The translations under genes were made by a program, and so were the position numbers. From Agrobacterium tumefaciens (GTDB lineage Bacteria; Pseudomonadota; Alphaproteobacteria; Rhizobiales; Rhizobiaceae): 64,000 nt of DNA. Every line of letters starts with the position of its first letter. Positions within the stretch are counted from its first letter, which is position 1. The notes under the pieces were generated by a model. The model was given only the letters and a program-made list of their open reading frames with translations, was not told the DNA's origin and searched no databases. Location of the stretch: positions 2,361,001-2,425,000 of the forward strand of contig NZ_CP072308.1 in assembly GCF_017726655.1 (NCBI RefSeq). Reading direction: 5' to 3'. Below are positions 1 to 64,000 of this stretch, piece by piece.

Positions 1-844
1 GCACGGCCATGAGCGGCTGCTGGTCGGCCTTGTCCTGCGATATTCGCCGCTTTACCGCGATCTGCGCGCCGCGCAGGCCGAAGGCAAGCTTGGCGATGTC
101 GTCTCCATCGAGGCATCCGAACATATTCCTCCCTACCATGGCGCCTTTTTCATGCGCGACTGGCGGCGTTACGAGCACTATTCGGGCTCGTTCATGCTGG
201 AAAAATGCTGCCACGATCTCGATCTCTATAACGGCGTGGTCGGTGCGCGGCCGCGTTTCGTCTCGAGCTTCGGTGGCCGCAAGAGCTTCACGCCGGCCAA
301 TGCGCCCCAGAATGACGGCATCAACGACATGGAAGTCTACCATCGCAAGCCGAGCGGCTGGATGGGATCCGACAAGGTGTTCGACAGCGATGGCGATATC
401 ATTGATTACCAGACTGCGATCGTCGAATATGAAAATGGCGCATCGTTGGCCTTCCACACCAATCTCAACGTTCCCGACGATTTCCGCCGCTTCTGCGTGA
501 TCGGCGCCAAGGGTATGGCTGAAGGTGATTTCGTGCGCGGTTTCCTCAACGTGCACAATGCCCGCACCAACGAGAAGACGGTCGCCAAGACCTATTCGGC
601 GGCGACAACGCTCTCACAGCATTATGGTGCGGACGAGCAGATGGCCGAGGACGTCATCGCCCATGTCGTCAAGGGAGCGCCCTTACCGGTTTCCGCTCTG
701 GATGCGATCGAGGCCGGCATTCTGGCGTTGGCCATGGATGAGGCGCGCCATGGCCGCAAGGTAGTCGATCTCAAACCGGTGTGGGAGGCATATGATCTGG
801 CGCTGCACGGTCAGCTGCACTCCCCCGCCGTGAAATCGGCTTGA
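1..844 (+). CDS. Gfo/Idh/MocA-family oxidoreductase, C-terminal part (5' end outside window)
   Basis: An open frame runs from the first bases of the window (codons start at base 2) to a TGA at 842-844, so only the C-terminal roughly 280 residues are visible. The Rossmann NAD-binding half is missing. The visible part fits the GFO_IDH_MocA C-terminal domain: a segment with CCHDLDLYNGVVG carries the His/Asp pair expected at the active site, and the tail HYGADEQMAEDVIAHVVKG with DAIEAGILALAMDEAR is the usual closing helix region. These enzymes oxidise or reduce sugars, inositols or amino sugars with NAD(P). It sits 13 bases before the first permease gene of an ABC sugar importer, so it is probably a catabolic dehydrogenase for the imported sugar. 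Substrate unknown. Confidence 0.85.
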   Translation, partial: HGHERLLVGLVLRYSPLYRDLRAAQAEGKLGDVVSIEASEHIPPYHGAFFMRDWRRYEHYSGSFMLEKCCHDLDLYNGVVGARPRFVSSFGGRKSFTPANAPQNDGINDMEVYHRKPSGWMGSDKVFDSDGDIIDYQTAIVEYENGASLAFHTNLNVPDDFRRFCVIGAKGMAEGDFVRGFLNVHNARTNEKTVAKTYSAATTLSQHYGADEQMAEDVIAHVVKGAPLPVSALDAIEAGILALAMDEARHGRKVVDLKPVWEAYDLALHGQLHSPAVKSA

Positions 845-857
845 GGGGGACTGCGCG

Positions 858-1742
858 ATGGATGCTAAACGCAGCGCAGTCATTTTCGCCTGGCTCCTTC
901 TTGTCCCGGCGCTTCTCTATATAACGCTTGTCGTTGCTTACCCGCTGGTCGACACCTTCATTCTGTCGTTCACCGATGCGTCGCTTAAAAAGGTGACGAA
1001 CTGGGTAGGTTTCGTCAATTACGAGAAGATTTTCAATGCGACTTTCGCCGATGTCATCACGCGGACCTTTATCTGGACGTTTTTTTCCGTCTCGATAAAG
1101 ATGATCATCGGCACATTTGGTGCAGTGCTGTTGAATTCCGCCGTTCCCGGCCGGGCGCTGTTTCGCATCCTCACCATGCCGCCATGGATCGTGCCGATGG
1201 CTATCGGTATCTTCATGTGGGGCTGGATGTATAACGGTCAGTTCGGCATGATTTCCGGAGTGCTGCAGAATCTCGGCCTGGTGGACGGCCCCATCGCCTT
1301 CCTCGCCTATGGCAAAACGGCCTTCTGGGCAACGATCGTGACGGATGTCTGGATCGGTGTTCCCATGGTGACGCTTTACCTGTTGGCCGCCATCCAATCC
1401 ATTCCACAGGACCTGTATGAGGCCGCCTGGACGGATGGCGCAAGCCGCGCCTATCGCTTCCGTCGCATAACACTGCCGCTGATGCTGCCGGCCATGATTA
1501 CCATGTCGGTCCTGTCCTTGATTTCGACGTTCAATTCCTTCGATATCATCTGGATTCTCACCCGTGGCGGACCGAATGGCGAAACCACGACGATGATCAT
1601 CGACACCTACAAGACGGCGATCGGGGCCTACAAATATGGCGAAGGCGCTGCCCGCGCCGTGCTGATCTGCATCTTCCTGTCGATCTTCACCTTCTTCTAT
1701 TTCCGTATCACCAGCCGTATCTCGCAGGAGGCCAGCCGATGA
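858..1742 (+). CDS. ABC sugar transporter permease (MalF/UgpA type)
   Basis: 294-residue inner-membrane protein with about six hydrophobic segments; the first is near residues 12-32. The EAA loop motif that docks on the ATPase is visible as EAAWTDGASRAYRFRRITLP near residues 190-210. Length and motif match family-1 carbohydrate uptake permeases. The ATG follows a GAGGGG ribosome site, 13 bases after the oxidoreductase stop. It overlaps the next permease by four bases (ATGA), so the two halves of the channel are translationally coupled. Together with the genes at 1739, 2635 and 4053 it forms a complete importer. Substrate class (mono- or oligosaccharide, perhaps an amino-sugar glycoside) is inferred only from the nearby GH20 and RpiR genes. 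Confidence 0.9.
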   Translation: MDAKRSAVIFAWLLLVPALLYITLVVAYPLVDTFILSFTDASLKKVTNWVGFVNYEKIFNATFADVITRTFIWTFFSVSIKMIIGTFGAVLLNSAVPGRALFRILTMPPWIVPMAIGIFMWGWMYNGQFGMISGVLQNLGLVDGPIAFLAYGKTAFWATIVTDVWIGVPMVTLYLLAAIQSIPQDLYEAAWTDGASRAYRFRRITLPLMLPAMITMSVLSLISTFNSFDIIWILTRGGPNGETTTMIIDTYKTAIGAYKYGEGAARAVLICIFLSIFTFFYFRITSRISQEASR

Positions 1743-2596
1743 GCGACAGACATGCGAGGATCAACCGCTACGCCTGGTATGAAATCATCGGAATTTATTG
1801 CGGCGTCGCCGTGTTCCTGACCTTCGTTCTGGCGCCCTTTGTGGAAGGTTTTCTGGTTTCGCTGAAGCCGCTCAGCCTGCTTTTTTCGTCGCCTTACAAA
1901 TTCTGGCCCGAGAATGGTTCGTTTGAAGCCTACCGGACGATGTGGGTCAGCGTTCCCGGCTTTGCCATCTATATCTTCAATTCCTTCTTTATCGCCGGCA
2001 GCATCACGCTCATCGTTCTCGTGCTGGTGATACCCGCTTCCTATGCATTTGCCCGCTTCAATTTCAAGGGCGCCGGTCTGCTGCTGGGCATATTCCTCGC
2101 GGTGAAGATGTTCTCGGGCGCGGTGCTGCTCATTCCGCTGTTTCGCCTCATGCGGTCGATCGGCGTGCTGAACACCTATTTTGCGATGATCATCCCCGGC
2201 GTCGCCTTCATCATCCCGACGGGCATCCTGCTTCTGGTAACCTATATGCGCCGCATACCGCGCGAGCTGGAGGAGGCGGCCTATGTGGACGGTGCAAGCC
2301 GCCTTTACACGCTGCGCCGCGTGGTTCTGCCGATTGCAACGCCGGGCATCGCTGTCGTTGCCATTTCCTCGTTCATCGAGGCCTATGCGCAGCAGTTCAT
2401 CTACGCTCTGACCTTCAATTCCAAGACCGAATATATGCCGCTGCCGGTTGGACTGTTTGCCTATTTCGGCCGGCAGGAAGTGGTCTGGAACGAGTTGATG
2501 GCGGCAAGCTTCGTCGGCATCGCGCCAGCAATGATCGCGATTTTCCTGATGCAACGATATCTCGTCGGCGGGCTGACCGCCGGCGCGGTGAAATAA
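1739..2596 (+). CDS. ABC sugar transporter permease (MalG/UgpE type)
   Basis: 285-residue second permease of the sugar importer, with six predicted membrane helices starting near residue 17. The EAA loop is visible as EEAAYVDGASRLYTLRRVVLP about two thirds of the way along, typical of MalG-type subunits. The start overlaps the stop of the upstream permease (ATGA), and the binding-protein gene follows after 38 bases. It would pair with the upstream permease to make the translocation pore energised by the ATPase at 4053. Family assignment is strong; substrate is not determinable from sequence alone. Confidence 0.9.
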   Translation: MSDRHARINRYAWYEIIGIYCGVAVFLTFVLAPFVEGFLVSLKPLSLLFSSPYKFWPENGSFEAYRTMWVSVPGFAIYIFNSFFIAGSITLIVLVLVIPASYAFARFNFKGAGLLLGIFLAVKMFSGAVLLIPLFRLMRSIGVLNTYFAMIIPGVAFIIPTGILLLVTYMRRIPRELEEAAYVDGASRLYTLRRVVLPIATPGIAVVAISSFIEAYAQQFIYALTFNSKTEYMPLPVGLFAYFGRQEVVWNELMAASFVGIAPAMIAIFLMQRYLVGGLTAGAVK

Positions 2597-2634
2597 AGCA
2601 ATAACCGGAACGACCACCAAAACGGGAGACTACA

Positions 2635-3867
2635 ATGGCACTGAAACATTACGGTTTGGCGCTCTGCGCCTTCGCATTTGCCGGTTCCACCGCCCTTGGC
2701 ACGGTGACGGCACATGCCGCCGACAAGGAGATCAGCTGGATCTACTGCGGCGACAAGATGGACCCGATCCATGAGAAATACATCAAGGAATGGGAAGGCA
2801 AGAATGCCGGCTGGAAGGTGGTGCCTGAGGTCGTCGGCTGGGAACAGTGCCAGGATAAGGCCACCACGCTCGCTGCCGCTGGCACGCCGGTCGCCATGGC
2901 CTATGTCGGTTCGCGCACACTGAAGCAGTTTGCGCAGAACGATCTCATCGTTCCGGTGCCGATGTCGGATGAAGAGAAGAAGAGCTACTACCCGCACATC
3001 GTCGACACCGTGACCTTCGAGGATACGCAGTGGGGCGTACCGGTGGCCTTCTCCACCAAGGCGCTTTACTGGAACAAGGACCTGTTCAAGCAGGCTGGCC
3101 TCGATCCGGAAACGCCGCCAAAGACATGGGCGGAAGAAATCGCCTTCGCCAAGCAGATCAAGGAAAAGACGGGCATTGCCGGTTACGGCCTGCCTGCCAA
3201 GACCTTCGATAACACCATGCACCAGTTCATGCACTGGGTTTACACCAACAACGGCAAGGTCATCGACGGCGACAAGATCACCGTCGACAGCCCGCAGGTT
3301 GTTGAAGCCCTGAAGGCCTACAAGGACATCACGCCTTATTCCGTCGAAGGTCCAACGGCCTATGAGCAGAACGAAATCCGCGCCATCTTCCTCGATGGCA
3401 AGGTCGGCATGATCCAGGCCGGGTCGGGTGCTGCAACCCGTCTTCAGGAAACCAAGATCAACTGGGGCATCACGACGCTTCCGCTCGGTCCTGAAGCCAA
3501 GGGGCCCGGCACCCTGCTCATCACCGACAGCCTTGCGATCTTCAAGGGAACCGGTGTTGAAGAAAAGGCGACCGAGTTTGCCAAATTCATCACTTCGCCT
3601 GGCCCGCAGGGCGAATATGAGCTGCAGGGCGGCGCCGGCCTGACCCCGCTGCGCCCGTCGGCCAAGGTCGATGAATTCGTCGCGAAGGACCCCTTCTGGA
3701 AGCCGCTGATCGATGGCATCGCCTACGGTGGTCCCGAGCCGCTCTTCACCGACTACAAGGGCTTCCAGGATACCATGATCGAGATGGTGCAGTCTGTCGT
3801 GACTGGCAAGGCAACACCGGAAGATGCCGCGAAGAAGGCATCCGCCGCTCTCGAGCAGTACAAGTAA
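2635..3867 (+). CDS. ABC sugar transporter periplasmic substrate-binding protein
   Basis: 410 residues with a classical Sec signal peptide: Lys near the start, a hydrophobic core, and a likely cleavage after AHA near residue 28. The mature part is a MalE/UgpB-like family-1 extracellular binding protein, with the hinge-region pattern GVPVAFSTKALYWNKDLF and a C-terminal TPLRPSA segment. The ATG follows a strong GGGAG site nine bases upstream. It delivers the sugar to the two permeases encoded just before it. The ATPase gene follows only after a 185-base gap holding a perfect hairpin (3881-3908), an arrangement often used to make more binding protein than channel. Confidence 0.9.
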   Translation: MALKHYGLALCAFAFAGSTALGTVTAHAADKEISWIYCGDKMDPIHEKYIKEWEGKNAGWKVVPEVVGWEQCQDKATTLAAAGTPVAMAYVGSRTLKQFAQNDLIVPVPMSDEEKKSYYPHIVDTVTFEDTQWGVPVAFSTKALYWNKDLFKQAGLDPETPPKTWAEEIAFAKQIKEKTGIAGYGLPAKTFDNTMHQFMHWVYTNNGKVIDGDKITVDSPQVVEALKAYKDITPYSVEGPTAYEQNEIRAIFLDGKVGMIQAGSGAATRLQETKINWGITTLPLGPEAKGPGTLLITDSLAIFKGTGVEEKATEFAKFITSPGPQGEYELQGGAGLTPLRPSAKVDEFVAKDPFWKPLIDGIAYGGPEPLFTDYKGFQDTMIEMVQSVVTGKATPEDAAKKASAALEQYK

Positions 3868-3880
3868 ACATCCATGAGGA

Positions 3881-3908
3881 GGATGCGGGCGCAACGTTGC
3901 CCGCATCC
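3881..3908 (+). other. Intercistronic hairpin between binding-protein and ATPase genes
   Basis: GGATGCGGGC at 3881-3890 is exactly complementary to GCCCGCATCC at 3899-3908, with an 8-base loop. It lies 14 bases after the binding-protein stop. A short GGTTTT follows but no real T-run, so it is more likely an mRNA-stabilising or partial termination hairpin than a full terminator. The base pairing is seen directly; the function is inferred. Confidence 0.5.
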
Positions 3909-4052
3909 GATCGGTTTTCGCCGCGGGAATGCCGGCGCCTTCAGGTGCTTCTCCCGTGTTTTTTCAACGGTTTCGATCCGGCGCGGTGTGGCGCGGGTTC
4001 GGGACATCTCTGAACGCGGCCTGATGTCGGCCGCTGCCGGGAGAGGCAAGTC

Positions 4053-5165
4053 TTGGGTCAGCTTTATCTCAACAACGTCCGCAAGAACTATGGACATTTC
4101 GAAGTCATCAAGGGCGTTCAGCTCGACATCAGGGATGGCGAGTTCGTCGTTTTTGTCGGTCCTTCCGGATGCGGTAAATCCACATTGCTTCGCATGATCG
4201 CCGGCCTTGAAGACATTTCCGCCGGCGACGTCGTCATCAATGGCGTGAAGGTCAACGAACTGCCGCCTGTCAAGCGCGGCATCGCCATGGTTTTCCAGTC
4301 CTATGCACTCTATCCGCATATGACTGTTTTCGAAAACATCGCATTTCCCCTCCGGGTCGAGAAGATGGAGGAGGAGAAGATCAAGCAGAAGGTTGAAGGC
4401 GTTGCGAAAATCCTTCAGCTCGACCAGCGCCTGCAGCAGCGGCCCGGCATGTTGTCCGGCGGCCAGCGCCAGCGCGTCGCTATCGGCCGTGCGATTGTGC
4501 GGGAGCCGAAGATATTCCTCTTCGACGAGCCGCTCTCAAACCTCGATGCCGCCCTTCGCGCCGACATGCGTATCGAGCTTACCAATCTTCACAAGACGCT
4601 GAAGGCGACGATGATCTATGTCACTCACGATCAGGTGGAAGCCATGACCATGGCCGACCGCATCGTGGTGCTGAATGCCGGCGAAATCGCCCAGGTCGGT
4701 GCACCGCTCGAGCTATATCACAAGCCGGCAAACCTGTTCGTGGCCGGTTTCATCGGCAATCCCAAAATGAATTTCCTGAAGGTCACCTGCAAATCAGTCA
4801 GCGCAGAGGGCGTGACTGTGGCATATGAAGGCCAGACAATCACCGTGCCGGTGGAGCCTCGTGCGGGTCTTCAGGGTTCTAAGCTGACGCTTGGCATTCG
4901 CCCGGAACATACCCTGCTTGAAGCCGCCGATCTTAATATCAAGGTTGCGCCGAGTGTGATCGAGCGGCTCGGGATCAACACGATCGCTTACGGGGTCGCG
5001 CCGACGGGCGAGAATTATTGCGCCCTGCTGTCGGGCTCGGCACCTGTTGTCGTGGACGAGCCCATTGTCACCGGCATCAAGGCCGCCGATTGCCATCTGT
5101 TCGATGAGAGCGGCATTGCGCTCGAGCGACGCGTCGATCTCTCCGTTCTGAAGTTGATACAATAG
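4053..5165 (+). CDS. ABC sugar transporter ATP-binding protein (UgpC/MalK type)
   Basis: 370-residue ATPase. Walker [10 protein letters not shown] lies near residues 37-45, the signature LSGGQRQR near 134, Walker [10 protein letters not shown] near 155 and the H-loop THD near 190. The C-terminal roughly 130 residues form the TOBE/OB regulatory domain of MalK-like subunits. I chose the TTG at 4053 because the family N-terminus [13 protein letters not shown] follows at once and GGGAGAGG lies upstream; no ATG sits nearby in frame. It powers the importer encoded at 858-3867. Ends before a convergent gene at 5311. Confidence 0.9.
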
Positions 5166-5250
5166 GGGCTGGAGCCGGGCCATGACATCTGTTGACCCAT
5201 GCCCGGCTGTTTCCGACACGACCCGTGTCCGGCGGTCTTCTGTCTCGAGA

Positions 5251-5284
5251 CGAAAAAACAACGCCGGACGTTCTGCCCGGCGTT
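5251..5284 (-). terminator. Rho-independent terminator of the NTF2-like gene
   Basis: Read on the minus strand, AACGCCGG and CCGGCGTT (5284-5277 and 5267-5260) form an 8-bp GC-rich stem followed by GTTTTTTCG. It starts 27 bases after the stop of the minus-strand gene 5311-5799 and also lies downstream of the plus-strand ATPase gene, though the T-run favours the minus strand. Confidence 0.7.
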
Positions 5285-5310
5285 CACATCTTTCTCTGAT
5301 GCTTGTTGGT

Positions 5311-5799
5311 TCAAGGCATGGGGTTGGGCATGTAGCCGGTGAAGCCGCTGATTTTCCAGAGCCCTTCGTGCAGCCTGCAATAATAGAGCGTCTGCCATTT
5401 CATGACGTCAAAGCCGCCATCGGCCTTGCGAAGCCCGCCGTCGAACTTCTTGCGCACCAGCGCGGTTTCTCCTTCCACTTCGATCTCTTCGAGCGTGGTT
5501 GTCGTGAAAATGGCGTGGCGCGGATCGTCCGCAAATTTCTGGGTCTGGAAATCATGCGCCTGCCGCAGCCATTCCTCCCGATAGGCCGAAAGAGATGGGA
5601 AAGACAGGCGCCAGTTGTCCGGGTTTGGATCTCTGTTGGCATTGATTCCGAGAAAGCCATCCTCGACGAAATCGCCCGCGACCCTCGACCAGTCAGCGGC
5701 GAGGAAGGCATCGATGTCGCGCGTCACCAGCATCTCCCAGATGGAGTGGCGGGCACTGTCGCTTTCGGGGAAGGGATTTTTGAAGGGGTCGCGCATCAT
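5311..5799 (-). CDS. NTF2-like (SnoaL-type) domain protein
   Basis: 162 residues, cytoplasmic, no signal peptide. The pattern of an N-terminal helix with LVTRDIDAFLAADWSRVAGDFVEDGFLGINANRD, a middle strand region around AIFTTTTLEEIEVEGETALVRKKFDGG and a final WQTLYYCRLHEGLWKISGFTGYMP fits the cone-shaped NTF2-like fold used by SnoaL-type isomerases and small ligand-binding proteins. Two ATG codons are adjacent (5799 and 5796); either could be used. It is transcribed against the sugar operon from a promoter region shared with the RpiR regulator gene, so it may be controlled by that regulator. Catalytic role unknown; it could act on the sugar or one of its oxidised products. Confidence 0.7.
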   Translation of the reverse strand: MMRDPFKNPFPESDSARHSIWEMLVTRDIDAFLAADWSRVAGDFVEDGFLGINANRDPNPDNWRLSFPSLSAYREEWLRQAHDFQTQKFADDPRHAIFTTTTLEEIEVEGETALVRKKFDGGLRKADGGFDVMKWQTLYYCRLHEGLWKISGFTGYMPNPMP

Positions 5800-5812
5800 T
5801 CGGATCCAGTGT

Positions 5813-5826
5813 TGAAATTATTTTCA
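5813..5826. promoter_or_regulatory. Putative RpiR operator, copy 1
   Basis: TGAAATTATTTTCA is an inverted repeat (TGAAA/TTTCA arms) in the AT-rich region between the divergent NTF2-like and RpiR genes. A near-identical sequence recurs 73 bases downstream. Only the two copies are seen; the binding protein is inferred from the adjacent regulator. Confidence 0.5.
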
Positions 5827-5885
5827 GATTTTGGATATTTATCTGGTGAATATTGTTGGCATATGCTCATCTCTCAATCAACAGA

Positions 5886-5899
5886 GAAAATTATTTTCA
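5886..5899. promoter_or_regulatory. Putative RpiR operator, copy 2
   Basis: GAAAATTATTTTCA, containing the perfect palindrome GAAAATTATTTTC, matches copy 1 at 13 of 14 positions. The 73-base offset is close to seven helical turns, which would put both sites on the same DNA face and suits looping by an oligomeric SIS-domain repressor. Function is inferred. Confidence 0.5.
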
Positions 5900-6039
5900 T
5901 CAAGGAGATGTCGGTGCTGTCGTCAGAGGGACGAAATACGCTTGTTTCAAGGAGGAATGCGGTTGACCGGCGCATCTTAATAGGATGCATCGGGAACGGG
6001 GCCAGACTTTAGGTTTTGGCACAACGGAGACCGGCGAGC

Positions 6040-6903
6040 ATGGATATTTTTGCAAAGATTCAGGAAGACAGGGGACAGTTCTCGCAGTCGGAGCGGCGGA
6101 TAGCCGACATTCTGGTCTCGGATTTCGAATTTGCGGTCAATGCGTCGATCATCGAGCTTGCGGCCCGCGCGGAAGTATCGCCGCCAACGGTGACGCGTTT
6201 TTGCCGGCGGCTGGGCTGCCAGAGCTTTTCCGATTTCAAGGTGAGCCTTGCCAAGACGGCTTATGTCGGCGTTCGATATCTGACGTCCGAGCCCTCCAGC
6301 ACCAGCCCGTCAGACGTTGCTGAAGAGGTATTGGCCAAGGCGCAGGAAGCTCTGTTTCTGCTACACAGGACGCTCGATCCGGCGCTTGCAGATGCGGCGG
6401 CGACAAAGATTGCCAATAGCGGCATGATCTATGCCTTCGGAGCGGGCGGCAATTCGTCGATGATCGCTTCCGAGATTCAGAACCGACTGTTCCGCCTTGG
6501 GTTGCGGGTTTCGACCAGTGCCGATCACAGCATGCAGCTGATGATGACGGCCGCAGCACGCAAGGAAGACGTGATTATCGGCTCGTCCTTTTCGGGGCGC
6601 AATATGGAGTTGGTGAAGTGCTTCAGGCTGGCGCGCGAAATGGGCGTGACGACGATTGCACTCACCCAGAGCGACACGCCCGTCGCCGCCGCCGCGGATA
6701 TGGTGGTGGCGGTCAATGTGCCCGAGGGAAACAATATCTTCCGCCCGACCTCATCGCGCTATGCCTATCTCGCCGCCGTCGATGTTCTGGCGACGCTTGC
6801 TGCCTACCATCAACGGCAAAGGTCAATGGTGACCCTGCGTCACATCAAGCAGCAGCTTGTCGAGCATCGTGACCCGGACGACAGGCAATTGCTCGGTGAT
6901 TGA
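6040..6903 (+). CDS. MurR/RpiR-family transcriptional regulator with SIS domain
   Basis: 287 residues from the ATG at 6040; an in-frame TTG at 6016 exists but the family N-terminus MDIFAKIQEDRGQFSQSERR starts at 6040. Residues about 1-75 form the RpiR helix-turn-helix (SPPTVTRFCRRLGCQSFSDFK recognition region). Residues about 120-260 form a SIS domain, with the AFGAGGNSSMIASE phosphosugar-binding loop. Members are usually repressors released by a sugar or amino-sugar phosphate. It is followed by the SDR, GH20 and M81 genes and preceded by two copies of an AT-rich palindrome. It is the obvious local regulator of the importer and catabolic genes. Confidence 0.9.
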   Translation: MDIFAKIQEDRGQFSQSERRIADILVSDFEFAVNASIIELAARAEVSPPTVTRFCRRLGCQSFSDFKVSLAKTAYVGVRYLTSEPSSTSPSDVAEEVLAKAQEALFLLHRTLDPALADAAATKIANSGMIYAFGAGGNSSMIASEIQNRLFRLGLRVSTSADHSMQLMMTAAARKEDVIIGSSFSGRNMELVKCFRLAREMGVTTIALTQSDTPVAAAADMVVAVNVPEGNNIFRPTSSRYAYLAAVDVLATLAAYHQRQRSMVTLRHIKQQLVEHRDPDDRQLLGD

Positions 6904-6983
6904 GGGCGGAATGATCGACAAAACAGGTGCTTTGCCTGAACCCGCTTAACGATGGGTTGCAAGCTTCAAGGGAGTTGCAGGAC

Positions 6984-7766
6984 ATGCAAGACAGAAAAGA
7001 CCAACTTGCCGTGGTAACCGGCGCGGCCGGCGATATTGGCCGGGCAATTGCCGCGGCACTCGCTGAGACCCATGCAAGGGTGGTGTTGGTCGATATCGAC
7101 GCTGACGCCCTTTCTGGGGCTGTTTCGCTGTTGTCCGATTCCGAAGTCATTGCGAAGACCTGCGACGTTACGGACCCGCAGGACCTTTCAAGGCTGGCGG
7201 CTGAAGTCGCCGAACTGGGTGATGTCGCCACCCTCGTTAACAATGCGGGTGCTGCAAGAGCCGTCAGCCTGCATGATACGACGCCCGAAATCTGGCGCAA
7301 GGACAATGCGCTCAATCTGGAAGCGCCGTTTCTCTGCTTCAGGGCATTCGAGGAAGCGTTGAAGCGCACGCAGGGCTCTGTGGTCAACATCACCTCCGTC
7401 AACGGCATGGCAGTCTTCGGTCATCCGGCTTACAGCGCGGCGAAGGCCGGCTTGATCCATCTGACGAAACTGATCGCCGTTGAATATGGCAAGTTCGGCA
7501 TTCGCGCCAACGCCGTTGCGCCCGGCACGGTGCGCACACAGGCGTGGGAGGCCCGTGCCGCGACCAATCCCAGGGTATTTGAGGAAGCGCAGCATTGGTA
7601 CCCGCTGCAACGGATCGTCAAGCCCGAAGATGTCGCAAATGCGGTCGCTTTTCTGTCGGGTCCTCAGGCTGCTGCCATCAGCGGCGTGTGCCTGCCGGTC
7701 GATTGTGGCCTGACGGCCGGGCAGGCGCCGCTGGCGCGGACGTTTTCGCAATCCGAACACTACTGA
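6984..7766 (+). CDS. SDR-family NAD(P)-dependent oxidoreductase
   Basis: 260 residues of a classical short-chain dehydrogenase: cofactor motif TGAAGDIGRAIA near residues 12-23, NNAG near residue 85, the catalytic Ser in NITSVNG, and Tyr/Lys in PAYSAAKAG. It ends with the usual PEDVANAVAFL and SGVCLPVDCGLT region. The ATG at 6984 has AAGGGAG upstream; the longer in-frame extension starting at 6927 lacks family similarity. It probably oxidises a sugar or sugar acid, working with the Gfo/Idh enzyme at the start of the cluster. Substrate unknown. Confidence 0.88.
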   Translation: MQDRKDQLAVVTGAAGDIGRAIAAALAETHARVVLVDIDADALSGAVSLLSDSEVIAKTCDVTDPQDLSRLAAEVAELGDVATLVNNAGAARAVSLHDTTPEIWRKDNALNLEAPFLCFRAFEEALKRTQGSVVNITSVNGMAVFGHPAYSAAKAGLIHLTKLIAVEYGKFGIRANAVAPGTVRTQAWEARAATNPRVFEEAQHWYPLQRIVKPEDVANAVAFLSGPQAAAISGVCLPVDCGLTAGQAPLARTFSQSEHY

Positions 7767-7769
7767 TCA

Positions 7770-7787
7770 AAACCCTTTTACGGGTTT
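7770..7787 (+). other. Intercistronic hairpin before the GH20 gene
   Basis: AAACCC (7770-7775) and GGGTTT (7782-7787) flank TTTTAC. It is a short stem between the SDR stop and the GH20 ribosome site, without a T-run. Possibly an mRNA processing or stability element. Confidence 0.3.
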
Positions 7788-7810
7788 AATGCGCAATATA
7801 GGGGAGCATC

Positions 7811-9730
7811 ATGGCGCTCGCACAGTATCGTCTCGAAAATTCCTGGCATCCGCTTGCCGACTCCGCATCTGGCGGCTTCACTTTCACCCTGGTCAATCTG
7901 TCGCGTGAGCCGTTGACGGATTTCCGCATCGTTTACACGTCGCTGACGCGGACGGTGGACAAGCCGGTTTGCGACAACGCGGTTTACCTGCGCCGCAATG
8001 CCAATTTCCATGAATTTGCGCCGCCGGTCGGCTTCGTGCTGGAAGCCGGACAATCCTGGCGCTTTACCGTCGATGGCCTGCTGCGACCGGCGAGGCACCG
8101 CACGGATGGGGCAAAGTCTGCTTACATCAGCCTTGCCGATGGCACGCATCGCGCCGTGGATGTGGGTGACTTGATGCTGGATGGCCGTCACAGCGAACCG
8201 GCGCCGGTGCTGCTTCCCGAAGGCAAGCTCGATCTGCCCTTCGCCATTCAGCCCTGGCCCGCCGAAATCGACGCCGAGCCCGGCGAGGGCTTTCCCGTCG
8301 CACTCTTCCCGACGGAAGATGCGGGAGCCGAAGAAGTGCTTGCGGTGGAAACCGTGCTGTCGCTGTTCCGCAGGCTCTTTGCCGTCGGGCATGTGCCTTT
8401 CAGCCTTGCGCCGGTGCATGAAGGAAAACCACTGCATTTCAAGCGGCATAGCGGGCTGGAAGCGGAAGGTTACCGCATTTCCTTCTCCAGCGACGCTGTG
8501 ACAGTCGAATATTCGGCTGCTGCCGGTCTGCAATATGGTCTGACGGTTCTGGCGCAGCTGCTGCATGGCGCGCGCGTCGATCCGAAATTCCGGTTCCCAG
8601 CTTCGGGCACCATCGGCGATGCGCCGCGCTATAGCTGGCGCGGCTGCCATCTCGATGTTTCGCGGCAGTTTTATCCGACAGACGATGTGCTACGGCTGAT
8701 CGATATTCTCGCATGGCTGCGTATGAACCGCTTCCACTGGCATCTGACGGACGATGAGGCATGGCGTCTGGAAATCAAGGCCTATCCGCTGCTCACGACT
8801 GTCGGTGCGACGCGTGGCCCGGATGCGCCGCTCCTGCCACAGCTCGGCAATGGGGCGGAGCCGGTTTCCGGCTTTTACACGCAGGACGATGTGCGTCTCG
8901 TGGTGGCGCATGCGGCGGCATTGAATATCGAGGTCGTGCCGGAGGTCGATATTCCCGGTCATAGCACGGCGGCTTTGGTTGCCTATCCGGAGCTGACGGA
9001 TGGGCAGGAAGCACCTGACAGCTACCGTTCCGTGCAGGGATACCCGAACAATGCACTTAACCCCGCGATCGAGCAGACTTACGAATTCCTCGGCAAGATC
9101 TTTGACGAGATGGTTGAACTCTTTCCGTCACGGCTGATCCATGTCGGCGGTGACGAGGTTGCGGACGGATCGTGGCTGGCCTCGCCGCTTGCGAGGGGTC
9201 TCATGGAGAAGGAAGGGCTCGATGGCACTTTCGGTATTCAGTCCTACTTCATGAAGCGCGTTCAGACCATGCTGCATGAGCGCGGCCGCCAGCTTGCCGG
9301 CTGGGATGAGGTTTCTCACGGCGGCGGCGTCGATCCGTCGGGAACATTGTTGATGGCGTGGCAAAAGCCGGAGGTCGGGCTTGAGCTGGCAAAGCAGGGT
9401 TATGACGTGGTGATGACGCCAGGTCAGGCCTATTATCTCGACATGGTGCAGGATGAGGCCTGGCAGGAGCCGGGGGCAAGCTGGGCTGGCACCGTTCCGC
9501 CGTCGCATACCTACGCGTATGAGGCCGTTGGCCACTTTCCCGACGAATTGAAGGAAAGGATGAAAGGCGTTCAGGCCTGCATCTGGTCCGAACATTTCCT
9601 CAACCGCGCCTATTTCAACCACCTCGTTTTCCCAAGGCTTCCGGCCATTGCCGAGGCGGCGTGGACGCCGAAGGCGCAAAAGGACTGGTTGCGTTTTGCA
9701 GCCATCGTTCCGTTGAACCCGGTTTATTGA
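7811..9730 (+). CDS. Beta-N-acetylhexosaminidase, GH20 family
   Basis: 639 residues. An N-terminal region to about 130 resembles a sugar-binding or GH20-associated beta domain, residues about 140-265 match the GH20b alpha/beta domain, and the TIM barrel follows from about 270. The paired catalytic residues Asp448-Glu449 lie in HVGGDEVADG. RFHWHLTDDEAWRLE and PEVDIPGHS are further GH20 marks. The enzyme removes terminal GlcNAc or GalNAc from glycosides by substrate-assisted catalysis. I see no Sec signal peptide, so it may act in the cytoplasm on imported chito-oligosaccharides or similar. It follows a GGGGAG ribosome site and is ten bases from the next gene. Confidence 0.92.
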   Translation: MALAQYRLENSWHPLADSASGGFTFTLVNLSREPLTDFRIVYTSLTRTVDKPVCDNAVYLRRNANFHEFAPPVGFVLEAGQSWRFTVDGLLRPARHRTDGAKSAYISLADGTHRAVDVGDLMLDGRHSEPAPVLLPEGKLDLPFAIQPWPAEIDAEPGEGFPVALFPTEDAGAEEVLAVETVLSLFRRLFAVGHVPFSLAPVHEGKPLHFKRHSGLEAEGYRISFSSDAVTVEYSAAAGLQYGLTVLAQLLHGARVDPKFRFPASGTIGDAPRYSWRGCHLDVSRQFYPTDDVLRLIDILAWLRMNRFHWHLTDDEAWRLEIKAYPLLTTVGATRGPDAPLLPQLGNGAEPVSGFYTQDDVRLVVAHAAALNIEVVPEVDIPGHSTAALVAYPELTDGQEAPDSYRSVQGYPNNALNPAIEQTYEFLGKIFDEMVELFPSRLIHVGGDEVADGSWLASPLARGLMEKEGLDGTFGIQSYFMKRVQTMLHERGRQLAGWDEVSHGGGVDPSGTLLMAWQKPEVGLELAKQGYDVVMTPGQAYYLDMVQDEAWQEPGASWAGTVPPSHTYAYEAVGHFPDELKERMKGVQACIWSEHFLNRAYFNHLVFPRLPAIAEAAWTPKAQKDWLRFAAIVPLNPVY

Positions 9731-9740
9731 GGAGGGTGGG

Positions 9741-11174
9741 ATGCGCATTGCCATTGGCGGTATTCATACCGAGTGCAGCACCTATTCCCCCGTGTTGATG
9801 GTGCAGGAGGATTTTCGCGTCTTTCGCGGCGTAGATCTTCTGGAGGCGGAATATTTCAATTTCCTTGGCGAGGGCGGGGCGGAACTGCTGCCGCTGCTGC
9901 ATGCGCGGGCGGTGCCGGGCGGCCCGATTTCACGCGCCGCCTATGATGCGTTCAAGGACGAATTCCTCGAGCGTCTGAAGACCGCATTGCCGCTGGACGG
10001 GCTTTATCTCGCCATGCATGGCGCGATGAATGTCGAGGGCATGGATGATGCGGAAGGCGACTGGATTTCCAGTGCCCGAGCTTTGGTTGGCCCGGATGTT
10101 GTTGTCGCGGCGAGCTACGATTTGCATGGCAATGTCAGCCAGACCATCATCGATCAGCTGGATATTTTCGCCGCCTATCGGACAGCCCCGCATATCGACG
10201 TACGCGAAACGATGGTGCGTGCCTGGACGATGCTGAACAAGGCCCTGAAGACGGGAGAGAAGCCCGGCGTGGCCTGGGCGAAAATTCCGGTTCTGCTGCC
10301 GGGCGAAAAGACGTCCACGGAAGACGAGCCTGCCAAAAGCCTCTATGCCGCCCTGCCGGATTACGATGCACGGTCCGGCGTGTGGGATGCGAATTTCATG
10401 ATCGGTTACGTCTGGGCCGATGAGCCGAGGGCGACCGCTTGCGCGGTGGTGACGGGGACCGACAAGGCGGCGGCAAAGGCTGTCGCCACCGAAATTGCGC
10501 AATCCTACTGGGATGCAAGGCAGGATTTTCGTTTTGGTCCGGTGACGGAGCCGCTCGACACCATCCTGGGGATTGCCGAAAGGACCGCTACACGGCCGAT
10601 CATTCTTGCCGACTCCGGCGATAATCCGACGGGCGGCGGAGTGGGCGACCGCGCCGATGTAATGGCGGCGCTGATTGAGCGCAACTGGCAGGGTGCGTTG
10701 CTGGGCGGCATAACCGACCGGCCGGCTGTTGACGCTTGTTTTGCTGCTGGTGAGGGCGCGCATCTTTCTCTGAAGATCGGTGGCAGTCTCGATCCGCAGA
10801 GCCCGTCCGTGACCGTCGAGGCCCGTGTTGTGAAACTGGACGATCCAGGTGCTGCTGACCAACGGCAGGCGGTGGTCGCCATCGGCGGCATCACGGTCAT
10901 TCTGGCGGCGCGGCGCAGGCCCTATCACATGATTTCCGATTTCACCCGTCTTGGCTTTAATCCAAAGGAGGTGCGGCTACTGGTCGTCAAGTCCGGTTAT
11001 CTTTCACCGGAGCTTGCGCCCATCGCTAACCCGAATTTGATGGCTCTGACCGAAGGGGTCATCAACCAGGATATCGAGAACCTGCCGAACCAACGTCGGG
11101 ACGGCGATTTTTACCCCTGGAAACCGGATTTCGATTATTCACCCACACCCGTTCTGTCGGCCCGCTGGCGATGA
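9741..11174 (+). CDS. M81-family (MlrC-like) protein
   Basis: 477 residues with the two-part layout of the family: an N-terminal DUF1485 domain starting GGIHTECSTYSP and an MlrC C-terminal domain. Likely metal ligands are in HTE near residue 8, DLHGN near 126 and the ADSGDNPTGGGVGD loop near 287. The type member, MlrC, hydrolyses a linear microcystin product, but most homologs sit in sugar or amino-acid catabolic operons with unproven reactions. It starts ten bases after the GH20 stop with a GAGGAGG site, so it is in the same operon. It may hydrolyse an amide bond such as an N-acetyl group, which would fill the deacetylase gap in this cluster; that is speculation. Confidence 0.85.
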   Translation: MRIAIGGIHTECSTYSPVLMVQEDFRVFRGVDLLEAEYFNFLGEGGAELLPLLHARAVPGGPISRAAYDAFKDEFLERLKTALPLDGLYLAMHGAMNVEGMDDAEGDWISSARALVGPDVVVAASYDLHGNVSQTIIDQLDIFAAYRTAPHIDVRETMVRAWTMLNKALKTGEKPGVAWAKIPVLLPGEKTSTEDEPAKSLYAALPDYDARSGVWDANFMIGYVWADEPRATACAVVTGTDKAAAKAVATEIAQSYWDARQDFRFGPVTEPLDTILGIAERTATRPIILADSGDNPTGGGVGDRADVMAALIERNWQGALLGGITDRPAVDACFAAGEGAHLSLKIGGSLDPQSPSVTVEARVVKLDDPGAADQRQAVVAIGGITVILAARRRPYHMISDFTRLGFNPKEVRLLVVKSGYLSPELAPIANPNLMALTEGVINQDIENLPNQRRDGDFYPWKPDFDYSPTPVLSARWR

Positions 11175-11196
11175 CGGCGCTCCGATAGTTTACCCC

Positions 11197-11215
11197 GATC
11201 CGGCAAAGCCGGATC
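11197..11215 (+). other. Intercistronic hairpin before the MFS gene
   Basis: GATCCGGC (11197-11204) and GCCGGATC (11208-11215) pair perfectly around an AAA loop. It lies between the M81 stop and the MFS start with no T-run. Probably a stability or processing element inside the operon. Confidence 0.4.
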
Positions 11216-11233
11216 ACATCCAGGCGAATTCCC

Positions 11234-12439
11234 ATGCCATCGGCTCTTTCCATCGTCATCAACAATCCGTCGATCCGCATCGGGGCGCTCGCCATCCTGT
11301 TTTTTGGCTTCTCGAATGCCGCGACGGCCCCCTATCAGGCAGTCATCGGTATTCGCGAAATCGGGCTCAGCAACAGCGTCTATTCGATGCTGATGCTGTT
11401 TGCCGCCATCATCAACGTCAGTGCCAGCGTGTTGATGGGGATCGTGGCCGACAGGCTGGGAGAATATCGTAAACCCATGCTGTTCATCGCGCTTTTCGGC
11501 GTTAGCGGTTATCTTCTGGTCTATCTGGTCGGCAACGCCACGGCTTTCGTCAGCGCCAAGCTCCTTCTGCTTCCGATTTTCGGGGCGATGAATTCGCTGA
11601 TCTTCGCGCATGTGCGCGCGGACGCACGCAACCTCTCGACCGGCGACATGATCGCGGTGAATTCGATCATGCGCGCCACCATCTCCCTGTCCTGGGTTCT
11701 GGTGCCCGGTATCGTCGGCATTTTCCTTGTGAACTCCGGCAATATGCTTCTGGCCTTCCTGTTCTCGGGCATTTGCGCGCTTGTCTGCTTCCTGTTGGTT
11801 GCTTTCTGCTTGCCACGCGCGGCGACGCCGGCGGTGGTCAATACGGAGGCGCGCTTCGGCTTTATGGCTTCGCTTTCGGAAATCGGATCGCGGCGGGTGC
11901 TGTTGCGGATCATCGCCATCGCGCTGATCTGCTCGATGCTGCATCTGAACGACTCTATCCGCTCGCTCATCATCACCGGACAGGCAAGGGGTACGGTCGC
12001 AGATATCGGCATCGTCGCCGGTATCGTTGCCGCGCTGGAAATCGTTTTCATTCTCTTTTGGGGCTGGATCGAGAAGAAGATGCCGCAAACGCTCACGCTT
12101 GCGGCTGGCTCGGTACTTTATGCGATATACCTTGTCCTGCAGGGGCTCGCGACCGCGCCATGGCACATTTACGCGCAAACCCTCATCAGCGCGCTGGGTG
12201 CAGCCGCCATCATCAGTATTCCCATCACCTATCTACAGGAGTTGATCGCAGACCGGCCGGGGCTCGGAAGCTCGCTGATCGCCGTGAACATCTTCCTTGG
12301 GGCTGGTCTCGGCGCTCTCATTTTTGCTTTGGGAACGCTGGTCACCAGCTATTCCGGCACGTCGATACTCGGTGCGATCGTCGGTTTGGGCGGCGTTTAT
12401 ATGCTCTACACGCTTGATGGGACCGGCCGCCGCAGGTAA
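11234..12439 (+). CDS. MFS transporter, SET (sugar efflux)-like
   Basis: 401 residues with about 12 hydrophobic segments in two halves. The loop after helix 2 carries the MFS pattern as GIVADRLGEYRKPM near residues 72-85. Overall shape resembles sugar-efflux SetA/SetB-like members rather than proton symporters, but the direction of transport cannot be read from sequence. It lies downstream of the M81 gene and upstream of cutC in the same direction, and could export a surplus or toxic sugar product or bring in an alternative substrate. Confidence 0.75.
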   Translation: MPSALSIVINNPSIRIGALAILFFGFSNAATAPYQAVIGIREIGLSNSVYSMLMLFAAIINVSASVLMGIVADRLGEYRKPMLFIALFGVSGYLLVYLVGNATAFVSAKLLLLPIFGAMNSLIFAHVRADARNLSTGDMIAVNSIMRATISLSWVLVPGIVGIFLVNSGNMLLAFLFSGICALVCFLLVAFCLPRAATPAVVNTEARFGFMASLSEIGSRRVLLRIIAIALICSMLHLNDSIRSLIITGQARGTVADIGIVAGIVAALEIVFILFWGWIEKKMPQTLTLAAGSVLYAIYLVLQGLATAPWHIYAQTLISALGAAAIISIPITYLQELIADRPGLGSSLIAVNIFLGAGLGALIFALGTLVTSYSGTSILGAIVGLGGVYMLYTLDGTGRRR

Positions 12440-12465
12440 CGGCCACCCGGATGAAAGAGGTACCT

Positions 12466-13206
12466 ATGATTCTCGAAATTTGCGTGGACGATGTGGCGGG
12501 TCTGGAAGCGGCCGTGAGGGGCGGGGCAGACCGTATCGAACTTTGTGCCGCGCTCTCGGGCGGCGGGGTCACCCCATCGGCAGGGTTCATGCAGCGGGCG
12601 GCGACCTATGGACTGCCCGTGAGCGTGATGATCCGGCCGCGCGCCGGCGATTTCGTGTTCACGCGCGACGAGGCCGACGTGATGAAGCGCGATATCGATG
12701 CGGCACGCGTGGCAGGGCTTTCCGGCGTGGTGATCGGCGCATCGCGTGCCGATGGCTCGCTTGATATGCTGTTGCTTGAAGAATTGCGCCGCCACGCGGA
12801 TGGGCTGGACATGACGCTTCACCGCGCGTTCGATGTCGCGCCCGATTTGGATGAGGCTCTGGAGGCTGCTATCTCGCTCGGTTTTCCTCGCGTCCTCAGC
12901 TCAGGCGGTGCGCGCTCGGCGCTGGAGGGCATCGAGACTTTGGCGCGTCTGTCAGATGTCGCCAAGGGCCGCATCGTCATCATGCCGGGTGCCGGTGTGC
13001 GCCCGCAAAGCGTTCAGGCTTTGCTGTGTCGCTTTCCGATCACGGAAATCCACGCTTCCTGTTCCGCCGTGCCATCCTATGATCCGGAAAGCATGGTGGC
13101 GAAGCTTGGTTTCACCGGTGCAGGGCGGAAGGCGACGGACGAAGCCGCCGTGCGCCAATTAAAGGCAATTCTCACCGCTCGTCATAAAGGCGGCGTAGCG
13201 CTCTAG
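12466..13206 (+). CDS. cutC: CutC-family protein
   Basis: 246 residues from the ATG at 12466, which has AGAGG upstream; an in-frame ATG at 12451 is possible. The N-terminus MILEICVDDVAGLEAAVRGG, then GADRIELCAALSGGGVTPS, MIRPRAGDFVFTRDE and TLHRAFDV are hallmark CutC segments of a TIM-barrel protein. The family name comes from copper homeostasis in E. coli, but many members occur in sugar or amino-sugar operons and the biochemical role is unclear. Its last 35 bases overlap the 3' end of the convergent glycosyltransferase gene at 13172. Confidence 0.88.
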   Translation: MILEICVDDVAGLEAAVRGGADRIELCAALSGGGVTPSAGFMQRAATYGLPVSVMIRPRAGDFVFTRDEADVMKRDIDAARVAGLSGVVIGASRADGSLDMLLLEELRRHADGLDMTLHRAFDVAPDLDEALEAAISLGFPRVLSSGGARSALEGIETLARLSDVAKGRIVIMPGAGVRPQSVQALLCRFPITEIHASCSAVPSYDPESMVAKLGFTGAGRKATDEAAVRQLKAILTARHKGGVAL

Positions 13207-14323
13207 CGGTGCCGGCGGCGCCATCGAGATCGAGGTGAACCTTGCCCGGTTCCGGCAGCGCCAGAGCTGCCTCGACGGCGTCGGCCATGGACTGTCCAGA
13301 GATGTTTTTTTCCTCCAGCACCTGCGCCAGCCCGAGCCGCGCCAGCCGTTCCGCGCGGGCGCTCTGCTCCGTCTCGCCACCGGCTGCGAAGGGGATCAGG
13401 AGCGAGCGGCATTTCGCCTGGAGGATGTCGCAAACGGTGTTGTAGCCCGCCTGCGAGACCGAAAGCCGCGCGCCTGCCAGAAGACTGGCGAAATCCTTGC
13501 GGAAGCGGAAGACGGAGACATTGTCCGGCGCTTCAGCGGAGATCGCATCGAAATCCGTCTGCGGCATGTTCGGGCCGGTGACGAGGCACCAGCTTTTGAT
13601 GCCAGGGAGCAACGGGACGGCCTCAAGCGCTGCCCGGATGAGCGCTGCACCGACAGCACCGCCACCTGCGGAAACGACGATATCGAATTTTTCCACCGGC
13701 TCCGGCGGTGGCAGCGGGGCGACGAGCCCGGTATAGACAATGCGCTGGCTGATCTCGTTCGCGAGGGGGAAGGTATCTTCCAGCCTGGCGAAGTCGGGAT
13801 CACCGTGCACCAGCACCGCGTCGAAATGTTTCTTCACCAGGGAAACGGTCTCTTCGTCCCGGCCCGGCTTGGTCTTTTCCTGCAGGATATCACGCAGCGA
13901 TGTCATGACCAGCGGGCGTTGTTCGCTGTCTTCAATCTCGTCCAGCAGCGGCAGCAATTCGAAGCGCACCTGTCTGCGGCCAAAGGGGAAAGCCTCGATG
14001 ATGACGATATCGGGTTTCGCGCCGTGATAGGCGCCGATCAGCATATCGGTTCTGAGGTTCTTGAAGGCGTCGTCAACCGGCTTACCGGCACTGTCGACAA
14101 GGCCGGAAAAGCTGCCGTCACTCACGGCGATCGGCGGCAACTCCACATGGCGGATGCCTTCACCCGGAAAACCCGGAACTGGAGTACCGCCGGTGACGAG
14201 AACAACGTCAAAGCCATCCGCCTGCAGAGCATTGGCGATGCGGCTGGCGCGGGCAATATGGCCGATGCCGAGAAGATGCTGGACGTAAAAGAAAACACAG
14301 GGACGTTTTTCCATCTCGGTCAT
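13172..14323 (-). CDS. Glycosyltransferase, MurG-like GT-B fold (COG4671-type)
   Basis: 383 residues from ATG 14323, which overlaps the stop of the upstream gene by four bases (ATGA); a start at 14338 would reach further into that gene. The N-terminus YVQHLLGIGHIARASRIANAL is the glycine-rich acceptor loop of MurG/GT28-like enzymes, and the C-terminal half has a donor-binding pattern VSQAGYNTVCDILQAKCRSLLIPF and a following EQ pair. No membrane segment is seen. It is the last of three glycosyltransferase genes behind the oligopeptide-type ABC transporter and is a paralogue of the gene at 15605. The sugar moved is unknown. Confidence 0.8.
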   Translation of the reverse strand: MTEMEKRPCVFFYVQHLLGIGHIARASRIANALQADGFDVVLVTGGTPVPGFPGEGIRHVELPPIAVSDGSFSGLVDSAGKPVDDAFKNLRTDMLIGAYHGAKPDIVIIEAFPFGRRQVRFELLPLLDEIEDSEQRPLVMTSLRDILQEKTKPGRDEETVSLVKKHFDAVLVHGDPDFARLEDTFPLANEISQRIVYTGLVAPLPPPEPVEKFDIVVSAGGGAVGAALIRAALEAVPLLPGIKSWCLVTGPNMPQTDFDAISAEAPDNVSVFRFRKDFASLLAGARLSVSQAGYNTVCDILQAKCRSLLIPFAAGGETEQSARAERLARLGLAQVLEEKNISGQSMADAVEAALALPEPGKVHLDLDGAAGTARALRRLYDER

Positions 14324-15567
14324 GGTGTCTTTTCCCACTCGGTCTCGAACAGAGCCTTCAATTCCGCGATACTGGTGCGATGATCGAAGGCGGTTCGCAC
14401 ACGGTTTTCTGCGGCAGCGCCCAGACGTTGGCGCAGTTGCGGATCGGTGATCGCGCTGCGCAGCGCTTCCGCAAAGGCTGCCGGATTTTCCGGCTCCGTC
14501 AGCAGACCGTTTTCGCCATTGACGAAGAACTCCGGAATGCCTGAAATATTGGTGGAAACGCAGGTCAGCGCCTGGCTCGCTGCCTCGACCAGCACATTGG
14601 GTAGACCGTCGCGATCGCCATCGCTGGTGATGCGGCAGGCCAGCGCAAAGAGGTCGGCTTCCCGATAATTCTGCAGCACCTGCTTCTGGTCCATGGCGCC
14701 GGTCCAGACGATCCTGTCGGCGATGCCGAGTTCGTCGGCCAGTTTTTTCAGTGGGGTCAGTTCGTCACCGCCGCCGATATGGGTGAAGCGCCAATGGATG
14801 CCATGGGGAAGCGAAGCGAGTGCCCGCAGCAGAATATCGATGCCCTTTTTCTTCACTGCCCGACCGACGCTCAAAATCCGAACGGGGTCATCCGGATTGG
14901 ATCCGTCCCGCGCTGGGCGGGGCGTTTCGAAATGCGGAAATCGGGTGAGATCGAGACCGTGATAGCTTAGATGCACATTCCGCCGCGCCCCGGAAAGGGT
15001 CTGCAGGTGCTGAAAGCCACCAGCGGTGCAGGTAACGGCCCAGCGGGCGCTTTGCAGCTTGGCGGCAAGGTCGCGGTCGCCGGAGGTCCAGATGTCCTTT
15101 GCGTGCGCCGAAATCGTCCACGGCACGCCCGTGATGAGATGGGTATAGGCTGCGACCGACGCGGGCGTGTGGATGAAATGGACATGCAGCCATTCGGCAT
15201 CCTCTGGCCATTCATGCGCGAGCACCGCGGCCTGCCCAAAGCGGCGGAAGCGGTTTCGGCTGAAATCATGCGGCAGGTCGCTGAAAAAACGGCGAAGCGC
15301 TCTGCTGAAACCGCGCTTCTTGCGGCAGGCCCAGAGCGCTTTCAGGACCCGCAAAGGCTCTTCATGCAGATATTCCGGCAGATATGTGACGGGCGCCCGG
15401 ATTTCATCGTGGACAGGATGACGTTTCTTGTCCGTCGGCCGGCGCATCGACACGAGTTCGAGTTCCAGCCCCGCCTTTTCCAGCCCCAGAAGTTCCTGGG
15501 CGATGAACGTCTCAGACAGGCGCGGGTAGCCCTTCAGGAGCACCACGATCTTTTTCGTATCAGTCAC
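14320..15567 (-). CDS. Glycosyltransferase family 4
   Basis: 415 residues, starting at a GTG (15567) since the family N-terminus KIVVLLKGYPRLSETFIAQEL follows at once. The C-terminal GT1 domain shows ILSVGRAVKKKGIDILLRAL near residues 232-251, and the nucleotide-sugar region with DRDGLPNVLVEAASQAL carries the second Glu of the EX7E motif in a slightly altered form. The N-terminus is like WcaL/colanic-acid type enzymes. It is 37 bases downstream of the glycosyltransferase at 15605 and overlaps the next by four bases. Likely builds a surface or lipid-linked glycan. Confidence 0.85.
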   Translation of the reverse strand: MTDTKKIVVLLKGYPRLSETFIAQELLGLEKAGLELELVSMRRPTDKKRHPVHDEIRAPVTYLPEYLHEEPLRVLKALWACRKKRGFSRALRRFFSDLPHDFSRNRFRRFGQAAVLAHEWPEDAEWLHVHFIHTPASVAAYTHLITGVPWTISAHAKDIWTSGDRDLAAKLQSARWAVTCTAGGFQHLQTLSGARRNVHLSYHGLDLTRFPHFETPRPARDGSNPDDPVRILSVGRAVKKKGIDILLRALASLPHGIHWRFTHIGGGDELTPLKKLADELGIADRIVWTGAMDQKQVLQNYREADLFALACRITSDGDRDGLPNVLVEAASQALTCVSTNISGIPEFFVNGENGLLTEPENPAAFAEALRSAITDPQLRQRLGAAAENRVRTAFDHRTSIAELKALFETEWEKTP

Positions 15568-15604
15568 AGCGTGTATGTCTCTAAAAATTGGTGTCGAGCC
15601 GACA

Positions 15605-16813
15605 TCAGGCGCTCAGCGTCATCTGTGATCTCTCACCCTCGGGCGGCAGCCATTCGGCAATTCTGCGGGAGATGTTTTCGAGACCGTCGAGCTTCAAGCC
15701 GCGCGCGCTGACCGAAGGCGGCGCGCGATTGGGCAGGGCCTTCAGCGCTGCCGCCATTTTTGCCGGGTTTTCGGCATCTTCCGGCAGCAGCATGTCGAAA
15801 AGACCAAGCTCGGATGCACGACTGGCGCGGATCAGCTGTTCTTCCCGCGGTACCGTGCGGGGCACAACGAGGGCGGGCTTATCGAAGGATAATATCTCGC
15901 AAACAGTATTGTAGCCGCCCATCGAGACAACGGCCTGCGCACCAGCGACGAGGTCTTCCATGCGGTTATCGAATTCGATGATCTCGATATGCGGGATATC
16001 GGCGACGCTGCTCATGAAGCGCTGGCGCTGGTCTGCCGGCATATAGGGGCCAAGCACGACGAGCGCCTTGTGGGTGAGTTCTGGGTCATGGTGATAGGCG
16101 TTGATGACGTCGTCGATCAATTCACTGCCGTCGCCGCCGCCGCCGGTGGTGATGAGAAGATAATCGCCTTCCGGCCGGTGAGCCACTGTCTCGGCCTGCG
16201 TCTTGGATCGCTGGAGAAAGCCGACGAAATCCATCTTGTCGCGAACGGTCTTCGGAACGTCGAGCCCTGTCAGCGGATCGTGAAAATCAGGCGGACCATA
16301 GACCCAGACATGGTCATAGAGCTTGCCGATCTTGTTCATGACATTGTTGCGCTTCCACTCGGCCTCGAGCAGCTGCGGCGCATCCATGACGTCGCGCAGG
16401 CCGATGACGAGCTTGGTGCCCTGTCCCTTGAGATAGGCGAGCGTCTCTTCCACCTCGCCGCGCAAGCCCATGGGCTCCTTGTCGACGATGAAGATGTCAG
16501 GCTTAAAGCTTTCGGCGGTATGATAGATGATGGAGCGGCGCATCTTCAGCGTTTCCTGAAGATCGATGTGCCTGTCCATCGAGGTGTATTCACCATTGCG
16601 GAGCTTGATGACGCTCGGGATTTTCACGAAATCGACGCGGGCGCGGTAATCGAATGCACCGGCAATGGTGGCGCCTGAAATGATGAGAACGTTCAGGCCG
16701 CGATAGTCCTCCACCAGCGCGTGCGCGATCGTGCGACAGCGCCGCAGATGGCCGAGACCGAAGGAATCATGGCTGTACATGAGAATGCGCGCGTCGTTCA
16801 AACGGGAGCTCAT
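15605..16813 (-). CDS. Glycosyltransferase, MurG-like GT-B fold (COG4671-type)
   Basis: 402 residues from ATG 16813, chosen because AGAGGTG lies just upstream and the family start ARILMYSHDSFGLGHLRRCR follows. The C-terminal half has VVSMGGYNTVCEILSFDKPALVVPR with a later EEQLIRA segment, matching the donor site of the gene at 13172. These two are clearly of one family, so the operon may hold two related transfer steps. It starts 73 bases after the last permease gene of the ABC transporter, in the same direction. Substrate unknown. Confidence 0.8.
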   Translation of the reverse strand: MSSRLNDARILMYSHDSFGLGHLRRCRTIAHALVEDYRGLNVLIISGATIAGAFDYRARVDFVKIPSVIKLRNGEYTSMDRHIDLQETLKMRRSIIYHTAESFKPDIFIVDKEPMGLRGEVEETLAYLKGQGTKLVIGLRDVMDAPQLLEAEWKRNNVMNKIGKLYDHVWVYGPPDFHDPLTGLDVPKTVRDKMDFVGFLQRSKTQAETVAHRPEGDYLLITTGGGGDGSELIDDVINAYHHDPELTHKALVVLGPYMPADQRQRFMSSVADIPHIEIIEFDNRMEDLVAGAQAVVSMGGYNTVCEILSFDKPALVVPRTVPREEQLIRASRASELGLFDMLLPEDAENPAKMAAALKALPNRAPPSVSARGLKLDGLENISRRIAEWLPPEGERSQMTLSA

Positions 16814-16885
16814 GGGCCACACCTCTTTTTGCCTTCCACAAAAAAGGCGATGGCTGAAGGGCAATAGATCAAGGTGTATTCCATT

Positions 16886-18061
16886 TTATCTGAAGGGGTC
16901 CGCCGCATCACGTAGTCCGTCGCCGAAGAAATTAAAGGCCAGGATGACGAGAACGACCGGGATCGTCGGGATGAGAAGCCACGGATATAGCGCAATGACG
17001 CTGACGCTGCGCGCCTCCGTGAGCAGAATTCCCCAACTTGTGATCGGTGGCCGAAGACCGAGGCCGAGGAAGCTCAACGCAGTCTCGCCGAGGATCATGC
17101 CGGGAATGGTGAGCGTCGCCGAAGCGATGAGATGTGACATGAAGCCGGGAATGAGGTGTCGGCCAATGATGCGCGAAGTTCCGGCGCCCATCAATTGTGC
17201 TGACAAAACATAGTCTTCTTCGCGAAGCGCCAGCAGTTTGGAACGCACGGCGCGCGCAAGGCCCGTCCAGTCCAGCATGCCGAGAATAATGGTGATGCCG
17301 AGATAGACGAGGATGGGGCTCCAGGTCACCGGCATGATTGCGGCGAGCGCCAGCCAGAGCGGAATGCTCGGAATGGATTGCAGCACCTCGATGATGCGCT
17401 GGACGATCAGGTCGAATGTGCCGCCGCGATATCCCGCGAGACCACCGATCACAATGCCGAGAACGAAGCTCATCGCGACGCCGAGAAGGCCGATAGTCAA
17501 CGAAATGCGCGCGCCGTAGATGATGCGGGAAAGCACGTCACGGCCGAGCCGGTCGGTGCCAAGCAGGAACATTTCTCCGCCTTCGGCCGGGCAGACGAAG
17601 TGGGTTCTGCCTTCAAACAGGCCCCAGAAACGATAGGTGTCACCCTTGCAGAAGAAGCGCAGCGGCTGGATATCCGTTGGCACGTCGCGGTAGACGCGCC
17701 GCAGATTATCCATGTCGAGCGTCATCTCGCGGCCATAAACGAAGGGCCCGACAAATTTTCCGTCGTTGAAGAGATGAATGGACTGCGGCGGCGCGTAGAT
17801 ATGATCGATGTTGCGGGTGTGCAGATTATAGGGCGCAAGGAATTCGCAGATGAGGATGGACAGATAAAGCACCAGCAGAAAAGCGCCGGACCAGACGGCA
17901 ATCTTGTGCTGGCGGAACTGCCACCACATCAGGCGCAGCTGCGACGCCTTGCTGAAGGCGGCCATGCCCGATGTGTTGGGTTCGATCAGAGAAGGATCGA
18001 AAGGCGCTGTCGAGACATAATGGGGAAGGGCGTCGCCGGGCTTCGGGATGGATGAAGTCAT
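16886..18061 (-). CDS. ABC transporter permease, OppC/YejE type
   Basis: 391-residue permease. A long cytoplasmic N-terminus leads to a first membrane segment near residues 57-77, then a periplasmic stretch of about 90 residues, longer than in common OppC proteins and like YejE. Five further segments follow. The ATPase-docking loop is visible as LREEDYVLSAQLMGAGTSRIIGRH. The start overlaps the previous permease stop (ATGA). It is the fourth gene of an ATPase - binding protein - permease - permease operon. The glycosyltransferase operon continues 73 bases downstream. Confidence 0.88.
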   Translation of the reverse strand: MTSSIPKPGDALPHYVSTAPFDPSLIEPNTSGMAAFSKASQLRLMWWQFRQHKIAVWSGAFLLVLYLSILICEFLAPYNLHTRNIDHIYAPPQSIHLFNDGKFVGPFVYGREMTLDMDNLRRVYRDVPTDIQPLRFFCKGDTYRFWGLFEGRTHFVCPAEGGEMFLLGTDRLGRDVLSRIIYGARISLTIGLLGVAMSFVLGIVIGGLAGYRGGTFDLIVQRIIEVLQSIPSIPLWLALAAIMPVTWSPILVYLGITIILGMLDWTGLARAVRSKLLALREEDYVLSAQLMGAGTSRIIGRHLIPGFMSHLIASATLTIPGMILGETALSFLGLGLRPPITSWGILLTEARSVSVIALYPWLLIPTIPVVLVILAFNFFGDGLRDAADPFR

Positions 18062-19056
18062 TTGACGTTACCACCTCCAAAGCGGATTCGGGGATCGAGT
18101 ATGGCAAGGGCTATGTCCGAAACCAGAACGCCGATGACCGTCAGGAAGGCAAGGAACATCAGGAACGAGCCGGCCAGATACATGTCCTGACTCTGCAACG
18201 CCCTGATCAGCATCGGGCCGGTTGTTTCCAGCGACAGGACGACCGCTGTGATTTCCGCTCCCGATATAATGGCGGGCAGGATAGAGCCGATATCCGAGAT
18301 GAAGAAGTTGAGAGCCATGCGTAGCGGATATTTGGTCAGCACCTTAAAGGGGTGCAGACCCTTGGCGCGAGCGGTCACCACATATTGTTTCTGCAGCTCA
18401 TCCAGAAGGTTGGCGCGCAGCCGACGGATCATGCCGGCGGTGCCCGCCGTGCCAATGATGAGCACCGGTATCCAGATATGCTCGAGGATCGACTTGAACT
18501 TCGCCCAGCTCATCGCCTGATTGAGGTACTCCCGGTCCATCAGGTGGCCGATGGAGATGCCGAACCAGATGTTGGCGAAATACATCAGGATCAACGCCAA
18601 CATGAAGTTTGGAATGGCGATGCCGAGCAGGCCGAGGAAGGTGAGGCCATAATCGCCCCAGCTGTATTTGTGGGTGGCGGAATAGATGCCGATCGGGAAG
18701 GCAATGAGCCACGTGACGATGATCGTCAGGAAGGACACGAGCACCGTCAGCCAGAGGCGGTCGCCCACGACATCGCTGACGGGCAGCTGATATTCGAAGG
18801 AATATCCGAAATCGCCGACCAACATACCCGTCGCCCAGCGGAAGTAGCGGATCGGTGCAGGCTGGTCGAAACCATAGCGGGCGCGCAACTCCTCGATTTC
18901 AGCAAGGTTCGCCGTCTCGCCCATGGCGCGCAACTCGGCGACATAACTTTCGAAATAGTCACCCGGCGGCAGCTCGATGATGGTGAAGACAAGCATCGAA
19001 ATCAGGATCAGCGTTGGGATCATGACGAGGATGCGCTTTAAAATATACCGCAGCAT
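18058..19056 (-). CDS. ABC transporter permease, OppB/YejB type
   Basis: 332 residues from ATG 19056, one base after the TGA of the binding-protein gene; the N-terminus MLRYILKRILVMIPTLILIS is the standard first helix of OppB-type permeases. About six membrane segments. The docking loop reads VVTARAKGLHPFKVLTKYPLR near residues 230-250. The last four bases overlap the next permease. Together they form the channel of a family-5 (dipeptide/oligopeptide/nickel type) importer, whose real substrate may be a peptide, an opine-like compound or an oligosaccharide. Confidence 0.88.
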   Translation of the reverse strand: MLRYILKRILVMIPTLILISMLVFTIIELPPGDYFESYVAELRAMGETANLAEIEELRARYGFDQPAPIRYFRWATGMLVGDFGYSFEYQLPVSDVVGDRLWLTVLVSFLTIIVTWLIAFPIGIYSATHKYSWGDYGLTFLGLLGIAIPNFMLALILMYFANIWFGISIGHLMDREYLNQAMSWAKFKSILEHIWIPVLIIGTAGTAGMIRRLRANLLDELQKQYVVTARAKGLHPFKVLTKYPLRMALNFFISDIGSILPAIISGAEITAVVLSLETTGPMLIRALQSQDMYLAGSFLMFLAFLTVIGVLVSDIALAILDPRIRFGGGNVK

Positions 19057-19057
19057 A

Positions 19058-20959
19058 TCAGGCCTCTCCGTCATACCAGAACGTATCCGGCATGTAGACG
19101 CCGAGATACGATGTCGGTTCATAACCGAAAAGCGCCTTGTCCGGCACGTTTCGCATGCGCTTCACATGGACAACCGGTTGCAGCGCGCCGTTGACAATGC
19201 CGATGGAAAAGACCTGCTGGGTGTAAACGCCAAGCATTTCCAGCCAGATCGCCTCGCGTTCTTCCTCTGTCACGCTTCTGCGCCAGGTCTTCAGGAGATC
19301 GAGCAGATGGGCTGCTTCCTTCAGGTCGGGCTCCTTCCCCTCGCGGCCGCCCGAGAGATAGTGAATGCCCCAGACCGGCCATTGAAGCTGGTCGTCGCCT
19401 GTGGGGGCAAGCCCTGACGGCAGCATGTCGGCCGTGGGCACGCCATTATCCATCCCCATCCACACCGACATCAAGACTTCGCCGCCCATGGCGCGCTTTC
19501 GGAAAACATCACGCTGGGTAGGACGAACGGAAACCGCGATGCCGATATGCCGCCAGTGGTCCGTGACCAGCTCCATCACGTCGGTTTCCAGCGTGCTTTC
19601 GCCCGTGGTCTCGACGATAATGTAAGCCGGGCGGCCGTCCGGCAGAAGACGAAGGCCGGCATCGTCGCGTTTGTCGAGACCGACCTCATCGAGCAATCTA
19701 TTTGCCGCTGCGCGGTCAAAGGCGCTCCAGGCGTCCGCAAATTCCTGCCGGTAAAGCGGGCTTTCCGGTAGAACGGTGTCGGCGCTTTCCTTGGCGAGCC
19801 CGTAAAAGCAGACCATGTTGATTTCGTGCCGGTTGATGGCAAGCGACAGAGCGCGGCGCACACGCACGTCCTGGAACGTGCTTCGCCAGACCGGATCGGC
19901 GCAGTTGAGATTTGGCAGGAGCGCGATGCGCGAGCCCTGGGAGCGCTTGTAGAGATTAACCTTCAGGGGAAAACGCTTCTCCGCGTCCTTCAGGAACGTG
20001 TAATCGGCAAAATCGAGGCCGAAATATTGCAGGTCGCTATCGCCCGAGGCTGTCTTGGCGGAAATGATGTCGGACGAGGTGACGTTCAGCAGGAAGCGGT
20101 CGAGATAGGGCAGTTGCAGCCCGTTTTCATCGACGCGGTGGTAGTAGGGATTGCGTTCGAAGACGAATTGTTCGGCCGGTGGTGCGGTGGTGTTGCGCCA
20201 GGCGTCAAGTGTTGGCAGAGCAGGGTTTTCCGGGCGCACCTGCCGCGACATCTTGATGTGCAGACCGCTCCAGTCATCCGCCTTGTTTTTCTTGATGAGC
20301 TTGGCGAGGTTTTCCGGCGTCTGATATTTGACGTGGAACTGCTTCATGTACGCGGCTGGCAAGAACAGCCGCGCCGGCGACGCTGCCGCAAGCTTCGCCA
20401 GAAAATCCGGGTTCGGGCCATCCCAGCTGTAACGCACGGTCAGCTTGTCGATCACCTCGATCTGGGGTGGCTTGTTGTTGACGAGAAGCTCGATTGGCGG
20501 GCCACCCTTGTGGATTTCCTTATTGAGAGCGACATCCTCCCAGAAATAGCGAAAATCCTCTGACGTGAAATCGCTGCCATCGGACCATTTGTGGCCCTCA
20601 CGCAGCTTGAAGGTGAAGATGCGCTCTTCCTGGACCTCGTAGCTTTCGAGGATATCCGGATGCAGCTCGAATTTCTCATCATATCCGACGAGCCGGGCAT
20701 AGTTGCTGATGGGCATCAGGCGGATATCTCGCTGCCCACCGATCAGCATGCGCACCGTGCCGCCGTGTTTTCCGGGCTCGCGTCCGAGCGCTTTCACGTC
20801 GATCACACGCGGGTTTTTCGGCAGCCGGTCGGCGACGCCCGGTAATTCGCCTTTCTCGCGCTTTTCCTTGAAGTAGTCAGGATCAACATAAGCGGCGCGC
20901 GCAAAGGCCGGCATAAAAACGGAGGCCAGAAGGGCAAGGGTGGTGCGACGCGTGATCAA
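19058..20959 (-). CDS. ABC transporter periplasmic binding protein, family 5
   Basis: 633 residues. The start is a TTG overlapping the upstream ATPase stop (TTGA); it opens ITRRTTLALLASVFMPAFARA, a signal peptide with a twin-Arg pair that could use Sec or Tat, with cleavage near residue 22. The mature part is a large SBP_bac_5 protein with the landmark FKLREGHKWSDGSDFTSED at about residues 116-134, and is longer than typical DppA, close to the YejA-like and oligosaccharide-binding branch. It sets the specificity of the transporter encoded around it. Its ligand cannot be read from sequence; the neighbouring glycosyltransferases make a glycan fragment possible. Confidence 0.88.
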   Translation of the reverse strand: MITRRTTLALLASVFMPAFARAAYVDPDYFKEKREKGELPGVADRLPKNPRVIDVKALGREPGKHGGTVRMLIGGQRDIRLMPISNYARLVGYDEKFELHPDILESYEVQEERIFTFKLREGHKWSDGSDFTSEDFRYFWEDVALNKEIHKGGPPIELLVNNKPPQIEVIDKLTVRYSWDGPNPDFLAKLAAASPARLFLPAAYMKQFHVKYQTPENLAKLIKKNKADDWSGLHIKMSRQVRPENPALPTLDAWRNTTAPPAEQFVFERNPYYHRVDENGLQLPYLDRFLLNVTSSDIISAKTASGDSDLQYFGLDFADYTFLKDAEKRFPLKVNLYKRSQGSRIALLPNLNCADPVWRSTFQDVRVRRALSLAINRHEINMVCFYGLAKESADTVLPESPLYRQEFADAWSAFDRAAANRLLDEVGLDKRDDAGLRLLPDGRPAYIIVETTGESTLETDVMELVTDHWRHIGIAVSVRPTQRDVFRKRAMGGEVLMSVWMGMDNGVPTADMLPSGLAPTGDDQLQWPVWGIHYLSGGREGKEPDLKEAAHLLDLLKTWRRSVTEEEREAIWLEMLGVYTQQVFSIGIVNGALQPVVHVKRMRNVPDKALFGYEPTSYLGVYMPDTFWYDGEA

Positions 20960-22848
20960 GGGCGAAGCTCCCTGATATCGGCATTGCCGTTGGCCAGCAC
21001 GAAATGACCCTCGCCGAGGTCGGCTGAAACCATCTGGCCGTCGCCGTCATCCCGGAATTGTTTGCCCCAGTCGAATTTGCCCGTCGCGCTGATTTTGCCG
21101 ATGGTGCTAAAATCAAGCGGGCGATCGAGATCGGGGAAGGGCACGGCTGCGAGCAGCGATTTTGTATAGGGGTGGACGGGAGCGCGCATCAGGCTCTCGC
21201 GCGGCGCCAGCTCCACGATACGGCCTTCACACATGACAGCTACACGGTCCGCCATATAGTCCACGACCGCCAGATTGTGCGAGATGAAGAGATAGGTCAG
21301 CCCGAGATCCTGCTGCAAGTCCTTCAGTAGATTGAGGATTTGTGCCTGCACGGACACGTCGAGGGCAGAAACGGGTTCATCGCAGATCAGCAGTTCCGGT
21401 CCGAGTGCCAGCGCCCTGGCAATACCGATACGCTGCCGCTGGCCACCGGAGAAGCTGTGCGGATAACGGTTCAGTGCGCTTTCGCCAAGGCCGATCGCCC
21501 TGACCAGACCGCGAACTTTTTCCGCCCGGTATTTGGCGTCGCCGCGTCCATGGATTTCAAGCGGTTCGCTCAGAATGTTGCCGATGGTCATGCGCGGCGA
21601 GAGCGAGGAAATCGGGTCCTGGAAGACCATCTGTATCTTCGAGCGAAGCTCTTTCAGCTCGCCGTCCTTGGCATTGAGCACATCGATATCGCCTTCCTTC
21701 CGATGGAAAGTTATCGAGCCCTCATCGGGGCGAACCGCGCGCATCAGGATTTTGCTGACGGTTGTTTTGCCGCTGCCGCTTTCGCCGACCAGGCCGAGAC
21801 ATTCGCCACGGCGGATTTCGAAACTGACGCTATCGACAGCCTTCGTCGCATTGGCAGCGCCTTTGCGGAACCAGCTCGATTTGCGGGTCGTGAAGGTCTT
21901 GCTGATATTGTCTACCGTCAGCAGCGGGCCTGGGGTCTTGTTAACCGCGGCGGTCTTCTTGCCGACCAGACTTTCGTGGTCGATGTTGATTTCACGCAGC
22001 GCCTTCAGCCTTTCGCCCGGCTTCATGTCGAAGTGAGGCACAGCCGCCATCAGCCCCTTCAGATAAGGGTGGGCAGGCGCCTTGAAAATGTCGTCGACGG
22101 TGCCGGCTTCCATGATTTCGCCCTGATAGATCACGGCAACCTCGTCGGCGATGTTTGCCACCACGCCCAGATCGTGGGTGATGAGCAGCATGCTCATGTT
22201 GAGCCGGCTCTGAAGATCGCGCAGCAGTTTCAGAATCTGCGCCTGTATCGTCACATCAAGCGCGGTCGTCGGCTCATCGGCGATGAGAAGTGCCGGACGA
22301 CAGATGAGCGCCATGGCGATCATCGCGCGCTGTCGCATGCCGCCCGACAGTTCGAACGGGTACATGTTCACGACCTTCTTTGGATTCGAAAAGCCGACGA
22401 GGTCGAGGGTCTCGTACATTTTTTCAGCACGCTCTGCCGGTGACAGGATGCTGTGAATGCGAAGCGCTTCATCGATCTGGTTGCCGATTGTGTGCAGCGG
22501 CGAAAAGGAGGTCATGGGTTCCTGAAAGATCAGGCCGATGCGATTGCCGCGGATCGAGCGTATTTCCCGTCCATCCTTCGGCAATTGCAAGAGATCGACG
22601 GGGCCGGCGGCGGCATTTTCTGGATCGGTAAAGAGCACGCGGCCGCTCACCCGCGCCGTCTTGGGATGAATGCCCATGATCGTCTGGCCGATGACCGACT
22701 TGCCTGAGCCGGATTCGCCCACCAAGGCTGTCACTTTTCCCGGAAGAATGCGAAGGCTGGTGTCCCTGACGGCATCGATGGTGCCGCCCATGAGAGAAAA
22801 TGAGACCCGCAGATTTTCGATACGGAGCAAATCTGCGCCAGCGCTCAT
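20956..22848 (-). CDS. ABC transporter ATPase, two fused nucleotide-binding domains (YejF/GsiA type)
   Basis: 630 residues holding two full OppD/OppF-like ATPase domains. First domain: Walker A GESGSGKSV near 42, signature LSGGMRQR near 167, Walker B LLIADEPTT near 189. Second domain: Walker A GESGSGKTT near 353, signature FSGGQRQR near 470, Walker B LLICDEPVS near 493. An oligopeptide-type C-terminal extension (HPYTKSLLAAVPFPD) follows the second domain, and a similar HPYLKGLMAAVPH follows the first. It is first in the operon, which runs to the glycosyltransferases. It energises the permeases at 16886 and 18058. Confidence 0.92.
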   Translation of the reverse strand: MSAGADLLRIENLRVSFSLMGGTIDAVRDTSLRILPGKVTALVGESGSGKSVIGQTIMGIHPKTARVSGRVLFTDPENAAAGPVDLLQLPKDGREIRSIRGNRIGLIFQEPMTSFSPLHTIGNQIDEALRIHSILSPAERAEKMYETLDLVGFSNPKKVVNMYPFELSGGMRQRAMIAMALICRPALLIADEPTTALDVTIQAQILKLLRDLQSRLNMSMLLITHDLGVVANIADEVAVIYQGEIMEAGTVDDIFKAPAHPYLKGLMAAVPHFDMKPGERLKALREINIDHESLVGKKTAAVNKTPGPLLTVDNISKTFTTRKSSWFRKGAANATKAVDSVSFEIRRGECLGLVGESGSGKTTVSKILMRAVRPDEGSITFHRKEGDIDVLNAKDGELKELRSKIQMVFQDPISSLSPRMTIGNILSEPLEIHGRGDAKYRAEKVRGLVRAIGLGESALNRYPHSFSGGQRQRIGIARALALGPELLICDEPVSALDVSVQAQILNLLKDLQQDLGLTYLFISHNLAVVDYMADRVAVMCEGRIVELAPRESLMRAPVHPYTKSLLAAVPFPDLDRPLDFSTIGKISATGKFDWGKQFRDDGDGQMVSADLGEGHFVLANGNADIRELRP

Positions 22849-22951
22849 GCCAAAGTGTTCCTTGCCGTCTCTCTATCGTTGCCTTGTGACAATTGCTCAG
22901 GAGGGCTTAAATTCACGTTATCGTAGGGCTTGTTGTCTGTCTATGCCTCTG

Positions 22952-22967
22952 AAACAATGAATTGTTT
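22952..22967. promoter_or_regulatory. Palindrome in the divergent promoter region
   Basis: AAACAAT and ATTGTTT (22952-22958, 22961-22967) are perfect arms around GA, in the 209-base gap between the divergent ABC ATPase and GT32 genes. It may be an operator for one or both. No regulator gene lies next to it. Confidence 0.3.
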
Positions 22968-23057
22968 AGCAAATTCAAAGCCGGCTTCCGAAATGCGGTG
23001 CCTGCCTCATGCCTTTTGTTTGACCATAAGTTAACGAGCCTTTCTGGACGAGGATCC

Positions 23058-24020
23058 ATGCCCGATAAGAAATATTACGACGGCCAGCTGGAGAAAGCCC
23101 GTCAGTTGCAAACTGATGGCCAATATGCGGAAGCGCATGCGCTTCTCCTATCACTGGCTGCAGCAAAAGATGCGCACCTGATGGGGGAGCAGACCGTGCT
23201 TGGCCTGCCGCGCCGGCTGCATGCGGCAAGGTTGCGGCTTGCCAAGGCCGAAGGTGATCTGGTCGCCAGGATCGGGTATCAATATACGCTGGTTCCGCCG
23301 CCGCAGGCGCTGGAGAAATATGCGCGGTTTTCCACGGAGGAGCGCCGCTTGATCAGCCTCAAAAGCCGCGAGCCCGTGCCAAGATGTATCCACCAGATAT
23401 GGATCGGAAACAAACCGCCCCCCGTGTCGGTTGAGGCCTGGGCGGCGCACGCTGCGAAGCACGGCTATGACTATCGCCTCTGGCGCGAGGCCGATCTGGA
23501 GCGGGAAGGGGTCTTATCGAACGGCGTCTTTAAGGCGATGCTGGATGAAGGCGATTATCCGGGCGCGGTGGATGTTGCCCGTTACATCCTGCTGGAGCGT
23601 TTTGGCGGGATCTATCTTGACTGCGACTGGTATCCGGCCAGCGACGATGTGAGCTTTGACGCCTTTCTCCCTCTGGTGGGGTTGACGGTGTTCGATGAAA
23701 AAACGCCGCGCGACACGGGGCAGGGCAGCACGCTGCTTGCCAATTCCTTCATTGCTACACCTGTTGGCCATCCGGTCTTCCGCAAGATGCTCGAGTCATT
23801 TCCAGGGATTTTGAGGGACATGCCGCGTGCGCCGGCCTGGTGGTCCACCGGCCCGCTGATCTTCACCATCACAGCGCGAGCGGGAAGCATCAGCCTTGCG
23901 CCGGCGGGTTTCGTCGCCGCGTCTCTTCAGGATCGCGCGCCCTTTGAAGAGGTCGAGGCGATCAGACGCACACTTTCGAACGCGGCGAGCGGCATGCTCA
24001 TCGCCTGGAAATCATGGTGA
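23058..24020 (+). CDS. Glycosyltransferase family 32 (capsule-type sugar transferase)
   Basis: 320 residues from ATG 23058, preceded by ACGAGG; the longer in-frame reading from 22962 has no family match. An N-terminal roughly 110 residues look like a helical TPR-like lead (LEKARQLQTDGQYAEAHALL). The GT32 domain starts near IPRCIHQIWIG, with WREADLE and the metal-binding DXD in YLDCDWYP near residue 194. Such enzymes use a nucleotide sugar to extend capsular or O-antigen glycans. The 3' end overlaps the convergent deacetylase gene by nine bases. Confidence 0.85.
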   Translation: MPDKKYYDGQLEKARQLQTDGQYAEAHALLLSLAAAKDAHLMGEQTVLGLPRRLHAARLRLAKAEGDLVARIGYQYTLVPPPQALEKYARFSTEERRLISLKSREPVPRCIHQIWIGNKPPPVSVEAWAAHAAKHGYDYRLWREADLEREGVLSNGVFKAMLDEGDYPGAVDVARYILLERFGGIYLDCDWYPASDDVSFDAFLPLVGLTVFDEKTPRDTGQGSTLLANSFIATPVGHPVFRKMLESFPGILRDMPRAPAWWSTGPLIFTITARAGSISLAPAGFVAASLQDRAPFEEVEAIRRTLSNAASGMLIAWKSW

Positions 24021-24755
24021 GATGTTGTCGACGAGGTCCTTCGAAGACCGCCAGCGGGCGGCCGGATGACCGCAGGTGACCTCGAAAAGCCGTCTCAGGA
24101 AATCCCAAACCGCGCCATCATGCACGAGATGATGGGCAAGGATCCCGGTCGCAGCGCCGCTTTCGGCTGCGCTCAGAATACGGGCGGCGGTTTCTGCGAA
24201 TAGCACATCAGCGTCGCGACCACCTCGGCTACCGTGCCAGTCAATCACGTCAACATGGGTGTTCAGGCGTGGCGGAAGACCGGGTTTCTCCGGACCGAAA
24301 ACGGAGAGGGCGCGGTAGCCAAGACCCGCCAGCCTTTCCACGATACCGGCGTCGATGCGGTTCCATGGTGGCACGAGCATTGGCACGAAACGGCTGCCAT
24401 GCAAATCGCGCAGCTTTTCAAGCCCGGACTGCAATTCGTCAAGCACTACAGCAGCCTCACGATGCGATCCGAGTTCCTGCTTCTTTTCTTTTTCGCTGGC
24501 ATAGTTCGTGTGCGACCAACCGTGGACGGCAACCTTCGCGATAAGCGAAGCCTCAAGATGGCGTGCGAGTTTCTCCGTCGTCTTTTCGGGAATGACCGCG
24601 AGCGTCACTGGAGCGCTGAAGTCGGCGCAGAGATCGAGCAGCGTATCGAGTGCCGGTGTCGGTTCCACCGCATCGTCGTCCCGAAGCCAGAGATCGGCCT
24701 TTATGCCGCGCCGGCTGCATTCATCCAATGCCGCGTTAAGTTTTTCCAGACTCAT
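24012..24755 (-). CDS. Polysaccharide deacetylase-family protein
   Basis: 247 residues. LWLRDDDAVEPTPALDTLL supplies the catalytic and metal Asp of NodB-homology motif 1, and VHGWSHTNYAS the H-X3-H of motif 2; PVTLAVIPE, FVPMLVPPWNRID and VDVIDWHG match later family strands. No signal peptide is seen, so it may be cytoplasmic like others found beside glycosyltransferases. It overlaps the glycosyltransferase gene upstream by four bases (ATGA), so the two are coupled. It may remove an N- or O-acetyl group from the glycan made here. Confidence 0.85.
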   Translation of the reverse strand: MSLEKLNAALDECSRRGIKADLWLRDDDAVEPTPALDTLLDLCADFSAPVTLAVIPEKTTEKLARHLEASLIAKVAVHGWSHTNYASEKEKKQELGSHREAAVVLDELQSGLEKLRDLHGSRFVPMLVPPWNRIDAGIVERLAGLGYRALSVFGPEKPGLPPRLNTHVDVIDWHGSRGGRDADVLFAETAARILSAAESGAATGILAHHLVHDGAVWDFLRRLFEVTCGHPAARWRSSKDLVDNISP

Positions 24756-25849
24756 GATCGTCGCGCCTTTGCCTGCAAAAGGATATGGTTCAGCTTCGCT
24801 GCGGCGTTTTCCAGAGATCGTTCATTGATGACGAATTGGCGGGCCGCTTTTGCCAGTTCCTCACGCTGCCTGTCATCGCCGAGCAGGGTCTTGATCGCCT
24901 CGGCATAAGCGGCTGTATCATTTTCCGGTGTCAGTAATCCTGTTGTGCCGGATTTTACCACTTCGGGAACACCGGCCACCTTTTCGGCCACGACGGGCAG
25001 GCCGGCAGCCTGCGCTTCGAGATAGGCGAGACCATAAGCCTCGCCATGGCCCGGCCAAACATAGAGGGATGCTCTTGAAAGAAGTGCCGCGATGTCTGTC
25101 GGGCTCTTTTCCCCATGCCAGACAAGGCGGTGATCGGGAAACACGCTGAACATACTCTCCACGGCCGTGCGTTCCGGGCCGTCGCCGACGATGTCCAGCG
25201 TCCAGCCGAGAGTTTCAGGCAATAAAGCGAGCGCTTCGGACAGGCTACGATAGCTTGAGAGCTTATCGCCCGCCCGCATCATGGCGACGGTGATGAGCCT
25301 TGATGGCCGTGGCCGGGGCGCGTTGCCGCGAAACGACCCGGCGTCGATAAAGGGTGGTAACATGGCCCATTGCAGGCTCGGGGAAGCGCGTACAAGCCCT
25401 TCACGATCCCGCGCGGTAAAGCAGATATTGACCGCGGCCCCGTTCAGTGCGGCGAGCAGCGCGTCCTGAACTGCCTGCCAACCCACATCGTTGCGTTTCG
25501 GCGAATAGGATGCCTCGGCCGTGACATAGGGGATGCCGAAACGCTTCACCAGTTCCGGTCCGAGCAGATCCGGGGCCTTGTAATAGGGATGGTAGCAGAA
25601 CCAGAGGTCCGGTGCGCCGTCCTGACGCCATAGCTCCGCGATCGTTTCGATTTCGAGCCTGGCCTCATCGGCAAGCAATGACCGTGCCGGCTCGTCCGGT
25701 TGTTTCAGAAAGCTGCGCAGTTCTGAAGCGACAAAAACCTCATGGCCACCCATCGTCATCGCCTTCATCAGCAAACGTGCCATCAGCCGGTCGCCGGAGG
25801 GAACGGGATGGTTGGGCGATTTGAGCGGCGCATAAAAGGCGATCTTCAT
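24752..25849 (-). CDS. Glycosyltransferase family 4
   Basis: 365 residues. The N-terminal region begins MKIAFYAPLKSPNHPVPSGDRLMARLL; the donor domain has LDIVGDGPER near residue 215 and the EX7E motif in HGEAYGLAYLEAQAAGLPVV near 275-290. It is first of a two-gene unit with the deacetylase, transcribed away from the nucleotide-sugar dehydrogenase gene. A short TTGACA lies in the 127-base divergent gap at 25910-25915 but has no clear matching -10. Role: transfer of a hexose or similar in glycan assembly. Confidence 0.87.
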   Translation of the reverse strand: MKIAFYAPLKSPNHPVPSGDRLMARLLMKAMTMGGHEVFVASELRSFLKQPDEPARSLLADEARLEIETIAELWRQDGAPDLWFCYHPYYKAPDLLGPELVKRFGIPYVTAEASYSPKRNDVGWQAVQDALLAALNGAAVNICFTARDREGLVRASPSLQWAMLPPFIDAGSFRGNAPRPRPSRLITVAMMRAGDKLSSYRSLSEALALLPETLGWTLDIVGDGPERTAVESMFSVFPDHRLVWHGEKSPTDIAALLSRASLYVWPGHGEAYGLAYLEAQAAGLPVVAEKVAGVPEVVKSGTTGLLTPENDTAAYAEAIKTLLGDDRQREELAKAARQFVINERSLENAAAKLNHILLQAKARRS

Positions 25850-25976
25850 GGCGATGGTTGTGCGTTGCCGACGGCTTGGGCGTCAACCGGAATTTGAAAG
25901 GGCCGAGCCTTGACAGGCTCCTCATTCTTGCCCAACTGAGAAGCATCTTTTGCACATGCGCGGAGCGTGACACGCT

Positions 25977-27317
25977 TTGACTTCCCCAGACATCTCCAAG
26001 AACCTGCTTTCCAGCATTCAAAACAAAAGCGCCAAAGCTGGCGTGATCGGGCTTGGCTATGTCGGCCTGCCGCTTGCCATGACGATCGCCAGGGGCGGTT
26101 TCAAGGTTGTGGGTTTCGATATCGATCCCGGTAAAATCACGGCGATCGACGCCGGTCGAAGCTATATCGAGGCGGTTTCGGACGAGGTGCTCGGCGATGT
26201 CCGGCAGGACGACGGTTTCGTCGCAACCAACGATTTTTCCAGACTGGCCGAATGCGACGTCATCGCCATCTGTGTGCCGACGCCCTTGACCAGATATCGT
26301 GAGCCGGACCTTTCCTATGTTGAAAAAACCTGTCGGGACATTGCTGCCCATCTGCGCAAGGGACAGCTGATAGTTCTGGAATCGACTACCTATCCCGGAA
26401 CGACTAATGGTGTGGTGAAGACCATTCTGGAAAGCACCGGGCTTGTTTCTGGCGTCGATTTCTTCCTTGGCTTTTCGCCCGAACGTGAAGACCCCGGCAA
26501 TCGCGATTTCGAGACCTCGACAATCCCCAAGGTCGTTGCCGGCGATGGGGGCGCGGCCGGCGAGTTGATGGCGGCTTTTTACGGCTCGGTGGTCAAAAAA
26601 ATCGTTCCGGTCTCGACCAACGCCACCGCCGAGGCCGTGAAGATCACCGAAAACGTCTTCCGTGCCGTCAATATCGCCCTCGTCAATGAACTGAAGGTCG
26701 TCTACGAGGCGATGGGTATCGACATCTGGGAAGTCATCGACGCGGCAAAAACCAAGCCGTTTGGTTTCATGCCTTTTTATCCAGGTCCGGGTCTCGGCGG
26801 CCATTGTATCCCGATCGACCCATTCTATCTCACCTGGAAATCGCGGGAATACGAGCTGCCCACACGCTTCATCGAGCTTGCCGGCGAAATCAACACCGGC
26901 ATGCCGAGGCATGTCATCGGCCGGCTTGCCGAAGCGCTCGATATTCATGCCGGCAAGGCGCTCAGCCGTTCCAGGGTGCTGGTGATTGGGCTCGCTTATA
27001 AAAAGAACGTGCCCGACATTCGCGAAAGCCCTTCGCTCAAGCTGCTCGAGATTATCAAGGAGCGCGGTGGCGACGCTGCCTATTTCGATCCTTTCGTTGC
27101 CGAAATCCCGAAAACGCGTGAATACAGTCATCTCATGGGCATGAAATCGGTGGCGTGGGACAGAGCCACAATTGGCCGCTTCGACGCGGTTCTTGTGGCA
27201 ACCGACCACGATGATGTCGACTATGCCGCCCTGAGCACATGGTCACCCCTAATCATCGACACACGCAATGTCTTCGCGCGGCGTAATATCGCTGCAAAAC
27301 ACATTATCAAGGCCTGA
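25977..27317 (+). CDS. Nucleotide-sugar 6-dehydrogenase, WbpA/TviB type
   Basis: 446 residues starting at a TTG (25977) with GGAGCGTG upstream; no in-frame ATG lies near. The NAD Rossmann motif GVIGLGYVGLPLA is at residues about 23-35. The catalytic Cys sits in GPGLGGHCIPIDPFYLTWK near 270-288, followed by TRFIELAGEINTGMP. That wording is the one seen in UDP-N-acetylglucosamine (WbpA, TviB) dehydrogenases rather than in UDP-glucose ones. The product, a UDP-N-acetyl uronic acid, would feed the nearby glycosyltransferases. A small methyltransferase gene follows after four bases. Confidence 0.9.
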   Translation: MTSPDISKNLLSSIQNKSAKAGVIGLGYVGLPLAMTIARGGFKVVGFDIDPGKITAIDAGRSYIEAVSDEVLGDVRQDDGFVATNDFSRLAECDVIAICVPTPLTRYREPDLSYVEKTCRDIAAHLRKGQLIVLESTTYPGTTNGVVKTILESTGLVSGVDFFLGFSPEREDPGNRDFETSTIPKVVAGDGGAAGELMAAFYGSVVKKIVPVSTNATAEAVKITENVFRAVNIALVNELKVVYEAMGIDIWEVIDAAKTKPFGFMPFYPGPGLGGHCIPIDPFYLTWKSREYELPTRFIELAGEINTGMPRHVIGRLAEALDIHAGKALSRSRVLVIGLAYKKNVPDIRESPSLKLLEIIKERGGDAAYFDPFVAEIPKTREYSHLMGMKSVAWDRATIGRFDAVLVATDHDDVDYAALSTWSPLIIDTRNVFARRNIAAKHIIKA

Positions 27318-27321
27318 TAGC

Positions 27322-27804
27322 ATGAGCAGACTGGACAGTTTCATTCGACGGCTGAGCGCGCAGCGGGACATCCTCAATCATGTCGCCGCTGATCTCGATT
27401 TGCCGCGCGAGGGGGCGCTCATGGAAATCGGGCTCGGAAACGGCCGAACGTTCAATCATCTGCGCGAGCTTTTTCCCGACCGGCGCATCATTGCCTTCGA
27501 CAGGGCCATGGGCGCACACGCTTCCTCGGTTCCAGCGGAGGGCGATCTCGTGATTGGTGAAATTGCGCAAACCGCCCCAGCCTTTATCGGCGCGGAGGCG
27601 GCCATGGTGCACGCCGATATCGGTACGGGGTACCCCGAAAAGGATGCCGTGACCCTTACCTGGTTACCCGATCTTGCGGCCGGCATGCTGGCGAAGGGCG
27701 GCGTCGCGATCAGCGGGTTGCCTTTGGATCACGCCATGCTGAAGCCGTTGCCGGTGCCGGAAAGCGTGCCGACGGACCGCTATTTCCTTTACAGAAAGAT
27801 CTGA
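27322..27804 (+). CDS. Small class I SAM-dependent methyltransferase
   Basis: 160 residues from ATG 27322, four bases after the dehydrogenase stop. LMEIGLGNGRTFNHLRELFP is motif I of a Rossmann methyltransferase, with RRIIAFDRAMGAH as the acidic strand-2 region. The protein is short, about the minimal fold, with little room for a substrate-recognition domain. It may methylate a sugar or uronic acid made by the neighbouring enzymes. The end is convergent with the cyclase gene. Confidence 0.75.
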   Translation: MSRLDSFIRRLSAQRDILNHVAADLDLPREGALMEIGLGNGRTFNHLRELFPDRRIIAFDRAMGAHASSVPAEGDLVIGEIAQTAPAFIGAEAAMVHADIGTGYPEKDAVTLTWLPDLAAGMLAKGGVAISGLPLDHAMLKPLPVPESVPTDRYFLYRKI

Positions 27805-27832
27805 TGCCGGCGTTCCCCCATGCTTGGCACGG

Positions 27833-27851
27833 CGCTATCTCATAGATAGCG
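27833..27851. other. Hairpin at the convergent ends of the methyltransferase and cyclase genes
   Basis: CGCTATCT (27833-27840) and AGATAGCG (27844-27851) pair perfectly around CAT and include the cyclase stop codon. No T-run on either strand. It may protect the 3' ends of both messages. Confidence 0.35.
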
Positions 27852-29534
27852 TTGGCTCTCTTCTGCAGAGAGCAGGAAGACCTTCATCTGCGAATTACGG
27901 CCGCGAATGACGATCTGTTCGCTTCTGAGATCGGCAATCGGCTGCCCCGCCTGAATGATGGCAGGTTCGGAAACCACGATGGCGGCGCCGAACTCCTTGG
28001 CTTTGGATTCGAGCCTGCTTGCAACATTGACGGTATCGCCGATGGCCGTCAATGTTTTTGCAGCACCGTATCCCATGACGCCGACGATGCTCGGGCCCGA
28101 ATGAATGCCGACCACCACGTCCAGACGGACAGAAAATTGCTTTTCTAGCCCCTCGTTAAGCGTTGCTATATCGCGTAAAATGGTCGCGGCCGCCTTCATG
28201 GCATCGCGACAGCCATTCTCCGCATCGTCACCCAGTCCGAAAAGCGCCATGGCGCCGTCGCCGATAAATTTGTCCAGATGGCCGCCCGCATGTTCGACGG
28301 CCTGGCCGACGATGGTGAAATAGCGGTTGAGCAGGAAGACGACGTCGTAAGGAAGCTTTGCTTCGGATAGCGTTGTAAAGTTTCTGAGATCGCAGAAGAG
28401 GATGGCTATTTCCTCTTCGCGGCCAGGCCTGGCCGGCTGGGCATCTGCCGGCAGGTCGCTTTGCTGGGGCGGTGAGACCAGAAGTGCGATATCCAGATCT
28501 TTGGTGGGACGCAGCTGGCAGCCCAGCCGTACATCGGAATCGGCATGAATGCGCCGTAACGTCGTCTGTTCGATGTCGCCGGGCGGGGGAAGCGGCCCAT
28601 TGCTATGCAAAACCTTGACGCGACAGGTCGAGCACCGTCCCTTGCCGCCGCAGACGGAGTAGTGCGGGATGCCCGCAAGCCGGCTCGCTTCGAGAATGCT
28701 GAACCCCGCCGGAACACGCGCCTGCGCGCCATGTTCGTAGTTGATGCCGATGGCGGTCAATCGCTGGCGAAAACTGCGCACCCCACGCAACATGAAGACG
28801 AGGAGAACAGCGCCGGCGAAAACCGCTTCTATTGTGCCTGTGACGAAACTGATCCGGGTCTCCATCTCCCGCTGCAGCGGCAGTTCGTCTCTCTGGATGG
28901 TGCTGTCCATCAGCCCAGGTGGAAGAGCGTATTTCTGATCGATTTCCTGAAGCCAGCGGCCGGCATCACTGAAGCCCAGGAGCGCCAGAAGCGGCAGCAT
29001 GACCGCCACGGTCATGAAAAGGCCGGCGATGCGCGGATACCAGTCCCGGTACCGCAGCCAGAAATAAAGGCCGATACATCCGTGGACCCAGATGACAACC
29101 AAGGCGAGGCTTTGCCAGGCGCCGCCCATGGGATTGTTGATCCAGAGCCGCCGCACCACCGAATAATAGCCGACATCGATGCCATACATCATATGCGACA
29201 CGCGGATGTTGACCGCGTGGCTGATGATCAGGAATGGGATCGAAAGGCCAAAGACGATCTGCAGCGCTTCCCGTAGCGGCATGCGCAGTGTCTGCCGCAG
29301 GTAGAGCGAGCGCAACACGAGACAGACGTGAACCAGAACCGAACCGTAAAACAGCAGGCTGCTGACAGGGTTGAGCCAGATCAGGCTGAACCATTTGCGC
29401 GCGCGCTCAGCAGTGTCGATCGAGATGAGCGCGAGGGAGTGGTTGAAAAGATGGGAGAAAACGAAAGAAAATATGATGAGGCCGGAGAGGATCCGGGCAC
29501 GTCTCAAATTGGTTTCTGAAAAGAAACGGATCAT
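27840..29534 (-). CDS. Membrane adenylate cyclase with [2Fe-2S] ferredoxin domain
   Basis: 564 residues in three parts. Residues about 15-250 hold six hydrophobic segments with His in or near helices at 28, 32, 69, 106 and 151, a pattern like a heme-b (succinate dehydrogenase-type) anchor. Residues about 255-350 form a ferredoxin domain with Cys295, Cys301, Cys304 and Cys339 (CX5CX2C...C). Residues about 375-560 are a class III cyclase: metal Asp382 and Asp426, base-selecting Lys422 and Asp500, transition-state Asn503 and Arg507. The Lys/Asp pair predicts ATP rather than GTP as substrate. The layout suggests cAMP synthesis under redox control. It is downstream of the MBL, cNMP-binding and ABC-like genes on the same strand, with a 209-base gap that may hold its own promoter. 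Confidence 0.9.
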   Translation of the reverse strand: MIRFFSETNLRRARILSGLIIFSFVFSHLFNHSLALISIDTAERARKWFSLIWLNPVSSLLFYGSVLVHVCLVLRSLYLRQTLRMPLREALQIVFGLSIPFLIISHAVNIRVSHMMYGIDVGYYSVVRRLWINNPMGGAWQSLALVVIWVHGCIGLYFWLRYRDWYPRIAGLFMTVAVMLPLLALLGFSDAGRWLQEIDQKYALPPGLMDSTIQRDELPLQREMETRISFVTGTIEAVFAGAVLLVFMLRGVRSFRQRLTAIGINYEHGAQARVPAGFSILEASRLAGIPHYSVCGGKGRCSTCRVKVLHSNGPLPPPGDIEQTTLRRIHADSDVRLGCQLRPTKDLDIALLVSPPQQSDLPADAQPARPGREEEIAILFCDLRNFTTLSEAKLPYDVVFLLNRYFTIVGQAVEHAGGHLDKFIGDGAMALFGLGDDAENGCRDAMKAAATILRDIATLNEGLEKQFSVRLDVVVGIHSGPSIVGVMGYGAAKTLTAIGDTVNVASRLESKAKEFGAAIVVSEPAIIQAGQPIADLRSEQIVIRGRNSQMKVFLLSAEESQRYL

Positions 29535-29653
29535 GCAAGTCCCGTCAGATAGCCTTCACGGCATGGAATCAAAATGCAGTATGATGTGGTGGCCCCTTAA
29601 TGCGGGCCGCCTCGTGGCAATATCGTGGAGCAATCGATCGCATGCGGTCAATT

Positions 29654-29671
29654 GTGCGTGTTCGATCGCAC
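29654..29671. promoter_or_regulatory. Inverted repeat upstream of the cyclase gene
   Basis: GTGCG (29654-29658) and CGCAC (29667-29671) flank an 8-base spacer in the gap before the cyclase start. The layout resembles a CRP/FNR-type half-site pair, but the arms are CG-rich and the spacing differs from the TGTGA-N6-TCACA standard. Function is uncertain. Confidence 0.25.
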
Positions 29672-29743
29672 GCTCCAATGAAGCTACTTCATAGGCGCTG
29701 GGAAAACTATCGCGCCGGCGACAGCCATATCAGATTGGCTCGC

Positions 29744-30604
29744 TTAGATGTCGATAATCTGGCCATCCATGGCGGCAAACGCACCGCTGAACTCGGCTTT
29801 CGCCAGTTTGACGATAGTATCCAGTTCCTCGTCGCTGCGGCTGGGCGCGTGGTGGATGAAGCCGACATTCTTAGCATCGGCAAGTTTGGCAAGACGGATC
29901 GCCTGTTGCCAGGAAGAGTGGCCATAACCGCGGTAGAGACCCATTTCCTCATCTGTAAACATGGCGTCGTAGAGAAAGAGATCGACGTCCCTGATCAGTT
30001 CGAGCACGTTTTCGTCGATTTGTCCCGGCTCATGCTCCGTATCGGTGATGATGGCCAGCGACTTTCCTTCCCAGTCCAGACGGTACCCAACGGCGTTGCC
30101 GGGATGATTGAGCATGCCGGTTCTGATCGAGAGTCCGGGATGAACATCGAGCACATCGCCCGGCAGGAAGTCCCGCGTCGCCATCTTCGCGCAGCAAATC
30201 TCCAGTGGGACCGGGAACCAGGGGGGGCTCATGAAGTCTTTGAGCATTTCCCTCGTCGTCATGGAGCCGCAGAGGTGGCCCGACCAGATGGCAACGTCAT
30301 TGGCGCTGTTATAGAAGGGTTTAAAATAGGGGAAGCCAACGATGTGATCGTAGTGACAGTGGGAAAAGAAGAGATTGACGTCGGTAACGCCTTCGGCGCG
30401 CAGGGCAAGACCCGCCGGATGAAGGCCCGAACCCGCATCGAACAACAGAACGTGATCACCGCATCTCACCTCGATGCAGATGGTATTCCCGCCGTATTTT
30501 CGGAAGTTTTCACCTGAAACGGGAAGCGTTCCCCGCGCACCCCAGATCTTTACCCGAAAATTCCTATTACTTTCCCGACGTGTTGTGTCGGAATTGAACG
30601 CCAT
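29744..30604 (-). CDS. MBL-fold metallo-hydrolase
   Basis: 286 residues from ATG 30604; an upstream in-frame TTG at 30622 is less likely. The domain opens VKIWGARGTLPVSGENFRKYGG and has the metal motif HCHYDH at residues 82-87, a HPGNA segment, Asp in IITDTEHE and a final HH in GFIHHAPS. This is the branch of the beta-lactamase fold that includes RNase Z-like and class II cyclic-nucleotide phosphodiesterase-like proteins. Its place between a cyclase gene and a cNMP-binding gene makes cyclic-nucleotide hydrolysis a reasonable guess, but other phosphodiesters are possible. Confidence 0.8.
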   Translation of the reverse strand: MAFNSDTTRRESNRNFRVKIWGARGTLPVSGENFRKYGGNTICIEVRCGDHVLLFDAGSGLHPAGLALRAEGVTDVNLFFSHCHYDHIVGFPYFKPFYNSANDVAIWSGHLCGSMTTREMLKDFMSPPWFPVPLEICCAKMATRDFLPGDVLDVHPGLSIRTGMLNHPGNAVGYRLDWEGKSLAIITDTEHEPGQIDENVLELIRDVDLFLYDAMFTDEEMGLYRGYGHSSWQQAIRLAKLADAKNVGFIHHAPSRSDEELDTIVKLAKAEFSGAFAAMDGQIIDI

Positions 30605-30794
30605 GGCACACCCCAATAACAACGGAAACTTGCACGCTTTCCTCCCATGAAGCCCGTTGTCTCTACAGATTCTTATATCCGCCCTCGTTGGAGCGGCCGC
30701 CTTTCCCCTTATTCAGTCAGCATTTCATTTATATTGCAATAGTACGACATTTATTTTTCCAATGTCGCCGCGTCCGGTAGCACAGATATGCCAT

Positions 30795-31250
30795 TCATGT
30801 TTTGGAGGTGGTACGCGCTTTGCTGAGTTCTGCCGTGGTCTGGGTGAGGCGTTCGGCAAGAACGCGCATGACCTTGATCGTGATATCGGGGAAGTCCGAC
30901 ATCAGTTTGAAGAACTGCTCCTTGCCGATGCGCAGGGCTTCCACATTGGTGGAGGCACGAATGGTCGCCGTTCTGACGCTGTCGCACAGGATGGCGATTT
31001 CGCCGACGATGGCGTTTCCGGTCATTTCGGCGACCTTCAGGGTGCCAGAGGGGGAATCGACCAGGACATCCACCTTGCCGGTAAGAAGAACATAGGCGGC
31101 ATCGCCCACATCGCCCTGGCGGAACAGTGTATCGCCAGCGTGATAGGAGACCCGGTCTGATGCGAATGCCAGCAGCTTGAGTTTCGATGGCTCCATTTCC
31201 GAAAAAAACGGAACCCGCTTCAGCATCTGAATTTCGTCTTTAAACAGCAT
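30795..31250 (-). CDS. Stand-alone cyclic nucleotide-binding domain protein
   Basis: 151 residues from ATG 31250. Nearly the whole protein is one CAP-like domain: LKRVPFFSEMEPSKLKLLAF, then SYHAGDTLFRQGDVGDAAYVLLTG, and the phosphate-binding cassette VGEIAILCDSVRTATIRA with the conserved Glu and Arg that contact the cyclic nucleotide. A C-terminal helix follows, and there is no DNA-binding domain, so it is a sensor or regulatory subunit and not a CRP-type transcription factor. It starts 43 bases after the ABC-like gene and precedes the MBL gene, so it could carry the cAMP signal to the ABC-like membrane protein. Confidence 0.85.
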   Translation of the reverse strand: MLFKDEIQMLKRVPFFSEMEPSKLKLLAFASDRVSYHAGDTLFRQGDVGDAAYVLLTGKVDVLVDSPSGTLKVAEMTGNAIVGEIAILCDSVRTATIRASTNVEALRIGKEQFFKLMSDFPDITIKVMRVLAERLTQTTAELSKARTTSKT

Positions 31251-31293
31251 TGTCTTACCCTGTTCCTGTTCCACCTCGGCCACATTGTTTACG

Positions 31294-34011
31294 TTATGTC
31301 GCGACCATTTCCTTGAATGTACCGTTTTCCTCGGCCAAAGTCTCGAAACTTCCGTCAGCCGTTATCGACCCCTGGTGCACAACGATGATCCGCTCGAACA
31401 GGCGCGACAGATGCGCGTTCGACAGAACCCAGATGATCGCCGGATTATTGTTGTTCTGTTTCAGGAGTGTGATGACGCGTTCGACGATTTCTTCCTGCTG
31501 TCTTGGGTCGAGCCCCGGGAGAGGGCGGTTGAAGACGTAGTAGTCGGATTTGCGGATAAGCGCCCTTGCAAGGTTTAGCTTCTGGCGCTGGAGCGGTCCG
31601 AGCCGCTTGCCACCGGCGCCGAGGTTGAAATCGAGACCGACGGCCAGCACCCGCTCGTAAACGCCCTGCTTGCGCATCACATCGGCCACGATCCGGGTGA
31701 TGCGGCGCGAGGCGTCGGTGTAACGGTGGCTGACCTTGCCGAAGAGGATGTTGTCCAGAAGGCTGGTCGCGCTCATGTATTTGGTTGGATCGTAGATTTC
31801 GATCACGTTTTTCAGGCTGTCGGGCAGGTTCTCATGGAACATGTGCCGGACCTCGACAATCCTGTTCATGATCTCAGGCGTCAGAAGACCAAAACGCTGG
31901 CGAGGTTCGATGTAGAAGAAGCTGAGCCGCAGCATCGCCCGTTTTTCGTTTTCATTGGCCTCGTCGAAACTGCGGCTCTGAAGACGTTGCAGCATCTGCT
32001 GATAGACCGGAACGTCATCCGGCGTCATGAAGGTCAGCTGCTGGAAGAACGGGTGGTCTCCCGGCAGGTCGGCGAAGATTTCCACGATGTTTTCCGCGAT
32101 CGTGTACCCCATTTCGAACAGGGTTTTGACGAGCCCCGTTTCACGCATCAGCGAGCGGAAATAATCGCTTTCGATAACGGTCCTGATGGATTGCGACGAG
32201 TCGCGCATGGTGCCGAACAGCAGGTTTTCACCGACCGTCGCCTCGCTATTGTAGCTCTCCAGTTCGAAGGGAGCGATAAGGCCGCTCAGGTTTTCCTTTT
32301 CCAGTTCGGCACGCAGCACATGCCGCAGCTCCACGATACGGGCGGCAAGATGCAGGTCCGTCAGAGGATCGATCGAGGAGCGCAGGGCAAACTCCAGAAT
32401 ATCCTGGGAGAGTTCGACGCTGTCGAGTACGTCTAGAATGGCCTGGATCAGATTTTCCGGGCGGCCGTCGCCCGCGGGGCTCGAGGCGTAGTCGATCCAT
32501 TCACTGTTGATATCGATGAGCGGATTTCCCGCCATCTTCGCCTCACGGATTTCCCACTTGCGGTGTTCCAGTGCGGCGCCCTCATACTCCTTGTCCGAGA
32601 GAGGCGCGTGTTTCAGGCCGTAAAGCAGATTATCCTTCAGGCTGGCGTGGAAGAAATAGCTGTCCGACGACACGTAGGAAATCCGTCGCCCCGTCAGCGA
32701 TTCCGGCAGTTCTAGGATGTCGACGTCATTGAGGCTGATCTTGCCCGATATCGGCCAGAGCGTGCGGCCGATCGCATCCGCAAGCGCCTCGGCTCCGGAC
32801 CCGCCGACGATCGCGATCACCTCGCCCGGCTCGATCTTCAGCGAAGCCTGCTCCAGAAGGCGGCTGCCGCTATCGTCTTCCAGCGTCAGATTGGCGACGA
32901 CGAGCGGTGCGCTGATGGCCGCGACGGCGCCCGGCGAGAGTTTCTGCACCTTCTCGTCGATCATGTTCGGCGCATCGAACTGTTCGAAGACCTGCTCGTA
33001 TTTCACCTGCACGTCCTGCCGGGCCTGATCCCAGTCGATCAGCTCCTTCAGAGGGCCGGGAAGTTCCTTATAGGCATTGATGACGGCGACGAGCTGGCCC
33101 ACGTCGAGGCTGCCTTTGAGGGTGAGATAGCCTCCGAGCGCATAGAAGAAAAAGGGAGTAAGCTGGGCAAGGAAGTTATTGATGAACTTGACCAGAAACT
33201 TCCACTGGTAGAGATCGTAGCGGATCTTGAAGATATCGCCGAGGCGATGGGAAGCATCCGCGCGCTCGTAGTTGGACGTGTCATAGGCATGGATCGTGCC
33301 GATACCGTCAACCATTTCGCCGATGCGTCCGGCAAGCTGACGTGCACTCAGCTGCCGCTGGCGGCCGAGTTCGATCAGGCGGCGGCGCATTTTCGGAATG
33401 ATGCCGACCTGGATCGCCGCCATGAAAGCTGCGATCAGGCCCAGCCAGAAGTTCTGGACGAGGATGAAGAACAGCGCGGACAGCGCCTGACCGCCGAGAA
33501 GCGCCGGCTGGACGAAGGCGTCGCCGGTAAAGCCGCCGAGCGGCTCCACCTCGTCCTTCACCATGCTGGAGATTTCCGCTCCCTTGACCCGCTTGAAGTG
33601 GGAGGGCGGGAACCGCAAAATCTTGTCGATGAGCTCAAAGCGGATACGCCGCAGAAGCCGTTCACCAAGCCGGCCCTTGTAGGTGTTGATGTAATATTTG
33701 AAGAGGCCGTTGATAATGACAAGCGCAAGGAACGTGAGGCTGAGCGCCATCAGCATCGACATGCGGTTGAGCTCAAGGCCCGGAAACAAGGTCACGGTGC
33801 CCCAATAGGGAATATCCGCCGTGAGATGCATGAAGAGCTGCGTTGCATTCGCGCCTTCGAACCCGTCGCCCTGAATAGGACCGTTAACGATCTGTTTGGG
33901 CAGGTCGAATGCCAGGAAATAGGGGATCATGGACAGGGCCACGATCAGCAGAATAAAAAGCTGCTGCCGCTTTGTGTGCGACCAGATATAACGCGTAAGG
34001 CTTTGTTCCAT
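31294..34011 (-). CDS. ABC exporter-like membrane protein with degenerate ATPase motifs and a large NBD insertion
   Basis: 905 residues. The N-terminal about 330 residues are an ABC exporter-type membrane domain (first helix near 17-36, a long loop to about 85, later helices near 88-108, 170-200 and 275-300). The nucleotide-binding domain starts near 370 but Walker A reads GGSGAEAL (403-410) and lacks Lys; Walker B reads YYVFNRP (824-830) with no Asp-Glu; the signature is LGPLQRQ (804-810). D-loop PGLD survives, and the H-loop His is not in place. About 300 extra residues lie between the Q-loop region and the signature. ATP hydrolysis looks unlikely, so it may be a gated channel, receptor or scaffold. 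It heads the minus-strand cNMP module, divergent from the hydrolase at 34291. Confidence 0.85.
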   Translation of the reverse strand: MEQSLTRYIWSHTKRQQLFILLIVALSMIPYFLAFDLPKQIVNGPIQGDGFEGANATQLFMHLTADIPYWGTVTLFPGLELNRMSMLMALSLTFLALVIINGLFKYYINTYKGRLGERLLRRIRFELIDKILRFPPSHFKRVKGAEISSMVKDEVEPLGGFTGDAFVQPALLGGQALSALFFILVQNFWLGLIAAFMAAIQVGIIPKMRRRLIELGRQRQLSARQLAGRIGEMVDGIGTIHAYDTSNYERADASHRLGDIFKIRYDLYQWKFLVKFINNFLAQLTPFFFYALGGYLTLKGSLDVGQLVAVINAYKELPGPLKELIDWDQARQDVQVKYEQVFEQFDAPNMIDEKVQKLSPGAVAAISAPLVVANLTLEDDSGSRLLEQASLKIEPGEVIAIVGGSGAEALADAIGRTLWPISGKISLNDVDILELPESLTGRRISYVSSDSYFFHASLKDNLLYGLKHAPLSDKEYEGAALEHRKWEIREAKMAGNPLIDINSEWIDYASSPAGDGRPENLIQAILDVLDSVELSQDILEFALRSSIDPLTDLHLAARIVELRHVLRAELEKENLSGLIAPFELESYNSEATVGENLLFGTMRDSSQSIRTVIESDYFRSLMRETGLVKTLFEMGYTIAENIVEIFADLPGDHPFFQQLTFMTPDDVPVYQQMLQRLQSRSFDEANENEKRAMLRLSFFYIEPRQRFGLLTPEIMNRIVEVRHMFHENLPDSLKNVIEIYDPTKYMSATSLLDNILFGKVSHRYTDASRRITRIVADVMRKQGVYERVLAVGLDFNLGAGGKRLGPLQRQKLNLARALIRKSDYYVFNRPLPGLDPRQQEEIVERVITLLKQNNNNPAIIWVLSNAHLSRLFERIIVVHQGSITADGSFETLAEENGTFKEMVAT

Positions 34012-34201
34012 GTAAAACTTCTATGACCTGTCGGGCGAGGCCCGGCGTGTTGGTTTGCGCGGTGTCTAGACGATCCGATGGCGGGGGGCGCAACCTCCTC
34101 CTGCAAATGGGAATGAGACTCGCTATTTATCAGCATATTCAAGCGGTTTCGAGCAAAATAGCGGAACTGGCGTGACTTCTGTGCCTTTCCTGCGTTTGCT
34201 T

Positions 34202-34230
34202 TTGCAACACGCGGGCGTAGGCGATATAAA
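34202..34230 (+). promoter_or_regulatory. Sigma-70-like promoter of the double hydrolase gene
   Basis: TTGCAA (34202-34207), a 17-base spacer, then TATAAA (34225-34230), about 60 bases before the ATG at 34291, in an AT-rich stretch. The match to the -35 and -10 consensus with ideal spacing is good. The 276-base divergent region to the ABC-like gene shows no other strong signal. Confidence 0.5.
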
Positions 34231-34290
34231 TGAGACTGTATTTTTAGATTTCGCTAATATTGTTGTTTTTATTGTAGAACAGGCACTGTG

Positions 34291-36174
34291 ATGCTCCGAT
34301 ATGATGATCCCGTAACGGTTGAGCCGGACACTGGCGCAACGATGGCAAGGTCGATGGCGATAGATATTTCAGAGCATACAGGCAGCGACCGTTCTTTCGA
34401 TTCATTGTGGCTTTCGGGCGTCGCTGCGGATGGGGCGGTTGCGCATCCCGCATCCTTTGGCGGGCTGACCGGAATTTTTCATCCCGCCCCCCGGGATGTG
34501 AGGCAGGACCACGCTGTTCTTTTCGTCAGTCCCTGGGGTATGGAGGAGCTGTGCAGCCGCAAGTTCCAGCGTGTTCTGGCCGAGAGGCTGTCGGCGCGCG
34601 GCGTTGCAAGCCTGCGCTTCGACTATCTTGGCGCGGGTGATGCCCTTGATCCTGACGATGCGGGCCGCGCGGCCGACTGGATTGCAGACGCGCGCGCGGC
34701 GCTAACTCATCTGAAACGCGTTTCGGGATGCGCCAAGGTCGTGGTTGTGGCGCAGGGACTAGGCTGCATGATCGCTGCAGAGGCGTTTGCCACCTCGGCC
34801 GACGTAAGCGCGATGGCGCTTTTGGGACCCGTCGTTTCCGGCCGCGCGTATCTGCGTGAGGTGGCGATGTGGTCATCCATGATCGATGACGGTTTGGGTC
34901 TTTTGCCTCAGCAACGAGTGACCGACGCCGGCTCAATCGCCGGCATGGTTATGCCCCTGGGTGTAGCGGATGCGATCAGGAAGACGAATCTGTCCAATCT
35001 GACCACCGCTCCGGCAGGTGCACTTCTGGTCCTTTCGCGACCCGGTCGTGTGACCGATGCGGATTTCGCAAGGCATCTTCAGGCTATCGGCGGTTCGGTG
35101 GAGGAGGCCGCTTTTGCAGGCTACGATGATCTTGTCTCAAGCCCGACGCTTTCAAAAATATCTGGCGATGTGGTGAACCGGCTGGTGAGCTGGATTCTGT
35201 CTCAGACCCATGCTTCGAGCACTTTCCATGTCGGTGAAGACATCGTGCTCAATGCGCCACAAGTCGGTCGGGGTTTCATCGAGCAACCGGTACAATTTGG
35301 CGAAGGCGGTCGACTCTTCGGCGTCTTTTGCGGGCCTGAAAATGGCGAAGCGGTATCCTCGGTTCTCCTGCTTGGGGCTGCTTATGATCGCCACGCGGGG
35401 TGGGGCAGGCTCTCCGTGCAGATGGCCCGCGCCCTCGCGACGGAGGGTGTGGCATCGCTTCGCTTCGACGCGGCCAATATTGCTGACAGCCCTCCCGTCA
35501 AAAACGTGCCCGAGCAGGTTCTTTACGATGTCGCGCAGAATGACGATGTGTCTGCCGCGCTCGATTTTCTCAGCAAGCGGTCCAATGGGCCGATCGTTGC
35601 GGCGGGACGGTGCAGCGGTGCTTATCTCGCCTTCAACGGCGCGATTGCCGATGACCGGATCAGCGCTGTGGTAGCCGTCAATCCGGTTGTTTTCCATTGG
35701 CGCAAGGGCCGCTCTGTGGACGAGGCGCTGCATAAGCGGCCCCGGTCCTTTGGGGAATACAGCCAGCGTTTTCGACAGGGTGCGACGTTCAAGCGCCTCA
35801 TCAGCGGCGACGTCGACGTGGTGAGCGCCGGGCTGAACATCGTCAAGGCGACGCTCAAGCGGCTTTCGACAAAAACGGCGAGGCTTTTCCGCCGGGGCAG
35901 CGAGGAAGGGCGCGCCGTTTATGGTGCTTTCGACAGATTGAAAGCAAACAATACCGCCGTTCATCTACTCTACAGCGAAAACGATGACGGTCTTGAGCAC
36001 TTCCAGTATTATTTCGATGCCGATGGCAGGGGGCTGTCCGTCTATCAGAATGTATCGCTGACGATCATTCCCGACGCCGACCACAACCTGTCGACGCCGG
36101 AAGCCAAGGCAGCGTTCATTGATGCGGTGAGGCGGCTCGCCCTAGAAGGAAAACCGGCGGCTGGAGCCCAGTGA
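34291..36174 (+). CDS. Double alpha/beta-hydrolase protein (exosortase-A-type hydrolase similarity)
   Basis: About 627 residues from ATG 34291; starts at 34342 or 34354 are possible, the last with a better ribosome site. Two alpha/beta-hydrolase domains lie in tandem. The first (about 55-300) has FVSPWGMEELCSRKFQRVLAERL and ASLRFDYLGAGD, wording typical of hydrolases tied to exosortase-A gene sets, but its nucleophile elbow is AQGLG, with Gly where Ser belongs. The second (about 325-620) has elbow GRCSG with Cys as likely nucleophile, Asp in SENDDG and His in DADHN. So only the second half looks catalytic. It is divergent from the ABC-like gene and convergent, with a 33-base overlap, with GH2. 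Likely a thioesterase or acyl-handling step linked to the carrier protein. Confidence 0.75.
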   Translation: MLRYDDPVTVEPDTGATMARSMAIDISEHTGSDRSFDSLWLSGVAADGAVAHPASFGGLTGIFHPAPRDVRQDHAVLFVSPWGMEELCSRKFQRVLAERLSARGVASLRFDYLGAGDALDPDDAGRAADWIADARAALTHLKRVSGCAKVVVVAQGLGCMIAAEAFATSADVSAMALLGPVVSGRAYLREVAMWSSMIDDGLGLLPQQRVTDAGSIAGMVMPLGVADAIRKTNLSNLTTAPAGALLVLSRPGRVTDADFARHLQAIGGSVEEAAFAGYDDLVSSPTLSKISGDVVNRLVSWILSQTHASSTFHVGEDIVLNAPQVGRGFIEQPVQFGEGGRLFGVFCGPENGEAVSSVLLLGAAYDRHAGWGRLSVQMARALATEGVASLRFDAANIADSPPVKNVPEQVLYDVAQNDDVSAALDFLSKRSNGPIVAAGRCSGAYLAFNGAIADDRISAVVAVNPVVFHWRKGRSVDEALHKRPRSFGEYSQRFRQGATFKRLISGDVDVVSAGLNIVKATLKRLSTKTARLFRRGSEEGRAVYGAFDRLKANNTAVHLLYSENDDGLEHFQYYFDADGRGLSVYQNVSLTIIPDADHNLSTPEAKAAFIDAVRRLALEGKPAAGAQ

Positions 36175-38598
36175 CATCACCTCTCCTGATGGAGGGCTTC
36201 CGACTGTCGCTATATCCGGCACGAGGCCTATTCTTCTGGTTTCGCCCGGGGCGAGGTGGAACCAGTTTTCGCTGGCGTGGTAACCGTCCGCCGCAATGTG
36301 GACGGATTGCGCCAGTCGGTCTGCGCCGATGTCGGTGTGCCAGCTGCCGCTCGTCTCACTGAGCGTGACCTGAATGTTTGCGGCGTGCAGCGCCTTCTTG
36401 CGGCCGAGCGGAAAATGGAATGCATCGGCAAGGATCTGTCCGGTCGCGACATCGCGAAGTCTGGCAACTGTGACGTCATGGGACGGCGGGCCGAAGCGAT
36501 AGGCATAGGTCGTGTCGAAGAAGGCGCCGAACAGGTCGGTCGCAGCAACGGTCTGGCTCTGTCGCGGTCGCAGCGTAATTGATCGCTTGGCATGAACGAC
36601 GGGCTGGGTGCCGTCCCGCAGGCAGGTTAGTTCGAGCATGGTCTCGACGGCGTTGCCGGTCTCGTTGATGAGTTGAATATCGAGCCCATTGGTGCCTTCG
36701 TCGAGCAGATTGACCTGAATGGGGCGAAATGCCCTTTTCAGGGCGTGCCACACCGACTTCGGCCTGCCCAAGGCATCGATGATGCCCCAGCCCGCACCGG
36801 GAACGAGGTCCTGCAATGTCCAGACCAGAGCGCCCTGACAGGAGGAACCGCTGCGCCGCCATTCGGCGAAAGTCGCCTCCATGACCTCGGCCGTCGCGGC
36901 CCGGGACATGTCGAGATAAAGGCCGCCGTCTTCGCGGCGCAGGACATCGGGTTCAACGTCATAAAGCAGCTTCAGATAGTGATCGCGGACATCCTCGAAA
37001 TCCCAGGAGGCGCCACGGTCGCGCGGTGTGCGCGCCTTCCACCGTGCATCATGCACGGCGACGCCGGGAAGATATCTGTCCAACGTCTGCTGTTCGGGGA
37101 TGTTGGAGAAGGCGAGACATTCGCCGGCAAAGCGCAGATTTGCCCGGCGGGCATCTTCCAGCGGCCGGCAATATGCGCCGACGCCGTAATAGTGGCCAAC
37201 GCCGGCATTGGGGAAGAAAGGCAATGCACCGCCGGAGGGCGAGTTTGCAACATAGGCTGCGTCCGGCCGTTTTTCTGCGAGGAGGCTTGGCAGCACGTCC
37301 TCGGTCAGCATTCCCTTCCATATCTGTTCCGGCAGGCCGAGCATCGCGCCCTGCTGATATATTTCACTGCCGCCGCAGAAAACGGCAAGCGATGGGGAAA
37401 GTGCGGTGGCTTCCAGGAACTGCGCGATTTCCGTGACGATATGCTGGCGCAGGCTCTCGTCTTTTGCCGGATAGTCGAAATTGGCGAGCATCGCATCCTG
37501 CCAGACCATGATGCCGAGTTCGTCGCAAAGCGCGAAAAATTTCGGCGTCTCATAGGCCATGGTTCCGCCGATGCGGATCATGTTCATGCCTGCCTCGGCT
37601 GCTTTCCTGAGCCAGGGCTCATAATCCTGCCTCGTGCCGGGGAGGCGTACGATATCGGCCGTCGTCCAGACCGCGCCTCGGCAGAAGATGGGTTGACCGT
37701 TGACCTTCAGGCCAAAACCATTGCCGTCTTCGCCCCGATCGATTTCGATCTGCCGGAAACCGGTTCGGCCGAGATGATGCGGTGTGCCATCCAGCTCGAC
37801 AATAACGTCATGCAAAGCCGGTTGGGCGTGAGTGTGCGGCCACCAACGTTCGACCTCGGGCAGCCGCAGTTCCCCCGAAAGCTTGCCGCTTTCGTCCGCA
37901 GAGAGATCGACGCTGCAACCGGCGCAGACGAGCTTTGCCGTTTCTATCGGGCGTTGCGTTTGCAGTGTGATGCGGATTATTCCCGTTCCGTCGTTCTGGA
38001 GCGAAGACTGGAGCGTTGAGAGTACGGCGTTCTGCCGTATCAGGCTGATGGGCCGCCACGGACCGGCGGCGTGGATTTCCGGGCACCAGCCAGGCATGTA
38101 ACCCAGCGCGGTGGTGCGGACCAGCCGCAACCCCTGGCTATTCATCATCTGCGGCCGCCAGCGGGCGCGGGGACCGGTTTTCTCGAGCCGGGGGGCAAGC
38201 GCCCGGAAGCAGATCGCAAGCTCGTCGGCGCCTGTCAGTTCGACGGGCACTTCCAGCCTTTCGAACATGCTTTGGCCAGCGGCAATCAACTCACCGTTCA
38301 GGAAGATTTCAGCGATGGTGGAAAGACCATCGAAGCGAAGGGTGGCCCGTTCACGGGCGCCTGAAATCATGGTCAGCCGATACCAGGCATCCCTGTCATT
38401 AAGGGGATGTGGAGCAAGGCGGTCGAATTTTCCGGCCGTTTCCAAGGCCTGCGCCACGGTCCCTGGAACGGAGACATGAAGGCTTTCGATCGAGGCGGGA
38501 ATATCGGATGGGGTCTCAAAGGCATCGGCCGATGTCAGCGTCAGCGTCCAGCCCTCGCTCAGCAGCTCTTCGCTTTCGCCCGGCAGGTAAATCCTCAC
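36142..38598 (-). CDS. Glycoside hydrolase family 2 (beta-mannosidase-like)
   Basis: 818 residues from a GTG at 38598 that overlaps the DUF1839 stop (GTGA) and has GAGG upstream; a longer ATG start at 38637 is possible but would overlap by 43 bases. Order: jelly-roll sugar-binding domain (DAWYRLTMISGARERATLRFDG), immunoglobulin-like domain, TIM barrel, C-terminal beta domains. Acid/base Glu412 lies in FCGGSE, where most family members have Asn before Glu; nucleophile Glu493 lies in RFAGECLAF. No signal peptide, so cytoplasmic. Coupling to the aminoacyl-carrier genes suggests it trims or handles a glycoside in that pathway. Sugar specificity unknown. Confidence 0.8.
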   Translation of the reverse strand: MRIYLPGESEELLSEGWTLTLTSADAFETPSDIPASIESLHVSVPGTVAQALETAGKFDRLAPHPLNDRDAWYRLTMISGARERATLRFDGLSTIAEIFLNGELIAAGQSMFERLEVPVELTGADELAICFRALAPRLEKTGPRARWRPQMMNSQGLRLVRTTALGYMPGWCPEIHAAGPWRPISLIRQNAVLSTLQSSLQNDGTGIIRITLQTQRPIETAKLVCAGCSVDLSADESGKLSGELRLPEVERWWPHTHAQPALHDVIVELDGTPHHLGRTGFRQIEIDRGEDGNGFGLKVNGQPIFCRGAVWTTADIVRLPGTRQDYEPWLRKAAEAGMNMIRIGGTMAYETPKFFALCDELGIMVWQDAMLANFDYPAKDESLRQHIVTEIAQFLEATALSPSLAVFCGGSEIYQQGAMLGLPEQIWKGMLTEDVLPSLLAEKRPDAAYVANSPSGGALPFFPNAGVGHYYGVGAYCRPLEDARRANLRFAGECLAFSNIPEQQTLDRYLPGVAVHDARWKARTPRDRGASWDFEDVRDHYLKLLYDVEPDVLRREDGGLYLDMSRAATAEVMEATFAEWRRSGSSCQGALVWTLQDLVPGAGWGIIDALGRPKSVWHALKRAFRPIQVNLLDEGTNGLDIQLINETGNAVETMLELTCLRDGTQPVVHAKRSITLRPRQSQTVAATDLFGAFFDTTYAYRFGPPSHDVTVARLRDVATGQILADAFHFPLGRKKALHAANIQVTLSETSGSWHTDIGADRLAQSVHIAADGYHASENWFHLAPGETRRIGLVPDIATVGSPPSGEVMSLGSSRRFSF

Positions 38599-39578
38599 GC
38601 TGCCTCGCTGGCATCGGTCAGTTTTTTGCCAAGGCATTTCATCAGGCCATCCCAGGCATCGGCGGCCGGATCGAGCACTGAAGCCAGCGCATCGAACTTG
38701 CGGCGCGTGACGGCGCGCGCGAGCTGGAACTGCACGGTCTTGGCGACTTCGGCTATGCGCAGGGCGTGGTCCCTCGCTGCTGCATAGTCGTCCTTATCCA
38801 GCCACTCGAGATGGCTTGCCAACAATTCGAAATTGGCGCCAAGCTGGCGCAGCGTGTTAAAGGCATATTTGTGGAAAAAACCGAAAGGCCGGTCGGCGAC
38901 CTTTTCAACCTGGGTCGGAAATACCTTTGCGAATGCCCTTACCGGATTGGTCGAGGGCCGCCTTGTGAAATGAAAATTCAGCAGCCGTTGGGCAGTCTTT
39001 CGACTATGCGCCGGCGAAGGATTATTGTCCGCGAATTTGGCAAATTCCGTATAGGGCAGGAAGGGCGGGTCCGTCTCCGTGAGATGATGCTGGAACAACC
39101 CGTCGAAGTCTTCGCCAGAGAGGTGGAAGAAGCCGGCATTGTGGAAGTAGTCCAGCTCCCGCTTGTCGAGATCAAGCCGGTTGATGGCGATGGTGGTCTT
39201 GCCGTGTTCTTTCCGGTAGCCCACTCCATGGGTGTCGGGCATGTAGAAGCTGTCCATCTCGATGAGGCAAATGCGGCCGCGTTCCAGTTGCGCCTCGATG
39301 TGGTTTTCCACTGTGTCGAAGATCGCAAGCTCGGTGGCGCGGACGCCATAAATCGCCTCCAGATCCTCCAACGGCACCTTGAAAAAGGTGAACTGGTCGC
39401 CTTCGAAATCCTGCGTCAGGGTGAACCCGAACATGGCTTCCGGGGCCAAGCCCTTCGAGGCCAGCACCTCGATCCACAAATCGATGTAGCAATTGGTCTC
39501 CGGCCACATTCTCTCGGAGGAATGGAGCGGATGCTGCACATAGTTTCTTGGGTCGAGACCGGGAAAAATCTGCCGCAT
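38595..39578 (-). CDS. DUF1839-family protein, candidate BtrH-like aminoacyltransferase
   Basis: 327 residues. I recognise DUF1839, a family found beside amino acid:[carrier protein] ligases. The N-terminal half has ETNCYIDLWIEVLASKGL with Cys30, then DFEGDQFTFFKVPLEDLEAIYG, then CLIEMDSFYMPDTH (Asp109) and KEHGKTTIAINR (His125). This order resembles the N-terminal domain of BtrH, which moves an acyl group from a carrier protein to an aminoglycoside using a Cys-His centre. The C-terminal about 150 residues look helical. It lies six bases after the ligase gene. An aminoacyl transfer role is my inference from motif order and context. Confidence 0.7.
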   Translation of the reverse strand: MRQIFPGLDPRNYVQHPLHSSERMWPETNCYIDLWIEVLASKGLAPEAMFGFTLTQDFEGDQFTFFKVPLEDLEAIYGVRATELAIFDTVENHIEAQLERGRICLIEMDSFYMPDTHGVGYRKEHGKTTIAINRLDLDKRELDYFHNAGFFHLSGEDFDGLFQHHLTETDPPFLPYTEFAKFADNNPSPAHSRKTAQRLLNFHFTRRPSTNPVRAFAKVFPTQVEKVADRPFGFFHKYAFNTLRQLGANFELLASHLEWLDKDDYAAARDHALRIAEVAKTVQFQLARAVTRRKFDALASVLDPAADAWDGLMKCLGKKLTDASEAA

Positions 39579-39584
39579 GAATGA

Positions 39585-40493
39585 TCAGCCCCAGAGCGTT
39601 TCCCGGACAGGCGCAGGCCATGCCTTCACGTCCAGGCCGTGATGGGCAAACAGTGCAAGCGCGATGCGCTCAAGCCCGAAGCCGACGCAGGCAGTATGCG
39701 CGACCTCGCCGTTTGCGAGATTGAGGCCCCATTTCTGGCCGAAGGCATCCTGATGGTAATTGAAGCTCATGCAGGCCGTCGGGTTGGTCGTTGATGTCAC
39801 GGGGATCAGCAGTTCGAATTTCAGGTTCTGGTCGCGCTGGTTGTTGGCGAGCATCTTGCCGGCGCGGCCGAAGAAGGGATCGTTGGCGATATCGATGGTG
39901 ACCTCAAGGCCGACCGCCTTCATCATCTCCGCGCCGCGATCCATCCATGTCTGGCGGAATTCGGTGACGTTCGCCTCGGTGCCCATGCAAACATATTCGC
40001 GCATACGGAAAAGCTGCTGGCGCGCGGGGTCTCTGGAGGGCTCGTGGCGGAAGCAATAGGACTGGATGTCATAGAGACCGCCGCCGGCGGGAAGCGCGCC
40101 GCGCTTGGCGATTGTCGGGTAAAGCGGATAGCAGGCTGCTGGCGTCAGCACGATGTCGGTGGCTTTCTGGTCCTTGGTCCAATCGCCTCCCTCATCCATG
40201 GTTTTCAGCAGGCTGACATGATCCAGTTCGCAGCCGCAGAAGGAATGGACCGTGCCGGCAAGCTGCGGGAAGCTCTTCATGTAACCGCTTTTTTCGAAAT
40301 AAGCGCGGTTGATGCCGGGCGGAAAACGGATGGCCTCGGCACCGTCGGCACCACCGGTTCGGTCGATCAGCCGCTCGAATGCGGCAATGACGTCCTCAAA
40401 CTGGCCACTACGGCCATAAAGACCATCCACACCCGTTTCAATCAGCAGGCCTTCTTCGAACAGTCGATCGAGGAACGATGTTTGCATGTCCAT
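39585..40493 (-). CDS. Amino acid:[carrier protein] ligase (seryl-tRNA-synthetase-like, class II)
   Basis: 302 residues, much shorter than SerRS and without the tRNA-binding coiled coil. It keeps the class II catalytic core: motif 2 [19 protein letters not shown] near 148-166 and motif 3 [11 protein letters not shown] near 271-281. Zinc ligands fit Cys121, Glu166 and Cys269, as in the archaeal-type SerRS and the described carrier-protein ligases. Known family members activate Gly or Ala with ATP and load it on the phosphopantetheine arm of a small carrier protein, not on tRNA. The carrier gene is two genes upstream (41679-41930). The amino acid used here is not certain; Agrobacterium members are reported to prefer Ala or Gly. 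Confidence 0.9.
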
Positions 40494-40497
40494 GGTC

Positions 40498-41679
40498 TTA
40501 TCCCAAAAGGCTCGTGTCCTGCTTGTGAACCAGCAGGAGGTTGGCGGAATTGCCGAGAATGCGGTCGTTGGAAATCATCAGGCGTGCGGAATGCGCGTCG
40601 CGCAGGTGTCGGCCAAGGCTATAGGGCGTGCCGTTCTTGTAGCCCATGATGCCGCAGACCAGCATGGCGTGATCGATGATTTCAAGAATGGTTTCCGAAG
40701 AGCAGATTTTCACGTTGTTCATGGCGACGGCAAAAGCCATGGACATCAGCTTTTCCGGGTCGCTCTTGGTGTCCTCATAGGCCTTGACGCCAGCGATGAC
40801 GTTGGACTTCACCACCTGCAGCTTGCTGGAAACCTCCGCAAGGCGAATAGCGCCGGGAGGGGCGGTGCCGGGCGACTTGCGGGCTGCGGCCCTGACGAAG
40901 GACTGGGCGCGCAGCACCGCGTCGGAGGCAATACCGTACCAGACGGCGCTCCACAGCAGATGCGAACTTGCAAGCATGGATTGTGCAGCGATTTCCGCGA
41001 AGGGCTTGGGGAAAATCTGTGCTGCCGGCGCTTGCCCGCGAAACAGGAAGCCGTCCGAACAGGTGCCGCGCATGCCGAGCGTGTCCCAGGTATGGGTTTT
41101 TTCGAGCGTGTACTGGTTTTTCAGGAAGACGGTCATCACCTGATCGGCGGGCGCTGCCTCCTTGTGGGCGCGCGAGGTGATGAGGATCGCGTCGGCATTG
41201 CTGCCATAGGAGATAACGGTCGCATCCTTTTCCAGCTGGCAGCTGTCGCCTTCGACCTCAATCGCGCAGATCGAATTGCGCAGGTTGCCGCCGATGCCGC
41301 CTTCAGTGGTGGCCGAGGCGAGCAGCAGTTGCTCACCGGCCACCCGGCGCATGAAGCCGGTGTGCCAGGCGCTGTCCACCCCGTGTTCCACGAGACTGGA
41401 AAGTTTGATGTGATGCATGGCGAAGATCATCGCCGTCGCTGAACAGGCCTGGCCGAGCCGGGCGCAGATATTGGCGATCTCCTGAAGGCTCGCGCCTTCG
41501 CCGCCGAGAGGAGAGGGTATCTGGATGCCGAGCAATCGCTCTGTACGCAATGCGTCGATGGCTTCCTGTGGAAACCGACCGGCAACATCGACGTCATCCG
41601 CATGCTTGGCTGCTACGATTGCGACACGGCCCGCGCGCGCGGACAGCGTGTTATCCTGCGGCGCGACGGTCACGTTCAT
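40498..41679 (-). CDS. Acyl-CoA dehydrogenase-family flavoprotein
   Basis: 393 residues with the three-part ACAD fold: helical N-terminus ([26 protein letters not shown]), a middle beta domain ([12 protein letters not shown] where the FAD-contacting strand is expected, then [14 protein letters not shown]) and a helical C-terminus. Where medium-chain enzymes have the base in a YEGT-like motif, this reads MISNDRILG near 368-376, with no Glu; the base could instead be elsewhere, as in isovaleryl-type enzymes. It starts with a one-base overlap on the carrier gene (TGATG) and ends four bases before the ligase. It may oxidise the carrier-bound aminoacyl group or act as a monooxygenase. Confidence 0.8.
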
Positions 41680-41930
41680 CAGGCTGCCTCTTTACCATCC
41701 AGAATAAGCTTAACGGTGTCTTCAATGGCCTTGATGCTGGCAAATGACTTGCGGTTCAGCAGGTTATCCGGAAACTCGATGTCGAATGCCTCTTCTATTC
41801 CCAGCATCAATTGCACGGAAGCAAAGGAAGAAAGGCCAGCCGCGTAAAGATCGGCGTCATCTGCAATCGTATCGACGGGGCTTGGAAGCTGGCCGAATTT
41901 CGCCAGTATTTCACGTATAGTCGCGTTCAT
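41679..41930 (-). CDS. Acyl carrier protein-like carrier for an amino acid
   Basis: 83 residues, acidic, four-helix carrier fold. The phosphopantetheine site is Ser35 in AGLSSFASVQLML, where Ser replaces the usual Asp of the DSL motif; the helix after it (GIEEAFDIEFPDNLL) is typical. It is the first gene of the operon, with GGGAG upstream of the ATG, and is coupled to the dehydrogenase gene (TGATG). It is the expected partner of the ligase at 39585. It is not the fatty-acid AcpP, given the divergent Ser35 motif and the setting. Confidence 0.88.
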   Translation of the reverse strand: MNATIREILAKFGQLPSPVDTIADDADLYAAGLSSFASVQLMLGIEEAFDIEFPDNLLNRKSFASIKAIEDTVKLILDGKEAA

Positions 41931-41973
41931 TCAGACGTATCTCCCATGAATCTCACATCAGGATGGTTTGTGC

Positions 41974-41997
41974 TTATCGTTACGACGCAAACGATAA
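41974..41997. promoter_or_regulatory. Perfect inverted repeat in the carrier-operon promoter
   Basis: TTATCGTT (41974-41981) and AACGATAA (41990-41997) are perfect 8-base arms with an 8-base spacer, 44 bases upstream of the carrier ATG. On the minus strand it overlaps a possible -10 (TATTAT, complement of 41994-41999). It is well placed for a dimeric repressor. No regulator gene lies next to it, so the protein is unknown. Confidence 0.5.
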
Positions 41998-42117
41998 TAT
42001 TCGCCTAAGCCAATAGGTTAATTGCAACTAACGGAAGAATGCGCCATTTGGGCATCTTTGCCAAGCGCGGATCGTGGTCTTGACAAAAGGCCGGGGGTGT
42101 TTTTTCCTGTCGCCATT

Positions 42118-44142
<2,025 letters not shown>

Positions 44143-45090
44143 ATGCGTGTTCTCGTCAAGGGAACGGGGGTCGCCGGTTTGACGGCGGCCTTCGAACTGG
44201 CGCGGAGGGGCGTTGTTGTCGCGGTGTCTGAGCGCGCTGCCGCGCCTTTTCGCGGGGCGTCGTTTTATGCGGGCGGCATGCTGGCGCCCTGGTGTGAGCG
44301 CGAAAGCGCGGAAGAACGGGTTCTGACGCTGGGCAAGGCCGCGCTTGGCTGGTGGGATGACGCGACACCCGGTCTGGTGGTTCGCAACGGAACGCTGGTC
44401 ATCGCGCCCGCTCGTGACAAAGCGGAGCTTTCTCGTTTCGCATCCAGGACGAGCGGCTATCGCTCGGTAAATGAGGCCGAAATCGCCGATCTGGAGCCCG
44501 ATCTTGCCGGTCGCTTCCGATCAGGGCTCTACTTTGCGGATGAGGGGCATCTCGATCCGCGCCTTGCACTGCAGTCACTCTACGAGCAGCTTTGCGGAAT
44601 GGGGGTGCTGTTTCATATGGGCGTTTCGGTGGATGAACAGCGGTTCGACCGAGTGGTAGATTGCACCGGATCTGCGGCAGTGGGAGAAATTCCCAGCCTT
44701 CGCGGCGTGCGGGGAGAGATGCTCTACCTAGCCACGTCGGAGGTTTCGCTTTCCCGTCCCGTCCGCCTGCTGCATCCGCGCATTCCGCTTTACATCGTGC
44801 CGCGCGAGCCGGGGCGTTTCATGGTGGGTGCGACGATGATCGAGACGGAGGATGCGGGCGCCATTTCGGCCCGCTCGATGATGGAATGTCTCAATGCCGC
44901 CTATGCCGTGCATCCGGCCTTTGCGGAAGCGGGCATCATCGAGACCGGCACGGGCGTGCGTCCGGCCTATCCCGACAATCTTCCCAAAGTCACGGAGGAT
45001 GGTCGGACCATCTTCATCAACGGCGCGCACCGACACGGTTTTCTGCTCTCGCCCGCGATGGCGCGGCAGGTCGCGCGGATTATTTGCTAA
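44143..45090 (+). CDS. thiO: Glycine oxidase ThiO (FAD-dependent)
   Basis: 315 residues, starting immediately after the thiC stop. N-terminal FAD motif VLVKGTGVAGLTAAFELARRG, then GASFYAGGMLAPWCE, a ThiO/DAO-type segment, and a C-terminal TGVRPAYPDNLPKV and INGAHRHGFLLSPAMA region that lines the flavin. It oxidises glycine to iminoglycine, the amine donor for the thiazole ring made by ThiG. Context in a thiC-thiO-thiS-thiG order makes the assignment firm. Confidence 0.94.
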   Translation: MRVLVKGTGVAGLTAAFELARRGVVVAVSERAAAPFRGASFYAGGMLAPWCERESAEERVLTLGKAALGWWDDATPGLVVRNGTLVIAPARDKAELSRFASRTSGYRSVNEAEIADLEPDLAGRFRSGLYFADEGHLDPRLALQSLYEQLCGMGVLFHMGVSVDEQRFDRVVDCTGSAAVGEIPSLRGVRGEMLYLATSEVSLSRPVRLLHPRIPLYIVPREPGRFMVGATMIETEDAGAISARSMMECLNAAYAVHPAFAEAGIIETGTGVRPAYPDNLPKVTEDGRTIFINGAHRHGFLLSPAMARQVARIIC

Positions 45091-45115
45091 AATCTATCTC
45101 ATAAGGAACGGGATC

Positions 45116-45313
45116 ATGAAACTTCTGGTCAACGGCGACGAGCTTGATATCGCCGCTGAAACGCTGGCTGGTCTGCTTGCCCGCCTCGATTACGAAGGCG
45201 AGTGGCTGGCAACGGCGGTCAATGGCGATCTGGTGCATTCGGAAGAACGCGCCAGCTACGTGCTGAGAGCTTTCGACCGTGTCGAAATCCTCTCGCCGAT
45301 GCAGGGAGGTTGA
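45116..45313 (+). CDS. thiS: Sulfur carrier protein ThiS
   Basis: 65 residues from ATG 45116, preceded by AAGGAACGGG. It is a ubiquitin-like beta-grasp protein: [21 protein letters not shown] at the N-terminus and the required C-terminal Gly-Gly after ILSPMQ, which is adenylated and thiocarboxylated to supply sulfur for the thiazole ring. Four bases before thiG. Confidence 0.95.
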
Positions 45314-45317
45314 GACC

Positions 45318-46091
45318 ATGCTGACGCTTTATGGCCGCGAGGTATCTTCCCGCCTTCTCCTCGGCACGGCGCGCTATCCATCGCCCGCCGTGCTCGCGGA
45401 TGCGGTGCGGGCGAGCGATACGGATATTCTGACGATTTCGCTGCGCCGGGAAATGGCGGGGGCTAAGAAGGGCGGCCAGTTTTTCGAGCTGATACGCGAA
45501 TTGGACCGCCATATCCTGCCCAACACCGCCGGGTGCCACACCGCCAAGGAAGCGGTGCTGACGGCAAAGATGGCGCGCGAGGTTTTTCGTACCAACTGGA
45601 TCAAGCTGGAGGTCATCGGTCATCACGACACGCTGCAGCCTGATGTCTTTGCGCTTGTCGAAGCCGCGAAAATCCTCTGTGATGAAGGGTTCGAGGTGTT
45701 TCCTTATACGACCGATGACCTGGTCGTGGCGGAAAAGCTGCTGGAGGCGGGATGCCAGGTGCTGATGCCCTGGTGCGCGCCGATCGGCAGCGCCATGGGG
45801 CCGCTCAATCTGATGGCGCTGAAGTCGATGCGGGCGCGTTTTCCTGATGTGCCTCTGATTGTCGATGCCGGCATTGGTCGGCCGTCTCACGCCGTCACTG
45901 TCATGGAGCTTGGCTACGATGCCGTTCTCTTGAACACGGCGGTATCGGGCGCAGGAGACCCGGCCGGCATGGCAAAAGCTTTCGCCCGCGCAATTGAGGC
46001 CGGCCATCAGGCGTACCTCGCCACTCCGCTGGAGCCACGGGATATGGCCGTTCCTTCGACACCGGTTATTGGGACAGCGGTTTTTTCCTGA
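45318..46091 (+). CDS. thiG: Thiazole synthase ThiG
   Basis: 257 residues from ATG 45318. [23 protein letters not shown] is the family start; TNWIKLEVI holds the Lys that forms the Schiff base with deoxyxylulose phosphate; [13 protein letters not shown] and VIDAGIG-like [12 protein letters not shown] bind phosphate at the barrel end. Works with ThiS and ThiO to make the thiazole moiety. In many rhizobia thiE follows here; in this window it does not. Confidence 0.96.
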
Positions 46092-46179
46092 TTGTCGTTC
46101 GGGGTCGACATCAAGCACGTGACGTTTGGCGTTGACAGCGTCAGATGGTGGCGAGATACCGGGAGAAAAGGGAAACGGT

Positions 46180-47193
46180 ATGACGCTACTCACCAATCTT
46201 CTGACGGATATTTCAGGCGTTTCGGTCGGCAATGTCACCGATCTTTCCATTGGCTCCGGGGTGACGGCGATTGTTTTCGAAAAGCCGGTCATTGCCTCGG
46301 GTTCTGTTTTGGGCGGCGCGCCGGGCGGGCGTGATATCGGCCTGCTCGATCCGGCGATGACGGTGGAAACGGTGGATGCCTTCGTGCTGTCGGGCGGCTC
46401 GGCCTTTGGGTTGGATGCGGCAGGCGGTGTTCAGGCCGGGCTGCGGGAGATCGGCCGCGGACTTCAGGTGGGTTCTACCCGCGTACCCATCGCGCCACAG
46501 GCGATCCTCATGGATCTGCTGAACGGCGGTGACAAAAATTGGGGATTGCATTCGCCCTATCGCGAGATGGGATATGCCGCTTTCAAGGCGGCGCGTGCGG
46601 CGCCTTTCGAACTCGGGACGGTCGGCGCCGGAACCGGGGCGACGACCGCGACCTTCAAGGGAGGGCTCGGCTCGGCAAGTGCTATCAGTTCCAGCGGTTA
46701 TAAAGTGGCAGCTATTGTCGCCGTCAACGCGCTTGGCTCGGCAACCCTTGGCGCGAGCCGCCACTTCTGGTCGGCGCCGTTTGAAGTGTCTGGGGAGTTT
46801 GGCGAAAGCGGGTTTCCGCAAAGCTTTGAACCGGACGATACCGCCTTGCGCCTGAAGGGCGTCAACCTCACGGCAACGACCATCGGCGCGGTCGTGACGG
46901 ATGCCGCACTCACGAAAGCGCAGGCGCATCGCCTTTCCATTATGGCGCATGACGGGCTGGCTCGCGCCGTGCTTCCCGCCCATCTGCCGAGTGACGGCGA
47001 CACCATGTTTGCGGCGGCGACCGGGGAAAAACCGCTCGAAGGCGGCATTCATTTCGCCGAGCTTTGCCACCTCGCCACCCTCACCATGGCGAGGGCAGTG
47101 GCGCGCGGCGTCTATGAGGCAACAGCGCTGCCGGTGGAGGGGGCGCAAAAAGCCTATCGTGATCTTCACGGGCTGAGGTCGACCGATGAGTGA
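46180..47193 (+). CDS. P1-family peptidase (DmpA/BapA-like, S58)
   Basis: 337 residues from ATG 46180, preceded by GGGAAACGG. Family landmarks are TDISGVSVGNVTD at the N-terminus, FVLSGGSAFGLDAAGGV near residue 65-80, and GTVGAGTGATTATFKGGLGSAS near 145-165. These N-terminal-nucleophile enzymes cut themselves into two chains and act as aminopeptidases on D- or beta-amino acid peptides or on amides. The exact self-cleavage site is not obvious to me here. The last eight bases overlap the ModE-like start, so the two are coupled, though they share no clear function. It is not part of the thiamine pathway as far as I can see. Confidence 0.83.
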   Translation: MTLLTNLLTDISGVSVGNVTDLSIGSGVTAIVFEKPVIASGSVLGGAPGGRDIGLLDPAMTVETVDAFVLSGGSAFGLDAAGGVQAGLREIGRGLQVGSTRVPIAPQAILMDLLNGGDKNWGLHSPYREMGYAAFKAARAAPFELGTVGAGTGATTATFKGGLGSASAISSSGYKVAAIVAVNALGSATLGASRHFWSAPFEVSGEFGESGFPQSFEPDDTALRLKGVNLTATTIGAVVTDAALTKAQAHRLSIMAHDGLARAVLPAHLPSDGDTMFAAATGEKPLEGGIHFAELCHLATLTMARAVARGVYEATALPVEGAQKAYRDLHGLRSTDE

Positions 47194-47563
47194 AGCCCGT
47201 TCCCCGCTGAAACCCGTTTTCCGTATCGACTTTCCACCCGGGGACCGTCTCGGGCATGGGAAAATCGAGTTGATGGCGCTCATTGCCGAAACCGGGTCCA
47301 TTTCCGCCGCCGGGCGCGCAATGGATATGTCCTATCGTCGCGCATGGTTGTTGGTGGATGCGCTCAACCGTATGTTCACGCAGCCGGTCATCGAATCACA
47401 ACGCGGTGGAAAACAGGGCGGCGGCGCGTCGCTGACGACTTTCGGAACCGAATTGCTGGATCGGTATCGTGGCATGGAAAAGCGGATCGCCGACGCGTTG
47501 CGCGCGGATATTGACTGGCTGGAGAAAAACCGCAATCCCGATGCGGCCGTCAATAGGGATTGA
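47186..47563 (+). CDS. ModE-like winged-helix regulator without a molybdate-binding domain
   Basis: 125 residues. [39 protein letters not shown] is the LysR/ModE-type helix-turn-helix; [31 protein letters not shown] is the wing and linker typical of ModE. The Mop (molbindin) domains of full ModE are absent. It overlaps the peptidase gene (ATGAGTGA) and its end overlaps the convergent modC gene by 14 bases. It is the likely DNA-binding partner for the Mo-boxes at 50193-50258; how it would sense molybdate is unclear. Confidence 0.83.
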
Positions 47564-48626
47564 GAGCCGCCGACTTTATGATCAAATGCACCGGTTTTCC
47601 CGGTTCCAGTTGCAGCCGCTCATGGGAGAGGGCTGTGATGCGCGACTGTATGAGATCGCCGCCGCAATCCACCTGAACCGTCATCATGCCGTCTTCGCTG
47701 AGAGAGACCGTCGCGACGTGGCCTTCGAGAATGTTGAGGGCGCTAAGCCCCTCGGGTTTGACGGTTGCCAGCATCACATCGCGTGCCGGTATCAAAACCC
47801 GCGCGGGGCTGCCGGACATTCCCTTTTTTGCCGGAACATGAAGCAGCATGGTCTTTAACCGTACGGCGGCGAGTTCATGCCGCTCGTCGAAGCTCTCAAT
47901 CTGCCCGGAGAGAATGCTGCCTGCCTCGCGCCTTTCGAGGTGGGTGCTGAAATCCGGTCTCGCCAGCACGTCTGCCGCTATGCCCTGCGCTTCCACCTTG
48001 CCGTCTTTCATCACGATGATGCGGTCTGCAAGGCGGGCGACCTCCTGGATGGAATGGCTGACATAGATGATGGGGATTTTTGTCTCGTCGCGCAGCCGTT
48101 CGAGATAGGGAATAATCTCGGCCTTCCGCTGCTCGTCCAGAGAGGCAAGCGGTTCGTCCATCAGCAGCAGCCTTGGAGAAGAAAGCAGGGCGCGGCCGAT
48201 AGCGATGCGCTGTTTTTCACCGCCCGAGAGTTTGTCCGGACGTCGATGCAACAAATGGCCAATGCCGAGCATGTCGACGACAGGACCTTCCTGCGCCACC
48301 TTGGATTTGTCTTCGGTGAACCATTTGCCGTACTGCAGATTTTGCGCAACGCTGAGATGGGGAAAGAGCCGCGGCTCTTGAAAAACATAGCCGAACCGGC
48401 GTCTATGGGCCGGCAGAAACAGCCGCTTTTTGCTGTTGGCAAAAACCTCCCCATCCAACGTGACTTCACCTTCGTCCGGCCGCAGAAGGCCCGCGATGAT
48501 GCGGATCATCGACGTCTTGCCAGAACCGGACCGACCGAACAGGGCGGTAACGCCGCCTTCTGAGGTGAAGGACGCATTGAGCTCGAATGACCCGAGGCGA
48601 TGGCGGGTGGTAACTGAAAGGGTCAT
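47550..48626 (-). CDS. modC: Molybdate ABC transporter ATPase ModC
   Basis: 358 residues. Walker [10 protein letters not shown] near 31-39, signature LSGGEKQR near 135, Walker [10 protein letters not shown] near 155, H-loop VSHS. The C-terminal about 70 residues are a Mop-like molybdate-binding domain ([19 protein letters not shown]). The ATG overlaps the modB stop (ATGA). Powers molybdate uptake; the Mop domain allows feedback by bound oxyanion. Confidence 0.93.
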
Positions 48627-49330
48627 TCCATGCTCACCCGTTTGCCGATGATGCGCGCCAGAAACTCCGAGACGAGCAGGGCGAGCATGGAAATCACGAC
48701 GGAGACGACGGTCAGCCGCAATGCGCCGGCGTCTCCGCCCGGAACCTGGGTGAAAGTATAGATGGCGGCTGAGAGCGTCTGCGTTTCACCTGGGATGTTG
48801 GACACGAAGGTGATGGTCGCGCCGAATTCGCCCATCGCCTTTGCGAAAGCGAGAATCATGCCGGCGATGATGCCGGGCAATGTGAGGGGAAGCGTAACCG
48901 TGAGGAAGACCCAGAGCGGACTTGCGCCCAAGGTTCCCGCTGCCTCCTCCAGTTTGCGGTCCACCGCTTCGACGGAAAGGCGTATGGAGCGCACCATCAG
49001 CGGAAAAGCCATGACGGCGCAAGCGAGCGCTGCTCCCGTCCAGCGAAACGAAAAGACGAGACCGAACCAGCTGTCGAGAAATTGCCCGATCGCGCCCCTG
49101 CGGCCGAACAGGACGAGCAGAAGATAACCTGTGACGACGGGCGGCAGGATGAGTGGCAGGTGAACGATGCCGTTCAGCAGCGACTTTCCCCAGAAGCGGC
49201 CGCGCGCCAACGCCACGGCGACCGCAATACCGAAAGGCAGGCTGGCAAGCATGGCGATGGAGGAGACCCACAGGCTGAGCCGGATCGCCGTCCATTCTTC
49301 AGGGCTGAGTGTCCACCAATGCAATGCCAT
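48623..49330 (-). CDS. modB: Molybdate ABC transporter permease ModB
   Basis: 235 residues from ATG 49330; an in-frame TTG at 49339 adds three residues and has a slightly better-spaced ribosome site. Five to six membrane segments. Docking loop [22 protein letters not shown] near residue 135; [19 protein letters not shown] is the ModB signature near the C-terminus. Lies between modA and modC in the minus-strand operon. Confidence 0.93.
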
Positions 49331-49383
49331 ATCCTGCAATCGTCATCTCTCGCGGCCAATATGCTGGGCTCACGAAAGGCAGT

Positions 49384-50175
49384 TTATTTCAAAACGGTAA
49401 AGCCTTGCTTTTCGAAGAAGAGCGTTGCCTTGGCCGACTTCAGGAAATCAAGATAGGCTTTTGCTGCCGGGGACTTGGCTTCCGAAAGAATGGCGACCGG
49501 GTAGATGATCGGCGGATGGCTGTCTTCCGGGAAGGCGCCGACGATCTTCACGCCCGGATCGGCGGCGGCATCGGTCTGGTAGACGATGCCATAGGGGGCT
49601 TCGCCGCGAGAGACGAGCAGCAGCGCGGCACGCACGCTTTCCGCACCGGCGACCTTTGGTTCGACCGAGGACCAGACCCCGAGTTTTTCCAGAGCGGCCT
49701 TGCCGTATTTGCCCGCCGGTACGGAATCGACTGCGCCCATGGCTAGACGGCCGTCGCCAACCAGAGCGGCAAGATCGAAGCCCCGCTTGATTTCAACTGG
49801 CTTTGCCTTGTCTGCCGGGGCGACGAGAACGATGCGGTTGCCGAGAAGGTTGGAGCGGCTGTCAGCGTTGATCAGCTTCTTTTCGGCAACATAGTCCATC
49901 CAGGCAAGGTCGGCGGAAATGAAGATGTCGGCCGGCGCCCCCTGCTCGATCTGCTTGGCGAGCGCGGAGCTCGCGGCATAGGAGACGATGACCTCGTTGC
50001 CGCTGTCCTTCGCCCATTCCGCGTTGATGGCGTCGAGTGCGTTTTTCATGCTCGCCGCGGCAAACACGGTCACTTTTTCGGCGGCATAAGCTGGAGCGCT
50101 CACAAAGGACGCTGCGATGGAGAAGGACGTAGCCACGACAATGGTTTTGAAAAAGCTGCGGCGCGAAGGTCTCAT
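49384..50175 (-). CDS. modA: Molybdate-binding periplasmic protein ModA
   Basis: 263 residues with a signal peptide (RPSRRSFFKTIVVATSFSIA, with a twin-Arg near the start) cleaved near residue 31 after AYA. The mature part has FAAASMKNALDAI and SYAASSALAKQIEQGAPADIFISAD, the oxyanion-binding segments of ModA. First gene of modABC. Upstream lies a perfect TATAAT (minus strand, 50241-50236) and two Mo-box-like repeats. Confidence 0.94.
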   Translation of the reverse strand: MRPSRRSFFKTIVVATSFSIAASFVSAPAYAAEKVTVFAAASMKNALDAINAEWAKDSGNEVIVSYAASSALAKQIEQGAPADIFISADLAWMDYVAEKKLINADSRSNLLGNRIVLVAPADKAKPVEIKRGFDLAALVGDGRLAMGAVDSVPAGKYGKAALEKLGVWSSVEPKVAGAESVRAALLLVSRGEAPYGIVYQTDAAADPGVKIVGAFPEDSHPPIIYPVAILSEAKSPAAKAYLDFLKSAKATLFFEKQGFTVLK

Positions 50176-50192
50176 GATGCGTGTCCCCGATA

Positions 50193-50216
50193 CGTGATAT
50201 TCGTATGAATATATCG
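50193..50216. promoter_or_regulatory. Putative Mo-box 2 (downstream of the modA promoter)
   Basis: CGTGATAT (50193-50200), 8-base spacer, ATATATCG (50209-50216). The right arm is identical to that of the box at 50235, and the core ATATTC-GTAT-GAATAT is a perfect palindrome. It falls between the predicted transcription start and the modA ATG. Confidence 0.55.
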
Positions 50217-50234
50217 ATATGGCGAAAGGGCAAG

Positions 50235-50264
50235 CATTATATTTTCATGGATATATCGCGTAAA
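50235..50264 (-). promoter_or_regulatory. modA promoter with overlapping Mo-box 1
   Basis: On the minus strand TTTACG (50264-50259), 17 bases, TATAAT (50241-50236). The box CATTATAT-N8-ATATATCG occupies 50235-50258, exactly the -10 and the whole spacer, so a bound ModE-type protein would block polymerase. The two boxes start 42 bases apart, four helical turns. Confidence 0.6.
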
Positions 50265-50349
50265 AAGGGCGTGACGATCGCAAAGGTTCGGGCGAACCAC
50301 TAGCTGTTGAAGAATCCCTTGCCCCGCAAATGGTCGACCCTGTTAAGGA

Positions 50350-51633
50350 TCAAAAACGCTCGCCGGCGAAATGAGCGATCTGCGCGCCGGCTTCGTAATA
50401 GGCTTCCTTCACCGCCCGCAAGGCCTGTGCTTTCGGCTCTGTCAAAGGCAGGGGCATTTCGGCTTCGCCGATCTCACCGAGAATATGTTGCGCGAGCACC
50501 TTGCCAAATGCCGTGCCGGGCGCGATGCCGCGGCCATTGTAGCCGGAGAATCCGATGACATTGTCCGCGAATTTGTGGAAGCGCGGCACGGCGTTGTCGG
50601 TCATGCCGATCTTGCCAAACCATTCACATTCGAATTCCGTGTCTCCAAGCTGCGGGAAAAGCCGCTTAAGCGATCGTTTTGCCCAGGCGCGATGAATGGC
50701 GGCGCCGGTGCCGCGCAGGGCGCCGACACTGCCGAAGACCAACCGGCCGGCTTTGTCCATCCGGAAGGAGGAGAGAATTTCCTTCGTGTCCCAGCAACCC
50801 TCACACCCCGGCAAGATACTCTTTCGCAGGTTGTCGCCAAGCGGTCTGGTGGCGAAATTGAAATAGGGAAGGTAGGTCTGCTCATCGCGGACGATCCGCC
50901 ATGGACCGGTGCTGTAGGCTTCCGTGGCAACAACGATCCAGTTGGCAGTTACCGAGCCTTGCTCGGTTTTGACCAGCCATTTTCCATTTCTGCGCTCGGT
51001 GGCGACCACCGGGCTATCGGTATGCAGACGCGCACCTTTCTTCCGGGCAGCTGCGGCAAGGCCCCGAACATAGGCGAGCGGCTGGATCGTGCCTGCCCGC
51101 GTGTCGAGGAGGGCGCCGGAATACGCGGTGCTGCCGATTCGTCTCGCTGTCTCCTCGGCATCCAGAACACGCACTGGCGCGCCCCTCGCGGCCCACTGCG
51201 CACAGCGCTCGTGGATTTCAGCAAGTCCCCTTTCGCCGACAGCGCAATGAAGCGTACCGTTCTTCTCGATTTCGCAGGCGATGTCGTGTCTTTCCACCAG
51301 TTCTCGGACAAGAAGCGGCGCATTGCCCAGCAGGCCGAGAAGACGTTCGCCAAAGGTTGAACCCAGCACGCCGGGCAATTCTTTGGGCATGACCCACATG
51401 CCACCATTGATGAGACCGACATTGCGCCCGGCGCCCCCGAAGCCGATCTCTTTTGCTTCCAGGAGAACGACGTCGACACCTTTTTCGGCCAGATGAAGGG
51501 CGGCGGACTGTCCGGTGAAACCACCTCCGACGACGACGACATCGGCAACGGATTCGCCTTGCAAGGCGGGCGTTACGGGCGGTTGCGGCGCGGTCTTTTG
51601 CCAGAGACCGTGGGAGCGGGGGTCGTTATACAT
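50350..51633 (-). CDS. FAD-dependent amine/amino-acid oxidoreductase (DadA/PuuB-like)
   Basis: 427 residues. FAD motif VVVVGGGFTGQSAALHLAEKG near residues 31-51; AGRNVGLINGGMW near 68-80 is the flavin region typical of gamma-glutamylputrescine oxidase and related DAO enzymes; the C-terminal GFSGYNGRGIAPGTAFGKVLA closes the flavin site. It probably oxidises a secondary or primary amine, such as a polyamine derivative, sarcosine-like compound or D-amino acid. It is divergent from a LysR regulator gene 130 bases away, which likely controls it. Substrate not determinable. Confidence 0.83.
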   Translation of the reverse strand: MYNDPRSHGLWQKTAPQPPVTPALQGESVADVVVVGGGFTGQSAALHLAEKGVDVVLLEAKEIGFGGAGRNVGLINGGMWVMPKELPGVLGSTFGERLLGLLGNAPLLVRELVERHDIACEIEKNGTLHCAVGERGLAEIHERCAQWAARGAPVRVLDAEETARRIGSTAYSGALLDTRAGTIQPLAYVRGLAAAARKKGARLHTDSPVVATERRNGKWLVKTEQGSVTANWIVVATEAYSTGPWRIVRDEQTYLPYFNFATRPLGDNLRKSILPGCEGCWDTKEILSSFRMDKAGRLVFGSVGALRGTGAAIHRAWAKRSLKRLFPQLGDTEFECEWFGKIGMTDNAVPRFHKFADNVIGFSGYNGRGIAPGTAFGKVLAQHILGEIGEAEMPLPLTEPKAQALRAVKEAYYEAGAQIAHFAGERF

Positions 51634-51763
51634 CGTTCCACCATGGTGCGGGCAAGTTCATTTGGTTTCCGTATGGGTGACAAGCCCTTGTTAATGAGAC
51701 TTTACAAGCCGCGGCGTCTGTTGAATATCGACATATCATCAAGAGTTTATTCCGCGAGGGAAT

Positions 51764-52663
51764 ATGGTGCTGCCACCCCGCCGTTTTCTGCCGTCGCTTT
51801 CGCTGCTCGCCGCCTTCGAGGCCGCTTCGCGCACCGGCAGCGTCACTGCAGCGGCGAGAGAACTCGGCCTGACGCAGGGTGCCGTGAGCCGACAGATCCT
51901 CGCCCTGGAAGAGCAGCTCGGCGTCGCGCTGTTCCTGCGCGAGCGTCAGACGATCCGGCTGACACGGGCGGGAGAGGGATATGCCCGCGACATCCGCGAG
52001 GCGTTGCGGCGCATATCGACGGCCTCGCTCAACCTGCGCGCCAATCCGGATGGCGGCACGCTCAATCTCGGCGTCCTCCCGAGTTTCGGAACCCGTTGGC
52101 TCGTGCCGCGGCTTCCTGATTTCATCGCCCGGCATCCCGGGGTTTCGGTCAATCTGCTGACGCGGGCGTCACTCTTCGATTTCCGTACTGACACGGTCGA
52201 TGCGGCGATCCACTTCGGGCTGCCGCACTGGCCGGGCACAGAGCTGATTTTCCTGATGCATGAAAAAGTTATTCCGGTGTGCAGCCCGGCGTTTAAGGAA
52301 CGTCACGGGCTTACGCGCCCGGAAAATCTCCTGCATGTGCCGCTTTTGCACATGACGACCCGCCCCGATGCCTGGGAGCAATGGTTTCGCAGCCACGATG
52401 TGGATTTTGACAATGTGCATGGCATGTTGTTCGACCAATTCACGACGATAGCGGAAGCGGCGAGCGCCGGCGTCGGGGCGTCTCTCATCCCCTCTTTCAT
52501 GATTGAGGAAGAAATCGAGAGCGGTCGCCTCGTCGCGGCAGTTGCCGGGCAAGTGGAGAGCGAAGAAGCCTATTATCTCGCCTGCATGCCTGATCGTGCA
52601 GGCTATCCGCCGCTCGACAGTTTTCGGGACTGGATCGTTTCCCAGGCGGCAATCGGCAGGTAG
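51764..52663 (+). CDS. LysR-family transcriptional regulator (GcvA-like)
   Basis: 299 residues from ATG 51764 with GAGGG upstream. N-terminal helix-turn-helix LSLLAAFEAASRTGSVTAAARELGLTQGAVSRQI-type segment near residues 10-42, with the GcvA-branch opening PPRRFLPSLSLL. The effector domain starts near 92 (LNLGVLPSFGTRWLVPRLPDF). It reads away from the FAD oxidoreductase gene, the usual layout of a LysR regulator and its target. Effector probably the amine substrate or a product. Confidence 0.9.
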   Translation: MVLPPRRFLPSLSLLAAFEAASRTGSVTAAARELGLTQGAVSRQILALEEQLGVALFLRERQTIRLTRAGEGYARDIREALRRISTASLNLRANPDGGTLNLGVLPSFGTRWLVPRLPDFIARHPGVSVNLLTRASLFDFRTDTVDAAIHFGLPHWPGTELIFLMHEKVIPVCSPAFKERHGLTRPENLLHVPLLHMTTRPDAWEQWFRSHDVDFDNVHGMLFDQFTTIAEAASAGVGASLIPSFMIEEEIESGRLVAAVAGQVESEEAYYLACMPDRAGYPPLDSFRDWIVSQAAIGR

Positions 52664-52792
52664 CGGCAGCTGAAGAGTTTTCACCGTCAACCCGGTGTCG
52701 GTCTTGCAAGAGGCGCGCGGCTGAGCCAATAGTGCCTCATGACAGGTGGCGGACGGCGCCACACACTGCACGTTCCAATACGGGAGATATCC

Positions 52793-53029
52793 GTGAAGCC
52801 CATTTTTGTTCAGCTTCAATGCGAACCCGGCAAGACCTACGATGTCGCCGATGCCATTTATAAGACCGAACTGGTTTCGGAACTTTACTCGACGAGCGGC
52901 GAGTATGATCTGCTGCTGAAAATCTACCTGCCGCAGGAAGAGGACATAGGCAAGTTCATCAACCAGAACATCGTCAATATTCCGGGGATCGTGCGGTCCC
53001 TGACAACGCTGACTTTCACGGCGTTTTAA
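52793..53029 (+). CDS. Stand-alone Lrp/AsnC ligand-binding (RAM) domain protein
   Basis: 78 residues from a GTG at 52793 with GGGAGAT upstream; an ATG at 52739 would add 18 unrelated residues. The whole protein is the alpha/beta RAM domain: IFVQLQCEPGKTYDVADAIY, ELYSTSGEYDLLLKIYLP and SLTTLTFTAF. No DNA-binding part. Such proteins form dimers or octamers that bind amino acids and may modulate full-length Lrp proteins. It lies 130 bases after the LysR gene, same strand. Confidence 0.82.
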   Translation: MKPIFVQLQCEPGKTYDVADAIYKTELVSELYSTSGEYDLLLKIYLPQEEDIGKFINQNIVNIPGIVRSLTTLTFTAF

Positions 53030-53138
53030 GGCGCAAGCGCCATCAGTGGTTCAAGGGATAATTCTGTAAGGCTTTCGGCTGAAGCCATCCGAGGATATGC
53101 GCGCGACAGGCGGCGCAGCTATAATCTCAGGCAATAAA

Positions 53139-53186
53139 AGAGTGCGCCATCGGCCGGTCATGCGGCTTCAATATCGGGCGCACTCT
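53139..53186. terminator. Likely bidirectional terminator between RAM and the 63-residue gene
   Basis: AGAGTGCGCC (53139-53148) and GGCGCACTCT (53177-53186) are perfect 10-base arms with a 28-base loop. GTTTTCTG follows on the plus strand and CTTTTATTG on the minus strand, so it can serve both convergent genes. The long loop is unusual. Confidence 0.5.
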
Positions 53187-53226
53187 GTTTTCTGCGTTTC
53201 GATGAGAAGCTGGAACGCAAGCCGCA

Positions 53227-53418
53227 TCAGGCAACTGCGGCCAGGTTCCGGTTACGCACGAGATCACGGATGGCGATCCGCACGTCGTCGGCACTGTCGA
53301 ACTTCTGTTCGTCCAGGTCGTGAACGTGGAACTTCACCGCGATGAACTTCAGCCGGTCGTTGTCCGGTATGACGATGCCGACGGGTTCGCCAGCGAATTC
53401 AATAACTTGCTTTTGCAT
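53227..53418 (-). CDS. Small hypothetical protein, 63 residues
   Basis: I do not recognise a named family. The ATG has GGGAG six bases upstream. The protein is soluble, with a beta-rich first half (VIEFAGEPVGIVIPDNDRLKFIAVKFHV) and an acidic helix (SADDVRIAIRDLVRNRNL). The start VIEFAGEPVGIVIPD looks like a short beta-hairpin domain seen in small rhizobial proteins. Upstream is a 379-base gap with a perfect 18-base palindrome 60 bases before the start. Coding call rests on ribosome site, composition and gene spacing. Confidence 0.6.
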   Translation of the reverse strand: MQKQVIEFAGEPVGIVIPDNDRLKFIAVKFHVHDLDEQKFDSADDVRIAIRDLVRNRNLAAVA

Positions 53419-53797
53419 AGGTATACTCCCGCTGTGGCTACTTCACACAGCATGTTGTCGAACAGATTTTCTGAAAATTGTGACCGTCAGGTCACATTCG
53501 ACAGCAGCGGGAACACGTGGATTTAAATCCAGCATTCCAGGACTCAAGACCAAGGATTGCGTTAATGGCACTATGTTTTGACATGACACACTCCCTGTGT
53601 TGGTGTTGGCCCAGAATCAGGAGACTCGTTCTCCAGTCCCACACTGATAATCCAGACCAGCGTTAAAATCAATGCTGATTGTTATAGGTAGAATATTTTT
53701 CTTTATGATGACAGGACAGGGGCGGAAATGTGAAATTTTTGTTTCCACATGCCTGAACCCTCCAAAGCCTTGCGGCGCAGGGCCGCTATGTCATTTT
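53419..53797. other. 379-base non-coding stretch
   Basis: Holds the promoter and leader of the 63-residue gene and the 3' flank of epmB. The clearest item is TGTGACC-GTCA-GGTCACA at 53479-53496. Other palindromic bits include GGATTTAAATCC near 53519 and GGAGA-CTCGT-TCTCC near 53630. One frame is open on the plus strand from 53672, but its Cys- and Phe-rich translation overlaps the epmB end and has no ribosome site. A small RNA cannot be excluded. Confidence 0.5.
53479..53496. promoter_or_regulatory. Perfect palindrome upstream of the 63-residue gene
   Basis: TGTGACC and GGTCACA flank GTCA. The TGTGA/TCACA ends recall CRP-type sites, but the spacing between them is 8, not 6, bases. It lies 61 bases before the start codon at 53418. 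A dedicated regulator is not obvious nearby. Confidence 0.45.
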
Positions 53798-54862
53798 TTA
53801 ATCGATGTCTGTCGTTCGTGGCGGGTAAATATGATCGTTGCCGTTGAAGTCTGAAACGGCATAACAGCCATCGCGAGTCTTCGCTGCCGCATTTCGGCCA
53901 ATTGCTGCCTTGCCGTGACCACCGGGGATGTCGAGAACATAGGTCGGCTGACACAGACCGGAGACATGGCCGCGCAAAGCGGAAACGATTCGCTGGCCTT
54001 CCTCGATCGTCAGCCGGAAATGGCTGGTGCCCGGTGCGAGATCGGGATGATGAAGATAATAGGGCTTTATCCGTGTCTCGACGAAGGCGCGCATCAGGTC
54101 AGCGAGAACGGCGGGATCGTCGTTGACGCCTTTTAACAGCACCGTCTGGCTCACCATGGCGATACCGGCGTCGATCAGCCGTTCCGAGGCTTGTCGCGCC
54201 GCCTCGCTCAGCTCACGGGCGTGGTTGGCGTGCAGCGCGACGTAGGTCGTCTTGCCGCTGGCTTTCAGCGCATCGATCAATGCCGCGTCGATTCGACCGG
54301 GGTCAACCACTGGAACGCGCGTGTGGAAGCGGACAATTTTAACATGTGGGATGTCTTTGAGGCGCTTCATCAGCTCGGACAAACGCCGTGCGGAAAGAAC
54401 GAGTGGATCGCCACCTGTCAGGATGACCTCCCAGATGGAGGGGTTCGCGCTTATGTAGCCGAATGCGGCGTCGAGTTCCTCCGGGCTCATCATGCCATTG
54501 CCCTGCGGCCCAACCATTTCACGGCGGAAGCAGAAACGGCAATAGACCGGGCAGACATGCACCGCCTTCAGCAGGACGCGGTCGGGATAGCGGTGGACGA
54601 TGCCGTGGACCGGGCTATGCGCGTGGTCGCCAATCGGGTCGTCGCGTTCTTCGGGAAGGTGAACGAGTTCCGCAACGTCGGGAACGAATTGCCGGGCTAT
54701 CGGATCGTCAGGATCGCTGTCATCTACCAGCGCTGCTATTGTTGGTGTTATCGCAAGCGCGTAACGCTCTGTCACAGCGCGCAGATCATCAAGCGCTCCG
54801 GTCTTGATCAGTCCGGCTTTGAGCAACGCCTCCGGTGTCTTGATGGCTTCCGAATGCTTCAT
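53798..54862 (-). CDS. epmB: EF-P lysine 2,3-aminomutase EpmB (KamA-like radical SAM)
   Basis: 354 residues from ATG 54862, overlapping the epmA stop by four bases (ATGA). The cluster motif is in HVCPVYCRFCFRRE (CX3CX2C). Other marks are EVILTGGDPLVLS near 155 and TQTVLLKGVND-like SQTVLLKGVND near 240. It converts L-alpha-lysine to beta-lysine, which EpmA attaches to EF-P. It is shorter than clostridial lysine aminomutases, as expected of EpmB. Context with epmA and efp makes the role firm. Confidence 0.92.
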   Translation of the reverse strand: MKHSEAIKTPEALLKAGLIKTGALDDLRAVTERYALAITPTIAALVDDSDPDDPIARQFVPDVAELVHLPEERDDPIGDHAHSPVHGIVHRYPDRVLLKAVHVCPVYCRFCFRREMVGPQGNGMMSPEELDAAFGYISANPSIWEVILTGGDPLVLSARRLSELMKRLKDIPHVKIVRFHTRVPVVDPGRIDAALIDALKASGKTTYVALHANHARELSEAARQASERLIDAGIAMVSQTVLLKGVNDDPAVLADLMRAFVETRIKPYYLHHPDLAPGTSHFRLTIEEGQRIVSALRGHVSGLCQPTYVLDIPGGHGKAAIGRNAAAKTRDGCYAVSDFNGNDHIYPPRTTDID

Positions 54863-55923
54863 CGGCCATAATCCGCAACGGGTGCCCACATGACGAGATC
54901 GATGCGGGGCGCGCCGGTTGCCAGCATGACAAGCCGGTCGAAGCCGAGTGCGATGCCGCTTGCGGGCGGCATCATTGCGAGTGCCGCCAGAAAATCATCG
55001 TCCAGCGGATAGGTTTCGCCGTAAACCCGCTGTTTCTCCGCCATCTCCATGTCGAAACGCCGTCTCTGCTCGTTGGCGTCGGTCAATTCGCCGAATGCGT
55101 TGGCCAGTTCAACACCGCAGGCGTAAAGCTCGAAACGTTCCGCGACGCGGCCGTCTTTCGGCGACCTGCGGGCGAGGGCCGCCTCACAGGTAGGATATTC
55201 GTCGAGGATCGTTGCCCTGCCGAAACCCAGTTCGGGCTCGATCCGCTCGACAATGACGCGGCTGAACATATCGGCCCAGGTATCGTCCTCAGCCACGCGA
55301 ATGCCGGCATCGGTCAAACGCGCGGCAAGCTGGCGGCTGTCGGTCTCGCCGTTTTGGTCGATGGTGGCCAGAAGATCGACGCCCGCATAGCGCAGAAAGG
55401 CTTCGGCGACGCTTATCCGCTCCGGCTCGAGAAAGGGGTCGACGCTGCGACCGCGATAGGTGAACGTCTTCGTGCCTGCGGTTTCCGCTGCCAATGCCAG
55501 AAGATTGGCGCTGTCCCTCATCAGGCTCTCATAGGTTTCCCCCACACGATACCATTCCAGCATGGTGAATTCCGGGTGGTGGAGGGGGCCTCGCTCTCGA
55601 TTTCGGTAGACATGGGCGAAGCAGGAAATGCGTTTTTCGCCGGCTGCAAGCAACTTCTTGCATGCGAACTCCGGCGAGGTGTGGAGATAAAGCGGCACGG
55701 CGTCGCCCGCCGGGGTCAGGGCTTGCGTGGCGAAAGCATGCAGATGCGCCTCGTTGCCGGGCGAGATCTGCAATGTCGCAGTATCGACCTCCAGGAAATC
55801 CTCGTCAGTAAAATAGTTTCGGAAGGCGGACTGGATACGATTGCGACCAAGCAGAAACGCGCGGCGATCGGCATGGACGTCGGGCGTCCACCATGGCGAC
55901 ATTGTTCCGTTGCTTTCGCGCAT
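54859..55923 (-). CDS. epmA: EF-P beta-lysine ligase EpmA (PoxA/GenX)
   Basis: Class II lysyl-tRNA-synthetase-like core without the anticodon domain. I chose ATG 55923 (354 residues, GGAAAAG upstream); starts at 55902 or 56031 are possible, the latter adding 36 residues with no family match. Motif 2 lies in RISCFAHVYRNRERGPLHHPEF, and motif 3 in SGIALGFDRLVML near the C-terminus. It adenylates (R)-beta-lysine and attaches it to Lys34 of EF-P. Divergent from efp and coupled to epmB. Confidence 0.92.
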   Translation of the reverse strand: MRESNGTMSPWWTPDVHADRRAFLLGRNRIQSAFRNYFTDEDFLEVDTATLQISPGNEAHLHAFATQALTPAGDAVPLYLHTSPEFACKKLLAAGEKRISCFAHVYRNRERGPLHHPEFTMLEWYRVGETYESLMRDSANLLALAAETAGTKTFTYRGRSVDPFLEPERISVAEAFLRYAGVDLLATIDQNGETDSRQLAARLTDAGIRVAEDDTWADMFSRVIVERIEPELGFGRATILDEYPTCEAALARRSPKDGRVAERFELYACGVELANAFGELTDANEQRRRFDMEMAEKQRVYGETYPLDDDFLAALAMMPPASGIALGFDRLVMLATGAPRIDLVMWAPVADYGR

Positions 55924-56174
55924 TCTCAGTTCTTTTCCGTCTTCCATGCGGCGCTCGATCATCAGGACATGGCCCGCAAAGCGCCTGATCGGGTCATTTA
56001 AAGCGGGCCCGGGCGGAAAACCGCTAGGCACTCTTCCGCGAATTGCTGTAGAAGGCTGGCAATTCGTACGGATTTAAGGTAGTTGCGCCCCAGAAAACAG
56101 ACAAAACGTCTGCCGGGGCAGGTGCTGCCGTGCAGTCCTTTACGACGCATTTCATCGAGTTACAAGGAAGTCAT

Positions 56175-56744
56175 ATGGTCAAGGTTATCGCCTCATCCGT
56201 CCGCAAGGGCAATGTTCTGGACGTCGACGGCAAGCTTTACGTCGTTCTCACCGCGCAGAACTTTCACCCCGGCAAGGGCACGCCGGTCACCCAGGTAGAT
56301 ATGCGCCGCATCGTCGACGGCGTGAAGGTCTCCGAGCGCTGGCGCACCACCGAACAGGTCGAGCGCGCCTTCGTTGAGGACCTGAACTTCCAGTTCCTAT
56401 ATGAAGACGGCGAAGGCTTCCACTTCATGAACCCCGAAAACTACGACCAGGTCGTGGTCGATGCCGAGACGATGGGTGACCAGAAGGCTTATCTGCAGGA
56501 AGGCATGACCTGCGTTCTCTCGATCCACGAAGGCAATCCGCTGGCGGTCGAACTGCCGCGTCACGTCACGCTCGAGATTATGGAAACCGAGCCGGTTGTG
56601 AAGGGCCAGACGGCTTCGTCGTCCTACAAGCCTGCAATTCTTTCCAACGGCATTCGCACCATGGTACCGCCGCATATCGATGCCGGCATCCGCGTGGTCA
56701 TCGCGACGGAAGACAATTCCTACGTCGAGCGCGCCAAGAACTGA
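56175..56744 (+). CDS. efp: Translation elongation factor P
   Basis: 189 residues from ATG 56175 with AAGGAAG upstream. Three beta-barrel domains. The modified Lys34 lies in [12 protein letters not shown]. The C-terminal [19 protein letters not shown] segment ([18 protein letters not shown]) matches domain III. It relieves stalling at proline stretches. The EpmA and EpmB genes next to it show that the beta-lysyl modification is used here. Confidence 0.97.
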
Positions 56745-56764
56745 GCCTGACGGCTGATGACGTT

Positions 56765-56790
56765 AAAAGCACCTGATGACGGGTGCTTTT
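56765..56790 (+). terminator. efp terminator
   Basis: AAAAGCACC (56765-56773) pairs with GGTGCTTTT (56782-56790), followed by TTAT. It starts 20 bases after the efp stop. Good rho-independent form for the plus strand. Confidence 0.75.
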
Positions 56791-56803
56791 TATGTCCGCA
56801 ATA

Positions 56804-56833
56804 AAAAAGCCCGCGTCGAGACGCGGGCTTTTT
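56804..56833. terminator. Bidirectional terminator between efp and the RND operon
   Basis: AAAAAGCCCGCGT (56804-56816) and ACGCGGGCTTTTT (56821-56833) form a 13-bp stem with a CGAG loop, with T-runs on both strands. It ends the minus-strand pump operon and backs up the efp terminator. Confidence 0.85.
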
Positions 56834-56853
56834 GTTTGTCATTTTGGATGCTG

Positions 56854-58305
56854 TCACATGCCCTTGGCGACGGCGGCAGCGGCAATGGTCGGGCCGCCCC
56901 TGTTGGGAGCCGTCGTCTGGCCGACAGCATAACCGCCACCGAGCGCGATGCTGAGGGCGACATAATCCTGGGCCGTCTGCTGTACGGCCTGAGCAAGGCT
57001 CGCCTGCGCAGTGGAAACCTGGCGCTGCGCGTCCAGAACGTCGAGCAGGGACGAAGCGCCATCGCGGTAGCTTGCCGTCGAAAGCTGAAGTGCTTCACGA
57101 TAGGAAGCCACGGTCCTGCGAAGAGCGTCTGCGGTGCGCTGGTCGCGGTTGACGGCGGCAAGAGCGTTTTCAACCTCTTCGACCGCGTTCAGAACCGTCG
57201 CCTTCCAGGCGAGGTATTGTTCGCGTGCCTGCGAGTTCGCAATGTCGACATTGGCGCGCAGGCGACCACCGTCCAGAATGGGCAGAACCAGCGACGGGCC
57301 AAAGGACCAGCTGTTGGCCGAGCCGCGGCTGCCACCACTGATGAAGCTATAGCTCGGCGTGATCGAGCCGCTGAGTTCGATGCTTGGATAAAGCTGCGCT
57401 TCAGCTACACCGATGGCAGCGACCGCAGCGGCAAGATTGCGCTCGGCAACGCGAATATCCGGTCGGTTACGGATGAGGTCAGCGGGGATGCCTGTGCGCG
57501 GGATGCTGCGGGCAACCGGTTGACGTGCGCCCTTCTGCAATTCCGTAATGAGCGACGATGCCGGCATGCCGAGCAGGGTTGCGATGCGATGGGCGGCCTT
57601 GCGGAAATTGGTTTCCAGTCCCGGAATTTCAGACAGGGTCGAATTGACGAGACCCTCGGACTGTACCACGTCGAGACGGGAGGCAGCACCAGCTTCAAGC
57701 TGTAGCTTCGTCAGATCCAGCGTCTCGCGACGCGAACCGAGGTTCTGGCGGGCAATCGCCAGTCGCTCCTGATAATAACGAACGTCAATATAGGCTGACG
57801 CCACCGCAGAGATCAGCGTCAGACGCTGAACATCAACGGTCGAGTATGCGGCATCAAGATCTGCGCTGGCGCTTTCCCGGGCACGCTGGTAGCGGCCGAA
57901 AAGATCGAGCAGCCAGGAAACGCTGAGGCCGCCGGAAGAGGTGTTCGTCACCGGCACATCGCGCAGGCTGCCAGATGTCTGGCTGGTCGTATGCTGCCCC
58001 TGTGCATTCAGGCTCGGAAGCGCACCAGCGCCGGCGATGATGACATTCGCCTGCGCCTGATTGATGCGCTCGATAGCCTGCATCACGGTCAGGTTCTGTT
58101 GAAGGCCGGTCGCGACATAGCCATTAAGGCGGCTGTCGTTGAATGCGGTCCACCACGCGACGCTGCTGATGTCACCGTTGCTGGTCTTGCCGCCTTCCGC
58201 GAATTTGCCCGGCAACTGGATTTCCGGTGTCTTTTGGTCGGGCCCGACGACACAGCCTGCAAGCAGCAGCATTGTCAGGGGAGCGATAGCGCGAATAGAC
58301 AGCAT
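56854..58305 (-). CDS. RND efflux outer-membrane factor (OprM/NodT family lipoprotein)
   Basis: 483 residues from ATG 58305; the longer frame has no family match. Lipoprotein signal with lipobox LLAGC near residues 14-18, followed by VVGPDQKTPEIQLP typical of OprM-like proteins. Two outer-membrane efflux repeats follow, with RPDIRVAERNLAAA in the second half. It forms the trimeric exit channel for the pump at 58451. Last gene of the operon, 145 bases after the pump gene. The set matches the published Agrobacterium AmeABC system, where this would be ameC; identity is not proven here. Confidence 0.9.
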   Translation of the reverse strand: MLSIRAIAPLTMLLLAGCVVGPDQKTPEIQLPGKFAEGGKTSNGDISSVAWWTAFNDSRLNGYVATGLQQNLTVMQAIERINQAQANVIIAGAGALPSLNAQGQHTTSQTSGSLRDVPVTNTSSGGLSVSWLLDLFGRYQRARESASADLDAAYSTVDVQRLTLISAVASAYIDVRYYQERLAIARQNLGSRRETLDLTKLQLEAGAASRLDVVQSEGLVNSTLSEIPGLETNFRKAAHRIATLLGMPASSLITELQKGARQPVARSIPRTGIPADLIRNRPDIRVAERNLAAAVAAIGVAEAQLYPSIELSGSITPSYSFISGGSRGSANSWSFGPSLVLPILDGGRLRANVDIANSQAREQYLAWKATVLNAVEEVENALAAVNRDQRTADALRRTVASYREALQLSTASYRDGASSLLDVLDAQRQVSTAQASLAQAVQQTAQDYVALSIALGGGYAVGQTTAPNRGGPTIAAAAVAKGM

Positions 58306-58450
58306 GTAATTTTCCCAATTCTTAGGTTGGCTTACCGAGCGTGGCTGACAAATGGGCTGCGCGGTCGATATGCCGTAGAAACGTGCACTTGCCAAATCGG
58401 CGATATTTCTAGCAGCGTATTAACGGTTGGCACAGCCCATTTTTGTTTTG

Positions 58451-61400
58451 TTAACGCCTTGAAAGGCGGCGAATGATGACGAAAAAGGACGGAACGAAGA
58501 AAATTCCGAGCAGTGTTGCAGAAAGCATACCACCCAGGACGCCAATGCCGATTGCATTTTGCGCAGCAGAACCCGCTCCGGTTGCGATGGCGAGAGGCAC
58601 GACACCGAGGATGAAGGCGAGCGAGGTCATGATGATCGGGCGCAGGCGCAGCTTCGCCGCCTCCAGAGTCGCTTCCATCAGGCCCAGTCCGTGCTCCTGT
58701 CTCTCCTTGGCGAATTCGACGATCAGAATCGCGTTCTTTGCCGCAAGCCCGATCGTGGTCAGAAGGCCGACTTTGAAGTAGACGTCGTTCGACTGACCGA
58801 AGAAATGCGCCGCCGTCAAAGCACCGAGAACACCCACCGGAACGGCCATGATGACCGAGAACGGGATCGACCAGCTTTCATAAAGGGCGGCAAGGCACAG
58901 GAAGACGATCAGCACCGACAGCGCGTACAGCATCGGCGCCTGCGAACCCGAGAGGCGTTCCTGATAGGAGATGCCCTGCCAGGCCACCGTGTAACCACCC
59001 GGCAGGCTCGCTGTCAGACGCTCCATTTCGTCCATTGCGTCGCCCGAGGCGACGCCCGCTCCGGCAGTGCCCTCCAGCGAGATCGCCCCCGTGCCGTTGA
59101 AGCGCGCCAGCGATGGCGGGGCATTGATCCATTTGACTTCGCTAAAGGAAGAGAAAGGCACCATCTCGCCATTGGTGTTGCGGGCATACCAGAACTTCAG
59201 ATCGTCGGGCTGCATACGATAGGGGGCGTCACCCTGGACATAGACGGGCTTCAACTCGCCATTGAGCGTGAAGTCATTGACATCGCGCCCCGCAAAGATC
59301 GTCGACAGCATGAGGTTCACGGAGGACAGGTCGACCCCCATGGCACCCATTTTTTCCTGATCGAGAACGATCTTCATCTGGGTTTCATTATCCTGGCTGT
59401 CGCTTCTGAGCGAGCTGATCTTCGGATTGCCTGTGGCAAGCGCGATCAGTTCTTTCGATGATGCCGTCAGGGCATCGGTGCCGTTTCGGCCGCTATCCAC
59501 CAGATACATCGAGAAACCGCTCGACGTGCCCATGCCCTGAATGGCCGGCGGCAGAAGCGGGAAGACCTGCGCATCGCGGAAACCGAAGAAGGTGCCCATG
59601 GCGCGTTGAACGATGGCTCCGGCATGTTGCGCCGGCGCCGTGCGTTCCTCGAAATCCTTGAGCTTGGTGAAGACGATGGCGTTGTTTTGGCCGGAACCGC
59701 TGAAGCTGAAGCCAAGCACGCCAAACACCGATTCGACATTGGCAGCTTCTTTTTCGCGGAAGTAGCTCTCGACCTGTTTTACCACCTCATTGGTGCGTTC
59801 GATGTTCGAACCCGTCGGGGTCTGGATGATGGTCAGGAGCACACCCTGGTCTTCCTGTGGCAGGAACGAGCTTGGCAGCTTGCTGAAAAACCAGACGCAG
59901 CCACCGATGACGACCGCAAAGATGATCATGACGCGCAACGGGCGTTTCAGGAGATAGCCGATGGTGGAGACATAGCCATCCGTCGTCCTGCCGAAGCCGC
60001 GATTGAACCACGCACCCGGCCCGCGCTGCTTCTTGTGGTGGTCGATCGGCTTCAGCATGGTGGCGCACAGCGCCGGCGTCAGCACGATGGCGACAACGGC
60101 CGAAAGCAGCATCGCCGACACGATGGTGATCGAGAACTGGCGGTAGATGATGCCCGTCGACCCACCAAAGAAAGCCATCGGAATGAAGACGGCGGTCAGG
60201 ACGAGTGCGATGCCGATGATTGCACCAGTGATTTCGCCCATCGACTTCTCGGTCGCCTCGACCGGTGACAGACCCTCTTCCGACATGATGCGCTCGACGT
60301 TTTCAACGACAACGATAGCGTCGTCGACGAGGAGGCCGATGGCCAGAACCATGGCAAACATGGTCAGCGTGTTGATGGAATATCCGGTGAGTGCCAGAAC
60401 ACCGAAGGTACCGAGAAGCACGACCGGCACGGCGATCATCGGAATGAAGGTGGCCCTGAGGTTCTGGAGGAAGACCAGCAACACGACGAAGACGAGGATG
60501 ATCGCTTCGATCAGTGTGTGGACCACCTTTTCGATAGACAGCTTGACGAAGGGGGTCGTGTCGTAGGGATACTCGATTGAGACGCCCTCGGGCAGGGAAC
60601 CTTCGACATTGGTCAAAGCCGCTTTGACGCGGGCCGCGGTGTCGAGCGCATTTGCGCCTGTCGCGAGGTTGACCGCAAAGCCGGCCGAAGGACGGCCATT
60701 GGAGCGGGAATCGCCGCCATAGGTTTCCTGGCCGATCTCAATACGCGCGACGTCACTCAGGCGAACGGTCGCACCGTCTTTCTCGACTTTCAGAATGACC
60801 TTTTCGAAGTCGGCAACGGTGGTGAGCTGGCTCTGTGCCGTGACCGTAACATTCAGCTGCTGACCCTTGACCGCGGGCACAGCACCGAGAGAGCCGACGG
60901 AAACCTGGGTGTTCTGGCTTTCGATGGCGCCGGTGACGTCGGCCGTGGTCAGCTGGTACTTGTTGAGCTTGAACGGGTCCAGCCAGATACGCATGGCATA
61001 TTCCGAACCGAACACGTTGATGCTGCCGACACCTTCGAGACGCTTGATCTGGTCTTCGACGCGGGAGGAGAAGACGTCGCCAAGGTCGGCGGAGTTGCGC
61101 TTGCCATCGGTGGAAATGAGCGCGCCGACCATGAGGATGCTCGATGTCGAGCGGCTGACCTGGATGCCGCGCTGCTGCACGGTATCGGGCAGCTGCGACT
61201 GAACGAGCTGGAGCTTGTTCTGTACCTGAACCTGCGCGATGTCAGGCAGGATGCTGTTGCCGAAGGTCAGCGTCACTTCGGCGCTTCCCGTCGAGGATGA
61301 CGAGGTCATATAGGTGAGGTCATCGAGACCGGTCATGCCGTCCTCGATGATGGTCGTCACCGATTTTTCGACGGTTTCGGCACTGGCGCCGTTATAGGTG

Positions 61401-61540
61401 GCGCTGACACGAACCGTCGTCGGCGCGATGTCCGGATATTGCGAAATGGACAGGGTCCAGATAGCAAGGGCACCGCCCAGCATGATGACGATGGCAATAA
61501 CCCATGCAAAAACGGGGCGCCGGATGAAGAAATGGGCCAT
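58451..61540 (-). CDS. RND multidrug efflux pump, inner-membrane transporter (AcrB/MexB type)
   Basis: 1029 residues, full length for the HAE1 family. First helix in RRPVFAWVIAIVIMLGGALA; twelve membrane segments in two halves with large periplasmic loops after helices 1 and 7. The proton-relay pair of Asp lies in IGLLVDDAIVVVENVERIM near residues 400-420. It uses the proton gradient to expel drugs or plant phenolics. Adaptor gene lies 53 bases upstream, outer-membrane gene downstream. Could be AmeB. Confidence 0.94.
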   Translation of the reverse strand: MAHFFIRRPVFAWVIAIVIMLGGALAIWTLSISQYPDIAPTTVRVSATYNGASAETVEKSVTTIIEDGMTGLDDLTYMTSSSSTGSAEVTLTFGNSILPDIAQVQVQNKLQLVQSQLPDTVQQRGIQVSRSTSSILMVGALISTDGKRNSADLGDVFSSRVEDQIKRLEGVGSINVFGSEYAMRIWLDPFKLNKYQLTTADVTGAIESQNTQVSVGSLGAVPAVKGQQLNVTVTAQSQLTTVADFEKVILKVEKDGATVRLSDVARIEIGQETYGGDSRSNGRPSAGFAVNLATGANALDTAARVKAALTNVEGSLPEGVSIEYPYDTTPFVKLSIEKVVHTLIEAIILVFVVLLVFLQNLRATFIPMIAVPVVLLGTFGVLALTGYSINTLTMFAMVLAIGLLVDDAIVVVENVERIMSEEGLSPVEATEKSMGEITGAIIGIALVLTAVFIPMAFFGGSTGIIYRQFSITIVSAMLLSAVVAIVLTPALCATMLKPIDHHKKQRGPGAWFNRGFGRTTDGYVSTIGYLLKRPLRVMIIFAVVIGGCVWFFSKLPSSFLPQEDQGVLLTIIQTPTGSNIERTNEVVKQVESYFREKEAANVESVFGVLGFSFSGSGQNNAIVFTKLKDFEERTAPAQHAGAIVQRAMGTFFGFRDAQVFPLLPPAIQGMGTSSGFSMYLVDSGRNGTDALTASSKELIALATGNPKISSLRSDSQDNETQMKIVLDQEKMGAMGVDLSSVNLMLSTIFAGRDVNDFTLNGELKPVYVQGDAPYRMQPDDLKFWYARNTNGEMVPFSSFSEVKWINAPPSLARFNGTGAISLEGTAGAGVASGDAMDEMERLTASLPGGYTVAWQGISYQERLSGSQAPMLYALSVLIVFLCLAALYESWSIPFSVIMAVPVGVLGALTAAHFFGQSNDVYFKVGLLTTIGLAAKNAILIVEFAKERQEHGLGLMEATLEAAKLRLRPIIMTSLAFILGVVPLAIATGAGSAAQNAIGIGVLGGMLSATLLGIFFVPSFFVIIRRLSRR

Positions 61541-61593
61541 GGCAGTCCTGCCTTACCTTGTGCGAGCTTCGACCGAGGGTTTGCTGCTCATGC

Positions 61594-62796
61594 TTATTTC
61601 GTTGGGGCGGCGGCAGGCGGAGCTTGCTGCGGCAGAACGACGATACCGCGATCGTCGATGGTTACTTCGACCGGTGCCACGGTCGCGCCATCGGCGATCC
61701 ACTGGAAGCCATCAACGATGAGCTTGTCGCCATCCTTGACATTTTCCGTCACCAGCCAGGCGTTGCCAGACTGCTGGCTGGACGGGAAGGTGCGGGTCTC
61801 CACCTTGTTTTCCGCCGATACGAACTTTGCGGTCAGGTCACCATTGGCGTTGCGGCTCGCCGCGCGCTGCGGAATGCGGAAGCCTTTTTCCTTACCGATC
61901 GTCAGTGTGGCGCGAACATAGGTGCCGGGCAGCAGAAGATCGTCAGGGTTTTCGAACAGGGCGCGGATGGAGAAGGTGCCCGTCGTTTCGCTCACCGCCA
62001 TGTCCGACATGTCGATCTTGCCGTCGTGTTTGTATTCGGTGCCGTCTTCTAGAGTCAGATGAATGCCTGTCTCCTTCGTGTCGCCACCAAGCTGACCGGA
62101 CGAGATCGCCTTTTTCAGACGCAGCAGGTTGATGCTGGACTCCATCAGGTCGATGTAGATCGGATCGATGCGGCGTAGCGTGGTCAGCGCCGTCGTCTGG
62201 TTTGCGGTCACCACGTTGCCGATACTGAAGGCGGTAGCGCTGGTAATGCCGTCGAAAGGTGCGCGGACCTTGGTGAGATCGAGATTGATCTCCGCCGTTT
62301 CCAGCGCCGCCTTCGTCTGGGCCACATCCGCCTGCGCCTGCAGCAGCGTTACCTTGGCATTTTCATATTCGATCTGCGTTGCGCCGCTGTTGACCAGCCG
62401 CTCATAGCGGGCAAGATTTGCCTCGGCGCTCGGAATGCTTGCCTCGGCCTTTGCCACATTGGCCTTGGCCTGCGCCACTTCCGCCAGATAGGTATTGTCC
62501 TCGATCTGGTAGAGAACGTCGCCCTGCTTGACCTCGCTGCCCTCCTTGAAAGGGATTTCGCGGATGATGCCAGTGACGCGCGGGCGGATCTCCGCGGTCT
62601 GGAACGCGCTGGCGCGGCCTGGCAGCACCGTGGTCAGCGGATATTCGCTGTTCTTCATCACGATGACGCTGACGGGAGACGGCGGACGCGCGGCACCCTG
62701 GCCGGGCGCCTGATTGCTTTCTCCGCCATCGCTGCATCCGGCCAGAAGCGCGGTGACACACAGAGAAGCAAATAGGGGTAAAATACGTCGGCTCAT
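61594..62796 (-). CDS. RND efflux periplasmic adaptor (AcrA/MexA type lipoprotein)
   Basis: 400 residues from ATG 62796. Lipobox ALLAGC near residues 16-21. RASAFQTAEIRPRVTGIIREIPFKEGSEVKQGDVLYQI is the lipoyl/barrel-sandwich region; a coiled coil of about 90 residues follows (VAKAEASIPSAEANLARYE onward), then the beta-barrel and membrane-proximal domains. It bridges the pump and the exit channel. First gene of the three-gene pump operon, with palindromic operators upstream. Could be AmeA. Confidence 0.93.
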   Translation of the reverse strand: MSRRILPLFASLCVTALLAGCSDGGESNQAPGQGAARPPSPVSVIVMKNSEYPLTTVLPGRASAFQTAEIRPRVTGIIREIPFKEGSEVKQGDVLYQIEDNTYLAEVAQAKANVAKAEASIPSAEANLARYERLVNSGATQIEYENAKVTLLQAQADVAQTKAALETAEINLDLTKVRAPFDGITSATAFSIGNVVTANQTTALTTLRRIDPIYIDLMESSINLLRLKKAISSGQLGGDTKETGIHLTLEDGTEYKHDGKIDMSDMAVSETTGTFSIRALFENPDDLLLPGTYVRATLTIGKEKGFRIPQRAASRNANGDLTAKFVSAENKVETRTFPSSQQSGNAWLVTENVKDGDKLIVDGFQWIADGATVAPVEVTIDDRGIVVLPQQAPPAAAPTK

Positions 62797-62935
62797 CGTT
62801 CTTCCCTGCTTCCTGATCGCATTCAACTATAAGCGCAATGTCGCTCGGCGGATGCGCGTCCGAGGACCGACGTGACAGGCGAAGGCCTTAACAGGGACCC
62901 GATTCGCTCATTTCGTCCGAACCGCCAAGCGCATA

Positions 62936-62957
62936 GAAGCGCAGGCTAATGCGCTTC
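62936..62957. promoter_or_regulatory. Putative TetR operator, palindrome 1
   Basis: GAAGCGCA (62936-62943) and TGCGCTTC (62950-62957) are perfect arms with a 6-base spacer, between the tetR stop and the adaptor start. A possible weak minus-strand promoter (TTGCGA, 17 bases, TTCTAT; 62961-62933) is fully covered by it. Confidence 0.55.
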
Positions 62958-62971
62958 GCAAGCAATTGCGA
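62956..62971. promoter_or_regulatory. Putative TetR operator, palindrome 2
   Basis: TCGCAA (62956-62961) and TTGCGA (62966-62971) flank GCAA. It abuts and shares two bases with palindrome 1, so two regulator dimers could bind next to each other or compete. Confidence 0.4.
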
Positions 62972-62995
62972 GAAGGTGACGTAAATTGGGAATCG

Positions 62996-63655
62996 TCACT
63001 TAGCAAGTGGATTGCGTAATCCCGCATCGATCAGATCGACGAGTTGATCACAACGTGTTGCTAAATTGCCGATATCTTCCCGGGCGATGAGGACGGGATG
63101 GATGACGCTGGTCAACGCATGCAGCACGGTTTCGCCAAGAGAAAGAGCGTCGGTTGCTGCGTAGGTTCCAGCCTCAACGCCATCCTCTATGATTTCGGCC
63201 AGCAGTTTCACGATGACGGTTTTATAATAATCGCCGCATTTCATATCCTGCTTGGCGGTCATCAGGATCATCTCGAAGACGTAGGGATTTTTATTGAGAT
63301 CCTGATGGTGCTGCTCCATCAGGTTGTGCGCGAGATGGCGCAGCCTCTCCAGCGGCGGGTGACTTTTGTCGAGCGGACAGATCTGCCGTTCGAAAACGCC
63401 GATCTGTTCGAAACCAAGCGCGTCGACGAGGGCGTTCTTCGAGCTGAAATTCTTGAAGACATTGGCAGGAGACATGCTGAGCGCTGCGGCAATATCGGCA
63501 ATCGCCACGGCGTTGAAGCCACGCTCGCGGAAAAGCTCTTCCGCTTTTGCTAAAATGTCCCGCCGGGTCTCCTCGGCGGAACGGCGAGGCCGGCGTTTGA
63601 CAGGACGGTCATTCTTCCTGTCTGCCTTGCTCGCGTGTTCGATCATTTTGGTCAC
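62996..63655 (-). CDS. TetR-family transcriptional regulator
   Basis: 219 residues from a GTG (63655) with GGAG upstream; an ATG at 63646 is also possible. Helix-turn-helix at about residues 26-72 (SAEETRRDILAKAEELFRERG, then SMSPANVFKNFSSKNAL). The basic N-terminal arm (RPVKRRPRR) may add DNA contacts. The ligand domain is of the TetR_C type. It precedes the pump operon in the same direction and probably represses it through the palindromes at 62936-62971. It would be ameR if this is the Ame system. It starts two bases after the purC stop. Confidence 0.9.
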   Translation of the reverse strand: MTKMIEHASKADRKNDRPVKRRPRRSAEETRRDILAKAEELFRERGFNAVAIADIAAALSMSPANVFKNFSSKNALVDALGFEQIGVFERQICPLDKSHPPLERLRHLAHNLMEQHHQDLNKNPYVFEMILMTAKQDMKCGDYYKTVIVKLLAEIIEDGVEAGTYAATDALSLGETVLHALTSVIHPVLIAREDIGNLATRCDQLVDLIDAGLRNPLAK

Positions 63656-63657
63656 GG

Positions 63658-64000
63658 TCAGACTCCGGGGAAAAACGGCTCCAGGTTCCGACGTACTCTT
63701 GCAAGCGGCGTTTCACCGCTGTCATCGGGAACGAAGCTCTGCCCGGTGATGCGCTCGTAAGCATCAATGTAGACCCTGGAGGTCTGGAGGACGAGATCCT
63801 GCGGGATTTCGGGAATGTCGTCCTTATAGGGATCGCAGCGCTCGGCGACCCAGGCTCTGACGAAGTCCTTGTCGAAGCTTGCCGGGCGGGTGCCACTCCG
63901 AAAGCTCTCGTCATAGCTGTCGGCCATCCAGTAGCGGCTGCTGTCCGGCGTATGGATTTCGTCAGCCAGGATGATGTTGCCGTTTTCATCCGTGCCGAAT
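63658..64000 (-). CDS. purC: SAICAR synthetase PurC, C-terminal part (5' end outside window)
   Basis: The last about 113 codons are visible. [23 protein letters not shown] is the conserved segment before the C-terminal helices, followed by [12 protein letters not shown] and [24 protein letters not shown]. The enzyme joins aspartate to CAIR in purine synthesis. The gene ends only two bases before the tetR start, so the regulator may be cotranscribed with it. Rhizobia can carry two purC copies; I cannot tell which this is. Confidence 0.9.

Follow-up and report, generated by a model that had tools for sequence, protein, structure and literature searches.

Bacterial cAMP is known mostly to act via transcription factors. 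Gating of a membrane domain by a cyclic nucleotide-binding (cNMP) domain is known from cyclic-nucleotide-gated channels such as SthK, and an ABC exporter fold that serves regulation rather than transport is known from SUR1 and SUR2; in SUR, nucleotides are bound at the nucleotide-binding domains (NBDs) and no cNMP subunit is known. HetC of Nostoc PCC 7120 is described as a peptidase-containing exporter with an N-terminal cNMP domain needed in vivo and a required catalytic Glu; ppGpp was reported as bound by this domain, and no significant protection was reported for cAMP (PMC10986499). In Sinorhizobium meliloti, the cascade below the cyclase CyaC was described as unknown before the Clr/CycR finding, and how the 28 cyclases of this organism keep their signals apart was called unclear (Klein et al., 2023; PMC10463352).

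The locus analyzed here lies in a 64,000-nucleotide stretch of an Agrobacterium tumefaciens genome (the window). The minus strand carries all four open reading frames, ordered as ABC-like protein, cNMP-binding protein (CNB), MBL-fold hydrolase and class III cyclase (Table 1), and all Pfam matches of the four proteins exceeded the curated cut-offs. Thus, ORF positions and Pfam agree with the arrangement given in the preliminary description, and the residues named there were also present, namely the Glu/Arg contacts of CNB (Glu84, Arg93), the HCHYDH motif of the MBL protein and the Lys/Asp pair of the cyclase (Lys422/Asp500). The ABC-like protein matched ABC_membrane (82.7 bits) and ABC_tran (37.1 bits, covering aa 386-480 only), the MBL protein Lactamase_B_2 (61.5 bits), and the cyclase Guanylate_cyc (70.5 bits) as well as Fer2 (31.0 bits), which had gone unmentioned before. 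In the 151 residues of CNB, cNMP_binding (PF00027, 74.3 bits) was the sole domain found, in line with the earlier claim that no DNA-binding domain is present; Pfam detected no helix-turn-helix either in CNB or in its S. meliloti counterpart annotated Crp/Fnr, and none of the four proteins matched a C39 peptidase domain. Alternative starts exist for CNB (GTG at 31283, giving 162 aa) and for the MBL protein (TTG at 30622, giving 292 aa). The gap between the ABC stop codon and the CNB ATG is 43 bp, followed by gaps of 190 bp (CNB to MBL) and 209 bp (MBL to cyclase).

Table 1. Features of the locus and its surroundings (window positions; residue numbers refer to the respective protein).
Feature	Position	Strand	Residues	Remarks
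Opp-type importer (OppDF, SBP5, OppB, OppC) with GT28 and GT4 glycosyltransferases	14320..22848	-		
Polysaccharide deacetylase-like protein	24012-24755	-		conserved context
GT4 glycosyltransferase	24752-25849	-		conserved context
Putative CyaC-like class III adenylate cyclase	27840..29534	-	564 aa	
Class III catalytic domain	27870..28421	-	aa 372-555	Asp382, Lys422, Asp426, Asp500, Asn503, Arg507
Fer2 [2Fe-2S] domain	28503..28727	-	aa 270-344	Cys295, 301, 304, 339
MBL-fold hydrolase	29744..30604	-	286 aa from ATG	PF12706
CNB, stand-alone cNMP-binding protein	30795..31250	-	151 aa from ATG	
Predicted pseudo-ABC exporter gene	31294..34011	-	905 aa	
Exporter-type membrane domain			aa 1-345	
Degenerate NBD			aa 346-905	insertion of ~270 aa
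Walker A position	32767..32817	-	aa 399-415	degenerate, no GK[ST]
Q-loop-like segment 1	32617..32682	-	aa 444-465	canonical place
Q-loop-like segment 2	32212..32277	-	aa 579-600	extra copy inside insertion
Q-loop-like segment 3	31738..31803	-	aa 737-758	extra copy; signature position ~40 aa downstream
Signature position	31558..31623	-	aa 797-818	eroded to LGPLQRQ
Walker B position	31501..31545	-	aa 823-837	eroded, without catalytic Glu

Conservation of the gene neighbours had been set beforehand as a test on which the proposed module could fail, and such a failure was not seen. In 59 of the 60 order-level loci and in all 80 nearer loci (the best 80 of 495, 56-96% identical), the gene immediately downstream of the ABC-like gene, in the same orientation, encodes CNB; among 20 further loci, taken from 43 match rows, 18 have it adjoining or fused. 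The order-level loci were fetched from 67 match rows, with some genomes contributing two or three loci and with seven fragments or contig ends left out (G078 twice, G067, G046, G114, G092:C3 and G123). At three relatives (L101, L280 and L281) no CNB was found nearby. ABC-like protein and CNB were joined as one protein in 14 of the 77 loci of the order-level and further sets in which the two go together. The A. tumefaciens genome itself has 13 ABC_membrane and eight cNMP_binding matches, of which only the pair in the window adjoins, the next nearest being ~25 kb apart. Since the order is kept far beyond the genus and this is the sole adjoining pair in its own genome, the pairing is more than chance, and the sequences argue very strongly for a link between the two genes. 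In databases these proteins bear ordinary names ('ABC transporter ATP-binding protein', 'Crp/Fnr family transcriptional regulator'), by which the module is hidden. At E values up to 1e-3, 4408 proteins were retrieved, some of which may be ordinary ABC proteins. SMb20813, which from its map position would be the S. meliloti orthologue of the ABC-like gene, appears in the literature as 'msbA homolog'.

The AlphaFold2 model of the ABC-like protein predicts a type IV exporter fold, with aa 176-199 and 302-318 of the membrane domain below pLDDT 50, and SUR ABC proteins were among its structural matches in VIA-align. A natural ABC-CNB fusion (P0201) was folded with a pLDDT of 80.5 and a pTM of 0.70; its CNB part was fairly confident and its linker fell below pLDDT 50. 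In the window protein the Walker A Lys is missing, with GGSGAEAL at that position, and the Walker B position reads YYVFNRP. GK[ST] of Walker A was likewise missing in 361 of 377 relatives, Walker B contained DE in 11 and NE in 49 of them, and just 42 had a His at the H-loop place. Instead of one Q-loop-like segment, the window protein has three. The designation as ABC exporter-like therefore stands for the exporter-type membrane domain and the NBD fold, but not for the residues of ATP binding and catalysis, which are gone, nor does it cover the insertion; with its ATP sites lost, the label 'ABC exporter' is misleading. Judged by its sequence, the protein is best regarded as a pseudo-ABC protein, a feature missed in the preliminary description. 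A decayed pseudogene was also considered and ruled out by whole-gene dN/dS values of 0.03-0.14 (five comparisons) and by mostly open frames across the class, which indicate purifying selection on the gene; one match (G463) carries an internal stop.

The exporter fold of the model would also suit a working exporter driven by ATP, either on its own or paired in a heterodimer of which it would be the degenerate half, and tuned as in HetC by the cNMP-binding subunit. Exporters in which one site is degenerate are described in the literature (PMC7756269). Walker A is kept in 16 of the 377 relatives, including those of the Thalassospira type, which have DE in Walker B in addition, and the signature reads LSGGQ in two, LSxGQ in 12 and otherwise L[ST]xxQ in 243, so that ATP use may persist in some relatives. 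In the window protein, however, every ATP motif is eroded, and the NBD has the higher rate of evolution when compared with the membrane domain. Moreover, no second exporter half lies near: the next PF00664 matches on the same contig are more than 150 kb off. A heterodimer with a neighbouring half was accordingly rejected, as the own genome showed none closer than 150 kb; of its 13 exporters eight were read, that of the window included. An ATP-driven exporter is thus rather unlikely, with about a one-in-several chance of being correct.

The cyclase has six hydrophobic segments with His28, His32, His69, His106 and His151. These five His and the four ferredoxin Cys were invariant in all 26 sequences compared; among the catalytic residues, Asp382 and Asp426 were kept in 26, Arg507 in 24, Lys422 in 23, and Asp500 and Asn503 in 22 each. 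Heme-ligating His and an Fe-S cluster were reportedly found in work on CyaC from 2019, and four of the five His presumably ligate heme here as well, an assumption taken from CyaC. The invariant His and Cys residues suggest a CyaC-like enzyme with input from the quinone redox state; this CyaC-like character is a second feature that the preliminary description lacked. A cyclase gene came next after CNB in ten of 59 loci, and one was present in 14 of the 80 nearer loci at at least 45% identity (20 with weak matches). Of the 42 genomes having both genes, just 14 place the CyaC-like gene no more than 25 kb from the ABC-like one; in the remaining 28 it lies beyond 25 kb or on another contig, some of these contigs being short. 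By these counts the cyclase of the module is exchangeable and often unlinked, with other cyclase types replacing the CyaC-like one. Binding of CyaC to the transcription factors Clr and CycR is reported from S. meliloti (PMC10463352), so that part of the cAMP may act on transcription. Together with the loose linkage, this makes the 'closed' signalling unit proposed earlier too strong a claim.

In the MBL protein, SHCHYDH (30344-30364) fits the metal motif [T/S]HxHxDH. NF041851, the NCBIfam model of cyclic nucleotide-degrading phosphodiesterases, gave 51.2 bits (E 1e-13) against a cut-off of 400, and the MBL profile also reached YhfI (6kns) and Apyc1 (7u2s), with RNase Z as the best solved matches. 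From its sequence, the protein is probably a cyclic nucleotide phosphodiesterase. Its gene was found in 48 of 61 genomes with the ABC-like gene and in five of 89 without it; for the CyaC-like gene, with up to nine candidates scored per genome, these numbers were 42 of 61 and five of 89 (Fisher tests, which ignore kinship). Both genes thus tend to occur in genomes with the ABC-like gene, in counts uncorrected for kinship.

CNB might nevertheless sense another ligand, e.g. ppGpp or cGMP, while cyclase and MBL protein serve Clr-type factors or other receptors. HetC is a precedent for such a ligand (PMC10986499), a CyaC-Clr-CycR complex is described in S. meliloti (PMC10463352), and the distant CyaC-like genes of 28 of 42 genomes would fit as well. 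On the other side, in the phosphate-binding cassette of CNB, Glu84 is kept in 55 and Arg93 in 58 of 59 sequences. In 28 of 59 loci the gene after CNB is that of the MBL protein, overlapping CNB in 13, and the tendency of MBL and CyaC-like genes to accompany the ABC-like gene likewise speaks against this reading. A different ligand is therefore improbable.

The surroundings are rich in glycosyltransferase and Opp genes; the Opp, GT28 and GT4 genes belong to the conserved context and, in many relatives, immediately precede the ABC-like gene in the same orientation, and OppDF was present in 68 of the 80 nearer loci at at least 45% identity (73 with weak matches). The four genes could hence simply reside in a polysaccharide cluster without sharing a circuit. 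This is very improbable, and for the ABC-CNB pair already disfavoured, because the ABC-CNB order survives the turnover of other neighbours and the two genes fuse. An anti-phage Pycsar-like system of a cyclase and a cNMP-binding membrane effector, suggested by matches of the PADLOC models PycC and PycTIR to the cyclase and CNB domains, is highly unlikely, since these matches reach generic domains only, a TIR domain is absent, the Lys/Asp pair of the cyclase fits adenine, and the locus, which has its own probable phosphodiesterase, keeps its synteny within a stable cluster from family to family.

We favor, as somewhat the better bet, that the locus is a cAMP circuit, within a glycosyltransferase/Opp cluster, whose receptor serves as a subunit of an ABC-fold membrane protein blind to ATP. 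The CyaC-like cyclase would, probably via its membrane hemes and ferredoxin domain, respond to the quinone-pool redox state and make cAMP, which would be hydrolysed by the MBL protein. CNB, bound at the cytoplasmic face of the ABC-like protein and covalently fused to it in some lineages, would bind cAMP and thereby alter the conformation of the membrane domain. Having lost the residues for ATP binding and hydrolysis, the ABC-like protein is presumably not an ATP-driven pump; most likely it would act as a cAMP-gated facilitator, a flippase-like gate or a membrane scaffold for the glycosyltransferase/Opp-importer cluster. More tentatively, and with the odds somewhat against it, an alphaproteobacterial ABC family may have swapped fuel for messenger: as the ATP sites decayed and the Q-loop/helical element between NBD and membrane was triplicated, CNB would have taken control. 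The outcome would be a gate or flippase of ABC fold, controlled by cAMP, through which the respiratory redox state is coupled to cell-surface glycan assembly without transcription.

No description of the module, its locus tags and gene names or its ABC/cNMP parts was found in the PMC literature among the matches listed, subscription papers lying outside this scope. What the locus offers is a receptor without DNA-binding domain that is widespread in the order (the ABC-like protein occurs in 61 of 150 genomes), has a CyaC-like cyclase as its neighbour and is linked to a membrane protein. Should the latter indeed be ATP-blind and cAMP-gated, ABC folds would gain a mode of control of which no description was found in this literature.

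Compared to type IV (ABCB/MsbA-type) exporters, the window protein lacks the Walker A Lys, the signature Ser and the catalytic Glu, it adds an insertion of ~270 aa and two more Q-loop-like segments, and in almost every locus inspected a cNMP-binding protein is encoded next to its gene or fused with it. Like S. meliloti CyaC (SMc01818), as described, the cyclase is of class III behind a predicted six-helix membrane part; CyaC is described as adjoining a TetR gene, whereas its relative in the window adjoins the MBL, CNB and pseudo-ABC genes (PMC10463352). With the atypical class II phosphodiesterases Rv1339, YhfI and Corynebacterium CpdA, as described, the MBL protein shares PF12706 and [T/S]HxHxDH (PMC9293780), but it differs from them in its 51 bits against the NF041851 cut-off and in its RNase Z matches. 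As in HetC, by its published description (PMC10986499), a cNMP-type domain is tied to an ABC-exporter-type membrane protein, yet the locus differs in that CNB stands alone or, when fused, at the C-terminus, and in that the ABC-like protein has lost its ATPase motifs. By analogy, SthK-type channels resemble what is proposed for CNB, which matches SthK, as a cNMP domain would gate a membrane domain in both, although that of the ABC-like protein is of the exporter type and not a channel.

As anticipated in the preliminary description, the genes for an ABC exporter-like protein (ABC-like; here read as a pseudo-ABC exporter), a stand-alone cNMP-binding protein (CNB), an MBL-fold hydrolase (MBL) and a class III cyclase follow one another on one strand, and they may form more than one transcript. 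In the same genome (2.91 + 2.17 Mb) three class III cyclase, eight cNMP_binding and 13 ABC_membrane matches were obtained. The window's host is an Agrobacterium, whose closest named relative matched at 96% across the ABC-like protein.

Positions of the four module genes and of neighboring features in the window
Feature	Position	Strand	Transcription order
ABC-like gene	34011-31294	minus	first
CNB, stand-alone cNMP-binding gene	31250-30795	minus	second
MBL-fold hydrolase	30604-29744	minus	third
Class III cyclase	29534-27840	minus	fourth
Double alpha/beta hydrolase, 628 aa	34288-36174		
DUF1839, PF00587 and acyl-CoA dehydrogenase-like proteins, consecutive	38595-41679		

An ABC-like protein was present in 61 of 150 genomes of an order-level sample, and in 59 of 60 fetched neighborhoods CNB was encoded immediately downstream on the same strand; six of these loci encoded a fused ABC-CNB protein, while the remaining 53 split loci had a median gap of 44 bp. 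The pairing was also found in 80/80 named loci, the best 80 of 495 and all close relatives, and in 18 of 20 further phylum-sample loci (ten adjacent, eight fused), the protein occurring in 32 of 398 genomes of that sample, all except one within the window's class. Genome and locus sampling was uneven, and the proposed ABC-like/CNB neighborhood was kept at all three levels. Many additional natural fusions were seen among the protein-search matches, and a tree of 77 proteins, built by a quick method and with some long branches, required three fused/split changes, two of them forced.

The sole order-level exception (locus L101) and the two phylum-sample misses (L280, L281) are divergent, matching over aa ~331-891 only, with CNB, MBL and cyclase all absent nearby; L101 retains three Q-like segments, and the three might represent a CNB-free branch. 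Genome G084 carries two paralogues (L047, L082), one with CNB only and the other with CNB, MBL and cyclase inside ~9 kb. Three fusions (P0244, P0264, P0266) end in a C-terminal GGDEF domain, the GGDEF motif missing from both sequences examined, P0244 and P0266. Walker A persists in a few CNB-fused relatives (P0257-P0262 and L093, Thalassospira among them), in some together with the Walker B DE, possibly reflecting an ancestral, ATP-competent state.

With starts chosen by script, MBL was the immediate same-strand successor of CNB in 28/59 loci, the two frames overlapping in 13 of these, and a cyclase took this place in 10/59. Inside ~9 kb, contigs permitting, MBL and cyclase were each found in 33/59 loci, and a wider view of 21 of the 26 cyclase-less loci revealed five more with a cyclase. 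Eleven of the 33 nearby cyclases were of the window type; two others, seen in full sequence, had a six-segment membrane part without ferredoxin. Genome-wide and with kinship ignored, MBL relatives occurred in 48/61 genomes with the ABC-like gene vs 5/89 without, and CyaC-like cyclases in 42/61 vs 5/89. Of the MBL genes, 37 of 48 lay <=25 kb from the ABC-like gene; for the CyaC-like genes the figure was only 14 of 42. At E 1e-30, no CyaC-like match was obtained in five ABC-like-bearing genomes that belong to a single related genus. Of four other relatives having one match, three carry it on the contig of the ABC-like gene, at a distance of 16-20 kb upstream. Based on these pairing, co-occurrence and 25-kb linkage counts, the ABC protein and its receptor CNB are a fixed pair, the hydrolase is nearly fixed beside it and the input cyclase is exchangeable.

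In the phosphate-binding cassette of CNB, Glu84 was kept in 55/59 and Arg93 in 58/59. CNB lacks a DNA-binding domain; its counterparts are recorded as a Crp/Fnr regulator in S. meliloti and a transcriptional regulator in R. etli. MBL carries PF12706 and SHCHYDH, with H82, H84, D86, H87, H167, D188 and H251 invariant across 33 MBL sequences, and its profile matched RNase Z, YhfI (6kns) and Apyc1 (7u2s). Since it scored far under the cut-off of the NCBI phosphodiesterase model, phosphodiesterase activity is graded no higher than likely.

Across 26 cyclase relatives, five His of the six-segment membrane part and four Cys of the Fer2 domain were invariant, and Lys422 and Asp500, expected to select adenine and both present in the window cyclase, were kept in 23/26 and 22/26. 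Two ~448-aa class III cyclases near the head of an Opp chain (L222:1742-3091, S. meliloti; L220:650-1993, R. etli) lack hydrophobic segments, and their adenine-selecting Lys/Asp pair is replaced.

In relatives, ABC-CNB often terminates a same-strand chain of Opp-type importer and glycosyltransferase (GT) genes, OppDF-SBP5-OppB-OppC-GT28-GT4-ABC-CNB, in which a second GT28-like protein precedes ABC; in R. etli CIAT 652 and S. meliloti another cyclase, which has no hydrophobic segments, stands ahead of the chain. The six upstream genes kept this order and strand in 44/80 named loci, and GT28-GT4 in 57/80. At >=45% identity, OppDF was found in at least 68, SBP5 in at least 61, GT28 and GT4 in at least 58 each and a deacetylase-like protein in at least 38 of the 80, flanks being <=10 kb. 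Given these conserved surroundings, the output is probably glycan-related. The halves of the double hydrolase match exosortase-A-associated hydrolases (TIGR03100, TIGR03101) under cut-off. The DUF1839 row, whose PF00587 protein is a short class II aminoacyl-tRNA-synthetase-like protein slightly under cut-off, was present in 5/80 named loci and recalls amino acid:carrier-protein ligase systems.

Taken together, a redox input would move the cAMP level up or down, cAMP bound by CNB would shift the pseudo-ABC protein, much as cNMP domains gate channels, and MBL would reset the signal. The CNB-ABC step is the best supported by the anatomy, through adjacency and fusion, followed by loss of ATP use, then ligand and input, and lastly output.

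No published description of the four-gene module was found among the PMC matches listed. Work from 2019 on S. meliloti CyaC reportedly described four His and Fe-S. By its described features, CyaC, a quinone-responsive diheme cyclase (PMC10463352), is resembled by the window cyclase. PF12706 and SHCHYDH of MBL fit the signature that marks atypical class II phosphodiesterases, among them Rv1339, YhfI and CpdA (PMC9293780). Exporters having one degenerate site are known (PMC7756269). HetC is an example of an ABC exporter served by a cNMP-type domain, but it requires its ATPase, and the ligand was ppGpp (PMC10986499).
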